This document shows, in pieces, positions 1-34,344 of a DNA stretch of 34,344 nt. The notes under the pieces are model-generated. The model was given only the letters and a program-made list of their open reading frames with translations. It did not search any database and had not been told where the DNA came from. Origin of the DNA: Clostridia bacterium (GTDB lineage Bacteria > Bacillota > Clostridia > Oscillospirales > CAG-272); NCBI GenBank assembly GCA_017397175.1, contig JAFQKA010000030.1, forward strand, positions 1-34,344. Reading direction: 5' to 3'. Every line of letters starts with the position of its first letter. Position 1 is the first letter of the stretch. The position numbers and the translations under genes were made by a program.

Positions 1-61
1 CACCGAAGTCAGTGACAACAGATTTACAGTCTGCCCCCTTTGGCCGCTCGGGAAATCCCCC
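1..61 (-). tRNA. tRNA-Tyr (anticodon GUA), 3' part outside the window
   Basis: On the minus strand the 5' acceptor GGGGGAT begins at 61, followed by a D-arm, an anticodon stem-loop with loop CTGTAAA (anticodon GUA) and the start of a long variable arm, as expected of a class II bacterial tRNA-Tyr. The window edge removes the T-arm and the 3' acceptor strand. It lies 3 nt downstream of the tRNA-Thr CCA end and is probably processed from the same transcript. Confidence 0.9.
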
Positions 62-64
62 ATA

Positions 65-139
65 TGGAGCTGGTGATCGGAGTCGAACCAACAACCTGCT
101 GATTACAAATCAGCTGCTCTGCCATTGAGCCACACCAGC
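65..139 (-). tRNA. tRNA-Thr (anticodon UGU) with encoded CCA
   Basis: The acceptor strands GCTGGTG and CACCAGC pair perfectly. The anticodon stem GCTGA/TCAGC encloses loop TTTGTAA, giving anticodon UGU. The T-loop is GTTCGAC-like and CCA is encoded at 67-65. Transcription runs from the consensus promoter at 185-213 and continues into tRNA-Tyr. Confidence 0.95.
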
Positions 140-184
140 ATATTTTGAAACGTTCAGAAGGGATTTCCTTTGCAGAACGTTGAT

Positions 185-213
185 ATTATATCACCTTGGC
201 AGGGTTTTGTCAA
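185..213 (-). promoter_or_regulatory. Sigma-A promoter of the tRNA-Thr/tRNA-Tyr unit
   Basis: Read on the minus strand, TTGACA (213-208), a 17 bp spacer and TATAAT (190-185) match the housekeeping consensus exactly. The expected start site near 178 leaves a leader of about 38 nt before tRNA-Thr. Confidence 0.9.
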
Positions 214-302
214 GTGTTTTTCTGAAAAAAGTTTTGAAAAATCTTTTTCTCGGCTTTTTTCATAAATTCCCCTTATTTATCTTCCCCTTTTGTATAGATT
301 TT

Positions 303-334
303 ATCCCCAAGCTCGTGAAAACGAGCTTGGGGAT
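303..334 (-). terminator. Strong 14-bp stem-loop after the esterase/LRR gene
   Basis: ATCCCCAAGCTCGT and its exact complement flank a 4-nt loop, just past the stop of the 344-3073 gene. It probably ends or stabilises that transcript. On the minus strand the stem is followed by AAAATC rather than a T-run, so it is not a canonical intrinsic terminator. Confidence 0.6.
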
Positions 335-343
335 AATCAAAAA

Positions 344-3073
344 TCACTTCTTTTTCTTTTTTGCCACAACAACTATTACGATCACTGCAACGACGAGAAG
401 TACGCCGCCTGCAATAGCCGCAATAAGCGCTATGGGAGCTTTCGGGCTGTCCGACGGAGTGTTGTCTACGGTGTCGGAGGGAGACGAGGGCGTTACCGCG
501 CTTCCGTCTTCCATGACAGCGCTGATGCTTAGCTCGGCGCCGGCGAACATATCGGCAAGTTTTTGCGCGCTTGCCTTATCGGAGCAGATAAACTTACAGT
601 CTGCGGGAATATCCGTAAATCCCTTTACAGTTGCGTATTCAAATACGATATTTACCGACGGGGAAACCACTCCCTCGACGCGAACGGTCTTCAGGGATTT
701 GCAGCCCTTGAGGGTATCGTACTCAATGCTTTGGAGTGTAACACCTTCGGGGATCACGATCTCCTCAAGTGAGGAGCAGTTTTTGAAGAAGCCCTTGGGG
801 AATCTGCCTGCCACCGTTGTTTCACCGCAGAGAAGGGATGCGGGAAGGATTATCTTCTTTACGGATTTGCAGTTGCCAAACATGGCCTCGGGAAGAATAT
901 AATCAACGTCAACGACTTCCAGGAGCATGGTAAAGCCGGTCAGATCGACCACACCCTCCGTGTAGCTTACGGGCGTGTCGCTTGTGAAATCCCAGTGACC
1001 GAGAGTTTCAAGAGCACTCATGCCGTTGAAATTCTGTTCCGATGAGAGTGTTTGCGTTTTTGAATCGATCCTTACGGATTTGCAGTTGGTGACAATTTCA
1101 ACTATGCTCTTGAGCTTGCCGATGGCGGCGAATTCGCCTACGATATCAATGGACGAGATAGAATCCACTCTTTCCTTGACGTACTCGCGGAACTCGCTGT
1201 CAGGCGAAGAGAAATCAAGAAGGGCATCTACCTGCGCGGCCTTTATGACCAAAGTGTTTTCCCTCAGGGTGTAAAGGAAGTTGCCGTCCTTTGAAAGCTT
1301 GCCTAAGCTGACCGCTCCCTCGATGTTTATACCTTCGGGAACGAAAATGTTTACGTCCTGACCGCCGAATGCGCGGTCATCAAGAGCCAGCTGACAGTAT
1401 ATGTAAACGTCTGCCTTATTTTGCAGCTTGAATACGTCCTCGTCGATCTTGGTAAAACCGCCGCTTATGCGGATCTCCTTTACCTGATCCATTTGCGCGT
1501 TCCATTCAGCAACCTCGGGCAGGGTGGTGTCAAGTATTCCCGTGCCGCCAACCGAGAGGATACCGTCACGGACGAACCAGCCCGAAATGCCGATCATCTG
1601 ACCTTCAAGTCTGATGACCTGCGCGCTTGTGGGCGTATATCCGTGGGTCCTGCCCTGTGTCAGCTCCATGACTGCATCTATTTCCTTGCCGTTTACAAGG
1701 TTATTGAACATTGCCATTGTACCGGAGGGGGGACAGGTGGGATCGCCGAGACCTGCTTTAATTGTAGTCTTGCAGGTTACTCTTTTTGCCAGGAAAACGG
1801 AATCCACGTAATCGAGACCTGCCGCGTAAATGGGACGGTTGCCCGAGGGGATTCTTGTGCCTGTGGGAACTTTCGTAGTACCTGCACCGATGTCGCAGAG
1901 CCACGGAATAGATGCGGAAAGCTCTGTTACCGCGGGGTGGAGAGCCGCCACGCCGATGGCCTGAAAGCCGCCCTGGCTTCCGCCTTCAACTTTTATGTTC
2001 TTGCCGTCCCAGAGTCCTGCCCATGAGCTGATGTCAACCTTGTCAAACTCTGTTGCGGTGCTGGTGTCGGAGAAATATTTAATAAGGAAATTGATAGCCT
2101 GACAGTCGCGCAGGAGCATCTGACGGTAGTATACGTTCTCCTTTACCGCATTGACTGTGGGCGACATACCGTACATGGGTGAATTCCAGTTTGAAAGGTC
2201 GTCGTCCTGCAGGTTGAGAAATTCCTTCATCATGGTGTCGCGGTTTATTCCGCTGTCAGCCATTGTTGCAAGATCCGAGAGATTTACGCTGTGCGCCAGG
2301 CAGTTGAACATGATCCTGTCCTTTCCGCCGTATGCGCCGATCTTACCAAGTCCCTGTCCCTGGAAATTCACTTGGATACGCAGGCTGCCCTTCTTTGCTT
2401 CTTTGGGGATAGTAAGGTAGCCCGCTACAAATGTGTCGCCGTTGGGAGTATCGTCTCTCAGACCGTAGCAGTTTATATATACCTCGTACTTTTTGAGGCT
2501 TCCGCCGTCATCGGGAAGTTCCTTAAGACTTACGAGATCTGCGGGGTATTGGTCAAGAAGAGCGAGGGAGTCAGCCCAGAATTGATCGAAGTCTTCAGGC
2601 TCCTCGTTAACGGTCTTGATGGCAAATGCGTTTACGAGAATACCGCCCTGGAAAAGGTGCGATGCCTTGGACTCAAGCTTGGATTTCCAGATCTTTCCGT
2701 CCTCGCCGTAGGCGTTGACTTCAAGGTACATATAACCTGCCATATCCATGCAGGTCTCACTTATAACGTATTTTCCCTCCTCGTTTGCCGTGACCTTGCC
2801 CGTGGTCTTTGAACCGTCGTCACCCTTGAAGGTGTAGCGAAGCTCGGGGACGGTTACGGGTCTTTCGCCGTCCATCACGGTGAAGGTAAAGGTCACCCTG
2901 TCGCTGCCGATGTAGCTCAGCGGATCCTTGTCCGTTTCGCACAAAACGTACAGAGAGGAAGCATCTTCTTCGCTTTTCAGCGCCGTTGCGGCAGATGCAG
3001 GCACTGCCATAAGGGTTGCCAAACATCCCACTATCATAAGCAAAGAAAGCATGAGAGATAGTAATTTCTTCAT
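344..3073 (-). CDS. Secreted, membrane-anchored acetyl-xylan-esterase-like protein with LRR domain
   Basis: The 909-residue product starts with a signal peptide (about 1-28, ending ASA). Residues about 150-480 resemble the AXE1/cephalosporin C deacetylase (CE7) alpha/beta-hydrolase family: nucleophile Ser366 in GGSQGG, a candidate Asp444 in GLGDPTCPPSG and His477 in RTHGYT. Residues about 530-850 carry BspA-type LRR_5 repeats such as FKNCSSLEEIVIPEGV and LKGCKSLKTVRVEG. A Ser/Pro-rich linker, a hydrophobic helix (about 880-903) and a terminal KKKKK suggest anchoring to the membrane outside the cell. Role by inference: removal of acetyl groups from plant or host glycans at the surface. CE7 enzymes are usually about 320 residues, so the LRR tail and anchor are additions. 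The start is supported by GAGGTG ahead of ATG. It is monocistronic, with its own consensus promoter. Confidence 0.85.
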   Translation of the reverse strand: MKKLLSLMLSLLMIVGCLATLMAVPASAATALKSEEDASSLYVLCETDKDPLSYIGSDRVTFTFTVMDGERPVTVPELRYTFKGDDGSKTTGKVTANEEGKYVISETCMDMAGYMYLEVNAYGEDGKIWKSKLESKASHLFQGGILVNAFAIKTVNEEPEDFDQFWADSLALLDQYPADLVSLKELPDDGGSLKKYEVYINCYGLRDDTPNGDTFVAGYLTIPKEAKKGSLRIQVNFQGQGLGKIGAYGGKDRIMFNCLAHSVNLSDLATMADSGINRDTMMKEFLNLQDDDLSNWNSPMYGMSPTVNAVKENVYYRQMLLRDCQAINFLIKYFSDTSTATEFDKVDISSWAGLWDGKNIKVEGGSQGGFQAIGVAALHPAVTELSASIPWLCDIGAGTTKVPTGTRIPSGNRPIYAAGLDYVDSVFLAKRVTCKTTIKAGLGDPTCPPSGTMAMFNNLVNGKEIDAVMELTQGRTHGYTPTSAQVIRLEGQMIGISGWFVRDGILSVGGTGILDTTLPEVAEWNAQMDQVKEIRISGGFTKIDEDVFKLQNKADVYIYCQLALDDRAFGGQDVNIFVPEGINIEGAVSLGKLSKDGNFLYTLRENTLVIKAAQVDALLDFSSPDSEFREYVKERVDSISSIDIVGEFAAIGKLKSIVEIVTNCKSVRIDSKTQTLSSEQNFNGMSALETLGHWDFTSDTPVSYTEGVVDLTGFTMLLEVVDVDYILPEAMFGNCKSVKKIILPASLLCGETTVAGRFPKGFFKNCSSLEEIVIPEGVTLQSIEYDTLKGCKSLKTVRVEGVVSPSVNIVFEYATVKGFTDIPADCKFICSDKASAQKLADMFAGAELSISAVMEDGSAVTPSSPSDTVDNTPSDSPKAPIALIAAIAGGVLLVVAVIVIVVVAKKKKK

Positions 3074-3103
3074 AGTTCACCTCAAAAAATTTATTTCAAG
3101 AAG

Positions 3104-3132
3104 ATTATACCATTTATGCACTTTTTTGTCAA
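3104..3132 (-). promoter_or_regulatory. Sigma-A promoter of the esterase/LRR gene
   Basis: On the minus strand TTGACA (3132-3127), a 17 bp spacer and TATAAT (3109-3104) match the consensus perfectly, about 30 nt before the start codon. A strong promoter suggests substantial expression. Confidence 0.9.
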
Positions 3133-3169
3133 CAAAATAAATCGAACGTCGGAACAGAAATTTAGTCAA

Positions 3170-3196
3170 AAAACGACGGCACAAAGCCGTCGTTTT
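3170..3196 (-). terminator. Terminator of the SGNH/lipoprotein operon (works in both directions)
   Basis: AAAACGACGGC and GCCGTCGTTTT pair over 11 bp around the loop ACAAA. T-runs flank both sides (TTTTT on the minus strand, TTTTTTT after GCG on the plus strand). It lies between the end of the 3291-7887 run and the promoter of the next minus-strand gene, so it probably insulates the two units. Confidence 0.8.
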
Positions 3197-3250
3197 GCGT
3201 TTTTTTGATGGCAATACGTCTGTCAACCCTTTTTTAAAAGTTTTTGGGGT

Positions 3251-3276
3251 TTGGGGCTTTTTTCAAAAAGCCCCAA
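3251..3276. repeat. Palindromic GGGGC stem-loop with TTTTTGGGG flank
   Basis: TTGGGGCTTTTT and its exact complement flank a 2-nt centre (12 bp stem). The left side is preceded by a T/A-rich tract and a second GGGGTTTGGGG run. It lies 15 nt past the stop of the PstS-like gene. It could be a transcript-end structure or a dispersed palindromic repeat unit; only one copy is seen in this window. Confidence 0.5.
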
Positions 3277-3290
3277 GTATCGCGCTCCCG

Positions 3291-4181
3291 TTACTTTGTG
3301 GCATAGCCCTCGCGCTCTATGAGCTGTTTGCCCTGTGCCGAGCAGATCCAGTTGTAGAGTATCCTTTCGGGGGAATTTTCGGGGGCATCCTTTCGGATTA
3401 TTACATAGAAATCGTTTGTCAGCTTGTATTCTCCGCTTGAGATCGTCTCGTTTGACGGGGTGACACCCTCGTAATCGAAGATCTTTGCGCGGTCAAGAGT
3501 GCCGCTTTCCATTTCTGTCAGATAATAGAAGACCGTGTAGCCAAGTGCGCCGTTTGAGCCGTTGTAGTCTGCCACCGCCTGAAGAAGTCCGATCATTGAG
3601 CCTGTCATCAGCTCGGACGGAGGCTCTGTGAGCTTGTCGCCCAGATTTATCAGCTTGTCGAAAAGGGTCTGGCTTCCGCTGTCACGGTTGCGCTGGAAGG
3701 GAACTATTGCCTCGTCATTTCCCCCAAGCTCCGACCAGTTTTCGATCTCGCCGCTGTAAATTCCGCAAACGTCCTCGTAGCTGAGGCTCTGTACGGGATT
3801 GTTTTTGTTGCCGATGAAAACCAACGCGTCGGCACCGATGGGGGTCATTTCGATTCCTTCGCTGTCGGCGGCGATAAGAGCCTTTGCTTCCTCGGAGGGC
3901 TCGTATGCGAGGATTATGTCGAAGGTACCGTCAAGGAGCCATTTGTAGTTGTCGGTGGTAGATCCCTCAAAGCGGATCATGCCGTTCGCCTTTTCGCGGT
4001 CAATGCCGAGCGAGGTTGCCGTCACCGCTTCACCTAAAGGCAGACAGGCAAGAGAACCGCCCATTTTGGGGTAATTATCTTCGGTAAATTCGAAATTTCC
4101 CTTACCCTGATCCTTTTTGCCGCACCCGAAAGTACAGGTCAGGATCATCAGAAAGGCAAGTAAAAGCGCAATTTTCTTCAT
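3291..4181 (-). CDS. PstS-like substrate-binding lipoprotein
   Basis: The 296-residue product has a lipoprotein signal sequence with probable lipidated Cys20 (TFGC). The rest resembles PstS-type phosphate-binding proteins (PBP-like domain family): FEGSTTDNYKWL near the first ligand loop, then DIILAYEPSEEA, and RNRDSGSQTLF, a form of the usual R-x-SGT segment. No pstC, pstA or pstB genes are adjacent, so it is an orphan and may not serve phosphate uptake. It is last in the minus-strand run and begins 14 nt after the WG-like lipoprotein gene ends. The start ATG follows a GGAGC element. The family call is fairly firm; the ligand is unknown. Confidence 0.8.
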   Translation of the reverse strand: MKKIALLLAFLMILTCTFGCGKKDQGKGNFEFTEDNYPKMGGSLACLPLGEAVTATSLGIDREKANGMIRFEGSTTDNYKWLLDGTFDIILAYEPSEEAKALIAADSEGIEMTPIGADALVFIGNKNNPVQSLSYEDVCGIYSGEIENWSELGGNDEAIVPFQRNRDSGSQTLFDKLINLGDKLTEPPSELMTGSMIGLLQAVADYNGSNGALGYTVFYYLTEMESGTLDRAKIFDYEGVTPSNETISSGEYKLTNDFYVIIRKDAPENSPERILYNWICSAQGKQLIEREGYATK

Positions 4182-4195
4182 TTGTGCTCCTTTCG

Positions 4196-5665
4196 CTAAT
4201 CGTTGTTTATTCTTACTCTCATAATTTCGTTGAAATTCTCGTCTAGGGTCAGAGCGAAATCTCCGTCCCGCATAAACAGGAGCATCTCTTCATCAAGCTT
4301 CATATAAGTGGGAAGATCGTTGCCGCTATAGATCATCTCTCCGTCAGAGACGCGGTATATGCGGTATGTGGTGGAGATATTGTCGGAATTTTGCTCATAG
4401 GAATAGTAAAATCCCGTCACTCCCATGTGGGAATACAGGGGCACCACTTCATCAAGCACCCAATCGAGGGTCTTCAGGCTGTAAGCCTTGTATTTAATGC
4501 TTGAGGAACCGTATGAGTGCAGGTAAATGAGCCCCGCCTGAGGATCCTCCTCTACACTTGTGTATTTGCCCTCGACCTCGGCTATCACGTTCATTTCGCT
4601 GTCGGCAATATAGGTGGTGTTGCCGCGGCTCATGACGTAATGCTCGGTGAGGAAGGAGATGTTTTCATAGTCAAGCTTGTTTCCCTGAAAATCACGGTAT
4701 TCATAGTTCCTATTGCCAAAGTCCAGGGAGAGGATATTTCCTTCAAGCAGTCCTACTCCGGTTTTCCGTTCGAAGCTCAGGGAGGACAGCAGATTCAGGT
4801 CGTAGTCGTAAACGTAGGCGTTCCTTTCGTCCGACACCAGGAACATTTCGTCAATATATCCGGTGAAGCTCTTTATGTTCATATCCGTGAGAAGCTCTTG
4901 TCCGTCTATGGTGAAAAGCCGTGTTCTGCCGTCCCTGTCTCTTGTGGTGTAGAGCTTGTTCCCAAGACAGGATATATCATATTCGGGGCCTGCTATAACC
5001 TTGAGATCACGGTCGAGAAGATAGACGTCCTGATACAGGGCTCCGCTTTGGGTGATCTCGCCATGCTCGGTGAGTATCAGATAATCATCGTCTGGACGCA
5101 TATATGCGTTCTCGTATTCTGCCAGAAGATTTCCTTCAAGGTCGTACAGCTTGATGTCGGGATAACAATTGAGATAAACCATATCGTCAAAGAAAAACGA
5201 GGCGTAGGACGCGTTGGAATCGAGAGGAATATACGCAGACCCGTCGGTTTTTGCAAGCGAATATTGATACAGCGTGGAAAATGAATCCTCGTCATTCTTT
5301 TTCAGCTCACGGGAGCGCAGAATATACCATTCTCCGCATTTTTCTACCGACGTGTAAACGGGATCGGTGACGATAACGCCGCTTTCGGTGCAAAGACCGT
5401 AGAGATACAATTCGGTGGATCCGAAAAATGGTGAGTTAAAGTCAACGATGTTTCCGCAATACGGCCGCAGAGGGCCGTAGTCATCTTGAGGAATGAGGGT
5501 ATCCGTGTAGTCCTCGTACCATCGCTCGTTTGTTTTTTCGGGAGTGTAATCTCCTATGTCCGGCAGGGAATCAAGCCCGAAATACAGGAGATCCTTCTTC
5601 TTTTCGCATCCGAAAAGGGCGCAGGTAAAGAGAACTGCACAAAAAAGTAAAATTATCCTTTTCAA
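4196..5665 (-). CDS. WG-like repeat lipoprotein, function unknown
   Basis: The 489-residue product has a lipobox ending LFGC (Cys20) and is predicted to sit on the outer face of the membrane. The body is built of degenerate beta-strand units of the kind LYGLCTESGVIVTDPVYTSV and IKLYDLEGNLLAEYENAY, resembling WG/KWG or beta-propeller repeats that alternate a reported state with a value. There are no catalytic residues I recognise. It is 55 nt downstream of the SGNH genes and 14 nt upstream of the PstS-like gene, so it probably shares their transcript. It may be a surface binding or sensing protein; that is inference. Confidence 0.7.
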   Translation of the reverse strand: MKRIILLFCAVLFTCALFGCEKKKDLLYFGLDSLPDIGDYTPEKTNERWYEDYTDTLIPQDDYGPLRPYCGNIVDFNSPFFGSTELYLYGLCTESGVIVTDPVYTSVEKCGEWYILRSRELKKNDEDSFSTLYQYSLAKTDGSAYIPLDSNASYASFFFDDMVYLNCYPDIKLYDLEGNLLAEYENAYMRPDDDYLILTEHGEITQSGALYQDVYLLDRDLKVIAGPEYDISCLGNKLYTTRDRDGRTRLFTIDGQELLTDMNIKSFTGYIDEMFLVSDERNAYVYDYDLNLLSSLSFERKTGVGLLEGNILSLDFGNRNYEYRDFQGNKLDYENISFLTEHYVMSRGNTTYIADSEMNVIAEVEGKYTSVEEDPQAGLIYLHSYGSSSIKYKAYSLKTLDWVLDEVVPLYSHMGVTGFYYSYEQNSDNISTTYRIYRVSDGEMIYSGNDLPTYMKLDEEMLLFMRDGDFALTLDENFNEIMRVRINND

Positions 5666-5720
5666 TCACATTCTCCTTTCGGGGTCTCTGTAATTAAAGA
5701 CGGATTTTGGCAGCTGATTG

Positions 5721-6434
5721 TTACAGACTGCGCATGAAATTTTCTACTGCGGTAGAAAGATATTCGTGGGCCCGGAGATTTGGGTGTCCGTTGGTTTCGG
5801 AAACGATGAACGCCTTGTTGCGCAGCCTTCTTGCCTCGTCGCACATTTCGGGACGTCCGCTGACTCGGTTCATAACGGGAACACGGTAGTCTTCCTCAAG
5901 ATCGAGATAGGGAATACCCCATCTTCTTGCCATTCTGCGCGTCATATCGGGGTATGCCGGCGAAACGCAACCGTTCGTGACGATAATGCCGATCTTTGCG
6001 TAAGGCAGATTCGTTACCAAGTGGCGAAGGACCACGTTCCAAGCGCCGCAAAACGTTGAAACGTCGTCGCTTGCGGGGGAACCCAGGGGGGCTTTTTTGT
6101 GGCTGTCGTTGATTCCGATGCATATGGTTATGTAGTCAGCATCAAGGGGGACCTCTTTATAGAGTGTCGAGAGAGATCTTTCGTTTCCGTTTGATCCGAT
6201 CTCGGGCATATAGGTCATAGTGCCACCGCACTTTGCCATGTTGATAACTTCCATGCCGTTGCGCTTTCCGATGTGCCAAGGGTATGTCTTGCACATCTTC
6301 AGTTCTGCGTCGTAGACGTTAGGACTTTGGCGTCCCTCAAGACCGTTTTCGTCAAAGTATGACTTGAAATCTCCTTCGGTAAAGCTGTCACCGAGAGCTA
6401 CGTATTTTTTGCCGTACAGATAATTTGTTTCCAT
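5721..6434 (-). CDS. SGNH/GDSL-family hydrolase, copy 3 of 3
   Basis: The 237-residue protein has SGNH block I as GDSFTEG (Ser17), a block II-like glycine in KCGGTM and block III as GIND (Asn109). HPN near the C-terminus supplies the block V histidine (His217). The Asp usually three residues before that His is Thr here. No signal peptide is visible, so it is probably cytoplasmic. The family hydrolyses ester bonds, often acetyl groups on sugars, but the substrate here is unknown. It is a close paralogue of the next two genes upstream. AAAGGAG lies just before the ATG, 12 nt after the stop of copy 2. Confidence 0.85.
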   Translation of the reverse strand: METNYLYGKKYVALGDSFTEGDFKSYFDENGLEGRQSPNVYDAELKMCKTYPWHIGKRNGMEVINMAKCGGTMTYMPEIGSNGNERSLSTLYKEVPLDADYITICIGINDSHKKAPLGSPASDDVSTFCGAWNVVLRHLVTNLPYAKIGIIVTNGCVSPAYPDMTRRMARRWGIPYLDLEEDYRVPVMNRVSGRPEMCDEARRLRNKAFIVSETNGHPNLRAHEYLSTAVENFMRSL

Positions 6435-6446
6435 TTTAACTCTCCT

Positions 6447-7160
6447 TTACAGACTGCGCATAAAGTTTTCTACGATCGTGGAAAGGCCTTCGTGCGCTTT
6501 AAGATTGGGGTGGCCGTTCTTATCCGAGACGGCAAATGCCCGATTTCTCAGCTCCCTTGCCTCGTCGCACAGCTCGGGACGGTATTTTACCGCGCGGGTG
6601 AGGGGGACGCTGAAGTCTTCCTCAAGATCGAGATAGGGAATTCCCCATTTTCTTGCCATTCTTCTGACGCAGTCGGGGTAAGCAGGACTTGCACAGAACG
6701 ATGGAATTATAATTCCGATCTTCGCATAGGGCATATTTGTTATAAGGTGACGGAGAACTACGTTCCACGCGCCGCAGAAAGTGGACACATCCTGATCGTT
6801 CACACCGCCCAATGGAGCTTTTCTGAAGCTGTCGTTTGCGCCGATGAAGATAGTTACGTAATCTGCGTCGAGGGGAACCTTTTTATAGAGTGTTGAAAGA
6901 GAGCGCTCATTTCCGTTTGGCCCGATCTCGGGCATATAGGTCATGGTGCCGCCGCACAGCGCCATGTTCAAAACCTCCATATTGTTGCGCTTTCCTATGT
7001 GCCAGGGATAAGTTTTGCACATTTTCAGCTCCGCATCGTACACGTTAGGGCTTTTGCGGTTTTCAAGTCCGTTTTCGTCAACGTACGAGCCGAAATCACC
7101 GTCTGTGAGGCTGTCGCCAAGAGCCACGTACTTTTTGCCGTATAAATAATTTGATTCCAT
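6447..7160 (-). CDS. SGNH/GDSL-family hydrolase, copy 2 of 3
   Basis: The 237-residue protein carries GDSLTDG (block I), GANDS (block III) and NGHPN (block V His). The long reading frame extends to 7196, but ATG at 7160 is preferred. It follows AAAGGAG, leaves a 10-nt gap after the upstream stop, and gives the N-terminus MESNYLYGKKYVALGDS, matching both paralogues. It is the closest of the two neighbours to copy 3, sharing long stretches such as KMCKTYPWHIGKRN. The residue three before the catalytic His is Lys instead of Asp. No secretion signal is visible. Confidence 0.85.
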   Translation of the reverse strand: MESNYLYGKKYVALGDSLTDGDFGSYVDENGLENRKSPNVYDAELKMCKTYPWHIGKRNNMEVLNMALCGGTMTYMPEIGPNGNERSLSTLYKKVPLDADYVTIFIGANDSFRKAPLGGVNDQDVSTFCGAWNVVLRHLITNMPYAKIGIIIPSFCASPAYPDCVRRMARKWGIPYLDLEEDFSVPLTRAVKYRPELCDEARELRNRAFAVSDKNGHPNLKAHEGLSTIVENFMRSL

Positions 7161-7170
7161 TTTCTCTCCT

Positions 7171-7887
7171 TTACAGACTGCGCATGAATTTCTCAATAGC
7201 GGTCGAAATATATTTGTAGGCTTCGATGTTGGGATGCCTGTTTTTCGGCGTTACGCTGAATTTTTCGGTGCGGAAGGCTCTTACCTCGTCGCACATCTCG
7301 GGACGTCCTCGGACGTTGTTTAATACGGGTGTCAGGTAATCGTCGTTCAGGTCAAGATAGGGAATACCCCACCGCCGCGCCATTTTCAGCGTCATATTGT
7401 GGTACGCGGGACTTGCCCCGCTGGTGGTGGCGATAATGCCTATTTTTGCATAGGGCAGATTTGTTATCAAGTAACGCAGCACCACGTTCCACGCGCCGCA
7501 AAAGGTGGTCAGCGTGTCATCGGTGACAGAACCCAATGGTGCCTTTTTGTGTGTGTCGTTAATTCCTATCCAGATAGTTATGTAATCTGCGTCAAGTGGC
7601 ACTTTTTTGTATATTGTCGACAGAGAATATGAGTCACCCGCGGGACCGACCTCGGGCATATAGGTCAACGTTCCTCCGCCGTGGGCCAGATTTACAAGCT
7701 CCATGCCGTTCCGCTTGGCTATCCACCACGGATAGGTCTTGATCATCTTCATTTCCTTGTCGTAAACATAGGGGTTTTCAACGTTTTCGATTCCCGATAT
7801 TTCATTGAAACCGTTAAAATCACCCGACGTGTAGCTGTCGCCAAGAGCGACGTATTTTTTTCCGTAGAGATAATTACTGTTTTCCAT
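7171..7887 (-). CDS. SGNH/GDSL-family hydrolase, copy 1 of 3 (operon-first)
   Basis: The 238-residue protein has GDSYTSG, GIND and NRHPN in the places expected of an SGNH hydrolase. ATG at 7887 is preferred over the longer frame to 7938. It gives MENSNYLYGKKYVALGDS, in line with the other copies, and has GAGG about 8 nt upstream. It is the most divergent of the three copies, for example FNGFNEISGIENVENP after block I. It is the first gene after the promoter at 7918-7946. It lacks a signal peptide and, like its paralogues, the canonical block V Asp. Confidence 0.85.
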   Translation of the reverse strand: MENSNYLYGKKYVALGDSYTSGDFNGFNEISGIENVENPYVYDKEMKMIKTYPWWIAKRNGMELVNLAHGGGTLTYMPEVGPAGDSYSLSTIYKKVPLDADYITIWIGINDTHKKAPLGSVTDDTLTTFCGAWNVVLRYLITNLPYAKIGIIATTSGASPAYHNMTLKMARRWGIPYLDLNDDYLTPVLNNVRGRPEMCDEVRAFRTEKFSVTPKNRHPNIEAYKYISTAIEKFMRSL

Positions 7888-7917
7888 TGTTTTCCTCGTT
7901 TTGTTGAATTTGTCTTT

Positions 7918-7946
7918 ATTATACACGCAAAGAGTCAAAAAGTAAA
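7918..7946 (-). promoter_or_regulatory. Probable promoter of the SGNH/lipoprotein operon
   Basis: On the minus strand TTTACT (7946-7941), 17 bp and TATAAT (7923-7918) lie about 30 nt before the first SGNH gene. The -10 is perfect and the -35 matches four of six bases. Confidence 0.65.
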
Positions 7947-8006
7947 TATTTGATGGAGAATTACCTTATTTTTGTTATTATACATAATAAAGATTTGCAA
8001 AAACTG

Positions 8007-8035
8007 TTTACTTTTTCTTAATTTAGTGGTATTAT
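8007..8035 (+). promoter_or_regulatory. Probable promoter of mtaB
   Basis: TTTACT (8007-8012), a 17 bp spacer and TATTAT (8030-8035). The start site expected near 8042 would leave only about 13 nt before the ATG at 8055, which bears on the start-codon choice. Confidence 0.6.
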
Positions 8036-8054
8036 AAATACAATTACGTGTATT

Positions 8055-9395
8055 ATGGGTGAGAATTTGAAAATTTCGCAGGAAAAGACGGTGGGGATCT
8101 ACACCCTTGGGTGCAAGGTCAACCAGTATGAAAGCCAAGCTATAGCCGAGCTTTTTGAAAAGGAGGGCTTCAACGTTCTTCCGTCAAATCAGCCTTGCTC
8201 GGTTTACATAATAAATACCTGTACCGTGACTGCCGAAAGCGACCGAAAGGCGAGGCAGTTCATTCGTCGCGCCATTTCGAAAAATCCTGAGGCTTACATT
8301 CTGGTCACAGGGTGCTTTTCACAACGCTCCCCGCAGGCGGTCGGTGCCATTGAGGGCGTTGATTATATCTGCGGTTCGGCGAATAAGACCTCGGTCTTGC
8401 AGGCGGCTCTTGCTCTTACAGAAAAGGGGGAGAAGAATGCTTCTCCCGAGTATGCCGTTCAAAGCCTTGAGGGCGCGGGATTTGAAAAGATGAGCATAAC
8501 TCATTTTGAGAGGACCCGTGCTTATGTCAAAATCGAGGACGGTTGCGAAAACCACTGTGCTTACTGCGCTATCCCTTCGGCGAGAGGGCGTGTGCGTTCA
8601 AAGGCTCCGTGCGACGTTATAGCCGAGGTTGAGGCTCTGGTTGCGGGAGGTTGCCGTGAGATAGTCCTGACGGGCATTGAGACTGCGTCCTACGGTCGTG
8701 ACCTTGAGGGGGTAACCTTAGCCGATCTTCTTTGCCGTGTTGACGCTATCCCCGGTATCGGGCGCGTGCGCCTCGGCTCTCTTGATCCTTCGCTTATGCG
8801 GGAGGATTTCGTGAAAAGGATCGCGCCGCTTCGCTCTTTGGCACCTCACTTCCATCTGTCACTCCAGAGCGGAAGCGATAAGATCCTGGCGGCAATGAAG
8901 CGCAAGTACAATTCCCGCATGATGCTCGATAATATTGATACGATCAAAAAATATATTCCAAACGTGCGCCTGACTACCGACGTTATCGTGGGCTTCCCCG
9001 GCGAGTGTGAGGAGGATTTTCTCGATACCGTCGCCATGGCGGAGAAGATAAGATTTCTTGATATGCATGTTTTCACCTACTCAAAGCGAGAGGGAACTGT
9101 GGCAGCGACCCTGCCGAACCAGATCCCCGAGCAGGTGAAAAAGGAAAGATCGGCGCGTCTGTCTGCAGTGCAGAGAAAGATCAAAGACGAACTGCTTTGT
9201 GAGCTTGTGGAGCGCGGTGAGGCTGTCGACGTGCTGTTTGAGACCCATGAAAATGGTGTTGCAACGGGACACAGCGCCGCGTTTGAAGAATTTGCCGTGG
9301 AGTCGGACAGACCCCTGGACGGCGAGATATATTCCGTTCTTCCGAAAAGAGTGGAAAACGGAGTTTGCATCGGAATTTTAGTAAAGGAGGACTGA
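8055..9395 (+). CDS. mtaB: tRNA t6A37 methylthiotransferase MtaB
   Basis: A radical-SAM methylthiotransferase of 446 residues. It converts t6A37 to ms2t6A37 in ANN-decoding tRNAs. The N-terminal UPF0004 domain has the family signature YTLGCKVNQYE with cluster cysteines Cys20, Cys56 and Cys87. The radical-SAM cluster motif CENHCAYC supplies Cys164, Cys168 and Cys171, followed by the IETASYG and LGSLDP segments. A TRAM-like tail occupies the last 60 residues or so. LGCKVN (not LGCPKN) separates MtaB from RimO and MiaB. ATG at 8055 has no ribosome binding site; GTG at 8091 has AGGA upstream and would give the more usual N-terminus. The end of the gene contains the AAGGAGG for the next one. Confidence 0.93.
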   Translation: MGENLKISQEKTVGIYTLGCKVNQYESQAIAELFEKEGFNVLPSNQPCSVYIINTCTVTAESDRKARQFIRRAISKNPEAYILVTGCFSQRSPQAVGAIEGVDYICGSANKTSVLQAALALTEKGEKNASPEYAVQSLEGAGFEKMSITHFERTRAYVKIEDGCENHCAYCAIPSARGRVRSKAPCDVIAEVEALVAGGCREIVLTGIETASYGRDLEGVTLADLLCRVDAIPGIGRVRLGSLDPSLMREDFVKRIAPLRSLAPHFHLSLQSGSDKILAAMKRKYNSRMMLDNIDTIKKYIPNVRLTTDVIVGFPGECEEDFLDTVAMAEKIRFLDMHVFTYSKREGTVAATLPNQIPEQVKKERSARLSAVQRKIKDELLCELVERGEAVDVLFETHENGVATGHSAAFEEFAVESDRPLDGEIYSVLPKRVENGVCIGILVKED

Positions 9396-9398
9396 CAA

Positions 9399-11057
9399 AT
9401 GGCAGATATATCCCATTACCCGCAGAGAAACGGAATAATTTACGGATTTTGCAGCGGCGACCCATATTTTATCGGGGACGTTATGGGTGATCTGCGCCTT
9501 GAAAGTCCTGTTGAGTTCTGGCTGTACGTAAGCCACAGAATGAAAGAGCTGAAAATGAGCGAGCCTACCGTCGATCTTATCATTTTACTTGATATGCTCA
9601 GAGCGAGTGCGGCGGGATCAAAAAGGCTTGTGCAAAGGATAGGTGAATTTTCCTGCGATGACGAGATACAGATGCAGACCTATTCCGATCTTATTTCAAA
9701 GCTCTACGCCGCAACCCCGGGAGCGAAGGGGCCTGTGGACACCGAGAAGCTCGTGGGCGCTGCAAAAGATTATCTTGCCTGCTGTGACATAGAGGCGGAG
9801 GTCGATGATATCTTCGTATCGGCAAAAGGCAACGCAAAAAGAAAAGCTCTGGAGAGCGGTTGCCGTGTGACCGATGAAAGACAGCTTGGTGATGTTTCTC
9901 TTGTTTTCGGGGAAAAGCTCCCTGTGCAAAAGGACAGGATCAATGATCTTATCTGTCTGATCCGTCCTGTCGGTGCGGAAGATGATGGCAACCTTCTCAA
10001 TTTCCTTTCGGACGAGATGGTCTGCCACAGTGTGAAACGGGTAAAACGCATAGAAAACGGACTTCTGGAGACCCTTCTGACATTTTCCGGAGGGCTTGAT
10101 ATAAACGTGTACCGCACGGACGGCTTGAAATATCCTTTGGCGGAGATCTGTACGGGGTATGAGGGCTGTTGGCTTGCCCGCATTGCGCCTGCCGACCTAT
10201 ACACCTTGCAGATGACAGGTGCGAACAGAGGGATCTCGGTTTCACCCGTTGCAAGGGTGAAAAAAGGGAAAATGCTGAATTTTTACTTCCCCGGAGGAGC
10301 TTACCGCATAAATTCGGACTTTATTTTCGAGATCACCTCATCGCCCTATGACAGTGTCGTTTCCACGGCAGAGCCTGCTCCTCTCACCCGACCGTCTTTT
10401 GATGAGGCGCGGTACGTTGAGAGCGGCGGTGGCTGTTACCTGTCCGACGAGATCAATACAGGCTGTGCTTATTTTGATGCCGTGTCGGCTGTGATCAGCG
10501 CCGTATCAAAGGCGGTGGCCGATGGGCATGACCCGAGCAAGCTCTGCTTGACAAACCTTATTACCTATGATGAAAACCACGCTTCGGGCAAATATAAATT
10601 GCCTTCGGAGCTTGTATCGCATACGCTTGGACTTTACAGAGCGCAAATGGAGCTTTGCCTGCCCGACACGGGGTGCGCTCTTGAAGGCGGCGATGCAAAT
10701 AAACTGACCGTTGTTGCCAATACCTCGGGCAAGCGACAGGAGATGTGTGCCGATGAGGGCACGGTATATCTTGCGGCTCCCGCTTTGTCCGAAGAGGGCT
10801 TTCCCCGTTACGGAGAGCTTCGGGGCATCTTTCGCTTTGTTTTCGGTGCCGTTACCACCGGAAAATGCAAGGCGGAGGTCATTGATGCCAGAGGCGCGCA
10901 AAACGCACTTTTGCGGCTTTGCGGTGACACGTCGATAGACGTGAGCAAGGTCAGATTTGTTCCGGGAGCCTTTTTGCTTCTCACAAAAGAGAAGATAGAA
11001 GGACTTGAGATCCTCGGAAGCCTTAGCGGCGACCCCCGGAGTATGGTTGAGGACTGA
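9399..11057 (+). CDS. Divergent PurL-like (FGAM synthase-like) protein, role unknown
   Basis: A 552-residue cytoplasmic protein with no signal peptide or membrane helix. I see remote similarity to the middle of the single-chain clostridial type of phosphoribosylformylglycinamidine synthase. YEGCWLARIAPADL to SVSPVARV resembles the end of its first PurM-like unit. AVISAVSKAVADGHDPSKL to YRAQMELCLPDTG resembles the start of the second. Where PurL enzymes have GGKDSMSG, this protein has EGGDANKL, and the glutaminase domain is absent (full enzymes are about 1200 residues). It is therefore unlikely to be an active FGAM synthase. It starts 3 nt after mtaB with AAGGAGG, so the two are probably co-translated. 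The homology call is my pattern reading and could be wrong. Confidence 0.55.
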   Translation: MADISHYPQRNGIIYGFCSGDPYFIGDVMGDLRLESPVEFWLYVSHRMKELKMSEPTVDLIILLDMLRASAAGSKRLVQRIGEFSCDDEIQMQTYSDLISKLYAATPGAKGPVDTEKLVGAAKDYLACCDIEAEVDDIFVSAKGNAKRKALESGCRVTDERQLGDVSLVFGEKLPVQKDRINDLICLIRPVGAEDDGNLLNFLSDEMVCHSVKRVKRIENGLLETLLTFSGGLDINVYRTDGLKYPLAEICTGYEGCWLARIAPADLYTLQMTGANRGISVSPVARVKKGKMLNFYFPGGAYRINSDFIFEITSSPYDSVVSTAEPAPLTRPSFDEARYVESGGGCYLSDEINTGCAYFDAVSAVISAVSKAVADGHDPSKLCLTNLITYDENHASGKYKLPSELVSHTLGLYRAQMELCLPDTGCALEGGDANKLTVVANTSGKRQEMCADEGTVYLAAPALSEEGFPRYGELRGIFRFVFGAVTTGKCKAEVIDARGAQNALLRLCGDTSIDVSKVRFVPGAFLLLTKEKIEGLEILGSLSGDPRSMVED

Positions 11058-11125
11058 AGCAAACCCCTTTCGCAGTCCGATTATTCGACGTTAAACACTT
11101 TCAGAACAACATTTTTTGGAGAGAC

Positions 11126-12940
11126 ATGAAAAAGAAAAATTCAAAAGGAGAACTGATCCTTAACTTCCTTGTGGGAAGTAAGCGGTTCTTTATTATGGCT
11201 ATCATCGCATCTTTGGCGGTGACCGTTGTTGACATGGTCATACCCCAGCTGGTGCGATATACCGTCGACACTCTCATCGGCGGTGAGAAATCGGGATTGC
11301 CCGATTTTGCAAACAAATTGATCGACAGGATCGGCGGCCCCGATTATCTGAAGGAAAGATTGTGGATAGTTGCCATAGCCGTGGCGTCTCTGGCACTTCT
11401 GTCCGCGCTTTTCAGCTTTTTGCAAAGGACACTGGACGGAAAAGCTGCCGAGACCCTGGTTGAGAGAATGAGAAATCTGCTCTTTGAGCATACTCAGAAG
11501 CTGCCTTTTTCCTGGCACATGAAAAATCGCACGGGTGACATTATCCAACGCTGTACCTCGGACGTTGATATGGTAAAAAACTTTCTGTCCGAGCAGCTGG
11601 CGTCCATCGTGCGAATCGTGATTTTAGTTGCCTTTTCCCTGGTGTTCATGTATTCCATGAACGTAAAATTGGCGCTTATCGCCACGGTGACCCTGCCCAT
11701 AATCCTGCTCTATACCATGATCTTTGGACGCAGGATCTCCGAGGGCTTCAGAGTTTGCGACGAGGAGGAGGGAGCTATCTCCGCTACCGTTCAGGAGAAT
11801 TTGACAGGCGTGCGCGTTGTACGCGCCTTCGGACGGGAGCAGTATGAGCGCGACAGATTTCTTGAAAAGAACGAGAAATACACCCAGCTTTGGGTGGATC
11901 TTTGCCGTTACATGGCGGGATTCTGGTCTATGGGCGACCTGGTCACGGGTCTGCAGGTCATGGCTATTCTCGTTTTCGGTACTGTTTTCTGCGTAAACGG
12001 AAACATGAGTGCAGGACAGCTTATCGCGTTTATTTCCTATAACACCATGCTCATCTGGCCTATCCGCCGTCTGGGCAGAATGGTATCCGAAATGAGCAAG
12101 GCGGGAATTTCCCTTGAGCGTCTGGGCTATATTCTTCATTCCGAGGTAGAAAAGGACGCGCCCGATGCAACAGAACCCGACATGACGGGTGACATTCGCT
12201 TTGAGCACGTTTCCTTTGCTTACGACGGCTGCCCCGAGCTGCTTTCCGACATTGATTTTGAGGTCAAGTCGGGCGAGACCGTTGGAATCTTAGGTGGAAC
12301 GGGATCGGGCAAATCGACACTTATCCATCTTCTCAACCGACTTTACGACATACCCGAAAACAGCGGCAGAATTACCGTTGGCGGTGTGGATATAGCGACC
12401 ATCAAGCGTTCTCACCTCCGTTCAAACGTGGGTATGGTCATGCAGGAGCCTTTCCTGTTCTCCCGTACTTTGGCGGAAAATATCGGCATTGCCGCATCCG
12501 AGATCAATATGGAAGAAATCGAGGAGGCATCAAGGATCGCCTGCCTTGACGGAGCCATCGAGGGCTTTGCGAAGGGCTATGAGACCTTTGTTGGTGAGCG
12601 CGGCGTGACCCTTTCTGGCGGTCAGAAGCAGAGAACGGCTATTGCCAGAATGCTTACGAGAAAAACGCCCATTATGGTCTTTGACGACTCCCTTTCCGCA
12701 GTTGATGCGGAGACCGACGCAAAGATACGCGCGGCACTCAAGGAGACCTTGGGTAATGCCACCGTCTTCCTTATCTCCCACCGTATCTCCACTCTGATGG
12801 AGGCTGACAAGATAATCGTGCTTGACCGAGGACGCATAGCGGAAATGGGCGACCATGAATCGCTTATGCAGATCGAGGACGGCATTTACCGCAGGATAGC
12901 GGAAATTCAATCGGGATCGGAGGAGAATGAAAATGAGTAA
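11126..12940 (+). CDS. ABC exporter subunit with degenerate Walker B (heterodimer partner 1)
   Basis: A 604-residue half-transporter: a six-helix ABC membrane domain (about 1-320), then a nucleotide-binding domain. Walker A is GGTGSGKST near residue 390, the signature is LSGGQKQR, Walker B is IMVFDDSLSAVD and the switch is SHRIST. The catalytic Glu after Walker B is Asp here, as in the degenerate-site subunit of BmrCD, LmrCD and TM287/288-type exporters. GGAGAG precedes the ATG. Its end overlaps the next subunit gene by 8 nt. Such exporters move drugs, lipids or peptides outward; the substrate here is unknown. Confidence 0.92.
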   Translation: MKKKNSKGELILNFLVGSKRFFIMAIIASLAVTVVDMVIPQLVRYTVDTLIGGEKSGLPDFANKLIDRIGGPDYLKERLWIVAIAVASLALLSALFSFLQRTLDGKAAETLVERMRNLLFEHTQKLPFSWHMKNRTGDIIQRCTSDVDMVKNFLSEQLASIVRIVILVAFSLVFMYSMNVKLALIATVTLPIILLYTMIFGRRISEGFRVCDEEEGAISATVQENLTGVRVVRAFGREQYERDRFLEKNEKYTQLWVDLCRYMAGFWSMGDLVTGLQVMAILVFGTVFCVNGNMSAGQLIAFISYNTMLIWPIRRLGRMVSEMSKAGISLERLGYILHSEVEKDAPDATEPDMTGDIRFEHVSFAYDGCPELLSDIDFEVKSGETVGILGGTGSGKSTLIHLLNRLYDIPENSGRITVGGVDIATIKRSHLRSNVGMVMQEPFLFSRTLAENIGIAASEINMEEIEEASRIACLDGAIEGFAKGYETFVGERGVTLSGGQKQRTAIARMLTRKTPIMVFDDSLSAVDAETDAKIRAALKETLGNATVFLISHRISTLMEADKIIVLDRGRIAEMGDHESLMQIEDGIYRRIAEIQSGSEENENE

Positions 12941-14759
12941 GAATCAAGATAATATTCACCTCAAATTCTTCGGTATTCCGATAATTCTTCCTTATCTGAA
13001 GAAGTACACCCGGGATTTCATCGTGATGGTGGTCCTTGGACTTGCAGGTACGGCCTGCGACGTTATTATTCCTCTTTTCCGTCAGTACGCTATCAACAAT
13101 TACGTTGTAACGGGCATTCTTGACACCCTGCCGATCTTTATCGGCTCGTATCTGCTCGTGCTTGCGGCGCAGGTCATCGTCAACGGTATCAGCTTGTATC
13201 TGGCGTCCCGTCTTGAGCTTTATATCAACCGAGATCTGAGAAACCATTGTTTTTCGCATCTGCAGACCTTGGCGATCTCCTATTTCAATCAGAACAGCGT
13301 GGGATATATTCACTCCCGTGTAATGAGTGATACCAGCCGTATCGGCGTTCTGGTCTCCTGGAACTTTATGGACTGCGTGTGGAACATTTCCTATGCGGTG
13401 GGCGTTGTTATAGCAATGCTTCTCATCAGCCCCAAATTGGCACTTGCAGTTTTGGCGGTAGTGCCTTTATCGGCTGTGATAATCTTCCTTTGTATCGGAA
13501 AGCTTACCAATCTCAACCGTAAAATGCGCGAGATAAATTCCAAGATCTCGGGCGACTTCAACGAGGGAATCACAGGCGCGGGAACATCGAAATCCCTGGT
13601 TATCGAGAATAAGATAACGGCCGAGTTCCGCGAGGACACACGCAACATGAAGCGTACCTCGGTGCATACGGCTATGTGCCGCGGAATCCTGTTCTCCACC
13701 ATTTCCTTCTTCTCTTTTACTGCTCTTGCAATTATTCTCTGGCAAGGCGGCCTGATCACCATTGAGGGTGCTATGAAGGTGGGAACTCTTTCGGTATTCA
13801 TTTCCTATGCTGAGGGTATCGTTGAGACTATCCGTTGGATAATCGATGCCCTTTCGGCATTCGTCAGCACGCAGGTCAATATCGAGCGTGTAAATAAGTT
13901 GCTCAAGACCAAGTCGGACGTTACCGACAACCCCGAGGTGGTGGAAAAGTACGGCGACGCATTCACTCCCAAGCGTGAGAACTGGGAGGAGATCAACGGC
14001 GACATCGAGTTTGACGACGTGACCTTCAAGTATCCCGATGGCGAGGAATACGTGCTCGAGCACTTCAATCTCAAGGTTCCAAAGGGGACGAGAGTAGCTA
14101 TCGTCGGCGAGACGGGTGCAGGCAAATCCACACTTGTAAACCTTGTGTGCCGATTCTTCGAGCCTACCGAGGGCAGGGTGCTTATCGACGGCAGAGACGC
14201 CCGCGAACGCTCACAGCTCTGGCTCCATTCGAGCATTGGTTACGTGCTTCAGGCTCCCCATCTGTTCTCGGGAACCGTACGTGAAAACCTGAAATACGGC
14301 AATCCCGATGCTACCGACGAGCAGATAAACGAGGCTTTGGAGCTTGTTTCTGCCGACAAGGTGGTGGCACGTATGGAAAACGGGCTTGACAGCCAGGTCG
14401 GAGAGGGCGGCGACCTTCTTTCGACAGGTGAAAAACAGCTTATTTCCTTTGCCCGTGCTATCATTGCCGACCCCAAGATACTGGTGCTTGACGAGGCTAC
14501 GTCCTCCGTTGACACTATCACCGAGCAGATAATCAACCGTGCCTCTAAGGTGGTGACCCAAGGGCGCACGTCGTTTATCATAGCTCACCGCCTTTCAACC
14601 GTTCGGGATGCGGACGTTATCCTGGTGGTAAAGGACGGAAAGATCGTGGAGCAGGGAACGCACCGCGATCTTATGCGCGCAAAGGGTGCATACCATTCGC
14701 TTTACACGCATCAATTTGAGCGTGAAAGTGTTGATGGTGCGTTCGGTGTAAACGAATAA
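12933..14759 (+). CDS. ABC exporter subunit with intact Walker B (heterodimer partner 2)
   Basis: A 608-residue half-transporter with an N-terminal membrane domain and C-terminal ATPase domain: Walker A GETGAGKST, Walker B ILVLDEATSSVD with the catalytic Glu, and switch AHRLST. Its signature motif is LSTGEKQ instead of LSGGQ, the partner defect expected when the other subunit has the degenerate Walker B. ATG at 12933 is preferred to 12927: GGAGGAG lies 7 nt before 12933 but only 1 nt before 12927. The ATGAGTAA overlap with the first subunit implies translational coupling and equal stoichiometry. Confidence 0.92.
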   Translation: MSKNQDNIHLKFFGIPIILPYLKKYTRDFIVMVVLGLAGTACDVIIPLFRQYAINNYVVTGILDTLPIFIGSYLLVLAAQVIVNGISLYLASRLELYINRDLRNHCFSHLQTLAISYFNQNSVGYIHSRVMSDTSRIGVLVSWNFMDCVWNISYAVGVVIAMLLISPKLALAVLAVVPLSAVIIFLCIGKLTNLNRKMREINSKISGDFNEGITGAGTSKSLVIENKITAEFREDTRNMKRTSVHTAMCRGILFSTISFFSFTALAIILWQGGLITIEGAMKVGTLSVFISYAEGIVETIRWIIDALSAFVSTQVNIERVNKLLKTKSDVTDNPEVVEKYGDAFTPKRENWEEINGDIEFDDVTFKYPDGEEYVLEHFNLKVPKGTRVAIVGETGAGKSTLVNLVCRFFEPTEGRVLIDGRDARERSQLWLHSSIGYVLQAPHLFSGTVRENLKYGNPDATDEQINEALELVSADKVVARMENGLDSQVGEGGDLLSTGEKQLISFARAIIADPKILVLDEATSSVDTITEQIINRASKVVTQGRTSFIIAHRLSTVRDADVILVVKDGKIVEQGTHRDLMRAKGAYHSLYTHQFERESVDGAFGVNE

Positions 14760-14765
14760 AAAATT

Positions 14766-14792
14766 CGGCGGTCGAAAGACCGCCGTTTTTTT
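14766..14792 (+). terminator. Bidirectional terminator between the ABC exporter and sleB-like gene
   Basis: CGGCGGTC and GACCGCCG pair around GAAA, followed by seven Ts on the plus strand. On the minus strand the stem is followed by AATTTTTTATT. It serves the convergent genes ending at 14759 (+) and 14795 (-). Confidence 0.9.
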
Positions 14793-14794
14793 AT

Positions 14795-15652
14795 TCAACT
14801 GTAAAAGGAGTGTGCGCCGATGGTCATAACGTATGGTCGATTGTTGTGTACCCAAAGGCTTGTGGCGACGGATTTGTTGAGAAAATAGTAGATGTTGTCA
14901 GAGAGTGTGTAACCCTCAAGACAGATCTTTGCCGCCACTACCGAGGACTCGACAGGGGTGTTGTAGATGGTTCCGTTTGATATCGGGGTGAATTGCACTC
15001 CGAATCGGGTGTCAAAAATAACGTCGTAAACGGAATTGGGGAACTGCTCGTTCCTTACGCGATTCAAAACCACGTTCCCGACCGCTATCTGCCCTGTCAG
15101 GCTTTCACCGCGGCTTTCTGCGGAAATAATTCTCGACAGCCAGTAAAGCACCTCGCTGTCATACACGTTCTCCGCACTTTCCGCGCGCACTCCCGTTTGC
15201 GTAAGGCTGACCACTCCCTTTCCTTCACGGACCGTCCATTCCACGGGTGTTCCGTAGGCCTTGGCGATGGCGCGGATCGGCACGTAGAGAACACCGTTTG
15301 AAATGAAGATCCGTCCGCCTCCAAAGAATACGCGGTCATTTACAACAATGTAAGGAAGTCCCTCGCGGGCTGTGATGTCAAGTCCTGTGCTTTTGACGTT
15401 TGCACTATGGCTTTCCTCCGACCACACAAGAGAAAATTCGCCCATGTAAGAGCAGAATTCCCTGAGAGGAACGTAGGTAATGCCTTCAATCAATCGCGGC
15501 GAACCGCTTTCCCAGGAGGTCTCTTCACCGTCCAAGGTGATATTTACGGGGACGTAGCTTTCCTTTCCCTTATAGCTGTCTCCAAATGCGGGGACGGAGG
15601 CACTAAGCACTATGGCGGCCGCTAAAATGAATACGTAAAATTTCCTTTTCAT
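14795..15652 (-). CDS. SleB-like spore-cortex or cell-wall hydrolase with copper-amine-oxidase-like domain
   Basis: A 285-residue secreted protein. The signal peptide is about 1-24. Residues about 35-165 form copper-amine-oxidase N-terminal-like repeats (YVPLREFCSYMG and YVPIRAIAKAYG), common in clostridial wall-binding proteins. Residues about 175-285 match the hydrolase_2/SleB catalytic domain: ISAESRGESLTGQIAVGNVV, with the probable catalytic Glu in AESRGE, VLNRVRN and a C-terminal GAHSFYS. The family cleaves peptidoglycan and, in SleB, spore cortex during germination. The frame extends to 15682, but ATG at 15652 has AAAGGA 8 nt upstream and starts the signal peptide. It is divergent from spoIIE, supporting a sporulation or germination role. 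Confidence 0.88.
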   Translation of the reverse strand: MKRKFYVFILAAAIVLSASVPAFGDSYKGKESYVPVNITLDGEETSWESGSPRLIEGITYVPLREFCSYMGEFSLVWSEESHSANVKSTGLDITAREGLPYIVVNDRVFFGGGRIFISNGVLYVPIRAIAKAYGTPVEWTVREGKGVVSLTQTGVRAESAENVYDSEVLYWLSRIISAESRGESLTGQIAVGNVVLNRVRNEQFPNSVYDVIFDTRFGVQFTPISNGTIYNTPVESSVVAAKICLEGYTLSDNIYYFLNKSVATSLWVHNNRPYVMTIGAHSFYS

Positions 15653-16033
15653 GCTTTTAGTCCTTTCTCTGTGAGCTGTCACAGCTTTTGTATGTACCGT
15701 TTTATTTTACCATAGGAGGCATGGTCAATCAAGGAACAATGTTTTCCATGGAAATCTTTTCCTTTGAGCACCGAAGAAATAGTAGCCCGACTCCTGCGAC
15801 CTTATTCAATCAAAAAGAAAAAAATAACCGCAAAAGAAAAAAATCGTCCGAGAGAAATTGTCCTGTGCGACCATTTCCCGTACCTGCTCCGACAAAAGCG
15901 ACCATTTCCTTGTATGAAAGAACAAAATGTCTCAGCTTTACAGCGACAATTATTATAAAACCGTTCTGCTAAAATCAAGAGGAAACCAATACCTTTATAA
16001 ATTTTCAGCCTTAATGGCAGAACGGAGTTAAAA
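15653..16033. other. 381-bp divergent intergenic region between sleB-like and spoIIE
   Basis: This stretch separates two divergently read sporulation-type genes and presumably holds both promoters. I find no consensus sigma-A promoter for either. It contains a 12-bp direct repeat (15867-15878 and 15898-15909), a one-mismatch Spo0A-box-like heptamer (15888-15894, TGTCGGA on the minus strand) and a TATTAT at 15951. The short reading frames in it look like chance. Confidence 0.5.
15867..15909. repeat. 12-bp direct repeat upstream of spoIIE
   Basis: GCGACCATTTCC occurs at 15867-15878 and again at 15898-15909, identical in all 12 bases. The copies are offset by 31 bp, about three helical turns, so a dimeric protein could meet both on one face. 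A Spo0A-box-like heptamer lies between them. Confidence 0.55.
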
Positions 16034-18418
16034 ATGAAGAAAATAAAAATCCCCTCGGAGGGGACTTGGCAAAAGGTGTTTACAGTAAAAGAACTTTTTG
16101 GAGGAACGTCTCCTGCGGTCATAGCAAAAAGCACAGCAACAGGCGCGCTTTACTGCGCGGCAGGATTCGTACTCGGAAGAACACCGTTGCTTTTCGATGC
16201 CTTTCCTATGGGCTTGGCGTTGTTGTGCGCCGCCGAGAAAAAAGCGTTGTGGATTCTTTTGGGGCTTGTTGCATCTACGTTCTCGGTAGAGGCTCAGAAT
16301 ACTGTCTTTTCCCCCGTTATGTACATATTCGCGTACCTTTTTGCATACGTTTTGCGCTTTGCGGCGCTAATGTTTGCCGACCGGCCTGAGGGGTTCAGAT
16401 TGCGGGATCTTTTTTCCGAGAGAAAAAAAGAAACGTTTTCTTTGATCTTCAGAAACCGATATACCGAGAGCCTGAGCCTGCGAATGTCCTGCGCGTCCAT
16501 CTCGGCTCTGACCGTGGGGATATATATGCTTCGCGCAGGTCAGTATCGTTATTACGATCTTTTTGGCGCCCTTTTTATGATACTTGCGTCTCCTACCTTT
16601 ACGTTTCTCTATTCCGGAGCTTTTGAGGAGGAGACAGAGGATAATTTTCAAAGAATAATGCGAAGGATCTCGGCCTGTACCCTTCTTTTTTCCTGTGTTT
16701 ATGCACTGCGTGAAACAAGCCTGTTAGGGGTGTCTCTTGCCGTTTTTGCGTCTTATTTTTCCGTGATGTACACAGCACGACGTCGCATGGGGCTTCTTCT
16801 TTCTCTTCTGACGGCTTTTTCGGCGGGCATGGCGGTGTCACCGTCCCTTGCCCCTGCCTTTATGCTTTCGTCTGCGGTACTGAATATGACCCGCGAGAAG
16901 ATGGGGACGTCAAATATTCTTCTGTCGGTTGCCGCAGGACTTCTTTGGGGTGGATTTATTGACGGTGTCAGCGGTATCACGCACCTTTTGCCCGGATTTC
17001 TGACCGCCGCTTTGGCCGAGTCTGCATTTGATGCGCTGACCTCGCTTTCGGAGGCGAAAAAGGAGAGCGACGCGATACCGCTAACGACAACGAGCGCAAA
17101 AGAAAGACTTGAGCAGCTTTCCGAAACCTTTATGTCTCTTTCGAAAAAGCTCTCGGAGCTTTCGGGGATGGAGAAACGTCCGTCTCCTGTGGAGACCCGG
17201 GGTTTATGTCTCGATTGCGCCGAAAATCTTTGCCGTGATTGTTCGAAGGACGATGAATGTCACACAGAAAAAAATTACGGTGTGCTGAGCGAGAGGATAG
17301 AGACGGTTTTTTCACAGCTTATGAAAAAAGGAAGAGTGGAAAAGGACGAGCTTCCCGAGCACCTGACCGAGAGCTGCCACCGATGGGAACAGCTTATTCA
17401 CGACTCAAATACTGCCTACGCGTCTCTTTTGCGTGAGGCAGTAATGCGGGATAAGATCGAGCTTTTTGCGCTTGATTACGAGGCGGTTTCAAGGATAATC
17501 TCCGAGGCGGCGCAGGCCGAGAGCGAGGAGAACGCCCGAAATTCCGCTCTTGAGACGCAGATAATTAAATTCTCGAGAAAGAACGGGCTTGGATTTGACC
17601 GTGTTGCCGTCTACGGTGAAAGGAATCCCCATATTGTCATCGGAAAAATCGGAAGGACAGCCCAGGAGATGAAGACATCTCGACTGAGACAGCTTATGGG
17701 TGAAGCCTGTGGCTTTCCCGTTACACAGCCTGTTTTTAATATTCGCGGCGGGGACATTTCAATGAGCTTTGAGGCGGATCAACGCTTTAGCGCCCAGGTG
17801 GGATTGGCCTGCGAGGGTGTTGGCGGACAGGTCTGCGGTGATACGGTTGACTCTTTTCGGTGCGGAAATCGGGTCTATACTCTCATAAGTGACGGAATGG
17901 GGTCGGGTGAATCTGCCGCTGCGGCGTCGGGGATCTGCCGTGAGTTTCTTTGCAGAATGCTTGAGGGTAACAACCGCAAGGAAACGGCGGCGCGAATGCT
18001 TGGGACAGTTTTGCGTTCAAAGGGGGACGAATGTTCGGCAACTGTCGATCTTGCGGAGCTTGACACGGTGACGGGAGAGCTGTCATTTCTGAAAAGCGGT
18101 GCAACCTCCTCTTTTGTGAAACGCGGTGAAAAGCTGTTCAGCCTGTCCGCCAAAACCATGCCCGTGGGTATTCTGCGAGGTTATGATGGGGAAGTGACCA
18201 AGTTTATTGCCTGCGACGGTGATATTGCCATACTTGTCAGCGACGGGGTGTCATCCATGCCCGAATGTTGCCTGTGGCTCACTGAAATGCTCGGCGGCGG
18301 TGACGATTTTTTTGACGATCCCGAAAAGGCGGCTCGCGCCATCGTATGCGAGGCGAGACGGCGAGGCTCGGCGGACGATATTTCGGCGGCTGTCATAAAG
18401 ATATCAAAAACAGCATAA
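16034..18418 (+). CDS. spoIIE: Stage II sporulation protein E (SpoIIE) phosphatase
   Basis: A 794-residue membrane phosphatase that in Bacillus dephosphorylates SpoIIAA to activate sigma-F in the forespore and also helps asymmetric septation. Residues about 30-340 hold around ten hydrophobic segments. A regulatory middle follows, with a Cys cluster (CLDCAENLCRDCSKDDEC, about 392-409) that may bind a metal. Residues about 590-794 are a PP2C/SpoIIE phosphatase: LISDGMGSG, SGATSSFVKRG, LVSDGVSS and SADDISAAVI carry the expected metal-binding aspartates. Length is near the 827 residues of B. subtilis SpoIIE. CGGAG precedes the ATG. It is monocistronic and ends at a strong hairpin. This shows the organism is a spore former or has the genes for it. 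Confidence 0.93.
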   Translation: MKKIKIPSEGTWQKVFTVKELFGGTSPAVIAKSTATGALYCAAGFVLGRTPLLFDAFPMGLALLCAAEKKALWILLGLVASTFSVEAQNTVFSPVMYIFAYLFAYVLRFAALMFADRPEGFRLRDLFSERKKETFSLIFRNRYTESLSLRMSCASISALTVGIYMLRAGQYRYYDLFGALFMILASPTFTFLYSGAFEEETEDNFQRIMRRISACTLLFSCVYALRETSLLGVSLAVFASYFSVMYTARRRMGLLLSLLTAFSAGMAVSPSLAPAFMLSSAVLNMTREKMGTSNILLSVAAGLLWGGFIDGVSGITHLLPGFLTAALAESAFDALTSLSEAKKESDAIPLTTTSAKERLEQLSETFMSLSKKLSELSGMEKRPSPVETRGLCLDCAENLCRDCSKDDECHTEKNYGVLSERIETVFSQLMKKGRVEKDELPEHLTESCHRWEQLIHDSNTAYASLLREAVMRDKIELFALDYEAVSRIISEAAQAESEENARNSALETQIIKFSRKNGLGFDRVAVYGERNPHIVIGKIGRTAQEMKTSRLRQLMGEACGFPVTQPVFNIRGGDISMSFEADQRFSAQVGLACEGVGGQVCGDTVDSFRCGNRVYTLISDGMGSGESAAAASGICREFLCRMLEGNNRKETAARMLGTVLRSKGDECSATVDLAELDTVTGELSFLKSGATSSFVKRGEKLFSLSAKTMPVGILRGYDGEVTKFIACDGDIAILVSDGVSSMPECCLWLTEMLGGGDDFFDDPEKAARAIVCEARRRGSADDISAAVIKISKTA

Positions 18419-18421
18419 AAA

Positions 18422-18447
18422 AACGCGGCGTAAGCCGCGTTTTTTTA
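18422..18447 (+). terminator. Bidirectional terminator between spoIIE and the solute-binding gene
   Basis: AACGCGGC and GCCGCGTT pair around GTAA, flanked by T-runs on both strands. It separates the convergent genes ending at 18418 (+) and 18453 (-). Confidence 0.9.
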
Positions 18448-18452
18448 TGTGT

Positions 18453-19970
18453 TTATTGAACCTTGTTCAACGTGGGGAAGGTCTCGTATGTCATATCAAT
18501 GGCTGTGCTACAAGCCTCTCTGTAAGTCTCGATGGTGGATTCGATCTCCAGGCTGTTCTTTTTTGCAAGAGAAAGAAGAGCGGAGGAGAGGTTGGTTGTC
18601 CAGCCGTAGGGGATAGATACCTCGATACCTCTGGAGTTTCGGATAAGGGTAAGGGATTCTCTCGATTCGTCCTGTGTCAGTGCCTTGAGTCCCACGTGGA
18701 TATCGTAGTATCTGGGAAGCAGGCTCTTGTAGCTCTCGTAGGTCAGGTAGTCTGCGATGATACCTGTTCTTGAAAGCTCCGTATTGGTGGTCGGGATACA
18801 GAAGGAAAGAACGTTGTTGAATACGGTAGATTCGTAGCTGGGCTGATCCTCGTTGTATTTTGCCTGAGGCAGGAGACCGAAGGTACCCTCCCACTCGCGG
18901 AGCATTGTACAACCCTTAAGCTCTGCGGACAGGAAGAGTGCGCGGTCTTCAACGAAGACGTTGTAATATCCGCCCTCGGTAAGGTCGCCGTCCTTACTGA
19001 AGAGTGCGATTCCGTTGTCGGGACCCCACATATTGATGAGGATCTCCCAGGACTGCTTGAACTTGGGATCGGTAGCGGCTGTGAATTGATATCTGCCGCT
19101 GTCGTCTCTTGCAACGTATTCGGTGTTCATACCGTAAAGCATATAACGGATCTTGTCCGACTGAGTAACAACACCGTAGGTTGAAGCACCGTTTACGTCA
19201 TAAATGAAGGACTGGTCACCGTTGAGGTTAGCTGCTTCCTTGCAGTACTGCTGGAGCATTTCGATGGTCCATTTGCCTTCCTGAACCGCCTTATAGGGGA
19301 AGTCAAGACCAAGCTCGGTCATCATGCCTTCGCTGAAGTAGATAGCCCAAACGCCTTCGAATGCCATAAGGCTGAGGTCGGAGGTGGCATAGAAAAGACG
19401 GTCTTCAATAATGTTTCTCTTGATCAAAGGCTGGTCCCACCAGATCTGATCAATATTGATCTCCTCGACCTCCATAAGGTCGACGAACATGTTTTCGGAA
19501 ACAAGGGGGGTCAGCTCCTGACAACCGATGTACATTGCGTCGTATACGTTTTCACCCGACTGAATGAGGGTCTGAGCGTAAGCCGCGATCTCTGTGTAGG
19601 GCTGAGTTTCCTCGGTTATGGTGATGTTGAATTTTTCCTGTGCCAGAATGTTACGGAGCACGCAAGCCTCGTCAAGTACGTCACCCGTTGCTTCGGGAGC
19701 AAGGTATATGTACATGGAATAAATGGGCGCGGAATTGAGGAACTTGAATTCGTGACCGTTGAAGTCGTAAGTCTTTTCGATGTCCTCGGTGTAGCTTTCT
19801 GCCGTGTCCTCGGGGTTGTAGGTTTCAAGGAAGTCGGCAATCTTGTCCGCAGTCTCGGATTCGGTACCGTTTTTGTCGGTATCCTTTGAGTTGCCGTCCT
19901 TTGCGCCGCAGGCAGCGATGCTGAGAAGCATGAGCGCAGCTAAGAGCAATGCCAAAAGTTTCTTTGCCAT
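18453..19970 (-). CDS. Orphan ABC-type extracellular solute-binding lipoprotein (sugar family)
   Basis: The 505-residue lipoprotein has a textbook lipobox SIAAC (Cys21) followed by an acidic Ser/Thr/Asp linker. The body has the two-lobe pattern of family 1 solute-binding proteins that capture oligosaccharides: EKFNITITEE near the first lobe, YDAMYIGCQELTPLV, WWDQPLIKRN, FEGVWAIYFSEGMM and GKWTIEMLQQYC. No permease or ATPase gene is adjacent, so it must work with components encoded elsewhere or act as a receptor. AAGGAG lies 10 nt before the ATG. It has its own promoter and a terminator shared with spoIIE. Confidence 0.85.
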   Translation of the reverse strand: MAKKLLALLLAALMLLSIAACGAKDGNSKDTDKNGTESETADKIADFLETYNPEDTAESYTEDIEKTYDFNGHEFKFLNSAPIYSMYIYLAPEATGDVLDEACVLRNILAQEKFNITITEETQPYTEIAAYAQTLIQSGENVYDAMYIGCQELTPLVSENMFVDLMEVEEINIDQIWWDQPLIKRNIIEDRLFYATSDLSLMAFEGVWAIYFSEGMMTELGLDFPYKAVQEGKWTIEMLQQYCKEAANLNGDQSFIYDVNGASTYGVVTQSDKIRYMLYGMNTEYVARDDSGRYQFTAATDPKFKQSWEILINMWGPDNGIALFSKDGDLTEGGYYNVFVEDRALFLSAELKGCTMLREWEGTFGLLPQAKYNEDQPSYESTVFNNVLSFCIPTTNTELSRTGIIADYLTYESYKSLLPRYYDIHVGLKALTQDESRESLTLIRNSRGIEVSIPYGWTTNLSSALLSLAKKNSLEIESTIETYREACSTAIDMTYETFPTLNKVQ

Positions 19971-19999
19971 GGTGGTTAGTCTCCTTTTAAATTTTCTTT

Positions 20000-20028
20000 A
20001 GTATATCAGGGGAAATAATAAAAGTCAA
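20000..20028 (-). promoter_or_regulatory. Sigma-A promoter of the solute-binding lipoprotein
   Basis: On the minus strand TTGACT (20028-20023), 17 bp and TATACT (20005-20000), about 30 nt ahead of the start codon. Confidence 0.8.
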
Positions 20029-20070
20029 TGGGAAAAATGCTACATTTACCAAATATGATACTTTTTGCAC

Positions 20071-21168
20071 TTATACGTCATTTTCAAGAATGTCGGCAAT
20101 TTGTCGGCAGGCCGTGCCGTCGCCGTAGGGGTTTGAGGCATGACTCATTTTGTTGTAAGCCTCGGGATCTTCAAGAAGCTCCTTGAAGCTGTCATAAATG
20201 ACCTGCTCGTCTGTGCCCACAAGACGGAGAGTTCCCGCTGCAATGCCCTCGGGACGCTCGGTGGTGTCACGCATAACAAGTACGGGTTTGCCAAGGGAAG
20301 GCGCCTCCTCCTGGATACCTCCGCTGTCGGTGAGGATCATGTAGGATCGCGCGATAAAATTGTGGAAATCGATAACGTCAAGAGGCTCGATTATGTGTAT
20401 GCGCTCGCAATCACCCAGCTCCTGAGCCGCTGCTTCCCGAACCAAAGGATTCATGTGAATGGGGTATATTGCCTTAACGTCGGGGTGCTCGTCGAGGATC
20501 CTGCGAATCGCGCGGAACATAGAATGCATAGGCTTGCCCAGATTTTCGCGGCGATGAGCGGTGATAATGATAAGTCGGCTGTCGGACGCCCAATCAAGCT
20601 CGGGATGAGAGTAATCGTCGCGGACTGTGGTTTTCAGTGCGTCAATTGCCGTATTGCCCGTAACGTATATGGAATCCGCTCTTTTGCCCTCGCGTAAAAG
20701 ATTGTCGCGGGACAGCTCTGTCGGTGAGAAGTTGTATTTTGCGATTATTCCCACCGCCTGACGATTAAATTCCTCGGGGTAGGGGGAATATATGTCGTAG
20801 GTGCGGAGTCCCGCCTCAACGTGTCCCACGGGGATCTGCATATAGAAGCAGGCGAGTGCGGTTACGAAGGTAGTGCTTGTGTCGCCGTGAACGAGGACCA
20901 CGTCGGGGTGCTCGATCTCAAGGACGCATTTTATGCGGTCGAGAATGTTCGAGGTGATGTCGAACAGGGTCTGGTTTGTTCGCATGATTGAAAGATCGTA
21001 GTCGGGGGCTACCTCAAAGGCGTCGAGTACCTGCGAGAGCATTTCGCGGTGCTGACCCGTGACGCAGACGACCGTTTTCAGATTTTTTCTGCTTTTCAGT
21101 TCCTTTACGAGGGGACACATTTTTATTGCTTCCGGTCGGGTGCCGAAAACGAGCATTACAGTTTTCAT
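20071..21168 (-). CDS. wecB: UDP-N-acetylglucosamine 2-epimerase (non-hydrolysing)
   Basis: The 365-residue enzyme interconverts UDP-GlcNAc and UDP-ManNAc, supplying ManNAc for teichoic acid linkage units or surface glycans. The family landmarks are all present: FGTRPEAIKM at the N-terminus, VTGQHREML, HGDTSTT, GHVEAGLRT, the HRRENLG segment and the C-terminal TDSGGIQEEAPSLGKP with RDTTERPEG. Length is typical. The start is supported by CGGAG 6-7 nt upstream and by a perfect promoter at 21209-21237. No other glycan genes are adjacent. In Bacillus the orthologue is called mnaA. Confidence 0.95.
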   Translation of the reverse strand: MKTVMLVFGTRPEAIKMCPLVKELKSRKNLKTVVCVTGQHREMLSQVLDAFEVAPDYDLSIMRTNQTLFDITSNILDRIKCVLEIEHPDVVLVHGDTSTTFVTALACFYMQIPVGHVEAGLRTYDIYSPYPEEFNRQAVGIIAKYNFSPTELSRDNLLREGKRADSIYVTGNTAIDALKTTVRDDYSHPELDWASDSRLIIITAHRRENLGKPMHSMFRAIRRILDEHPDVKAIYPIHMNPLVREAAAQELGDCERIHIIEPLDVIDFHNFIARSYMILTDSGGIQEEAPSLGKPVLVMRDTTERPEGIAAGTLRLVGTDEQVIYDSFKELLEDPEAYNKMSHASNPYGDGTACRQIADILENDV

Positions 21169-21208
21169 TTTTTACTCCGAAGCTGTTATTGGGATTATAT
21201 ATAATGAA

Positions 21209-21237
21209 ATTATAGCATTAACGGAGATTTTTGTCAA
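21209..21237 (-). promoter_or_regulatory. Sigma-A promoter of wecB
   Basis: On the minus strand TTGACA (21237-21232), 17 bp and TATAAT (21214-21209) form a perfect consensus, divergent from the tRNA-Arg promoter. Confidence 0.9.
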
Positions 21238-21303
21238 GATTTTTGAGAAATGAGAAGGGGAAAAGAGGGAATAAAACTTTTTTGGAAAAATATTTGAAAG
21301 CAC

Positions 21304-21332
21304 TTGACAAGAGAGGATTTTTGTGGTATAAT
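21304..21332 (+). promoter_or_regulatory. Sigma-A promoter of tRNA-Arg
   Basis: TTGACA (21304-21309), 17 bp and TATAAT (21327-21332), a perfect consensus about 22 nt before the mature tRNA. Confidence 0.92.
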
Positions 21333-21354
21333 CCTCAAAGTCGAAAGACGACAC

Positions 21355-21430
21355 GCGCTTGTAGCTCAGTGGATAGAGTGCCCGGCTACGAACCGGTAGG
21401 TCGCAGGTTCGAATCCTGCCAGGCGCGCCA
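21355..21430 (+). tRNA. tRNA-Arg (anticodon ACG) with encoded CCA
   Basis: The acceptor GCGCTTG pairs with CAGGCGC. The anticodon loop CTACGAA gives ACG, and the T-arm GCAGG/CCTGC encloses TTCGAAT. The 76-nt gene includes CCA and is followed directly by a strong terminator. The last 23 nt before CCA recur, with one inserted base, at 21565-21588. Confidence 0.95.
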
Positions 21431-21432
21431 AA

Positions 21433-21471
21433 TAAAAGAGGATAGGGTTTACCCTATCCTCTTTTATTTTT
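21433..21471 (+). terminator. Terminator of tRNA-Arg
   Basis: TAAAAGAGGATAGGGT and its exact complement form a 16 bp stem with a TT centre, followed by TTTTT. It starts 3 nt after the CCA. On the minus strand it is followed by TTTATTT, so it may also stop transcription arriving from the DUF2971 gene. Confidence 0.92.
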
Positions 21472-21482
21472 CACGCACTTCC

Positions 21483-21577
21483 GGATTCAGAACCTCTCAA
21501 CGCTCTGCGTTGAAGGGTTTGCGCTGTGAGGACGAACGCTTTGTGTGAACAATGGCGCAAACGAAGGTTCTGAATCC
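21483..21577 (-). repeat. Structured palindromic element, copy 1
   Basis: A perfect 13-bp outer inverted repeat (21483-21495 with 21565-21577) encloses an 8-bp stem GTTTGCGC/GCGCAAAC (21517-21524 with 21555-21562, 30-nt loop) and a small hairpin CAACGC-TCT-GCGTTG (21498-21512). Read on the minus strand the order is outer stem, 2-nt linker, long-loop stem, short linker, small hairpin, TGAGAG, outer stem. The same plan appears at 34211-34316. It could be a small RNA fold or a mobile DNA unit. It encodes no protein that I can support. Confidence 0.7.
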
Positions 21578-21594
21578 TGCCAGGCGCGGAGATT

Positions 21595-22395
21595 TCACAA
21601 ATGGAACTCGCGACTTATCAAAAAACTTCCTGTATTAGACAAATGCATTTCACGCAATTCAGCACCTGTATTTTTGAAACGATCTTGGATTATTGCAAGC
21701 TCATCTTGATAGTGTTGCTTTGGAAAACACATACCTAAATATACGGCTGAAATACAGTTAGACAAATCTTCATAGTCTGTGCCATCTCTTATCTTTATCA
21801 TTCGCCATTCTTTTTCGTAATCCCATTCAGCATCCTTGTGAATCAAATTAAATATTGGAAGGCGATGGGTGGAAAAAACAGCATTTTCCAATTGCTCTCT
21901 TGAAAAGTAAGCCATCTTATAAAGATTTTTACTCTGTGCTGATGTTAATTTCGTTAAATCATATTCAATAACATAGCCTGTATGATTTGATGCGTAATGC
22001 GCCCACATTGTCATCAAATCCAATTTCTCGGAAAAACAAGCGATGCAAAAACAGTCCTTAAACTTATCTTGGTGAGATTTCAATACATCGGTAAAATCTC
22101 TTATTTCACCGTCTGCGTTCATAACTTGAAAATCGTAGGAGGGCAAAGTGCCTTTTGAATTTAGCAATCCAAGATAAAGCGAATTTGCATATCCGTACAT
22201 ATTACCGTCAAAAGGATCATTAAATTTTGCGGGGGAACTCATATATACTTTGCCTTTGATGATATTACTATACCAATGCGAATCAAAAAACCTATAACGA
22301 TATATTTTTTTATTTGGAGGATATATTTGAGTTTTTAGTTCCAGCAAAGAGACCATATCCCCCGTTAAAATCGCATTATTATACTTCGTTAACAT
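21595..22395 (-). CDS. DUF2971 domain protein, possible defence accessory
   Basis: A 266-residue protein with the layout of the DUF2971 family. It has KIYRYRFFDS near residue 30, the SSPAKFNDPFDG segment, CIACFSEKLDLMTMWAHYASNHTG-type central motifs and EWDYEKEWRMIK. The biochemical role is unknown; members are often found in phage-defence neighbourhoods. It is soluble, with no signal peptide. It is AT-richer than the housekeeping genes nearby. It lies 17 nt downstream of the MmeI-like restriction gene on the same strand, so the two are probably one transcript. Confidence 0.8.
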   Translation of the reverse strand: MLTKYNNAILTGDMVSLLELKTQIYPPNKKIYRYRFFDSHWYSNIIKGKVYMSSPAKFNDPFDGNMYGYANSLYLGLLNSKGTLPSYDFQVMNADGEIRDFTDVLKSHQDKFKDCFCIACFSEKLDLMTMWAHYASNHTGYVIEYDLTKLTSAQSKNLYKMAYFSREQLENAVFSTHRLPIFNLIHKDAEWDYEKEWRMIKIRDGTDYEDLSNCISAVYLGMCFPKQHYQDELAIIQDRFKNTGAELREMHLSNTGSFLISREFHL

Positions 22396-22412
22396 TATAA
22401 AATCCCTCTGTA

Positions 22413-25187
22413 TTAACCATTAACCAGCTTTTGATACATCTTCATAAGCTCTGCAACACAGCTACTCTCCGTCATGGTCTTCACATCGAATCCATATGCT
22501 TGCATTACGGCGCGGTCGTTTGCTTGGTGAGCCTTGCGAAGCTCGGGCGGCATAGCAACCTCGTCGTAGAGATCAGCCAGAGAACAATCGGGATAAAGCG
22601 CACGAGCGTCAAGAATAGCCTGCGCGGTTTCCTTAATCTTCTTTTTCTGCTCGTCAGTAGGGTTAGGCCATGGGAAGTTGTTATAAACTACATCTTTGGA
22701 ATATCTATAGTCACTCTTGATTCTTCCGCAGACCGCACGTGTCCATGCCATATGAACATTTGATGTGAGAACGCCGAAGTGATATGCGGTCGCGTCGGGA
22801 ATAAATAAAACTGCGTTCGTTACCACAACAGAATCATCAATAAATCCCATAGGAATGTATTTACGATTTTCGCTTGAATGACACGGAATCACAACGGCAG
22901 ACAGTGGATTATTTGTTTCACGGAAGGTGGCTGGCGTCAATGCAAGTTTTCGTGCTCCTTCATCTGTGCTGTTTTCTCGCATTTCCTTTACTTTTCTAAC
23001 ACGCTCAAGTACTAAAGGCATTCGCTTTATTTCTGCTGGTGAAATGCCTGAGAGCCATAAACACCACCGTGCATTGTTGTTAATAAACTCTTTTGCTCCA
23101 ATCAATCGTTTGATATATTGTGCGGCATTTGGTTCTCTTGCGATAAAAGCATCGTAATCTTCTTTTTCGATAATTAGATTGCCCCCATCGACAGGTTTGT
23201 TACCGTATGTCATTTTGGGAATAGCACATACTGCTGTTGTTCTGCTTTCAATAAACACTGTTGGTGCTTCAATCAGGTAAAAATTGATATTCTCAACAAG
23301 CTGCACTCTTTCTGCCGAATATAGCTGTTTCGGTTGTGAGTTGATTGCCGTACTAAACCCAACGATTACACAATGCACGTGCGCTTTGATGCTCGCTTCA
23401 CTATCCCAACGGAATGTTCTATGTGCAAAATCAATATGAATATTAAAACGTTCATAAAGCGGCTTCCAAACACCCGCAACCTGTTCCCCCTGTGTTATAG
23501 AGTTTGTGGAAACAAACGCTGTGCGAATATTTGTATTTTGCATCAATTCCGCCGCTTTGAAATACCAGCCTGAAACATAGTCTATCTTTCCTGCTGTTTT
23601 ATATGGTTTTCCTTTTTCATCGACGTAAATCGAAAGAATGTCCTGCTTCTGTTCGGGGGTCTGCAAGGAATACCCCACAAACGGCGGATTACCCATAATG
23701 TAGTTCAGCTTATCCTTTGGAACAACGCTCTCCCAATCGGTGCGGAGTGCGTTGCCTTCAACAATATTGGCATAGGATTTCAGCGGCAGAAAATCGAGGC
23801 TTGTGTGCAGGATCTCCTCGGTCTCGCGCATCATCTGGGATTCTGCGATCCAGAGCGCGGTTTTTGCTACGGTTACGGCAAAGTCGTTGATCTCAATGCC
23901 GTAAAATTGCCCGATGGATACCTTTATAACGTCGCCCAGGTCAAGTGCGATCTGATCTTCATATATAATTTTCAGTGCTTCGTTTTCAAGACGACGCAAG
24001 GAAATATAGGTTTCGGTCAGGAAGTTGCCCGAGCCGCAGGCAGGGTCGAAAAACGTAAGCGAAGACAGCTTTTCGCGGAAGGCTTGTGCCTTGTCCTTTT
24101 GCGTTTTCTGAATCTTCATCAGCTTTATTTCCGCTAATTCTTCTCTCAGCTCGTCAAGGAACAGTGGGTCTGTTACCTTGTGGATATTTTCAATTGAGGT
24201 GTAGTGCATACCGCCCGAGCGTCTGGTCTCGGGGTTCAGAGTGGATTCAAATACCGCGCCGAAGATGGTGGGGCTGATCTGCGACCAGTCAAAATCCTCG
24301 CTGGCATTGTGCAAAAGAAGGTCGATTATCTCTTGTGTGAAATTCGGTATTTCGATGTTTTCATCTGCAAAAAGCCCACCGTTTACGTATGGAAATGCCG
24401 CCAAGGTGTCGTCCATATAAGGGTCGCGATTCTCGGTCTTTGTGTCGAGCACGCGGAAAAGGTCAATAAGTGCGCGGCGAACGTCACGGACGTTGAAGCT
24501 CTTTATATAATTATGGAACTTCAGATGTCCTCCGAAAATGCCCGCGTCCTCTGCATAAAGGCAGAACACAAGGCGCACGCAAAGCATATTCAGAGAGCGC
24601 AGGGTGTCCTCGCTGTCGGGAGAAATATACTGCTTTAAAACAGCGTCGTACAGTTTGCCCACAAGCTCTCCCGCTTTAATGGAGATCTGCTCCTCTCGGT
24701 GCAACAGCTCGCTTTTTTCTTCAACGAGAAATTGCAAGCGATAATATTCTTTGCTAAGGTCGCAAAGCAAAATGCTTTCCGGCTCGCCAGTGGGATTTTC
24801 CATGTCATATATCAGAAATTCCTCAAAATTGCAGGTAATGATCCATCGGGGACGCTGTGAATAGGGAAGTGCCGCTGAATATCTCTGCGCCTGCTGAAAG
24901 GGGTTCAGCAGAGTGCCGTCTGATTGACGGATAGGACTGCGCAGATTGAGCCCCTTCTTTTTTTGCTCGATCAGAACGTGGGTTGAGGGGATATGGCCGT
25001 CAATAAAGCTGGTATGGTCAAGCTTTACGCGCTCCTCGAATAAAATGACTTTCTCCGGCTCCGCAACACCTAAAACATCGCGAATAAGCGATAGCCAAAA
25101 GGACTGGCTGTCGCTTTTTTCGTCTCCTCGGTCTTTCCAATATTCTGCAAAGGCTTTTGCGGCTCTTTTTTTGTCGTTTTCGGTCAT
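22413..25187 (-). CDS. MmeI-like single-chain restriction endonuclease-methyltransferase (Type IIL/IIG)
   Basis: A 924-residue fused restriction-modification enzyme. Residues 63-76 contain the nuclease motif D-x10-ExK (FIDGHIPSTHVLIEQKKKG; Asp63, Glu74, Lys76). A helical connector follows. The N6-adenine methyltransferase core has DPACGSGNF (about 381-389) for SAM and NPPFVGY (about 498) for the target base. The remaining C-terminal region holds the target recognition domain and closing helices. In this family one protein cuts at a distance from its site and methylates one strand for self-protection. ATG at 25187 is chosen over the longer frame to 25403: GGAGG is upstream, it follows the promoter, and the extension lacks similarity. 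Sequence specificity cannot be read by eye. Confidence 0.9.
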   Translation of the reverse strand: MTENDKKRAAKAFAEYWKDRGDEKSDSQSFWLSLIRDVLGVAEPEKVILFEERVKLDHTSFIDGHIPSTHVLIEQKKKGLNLRSPIRQSDGTLLNPFQQAQRYSAALPYSQRPRWIITCNFEEFLIYDMENPTGEPESILLCDLSKEYYRLQFLVEEKSELLHREEQISIKAGELVGKLYDAVLKQYISPDSEDTLRSLNMLCVRLVFCLYAEDAGIFGGHLKFHNYIKSFNVRDVRRALIDLFRVLDTKTENRDPYMDDTLAAFPYVNGGLFADENIEIPNFTQEIIDLLLHNASEDFDWSQISPTIFGAVFESTLNPETRRSGGMHYTSIENIHKVTDPLFLDELREELAEIKLMKIQKTQKDKAQAFREKLSSLTFFDPACGSGNFLTETYISLRRLENEALKIIYEDQIALDLGDVIKVSIGQFYGIEINDFAVTVAKTALWIAESQMMRETEEILHTSLDFLPLKSYANIVEGNALRTDWESVVPKDKLNYIMGNPPFVGYSLQTPEQKQDILSIYVDEKGKPYKTAGKIDYVSGWYFKAAELMQNTNIRTAFVSTNSITQGEQVAGVWKPLYERFNIHIDFAHRTFRWDSEASIKAHVHCVIVGFSTAINSQPKQLYSAERVQLVENINFYLIEAPTVFIESRTTAVCAIPKMTYGNKPVDGGNLIIEKEDYDAFIAREPNAAQYIKRLIGAKEFINNNARWCLWLSGISPAEIKRMPLVLERVRKVKEMRENSTDEGARKLALTPATFRETNNPLSAVVIPCHSSENRKYIPMGFIDDSVVVTNAVLFIPDATAYHFGVLTSNVHMAWTRAVCGRIKSDYRYSKDVVYNNFPWPNPTDEQKKKIKETAQAILDARALYPDCSLADLYDEVAMPPELRKAHQANDRAVMQAYGFDVKTMTESSCVAELMKMYQKLVNG

Positions 25188-25218
25188 GGTGGTCTTTCCC
25201 TCCGTGAGCTTTTTTTCT

Positions 25219-25247
25219 ATTATACACCATATTCGGGGATTATTCAA
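25219..25247 (-). promoter_or_regulatory. Promoter of the restriction-modification/DUF2971 unit
   Basis: On the minus strand TTGAAT (25247-25242), 17 bp and TATAAT (25224-25219), about 30 nt before the start of the MmeI-like gene. This position also argues against the longer upstream frame. Confidence 0.75.
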
Positions 25248-25420
25248 TGAAGATTGGCAAGATTTTACACATAATTTTGTTTTTTGCCTTTTTCTCGCAT
25301 ATGTGTTGCGTCCTTTCTCTTTTTGTGATAAAATTTTGTTGATAATTCCGCGGAAACTGTAATATCTGCATTCGCAAAGGTTACATACCAAGTGAACGAC
25401 CAAAAAAGGAGGTTGACAAA

Positions 25421-25966
25421 ATGCTACTGAATGACACCGAAATCATCGAGCTGTTCTGGGAACGGTCGGAGCAGGCAATAAAGGCACTTGCCGATAAATA
25501 TGACCGTCTGGCACGAAGTGTTGCCATGAACATTCTCCGGGACAGACTTGATACCGAGGAATGTGTCAACGACAGCTATCTTGGTATGTGGAACAGCCTG
25601 CCGCCAAAGCGACCGCAGGTCCTGCCCGCGTTCTTTGCAACGATCACCAGAAATCTGGCACTTAACCGCTACCGTCACAACATGGCTCAAAAGCGTTACG
25701 CCATAATGGAAGAGCTGACCGATCTGACCTCGTCCGTACCATCTCCCGAGGAGGAGATAAATTACGCGGGGCAGATAATCTCGGCATTCCTCGAAAAGCA
25801 GGATAAGCAAGCCCGCGTGCTTTTTATGCGCCGCTATTTTATGGGTGAGTCGATCCGCGACGCGGCAAGCTTTGTGGGCATGACCGAGAACGCTGCCACG
25901 GTCAAGCTTTGTCGCATGAGAGCAAAGCTGAAGGAAGTTCTTTTGAAGGAGGGGATCGAGGTATGA
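25421..25966 (+). CDS. ECF-type sigma-70 family sigma factor
   Basis: A 181-residue sigma factor with only regions 2 and 4. Region 2 includes DRLDTEECVNDSYLGMWNSL and AFFATITRNLALNRYR (about 10-90). Region 4 is the helix-turn-helix RDAASFVGMTENAATVKLCRMRAKL (about 145-172). A perfect AAGGAGG lies 8 nt before the ATG. Its stop overlaps the start of the next gene (ATGA), the usual arrangement of an ECF factor with its membrane anti-sigma partner. I see no confident promoter in the 230 bp upstream. Confidence 0.92.
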   Translation: MLLNDTEIIELFWERSEQAIKALADKYDRLARSVAMNILRDRLDTEECVNDSYLGMWNSLPPKRPQVLPAFFATITRNLALNRYRHNMAQKRYAIMEELTDLTSSVPSPEEEINYAGQIISAFLEKQDKQARVLFMRRYFMGESIRDAASFVGMTENAATVKLCRMRAKLKEVLLKEGIEV

Positions 25967-28494
25967 GAGAAGTGGATTTTCTTGAAGCTGTAGGAAAAGT
26001 CGACGAGAAATTCGTCAATGAGTGTGTTAATTACGTTCGTCCAAAGAAAATGAACGTGTGGATCCGTCGCGTAGGAGCTGTTGCCGCTTGCTTTGCGGTG
26101 GTGATCGCTGCCGTTTTGATTTTAAACCGCGCAAAGCAGCCCAAGATCATTGACGAAAACGGCTTTTATATCGAAAACGGTGTTCTTCTTCGGTACACGG
26201 GCGCAGAGACGGATATTACTCTGCCTGAAACGGTGGAGGAGATCGCTGATTTTGCTTTCCTTGAAAATAAGAACGCAAAGGGAATTGAGGTGGTGCGACT
26301 TGGCGCGTCCGTCAAGGTCGTGGAGGCTAACGCTTTTGCGGGACTGGAAAAGCTCTCAAGTGTTGAAGTTTCCGAGAAAAATAACGCCTTTGTTGATCGA
26401 GACGGGCTTATTATGTCTGCCGATGGCACGGTTTTGCTTCGATATGGACGCGAGGGCGAGACGCGCTTTGTCATGCCCGATACGGTAAAGATCGTAGCCG
26501 CCCACGCGGTGCAGGTGCCTGTTCTTGAAGAAATAGAGTTCAGCGACAGCCTTGAATATATCGGATACAACGCTTTTGCGGGCTGCTATGAGCTGAAATC
26601 GATCTATCTGCCCGACACGGTGCAATACATCGGCGACGGCGCGTTTGCGGGCTGCGGCTCTGCCGTTGACGGACACGTTCCCGAAGGCGCAGAAATCGGT
26701 CAGTGGGCGTTTGACGGCGTTCCTTTCTATCTTTCTATGCTTGCAGGACAGATGTGTCCCGCGGAGGAGATAGAGCGAGGATTGGTGACCCCGTCCGAGG
26801 CGATCCAAAAGAGCAATCAAGATGCTCTCACACAGCAGATAGAGTATATTCTTGCCGCCATGCGCGGAGATGAAAGCTATAAGGAAACCGAGCTTGGAAA
26901 GCTGGCGTACGGCGCTGTGTTCGAGATGCCCGAGGTGCCGCAGAATTTGGATATCCCCGCGAATTTCTCTCTTTCCGATTTGACATTTACCGATCAGGGC
27001 TGGGGAAGAACCGGAATAAACGATCTGCAGATCTTCCTTGAGGCGGGGGAATACACCATTGCCTTTGAGGCATACGGCTACGCTCTTTACTACGAACTTT
27101 ATTGGAAAGACGCCGTCTTCCAAATTTCAAGAGTGTATTTTATACAGAATATTGAAGATGTTGACCCCGGTTACACAGCCACGGGCTTTGGCTGGACGGC
27201 GGTGTTTGAGCGTGGGGACGGAATTTACAATGGTATCACTTTTGTGCACGAGGACGGTCGCATTATCCGCAGTGCCCCGGGCATTCCCAGTAAAATTCCA
27301 TATCAATTGACCTTCTCGCCCGACGGCAGCCGGGTGGCGGTTGAATACAATATGAACGGTGAGCCTACGTTCTATATACAAGCTCTTGATGGAATCCCCT
27401 TGAGTGAACCAAACTACGATTACAGCTTGTATTTGCACTCCCGTGTAGGCAGATACGTGGCGAACACGCTCATTTGGTATGACAACGAGACTGTTGAGGG
27501 TGTAAACGAATACGGAAGATTCCGTTTCAACATTTTCGGCTACCTGCCGGAGATAATCGAGCCCAAGGAGGAAGACGAGGACTGGATGCTTGATGGCTAC
27601 GTTCACTTGACAGTGCCGCCGTCTCGGAGTGCTGACGTGGGCGGTCTTCCGTTCGACGAGAGCAAGGCGAAGATCGGGTTTACTCTCGTTGGCGGTTCAC
27701 CTGCAATCTACGTACCCGGCGGCAAGGATCTGACCTTTTACGTCGTTTATAAGGGCAACCCCCACACCTATTACGAAAGCATTCTGAGCTTGCCGAACGG
27801 CTATGAGAACGGCGAGATAATCTACGCCTCGGGCGGCGGTGGAAGCGGTGAATATTTTATGTTTGTTTCCGCTGAATTGCAGGGCATAAAGGTGCTGCTT
27901 GCGTATTATTTCTATTCGGGCGGCGTACCTCAGCCCGATGAGGTAATAATAATGGAGGGCGAGTGGAAGACGTCAATCGAGGAGAAAGCCTACGGTCTGC
28001 CCGACGGCTCCGATCCGGCGGCGCTGACGGGTATCCTTTCAATGACCGTTTCCGAGATCGAGCGTCTTTACGGCAAACTGACCCTTGAATATTCCGAGCA
28101 TGGCCCCGGTCAGCCTGTTTATTCTATGGCGCATCTGTCTGGCGTGGAGGTTGTTTTCCACGGACACGATATGAACGAGCCTTTGAAGGCTGATATGAAG
28201 CCTGCGGAAATTATTCTGACTGAGGAGTATGGCAGAAAGTTTTACGGCCTGTCGGTGGGAGATTACGTTGAAGCGACCGAAATATCTTGGAATAGCGCGG
28301 AATATTCCCCTATGAGCGGCTTGGTCACGCTGACTGCGGATCTTGATACCTATCGCATCTCCTGCGCGGTGGCGACAAGGTGGGAAAATATTCCCGACGA
28401 TAGCGCACCGCAGTCCGAATGGGACGCATGGGAAGCAAAGTTCCTCGGAGACCCAAGAGGCGAGATCCGACAGCTTCGCGTAGAAAAGAAATAA
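25963..28494 (+). CDS. Membrane protein with LRR ectodomain, likely anti-sigma factor
   Basis: 843 residues: a short cytoplasmic N-terminus (1-35, MREVDFLEAVGKVDEKFVNE), one transmembrane helix (about 38-55) and a large outside part. Residues about 63-250 are BspA-type LRR_5 repeats (LEYIGYNAFAGCYELKSIYL, VQYIGDGAFAGCG). The remaining 590 residues are beta-rich and unfamiliar to me. ATG at 25963 overlaps the sigma factor stop and has GGAGG upstream; the longer frame from 25909 lies inside the sigma gene. By position the N-terminus should bind and restrain the ECF sigma factor, with the LRR region sensing something outside. No zinc-type anti-sigma motif is visible, so this is inference. Confidence 0.75.
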   Translation: MREVDFLEAVGKVDEKFVNECVNYVRPKKMNVWIRRVGAVAACFAVVIAAVLILNRAKQPKIIDENGFYIENGVLLRYTGAETDITLPETVEEIADFAFLENKNAKGIEVVRLGASVKVVEANAFAGLEKLSSVEVSEKNNAFVDRDGLIMSADGTVLLRYGREGETRFVMPDTVKIVAAHAVQVPVLEEIEFSDSLEYIGYNAFAGCYELKSIYLPDTVQYIGDGAFAGCGSAVDGHVPEGAEIGQWAFDGVPFYLSMLAGQMCPAEEIERGLVTPSEAIQKSNQDALTQQIEYILAAMRGDESYKETELGKLAYGAVFEMPEVPQNLDIPANFSLSDLTFTDQGWGRTGINDLQIFLEAGEYTIAFEAYGYALYYELYWKDAVFQISRVYFIQNIEDVDPGYTATGFGWTAVFERGDGIYNGITFVHEDGRIIRSAPGIPSKIPYQLTFSPDGSRVAVEYNMNGEPTFYIQALDGIPLSEPNYDYSLYLHSRVGRYVANTLIWYDNETVEGVNEYGRFRFNIFGYLPEIIEPKEEDEDWMLDGYVHLTVPPSRSADVGGLPFDESKAKIGFTLVGGSPAIYVPGGKDLTFYVVYKGNPHTYYESILSLPNGYENGEIIYASGGGGSGEYFMFVSAELQGIKVLLAYYFYSGGVPQPDEVIIMEGEWKTSIEEKAYGLPDGSDPAALTGILSMTVSEIERLYGKLTLEYSEHGPGQPVYSMAHLSGVEVVFHGHDMNEPLKADMKPAEIILTEEYGRKFYGLSVGDYVEATEISWNSAEYSPMSGLVTLTADLDTYRISCAVATRWENIPDDSAPQSEWDAWEAKFLGDPRGEIRQLRVEKK

Positions 28495-28500
28495 AATGAA

Positions 28501-28526
28501 AAAATCCCCCGAAAGGGGGATTTTTT
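28501..28526 (+). terminator. Terminator of the sigma/anti-sigma operon
   Basis: AAAATCCCCC and GGGGGATTTT pair around GAAA, followed by TT. It begins 6 nt past the stop codon. Confidence 0.9.
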
Positions 28527-28542
28527 CTGACGTTTTGATTGT

Positions 28543-28689
28543 GGGCGGGGGCCGCGGGATCGTAGGGGGAGGATATTATCCTCCCGAAAACCGACAGATA
28601 AAAAAGCGGGAGGCTGATAGCCTCCCCTACCAATATTGATTTTGAAAAACACGGCGGGGCTTAATTTGCGTGACAAACCGCCCCCGCCC
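28543..28689. repeat. Nested palindromic intergenic element
   Basis: The outer arms GGGCGGGGGC (28543-28552) and GCCCCCGCCC (28680-28689) are exact complements. Between them are two similar hairpins in opposite orientation: 28562-28586 (GTAGGGGGAGG...CCTCCCG) and 28607-28630 (CGGGAGG...CCTCCCCTAC). The 147-bp unit has no coding potential that I can support. It has the look of a small non-autonomous mobile or REP-like repeat. Confidence 0.65.
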
Positions 28690-28714
28690 TATAAGGTTAA
28701 CCTTTCCGATTTTC

Positions 28715-28743
28715 TTGACATATCTCCTCTTCCGTGCTATAAT
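28715..28743 (+). promoter_or_regulatory. Sigma-A promoter of the thiN/GH39 operon
   Basis: TTGACA (28715-28720), 17 bp and TATAAT (28738-28743), a perfect consensus about 33 nt before the start codon. I see no TPP riboswitch in this short leader. Confidence 0.9.
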
Positions 28744-28776
28744 TCTATGTAACAAAACAAGAAACGGAGCTATCTG

Positions 28777-29439
28777 ATGGCACGCAAGGTTATAAATAAC
28801 ATGAACGCTGAAAGAAAGCGCGGATTTATTTACACGGGCGGTGAGGTCTACACGGAAAACATCACCGACAAGCCCGAAAAGGACGATTTTTGCATTGCGG
28901 CGGACAGCGGCTACAAAACTGCGCGGGCACTGGGGGTGAAGATAGACGTTGTTATCGGGGATTTTGACTCTCTCGGATCTGTCAGCATTCCCGACGGCAT
29001 CGAGCGCATCGAGCTGCCTTGTGAAAAGGACTGTACCGATACCCAGGCGGCGGTGCAGGTGGCGCTGGAGCGAGGCTGTACCGAGATATACATAATTGGC
29101 GGAATCGGCACGAGGGTCGATCACGTTATGTCAAACGTGGGGATCCTTGAAGGTCTTTACGAGGGCGGTGTTCACGCAAATATCAGCAACGGAAAGAACC
29201 GAATCAGATATCTGAGAAACGACAACGTGCTCATCGGACGCAGTGCGTATAAATACCTGTCGGTAATTGCGCTTGATCCCGTCTGCCGCGGCGTTTCGGT
29301 GGAGGGGTGCAAATATAAGATGAAAGATCAAAAGCTCGAGCGAAAGGTACAGTTTGCGGTGAGCAATGAGATCGAAGGAAATCTGGCGCTTGTTACCGTG
29401 AAAAAAGGCGCGGCGCTTGTAATAGAGTCTATTGATTGA
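28777..29439 (+). CDS. thiN: Thiamine diphosphokinase
   Basis: The 220-residue enzyme makes thiamine diphosphate from thiamine and ATP. Family motifs are clear: AADSGYKTARALGVKIDVVIGDFDS (split ADSG and GDFDSLG), EKDCTDTQAA and GGIGTRVDHVMSN. Length is normal. ACGGAG lies upstream of the ATG. The gene is first in a two-gene unit: the GH39 start lies 10 nt after its stop. In many Firmicutes thiN sits beside ribosome-maturation genes such as rsgA and rpe; here it does not. Confidence 0.93.
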   Translation: MARKVINNMNAERKRGFIYTGGEVYTENITDKPEKDDFCIAADSGYKTARALGVKIDVVIGDFDSLGSVSIPDGIERIELPCEKDCTDTQAAVQVALERGCTEIYIIGGIGTRVDHVMSNVGILEGLYEGGVHANISNGKNRIRYLRNDNVLIGRSAYKYLSVIALDPVCRGVSVEGCKYKMKDQKLERKVQFAVSNEIEGNLALVTVKKGAALVIESID

Positions 29440-29449
29440 GGAGAAATAC

Positions 29450-30985
29450 ATGATTAAATTGGAAAACACAATTGAACAAAAGATTGATCTGCCCTGCCTT
29501 AAAATGGTGGCACAGGGACGTGCCTATGAGCTGCTCCGCGCAGAAGTACAGGCGCAAATAAAGCAGGCACACGATGACATAGGATTCAAATATTGCCGTT
29601 TCCACGGACTTTTCCACGATGATATGGACGTGGTCTACCGTCGTGAGGACGGTTCTTTCGGCTATCATTGGCACCACATAGACAAGGTGTTTGACTTCCT
29701 GATCTCCATTGGTATGAAGCCATTTGTAGAGCTGAACCCAATGCCGTCTCTGCTTGCAAGCGGCACTCAGACCATGTTCTGGTACAAGATGAACGTGACC
29801 CCGCCAAAAAGCTACGACGATTGGTACGACCTGATCTACAGCTTCACCGAGCACGTGACCGAGCGTTACGGCGAGGACGAGATAAAGCAGTGGTATTTTG
29901 AGGTATGGAACGAGCCAAACTTAAAATGCTTCTGGTCGGCAGATCAGGCTGAATATTTCAAGCTGTACAAGACCTCGGTGACAGCGGTCAGAGCCGTCTG
30001 CGACGAATACAAGGTTGGCGGTCCCGCCACGGCGACTTGCTCGTGGGTGACCGATATTATCGACTACTGCACAGACAATAACCTGCCTCTTGATTTCGTT
30101 TCCACTCACCTTTACCCTCAGGACGAGTATTGCATCTACAAGACGAGAGAAAATTCTCCCTACGAGCAGGTTGGTGACTATTTTATAGAGGAAGTGAAGA
30201 AGGTAAAGGAAAAGGTGGCGGCGTCAAAGCGTCCTGACCTGCCCATTTACTGGACAGAGTTCAACACCCTTTCAAGCGACAGCGCAAAGCACATCACCTT
30301 CCTGAACAACACCGCACTCGACCGGCTTTACGGTGCCTCCTGCGTGTGCCGTTGTCTCCTTGAGACGATGGATTACAGCGACGGTGTGGCTTATTGGACG
30401 GTCAGCGACGTGTTTGAGGAGAGTCAAATGCGCCATACGCCTTTCTCCGGCACCTACGGTCTCATGACCCTGCAGGGCATAAAGAAAGCGACCTATAATG
30501 CTTTCGAGCTGATGAAAAGGCTTAGAGGAAAGAGATTTTCTCTTGACGTTTCTACCCCTCTCGGCTGCGGCATCGTTGCAACCGAGGAAAAGGGCACCAT
30601 CAGAATTCTAATGTACAACTGCAAGCTCCCCGAGATAAAGGATCAGCCAGGTTGGCGCGAGACGCTTTACATACCCGGTATTGATGCCTCCGAATATATT
30701 TTTGAGCAGGCGAAGATCGAAAAGGGCAGGGGAAGCGCTTACGAGGAATGGGTAAAGATGGGCAAGCCCGCTAATCTGACGCCCTTTGAGGAATCCTATC
30801 TGCGCTCTTGCGCCGAAATGCACTATTCGCTTATCGAAGTTGAGGGCACACGGGCCGAGTTTGAGGTCTGCCTCAAGCCCGATGAGGTCTGCTATGTAGA
30901 GATCCACCGAAGATCCCGCGACGTTGCCATCTGGGCGAGCAACGAGGAGCTGGAGGATCAGCTGAACGTGGCGAATCACAGGTGA
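29450..30985 (+). CDS. Glycoside hydrolase family 39 enzyme (beta-xylosidase-like)
   Basis: A 511-residue clan GH-A enzyme. The (beta/alpha)8 barrel occupies about 1-370, with acid/base Glu155 in YFEVWNEPN and nucleophile Glu270 in YWTEFN, both in the places expected of GH39 beta-xylosidases. A beta-rich accessory region follows (about 370-511). No signal peptide, so it probably acts in the cytoplasm on imported xylo-oligosaccharides; alpha-iduronidase-type or other activity in the family cannot be excluded. ATG at 29450 is chosen over 29432 because GAGGAGA lies 6 nt upstream, 10 nt past the thiN stop. Confidence 0.9.
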   Translation: MIKLENTIEQKIDLPCLKMVAQGRAYELLRAEVQAQIKQAHDDIGFKYCRFHGLFHDDMDVVYRREDGSFGYHWHHIDKVFDFLISIGMKPFVELNPMPSLLASGTQTMFWYKMNVTPPKSYDDWYDLIYSFTEHVTERYGEDEIKQWYFEVWNEPNLKCFWSADQAEYFKLYKTSVTAVRAVCDEYKVGGPATATCSWVTDIIDYCTDNNLPLDFVSTHLYPQDEYCIYKTRENSPYEQVGDYFIEEVKKVKEKVAASKRPDLPIYWTEFNTLSSDSAKHITFLNNTALDRLYGASCVCRCLLETMDYSDGVAYWTVSDVFEESQMRHTPFSGTYGLMTLQGIKKATYNAFELMKRLRGKRFSLDVSTPLGCGIVATEEKGTIRILMYNCKLPEIKDQPGWRETLYIPGIDASEYIFEQAKIEKGRGSAYEEWVKMGKPANLTPFEESYLRSCAEMHYSLIEVEGTRAEFEVCLKPDEVCYVEIHRRSRDVAIWASNEELEDQLNVANHR

Positions 30986-30995
30986 GAATAAGAGA

Positions 30996-31023
30996 AAAAG
31001 CACGGCGTGAGCCGTGCTTTTTT
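30996..31023 (+). terminator. Terminator of the thiN/GH39 operon
   Basis: AAAAGCACGGC and GCCGTGCTTTT form an 11 bp stem with loop GTGA, followed by more Ts. Confidence 0.9.
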
Positions 31024-31074
31024 GATTGAAGTTGCCTTTTCACCAACAAATACAAGCATACACGGGCTTTTATA

Positions 31075-31103
31075 TTGACTTTTGCCAAATTTTATGATAT
31101 AAT
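31075..31103 (+). promoter_or_regulatory. Sigma-A promoter of the metalloprotease/lipoprotein operon
   Basis: TTGACT (31075-31080), 17 bp and TATAAT (31098-31103). The start site expected near 31110 leaves a leader of about 90 nt that contains a small reading frame at 31139. Confidence 0.85.
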
Positions 31104-31138
31104 ACAGACACAAACAGAAAAGAAAGGAAGTGATAGCG

Positions 31139-31327
31139 ATGCAGACAGAAATCGAAAATTTCAGTAAGGACGTTTTGTTTTCGACATTGAAAGGAGTCAA
31201 CTATGTTAAAGAAATATCGTGTAATATCAATAATGATATGCGTTTCAATGATCTTTTGTCTGATCGTATCAACGAGTGCATTAGGGGCAACCCAAGTATT
31301 TTCAGGAAAGATCGTCTGCGGAGATAA
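31139..31327 (+). CDS. Small upstream reading frame, uncertain
   Basis: A 62-codon frame begins MQTEIENFSKDVLFSTLKGV, with AAAGGAAG about 10 nt upstream. It runs in another frame through the first 125 nt of the metalloprotease gene, which has its own strong AAAGGAG. It could be a short protein or a leader whose translation affects the next gene, or it could be chance. I recognise no family. Confidence 0.25.
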   Translation: MQTEIENFSKDVLFSTLKGVNYVKEISCNINNDMRFNDLLSDRINECIRGNPSIFRKDRLRR

Positions 31328-33176
31328 TATCGATCTGTCTGATATAGAGGTGGAAATTTATTCGTCAGCACCTAAATACGACGAGGACGGAAATTTCCTA
31401 TATTATGTAGAAACTTACGAAAGATCGGTATATGCCGATGCTGACGGAGATTTTGAATTTGTCAAGCCTTCGCTCTATTGCTCATACACTATAAACGTAG
31501 AGACCCTTCCCGCAAATTATGGCGTATCCAAGCATACGCAGTTTATCATTCCCACACGAACAAACGACAGCGTTACGATAGCGGCTATTTCAACCGCAGA
31601 GGCTGATTACAGCGGCGGCAGCTTTTACGCGATTTTCAAGGCTGCCGACGGAACGGAAATCTATACCGACCACGATATAATTGAGGATGGCGAAAGCTCT
31701 GTTTTTGTGGCTGGTGAAAATCTCAGCGCCACGAAGCAGATAATAAGTGCCGAAAATATCGAAGATGTAAACAGATATACACTCAGCGGAACTATTGTCA
31801 CAAACGGCAAAAATTACAGATATTCCAAGAGCTTTGATATTTCAGATTACAGCGAAACAGAAAAAGCGGATCTGCTCTGCTCACTTGGCAAAATATCGGA
31901 AGAAGAAAAATATGATATCTATTCGCAGTATGGAGAAGAGTTTTATTCGCAAGTAACACCTTGTGACGAGTTGGAAACCAACGGCGAAAGCAGAGCAGCA
32001 ACCGCTTACCAAGATCCAGACTATGATAGAACTCTCAGTGTAACTTTGGGAAGCAATACAGTGGAAGTAAAATATACTGCAAGCTCTTTTACAAATTATC
32101 CGGGAAAACTCGGCTTGTTTGAGGATACTTTAGAGGATGTATATAATTACTTCTGCGTTTCCAATGGCTTTTTGGCACCGGTAGCCCCCACCGGAAACTT
32201 TTGCATATATATAACAAGCGATTGCTCCGAGGATGGCAGAACATACCCAGCCAATACCGGACCAGGCTCAACGATTTGGATAAAGGAATCGCTTGTACAA
32301 AATGGGAATGCCAAACAAGCATTGGCGCATGAGTTCATGCATGGAATAATGTATAGATATCTAATAAGGAATGCAGGGAATTGGTTCAAGGAATCGTTTG
32401 CAACTATGGCATCAATGGTTTATTTAAGAAAAACTGATGCTGTGAATTTTATCCAAGAAGCAAATTTTCACTATTTCAAAGAATGTCTTGAGGATTATGT
32501 TGAAAATTACTACCGCTCCTTAACATCACCAGCAGACGATGACTTGTATCCTTTGTTTTCCTACGGAACATTGGTATTTGCTTTATGCCTCTATAATGAT
32601 GAATATGATCCTAATTTAACAGAAAATGATCGGTGGGAGACAATAAGAACGCTGTTTGAAAACTATGATAACACCTCCCCCGAATTTGATTCGATTCACG
32701 GGACTAGAGATGGCACAACATTCAACTTTGAATCCATTTTTGACGAAATGTCGGCGGCAATTTTGTTCCCAACGAGTGGCAATCTTGGATTTGAAATTGC
32801 ACAAATGCAAGGAATTAGCAGTTATTGGCCAACCGTTAGCTGTTTCGCTCAAAGAATTCCTTCGGAACAAGTGAAATTGAATATAAATCCTCTTGCCAAC
32901 AGATATTTTAGCTATTCACCATCAACAAACATGGGCACTGTTTATTTGACTGCCAGCTCGACGGGAGATTGTCTTTTTAACGTATATAACAATCTAACTT
33001 CATCAATCATCGGAAAACTTGCATGGGATGATGTTCGTGTCACATTGCCTATCGAAAACTTTGGTGCAACAGGAGCAAACAAGAAAATCATTATGTCAAC
33101 AACCAATTTCTCCATTTCAACCACACGTTCCCTTTCAATTTCAATCAGCACCAGCAGACCGGAGGATTGGCCGTGA
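31203..33176 (+). CDS. Secreted zinc metalloprotease of the gluzincin type
   Basis: A 657-residue exported protein: signal peptide about 1-29 (ending ALGA), beta-rich N-terminal domains to about 270, then a protease domain. HEFMH at 376-380 with Glu397 in NWFKESFATMAS gives the HExxH...E zinc site of gluzincins; which MEROPS family is unclear. A beta-rich C-terminal region ends in SISISTSRPEDWP. AAAGGAG lies 6 nt before the ATG. The stop overlaps the GTG start of the next lipoprotein gene. It is AT-richer than most of the window, which may point to recent acquisition. Likely role: breakdown of outside proteins; substrate unknown. Confidence 0.82.
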   Translation: MLKKYRVISIMICVSMIFCLIVSTSALGATQVFSGKIVCGDNIDLSDIEVEIYSSAPKYDEDGNFLYYVETYERSVYADADGDFEFVKPSLYCSYTINVETLPANYGVSKHTQFIIPTRTNDSVTIAAISTAEADYSGGSFYAIFKAADGTEIYTDHDIIEDGESSVFVAGENLSATKQIISAENIEDVNRYTLSGTIVTNGKNYRYSKSFDISDYSETEKADLLCSLGKISEEEKYDIYSQYGEEFYSQVTPCDELETNGESRAATAYQDPDYDRTLSVTLGSNTVEVKYTASSFTNYPGKLGLFEDTLEDVYNYFCVSNGFLAPVAPTGNFCIYITSDCSEDGRTYPANTGPGSTIWIKESLVQNGNAKQALAHEFMHGIMYRYLIRNAGNWFKESFATMASMVYLRKTDAVNFIQEANFHYFKECLEDYVENYYRSLTSPADDDLYPLFSYGTLVFALCLYNDEYDPNLTENDRWETIRTLFENYDNTSPEFDSIHGTRDGTTFNFESIFDEMSAAILFPTSGNLGFEIAQMQGISSYWPTVSCFAQRIPSEQVKLNINPLANRYFSYSPSTNMGTVYLTASSTGDCLFNVYNNLTSSIIGKLAWDDVRVTLPIENFGATGANKKIIMSTTNFSISTTRSLSISISTSRPEDWP

Positions 33177-34123
33177 AGATCAAAAACTTAATTATAATCA
33201 CTTTCGTTCTGGTTTTTCTGTTTGCATTAACTTCCTGCAATAGCGAAAAACCACCCGTCGATGATTTGACGGACACAAATACCAACGTTACAGCGGATTC
33301 CGATAGGGAAACGGTTACAGATACAGAACAAGACCTATATCTTGATAATTCGACAGGAATCCCTGCACCCGTTGTTCCACCGATGAAAGAGTATGCTGCT
33401 TTTCGAAACTTTTCTTTTGTCGTTGCGGAATTTGGGGAACCAATACTTCCCGCTAACTTGTCAGATGGAACAAACCCTCTTTTGTTTGAGGCGTTTAAAT
33501 CACCGGACATCGCAAAGCAGTGTTTTGCATATCCAATAAAGATACTTAGAAAATTTGAAGCAACGGCATATAGCAAGGACGAAGATTGTAAAAGTTTCTT
33601 TCCTGCCATGCTTCAAGAGTGGGAAGCCCAGGGAGATTACCGTCCCCAGTCATTGTTTAATTACGCGGTTGACTATCGCAATAAGGACGAGATAATGGCA
33701 GAATATGATGATATCATTTTGATCGATGCCGATACAAATGTGGCAATAGGAGAACAGTATTGTCTATCTGTTTATTATATGCCCCTCAAATCTCCCGATG
33801 ATCTTTCTGAGGAGTTTCGGTTTCCTTTGACACCCATGTATGATCTTGTCACAATGAAGCCGATCTTAATACCCGTGAAAGATGATAAAATTTGCTTGCC
33901 GGAAGAATATTACCAGAAGAAGTCTTATCCCAAAGAAAAAGAATACGTGTATATGTTAGCGGTGCTCGCGGAAGATGTAAACGAAAAGCTGACACGGTTA
34001 GGATTAACGGACAATCTTTTCCGCGACGGAATGACGATAGACGAGCTTGACGAATATTTCACTCTCGTCACGAACAAGGAGACCTTCGCTCCGCTTTTTG
34101 AGAACGTGGAGACAGGTGAGTAG
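33173..34123 (+). CDS. Lipoprotein of unknown function, coupled to the metalloprotease
   Basis: A 316-residue lipoprotein with lipobox ALTSC (Cys22) and a Thr/Asp-rich linker (about 27-60). The remainder is a mixed alpha/beta region I cannot assign, with motifs such as IDADTNVAIGEQYCLSVYY. GTG at 33173 is the likely start, because GGAGG at 33161-33165 is 7 nt upstream; the TTG at 33167 is too close to it. GTGA overlaps the protease stop, so the two are translationally coupled. It may hold the protease at the membrane or act as its inhibitor or partner; neither is shown by sequence. Confidence 0.7.
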   Translation: MKIKNLIIITFVLVFLFALTSCNSEKPPVDDLTDTNTNVTADSDRETVTDTEQDLYLDNSTGIPAPVVPPMKEYAAFRNFSFVVAEFGEPILPANLSDGTNPLLFEAFKSPDIAKQCFAYPIKILRKFEATAYSKDEDCKSFFPAMLQEWEAQGDYRPQSLFNYAVDYRNKDEIMAEYDDIILIDADTNVAIGEQYCLSVYYMPLKSPDDLSEEFRFPLTPMYDLVTMKPILIPVKDDKICLPEEYYQKKSYPKEKEYVYMLAVLAEDVNEKLTRLGLTDNLFRDGMTIDELDEYFTLVTNKETFAPLFENVETGE

Positions 34124-34134
34124 TAAAAAACAAG

Positions 34135-34163
34135 GCGGTGGGGCTACGCTCCACCGCTGTTTT
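34135..34163 (+). terminator. Probable terminator of the metalloprotease/lipoprotein operon
   Basis: GCGGTGGGG and CTCCACCGC pair (one G-T) around CTACG, followed by TGTTTT. It begins 11 nt past the stop. The tail is weak. Confidence 0.6.
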
Positions 34164-34210
34164 GTGTGCATCAATTTTTGTGGTGACGTCGTTCGGGGGG
34201 CGACGAAAGA

Positions 34211-34316
34211 GATTCTGAACTCAGTTTTGCGCTTATGTTAGCGGTAATTTTCAGTTAGGCTAAGCCTCGCGCAAAATCATCATTTTTGCGGAGCAAAAAT
34301 GAGAGAGTTCAGCATC
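34211..34316 (+). repeat. Structured palindromic element, copy 2
   Basis: The outer stem GATTCTGAACTC (34211-34222) pairs with GAGTTCAGCATC (34305-34316) at 11 of 12 positions. After a 2-nt linker, TTTTGCGC (34225-34232) pairs with GCGCAAAA (34269-34276) across a 36-nt loop. A hairpin TCATTTTTGC-GGA-GCAAAAATGA (34280-34302) and AGAG-type linker follow. The order matches copy 1 at 21483-21577. It begins about 50 nt after the preceding terminator, and no gene follows before the window ends. Confidence 0.7.
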
Positions 34317-34344
34317 ACAAAGTTTTCAACAAAACAAAAAAGGA

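What the first reader, a model, noticed from the sequence alone, without database searches (positions are those of the whole stretch)
21483..34316. Two distant copies of a structured element with compensatory base changes
Copy 1 (21483-21577, minus) and copy 2 (34211-34316, plus) share one plan: outer 12-13 bp stem, 2-nt linker, 8-bp stem with a 30-36 nt loop, a hairpin with a GGA or AGA loop, TGAGAG, closing outer stem. GATTCxGAAC, TTTGCGC and GCGCAAA are conserved. The middle outer pair is A-T in copy 1 and T-A in copy 2. The second stem changes G-C to T-A. The small hairpin has entirely different sequence but still pairs. This points to selection on a fold, as in a non-coding RNA or a mobile palindromic unit whose ends matter. 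I do not recognise a named family.
Basis: seen in the sequence. Interest (0 to 1): 0.8.

Follow-up and report, generated by a model that had tools for sequence, protein, structure and literature searches.

The report
Hairpin cassettes inserted into tRNA genes
The two folded copies belong to a family of roughly 150-base DNA units in uncultured gut Clostridia that insert into the tail of many different tRNA genes, rebuild the tRNA they interrupt, stack up in rows and occasionally carry a gene, much as integron cassettes do but with no dedicated integrase found.

Summary
Copy 1 lies 54 bp behind tRNA-Arg(acg), antisense to it; copy 2 ends the contig, and its likely partner, tRNA-Ser(gga), ends contig C43. 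The own genome holds at least 16 copies; 54 of 246 sampled genomes of the family have matches. Of 163 copies collected, 121 lie antisense within 900 bp behind a tRNA or tmRNA gene. Most carry a displaced copy of that tRNA's own 3' end, cut in the T-loop, with one extra T or A (63 of 72 model-found copies). An empty/filled comparison at ssrA shows two units of about 174 bp inserted in the T-loop, old tail and flank pushed aside, new tail and terminator supplied. Stems covary strongly. The layout resembles a folded integron attC site. Most intervals are too short for genes; five carry sense-oriented genes before the hairpin. No integron integrase passes its cut-off (0 of 246), and three carrier genomes show a single, Xer-like tyrosine recombinase. 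Best reading: integrase-less cassettes recombined into tRNA T-arms in trans, perhaps as folded single strands. Insertion is well supported; enzyme and strand are inferred.

The parts
21355..21430 (+). tRNA-Arg(acg), the target, with its 3' end regenerated
   Evidence: ARAGORN; Rfam RF00005
21434..21465 (.). bidirectional terminator-like hairpin between tRNA and copy 1
   Evidence: sequence
21483..21577 (-). copy 1: folded body (outer/inner boxes, stem 1, hairpin 2)
21497..21513 (.). hairpin 2 of copy 1 (TCAACGC / GCGTTGA)
21517..21524 (.). stem 1 arm of copy 1 (GTTTGCGC)
21555..21562 (.). stem 1 other arm of copy 1 (GCGCAAAC)
21565..21577 (-). T-arm-like core of copy 1, GGATTC[A]GAACCT; the extra base is at 21571; the tRNA reads GGATTCGAACCT
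21572..21588 (+). displaced copy of the tRNA-Arg 3' end (GAATCCTGCCAGGCGCG)
34205..34215 (+). displaced tail remnant of copy 2 (GAAAGAGATTC), 11 nt identical to the 3' end of tRNA-Ser(gga) at the end of contig C43
34211..34316 (+). copy 2: folded body; extra base T at 34216 in GATTC[T]GAACTC
34323..34344 (.). start of the A-rich stretch that in other copies leads to the terminator and the tRNA; the contig ends here
   Evidence: compare

Best explanation
Each copy is the recombination site of a mini-cassette integrated in the T-loop of a tRNA or tmRNA gene. Shown: the junction lies between TTC and GA of the T-loop; at ssrA the units supply a new 3' end and terminator, and the old 3' end and flank are displaced beyond them; units occur in tandem (1 to 5). 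Shown: the body's stems covary, and its inner box matches the T-stem of its own tRNA. Inferred: a tyrosine recombinase acting in trans binds the duplex T-arm as an attI-like site and the folded hairpin (outer box, spacer with one extra T/A, inner box, branched top) as an attC-like site. The resident Xer-like recombinase or one from a passing element could do this. Most cassettes hold no gene; some carry a sense-oriented gene in front of the hairpin.
For: Location: 121 of 163 distinct copies have an antisense tRNA/tmRNA within 900 bp downstream, 71 of them 48-66 bp away; split by how they were found, 74 of 97 model-found and 47 of 66 pattern-found. Displaced tails with one inserted base around 163 tRNA genes in these element-selected loci: 127 downstream in sense, 10 downstream antisense, 1 upstream in sense, 0 upstream antisense; with no inserted base (such as intact neighbouring tRNAs) 16, 7, 13 and 0. 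Junction, 119 copies: position -3 matches the own tRNA in 115 (0.28 expected from other tRNAs), -7 to -12 in 84 to 110 (0.26-0.45), the sixth base after the junction in 101 (0.445), the seventh in 30 (0.26). Empty/filled site at ssrA in one genus: the G160 flank aligns at 91% over 112 bp to the DNA beyond the displaced tail in G002, which has a 348-bp insert of two units; the near tail reads GATTC in G002 and G200 (which keeps a unit remnant), GACTC in three genomes without a unit and in G002's far tail. Fold; the inner box has at least 5 of 6 complementary positions in 107 of 119 (there the 3' arm was chosen for complementarity). Gene cassettes.
Against: No enzyme is identified; serine recombinases were not searched for. 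TIGR02249 passes its cut-off in 0 of 246 genomes, though 244 have weak matches, and the attC core GTTRRRY (recalled) is not present. In one search only 23 of 119 copies leave the extra base clearly without partner, 16 pair it, 18 show an internal loop and 62 were unclassified, so an extrahelical base is not universal. Both strands fold about equally well. No single-stranded or circular intermediate was seen. 42 of 163 copies have no antisense tRNA within 900 bp; many, not all, are at contig or locus ends, and at least two are cut-off duplicates of counted ones. In one search the reading frame of the core was chosen to fit the own tRNA, which favours own matches. At tRNA-Arg(acg) the flanks of the own genome and its congeners did not align outside the tRNA, so presence/absence there is not a proven empty site. 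How one body family fits so many tRNAs is unexplained: nearest neighbours of bodies lie in the same genome in 21 of 98 (3.3 expected), at the same tRNA elsewhere in 10 (4.2 expected), and in 67 neither.
Confidence: 0.55

Rival explanations
1. Ordinary duplex integration: miniature tDNA islands mobilised in trans by normal tyrosine integrases of resident ICEs or prophages that cut in the T-loop; the hairpin is only an arm-site or terminator-like structure.
For: Regenerated target plus displaced fragment is the known signature of tDNA islands (Islander abstract, PMC4383910). tRNA and tmRNA are both hit. The own genome has three tyrosine recombinase matches, two of them just behind tRNA-Pro and tRNA-Leu.
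Against: One body family serves many tRNA species, whereas island integrases usually hold to one site (recalled). G031, G107 and G115 show a single PF00589 hit each, Xer-like (genomes 76-94% complete, so others may be missed). It does not explain the tight covariation of the whole body or the extra base at the junction.
Confidence: 0.27
2. A transcribed structured RNA tied to tRNA genes, antisense or as a trailer, acting on tRNA maturation or supply.
For: Strong covariation with variable loops; constant distance and orientation to tRNA genes; terminator-like hairpins flank many bodies.
Against: Units are gained at ssrA within one genus; the displaced tails need DNA recombination; no Rfam match. 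Promoters and transcripts were not examined.
Confidence: 0.1
3. Passive duplication of tRNA tails by unequal crossing-over around a fixed neighbouring hairpin.
For: Some tandem units are near-identical (G115 array); near and far tails can be near-identical over about 61 bp (G056, by eye).
Against: The junction is at the T-loop, nearly always with an extra base; near and far terminators are unrelated by eye in L043 and L044; the ssrA empty site shows gain of whole units.
Confidence: 0.06
4. Retroelement copied from RNA with tRNA-primed reverse transcription (the displaced tail resembles a primer-binding site).
For: The displaced tail is complementary to the tRNA 3' end, complete in 25 of 119 copies.
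Against: RVT_1 is found in 1 of 13 carrier genomes.
Confidence: 0.02

Closest known systems
Integron gene cassettes and attC sites (IntI)
   Same: Folded site with short boxes, unpaired central spacer, extrahelical base in one arm and variable branched top (features as in passages of PMC2727003); cassettes in tandem, some gene-less; genes in front of the site and in sense.
   Different: Target is the T-arm of many tRNA/tmRNA genes instead of one attI; core is GTTC/GAAC, not GTTRRRY (recalled); no integron integrase over cut-off in 246 genomes; each cassette carries a tRNA tail and terminator.
tDNA genomic islands (Islander type)
   Same: Split tRNA/tmRNA gene regenerated by the insert, displaced fragment at the far end (abstract of PMC4383910).
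   Different: About 150 bp, no integrase gene seen, an extra base in the displaced copy, a conserved fold, many tRNA species hit by one family. Islander insists on an integrase (same abstract), so it would miss them.
CTXphi-type integration by XerC/XerD (recalled; only starts of abstracts in a listing seen)
   Same: A folded single-stranded hairpin that mimics the chromosomal duplex site is recombined by a host Xer enzyme.
   Different: The target is dif, not a tRNA; a phage genome; no link to dif was tested here.
REP/REPIN and other palindromic repeats (listing only)
   Same: Short, non-coding, folded, multi-copy.
   Different: No fixed tRNA target and no displaced tails (recalled).

Membership tests
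Integron cassette / attC | integron integrase (TIGR02249) in the genome | tested here: not met
   0 of 246 genomes over the cut-off; the G107 recombinase scores 87.9 against a cut-off of 265
Integron cassette / attC | R boxes RYYYAAC / GTTRRRY (recalled) | tested here: not met
   cores read GAACCN / NGGTTC followed by an optional base and GA in many copies
Integron cassette / attC | folded site with unpaired central spacer, extrahelical base and variable top | tested here: inconclusive
   inner box, stem 1 and hairpin 2 pair in most of 96 rows; extra base without partner in 23, paired in 16, internal loop in 18, unclassified in 62 of 119
Integron cassette / attC | recombination of the folded single strand | not testable with these tools
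   needs an assay
Integron cassette / attC | arrays with genes in one orientation ahead of the site | tested here: inconclusive
   129 of 140 intervals are 330 bp or less; of the 8 over 800 bp, five hold sense genes (L075, L132, L134, L145, L177), L158 has an irregular core, L150 genes are antisense, L086 mixed
tDNA island | regenerated tRNA plus displaced fragment | tested here: met
tDNA island | own integrase gene | tested here: not met
   no integrase among the ORFs of the 11 intervals over 330 bp printed (seven proteins scanned with Pfam, five of them as their first 160 residues; the rest read by eye)
Rfam RNA family | match at gathering score | tested here: not met
   only tRNA and tmRNA pass
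Retroelement | reverse transcriptase available | tested here: not met
   1 of 13 carrier genomes

The most novel reading that the evidence does not exclude
A second kind of integron-like system: genome-wide, platform-free and integrase-less, in which the T-arms of essentially any tRNA or tmRNA gene serve as the duplex attachment site, and folded single-stranded hairpins that mimic the T-arm serve as cassette sites, recombined by a resident Xer-like enzyme. Every tRNA gene would then be a cassette platform.
Probability: 0.33. Interest if true: 0.93.

Novelty: new variant of a known kind. Interest (0 to 1): 0.8.

Why it matters
Integrons have been seen as one system with one integrase and one attI platform. 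A family that appears to use many tRNA and tmRNA genes as platforms with folded sites and no dedicated integrase would bear on how integrons arose from Xer-like enzymes and how small gene-less DNA can spread. It also explains a class of tRNA-flanking repeats in gut Clostridia that integrase-based island finders would miss, and gives direct predictions (precise excision, single-strand preference, covarying stem mutants).

Tried and rejected
Rfam at gathering score and at relaxed E-value gave nothing for the bodies beyond weak sub-threshold matches. No phage, plasmid or viral-contig match: 0 in the IMG/VR pattern scan, none in phages or plasmids; these tests are narrow, one pattern and one 116-bp query. 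Reverse transcription: rejected, RVT_1 in 1 of 13 carrier genomes. Integron integrase: rejected as a named family. Helper or cargo gene beside the arrays (the 25 widest clusters were printed): broad families recur in 2 to 5 genomes (by eye ABC ATPases, sigma factors, regulators, lipoproteins, and tRNA-locus neighbours such as SmpB by ssrA and KsgA by tRNA-Thr); none looks like a tyrosine integrase; a serine-recombinase-like family lies by elements in two loci (L101, L102) and was not followed up. A CRISPR-like reading of the variable 30-nt loops was considered and not tested. Literature: searches listed nothing that I recognised as describing such elements. Those lists were partial for (20 of 776; 8 of 122) returned no paper. 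The library is open-access only; I saw listings, the PMC4383910 abstract and outline, and passages of PMC2727003.

Bias told: seed and model contain the T-arm-like core, so finding cores is partly built in, but position behind tRNA genes and match to the own tRNA are not. The genome contigs pattern demands exactly one base between GGTTC and GA, so the one-base count is quoted for the 72 model-found copies only. One of the two rows without insert (L061:1761) is a truncated copy with a wrongly placed core; the other (L068) is real. Rows dropped: copies scoring under 20 bits or covering under 55 model positions, overlapping opposite-strand hits and identical flanked copies; of 121 copies with a tRNA, one had no core candidate and one was identical, leaving 119; 31 of 163 partial or repeated interiors dropped, leaving 132, of which 98 had a tRNA (genome labels were assigned by me from handles and accession prefixes, so one genome may bear two labels); of 126 aligned matches 96 distinct anchored rows were kept. 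In tRNA clusters can count one array for more than one tRNA. R1's stored structure has a doubtful two-pair element at its 5' end.

Full report
What is there. Copies 1 and 2 are at the stated coordinates and fold as described. A DNA search and a pattern search show more copies in the own genome. Covariance model R1, built from 14 of them, gives 16 own-genome copies and at least one match in 54 of 246 sampled genomes of the family, the own genome included (at most 16 candidates a genome were scored). In a sample of 394 genomes of the order, 9 have a match: 5 of this family and 4 of three other families; of those 4, two (G434, G428) lie behind a tRNA and two (G419, G390) have no tRNA in the fetched stretch. 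A degenerate pattern found 88 stretches in named genomes; the 80 rows listed are all titled Clostridia or Oscillospiraceae MAGs, and the animals named in those titles are herbivores such as roe deer, sheep, goat, cattle, yak and horse.

Where they are. Copies lie behind tRNA or tmRNA genes and antisense to them. Of 163 distinct copies collected, 121 have an antisense tRNA/tmRNA within 900 bp downstream, 71 of them at 48-66 bp. Targets include Arg, His, Thr, Gly, Val, Met, Glu, Gln, Pro, Leu, Lys, Ser, Trp, Ala and tmRNA. Of the other 42 many lie at contig or locus ends, and at least two are cut-off duplicates. In the window, copy 1 sits 54 bp behind tRNA-Arg(acg). Copy 2 ends the contig. Two places in the own genome match its T-arm core exactly, both in tRNA-Ser genes. 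The better tail fit, 11 nt, is tRNA-Ser(gga), at whose CCA contig C43 ends. That is a suggestive fit, not a proven join.

The junction. Read antisense, a typical copy begins with the 3' end of its own tRNA, then one extra base, then GAACCN. In 72 copies found by the model the insert is one base in 64, two in 5, none in 2, three in 1; it is a single T or A in 63. Over the 119 examined, position -3 matches the own tRNA in 115 (0.28 in the control with other tRNAs), positions -7 to -12 in 84 to 110 (0.26 to 0.45), -13 to -15 in 60 to 63 of 117-118 (about 0.26); the sixth base to the right matches in 101 (0.445), and from the seventh the match is at chance, 30 of 119. Positions -2 and -5 are nearly invariant in all tRNAs and say little. 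In 25 copies the whole tRNA 3' end is repeated. In these element-selected loci the one-base displaced tail occurs 127 times downstream in sense, 10 times downstream antisense, once upstream in sense and never upstream antisense of 163 tRNA genes.

Insertion. In one genus the tmRNA gene is empty in G160 and carries two units in G002. The DNA right behind ssrA in G160 aligns at 91% over 112 bp with the DNA beyond the far displaced tail in G002; the insert is 348 bp, with cores 173 and 174 bp apart. The tail base tells the direction: G160, G070 and G117, which show no unit there, read GACTC; G002 and G200 read GATTC next to the gene, and G002's far tail reads GACTC. So the unit brought a new tail and terminator and displaced the old. 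G200 keeps what looks like a remnant of the unit (by eye). At tRNA-Arg(acg) in the own genus, G152 and G192 show no unit, G000 and G056 do; G056 has a different or flipped body between tails that repeat over about 61 bp. The flanks there did not align between genomes, so this is presence and absence only.

Arrays and cargo. 97 tRNA genes in the collected loci have displaced tails within 8 kb, giving 140 intervals: 60 arrays of one, 33 of two, 3 of three, 1 of five (neighbouring tRNAs in a cluster can count one array twice). 129 intervals are 330 bp or less, most near 130-175 bp. Eight exceed 800 bp. Five of them hold sense-oriented genes ahead of the hairpin (L075, L132, L134, L145, L177), among them a 23S rRNA IVP-family protein and a YcxB-like protein and a zinc-ribbon protein. 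L158 has an irregular core, L150's genes are antisense and L086 is a 7.6-kb mixed stretch; these three may not be cassettes. None of the ORFs looks like an integrase.

The fold. The body has an inner box (GAACCN/NGGTTC), stem 1 (often TTTGCGC/GCGCAAA) with a loop of about 30 nt, and a variable hairpin 2. On 96 anchored rows 95.9% of cells pair, with 303 double-sided changes against 78.5 on average in shuffles. Hairpin 2 shows all four Watson-Crick types at its five scored positions. Outside the inner box lies a short spacer with the extra base and, in many copies, a further GAY/RTC pairing. This resembles the R box, unpaired central spacer, L box, extrahelical base and variable terminal structure of integron attC sites (passages of PMC2727003). 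It is a resemblance: 62 of 119 copies fell in no class in my scoring, and 16 pair the extra base.

Which enzyme. Integron integrase passes its cut-off in 0 of 246 genomes, though 244 have weak matches, as any tyrosine recombinase would give. Among eight carrier genomes searched for PF00589, G031, G107, G115 and G146 have one hit each; the other four have two to four. In G031, G107 and G115 it is a 331-370 aa Xer-like protein, judged by eye for G031 and G115 and scored for G107 (Pfam; NCBIfam, below the XerC, XerA and XerD cut-offs); G146's looks different by eye. MAG incompleteness limits this. Reverse transcriptase is found in 1 of 13 carrier genomes. Serine recombinases were not searched for. 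I infer a tyrosine recombinase in trans; the Xer-like protein is a candidate by elimination, without direct evidence.

How cassettes reach new tRNAs is open. Bodies in one genome at different tRNAs are 52% identical on average against 42% between genomes at different tRNAs and 44% for the same tRNA in different genomes. Yet each body's box tends to match its own tRNA. Either sites are tRNA-specific lineages homogenised within genomes, or the arms are remade on insertion.

Known or new. No Rfam, phage, plasmid or viral-contig match was found with the queries used, and none of the literature searches listed a description that I recognised. The regenerated-gene and displaced-fragment signature is that of tDNA islands (abstract of PMC4383910). 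What is new is the size, the lack of an integrase, the conserved attC-like fold, the extra base and the breadth of targets. I score the insertion itself at about 0.9, the trans-acting site-specific recombinase at about 0.75, and the folded single-strand mechanism at about 0.45.

Noticed in passing
L239 (G000:C51, about 31930-32250): Three tandem units of 152 bp with a core GAGATTT-GAACTC lacking the extra base and stem GCGTTGC/GCAACGC (by eye), not found by the seed HMM; the family is probably wider than the model.
   Followed up: no
window 21595-25403 (-): An MmeI-type restriction-modification enzyme (PF20473 and relatives) and a DUF2971 protein lie just beyond the displaced tail of copy 1.
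   Followed up: partly
L190 (G056, tRNA-Arg acg): A unit whose body looks flipped or of another type, between tRNA tails that repeat over about 61 bp with one difference (by eye).
   Followed up: partly
L036:8767-9007 (C2:13766-14006) and L032:8480-8734 (C40): Neighbouring tandem units nearly identical outside but with quite different 30-nt loops (in C2 also a changed, still pairing stem 1).
   Followed up: no
L091 (G056:C128): Two nearly identical bodies 7.4 kb apart with a similar upstream stretch of about 100 bp and sugar-metabolism-like genes between (by eye); no tRNA in the fetched part.
   Followed up: no
L101 and L102: A serine-recombinase-like ORF (by eye) within 5 kb of an element in each of two genomes.
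   Followed up: no
window 5721-7938 (-): Three adjacent, similar ORFs of about 240-255 aa (SGNH-like by eye, not scanned).
   Followed up: no
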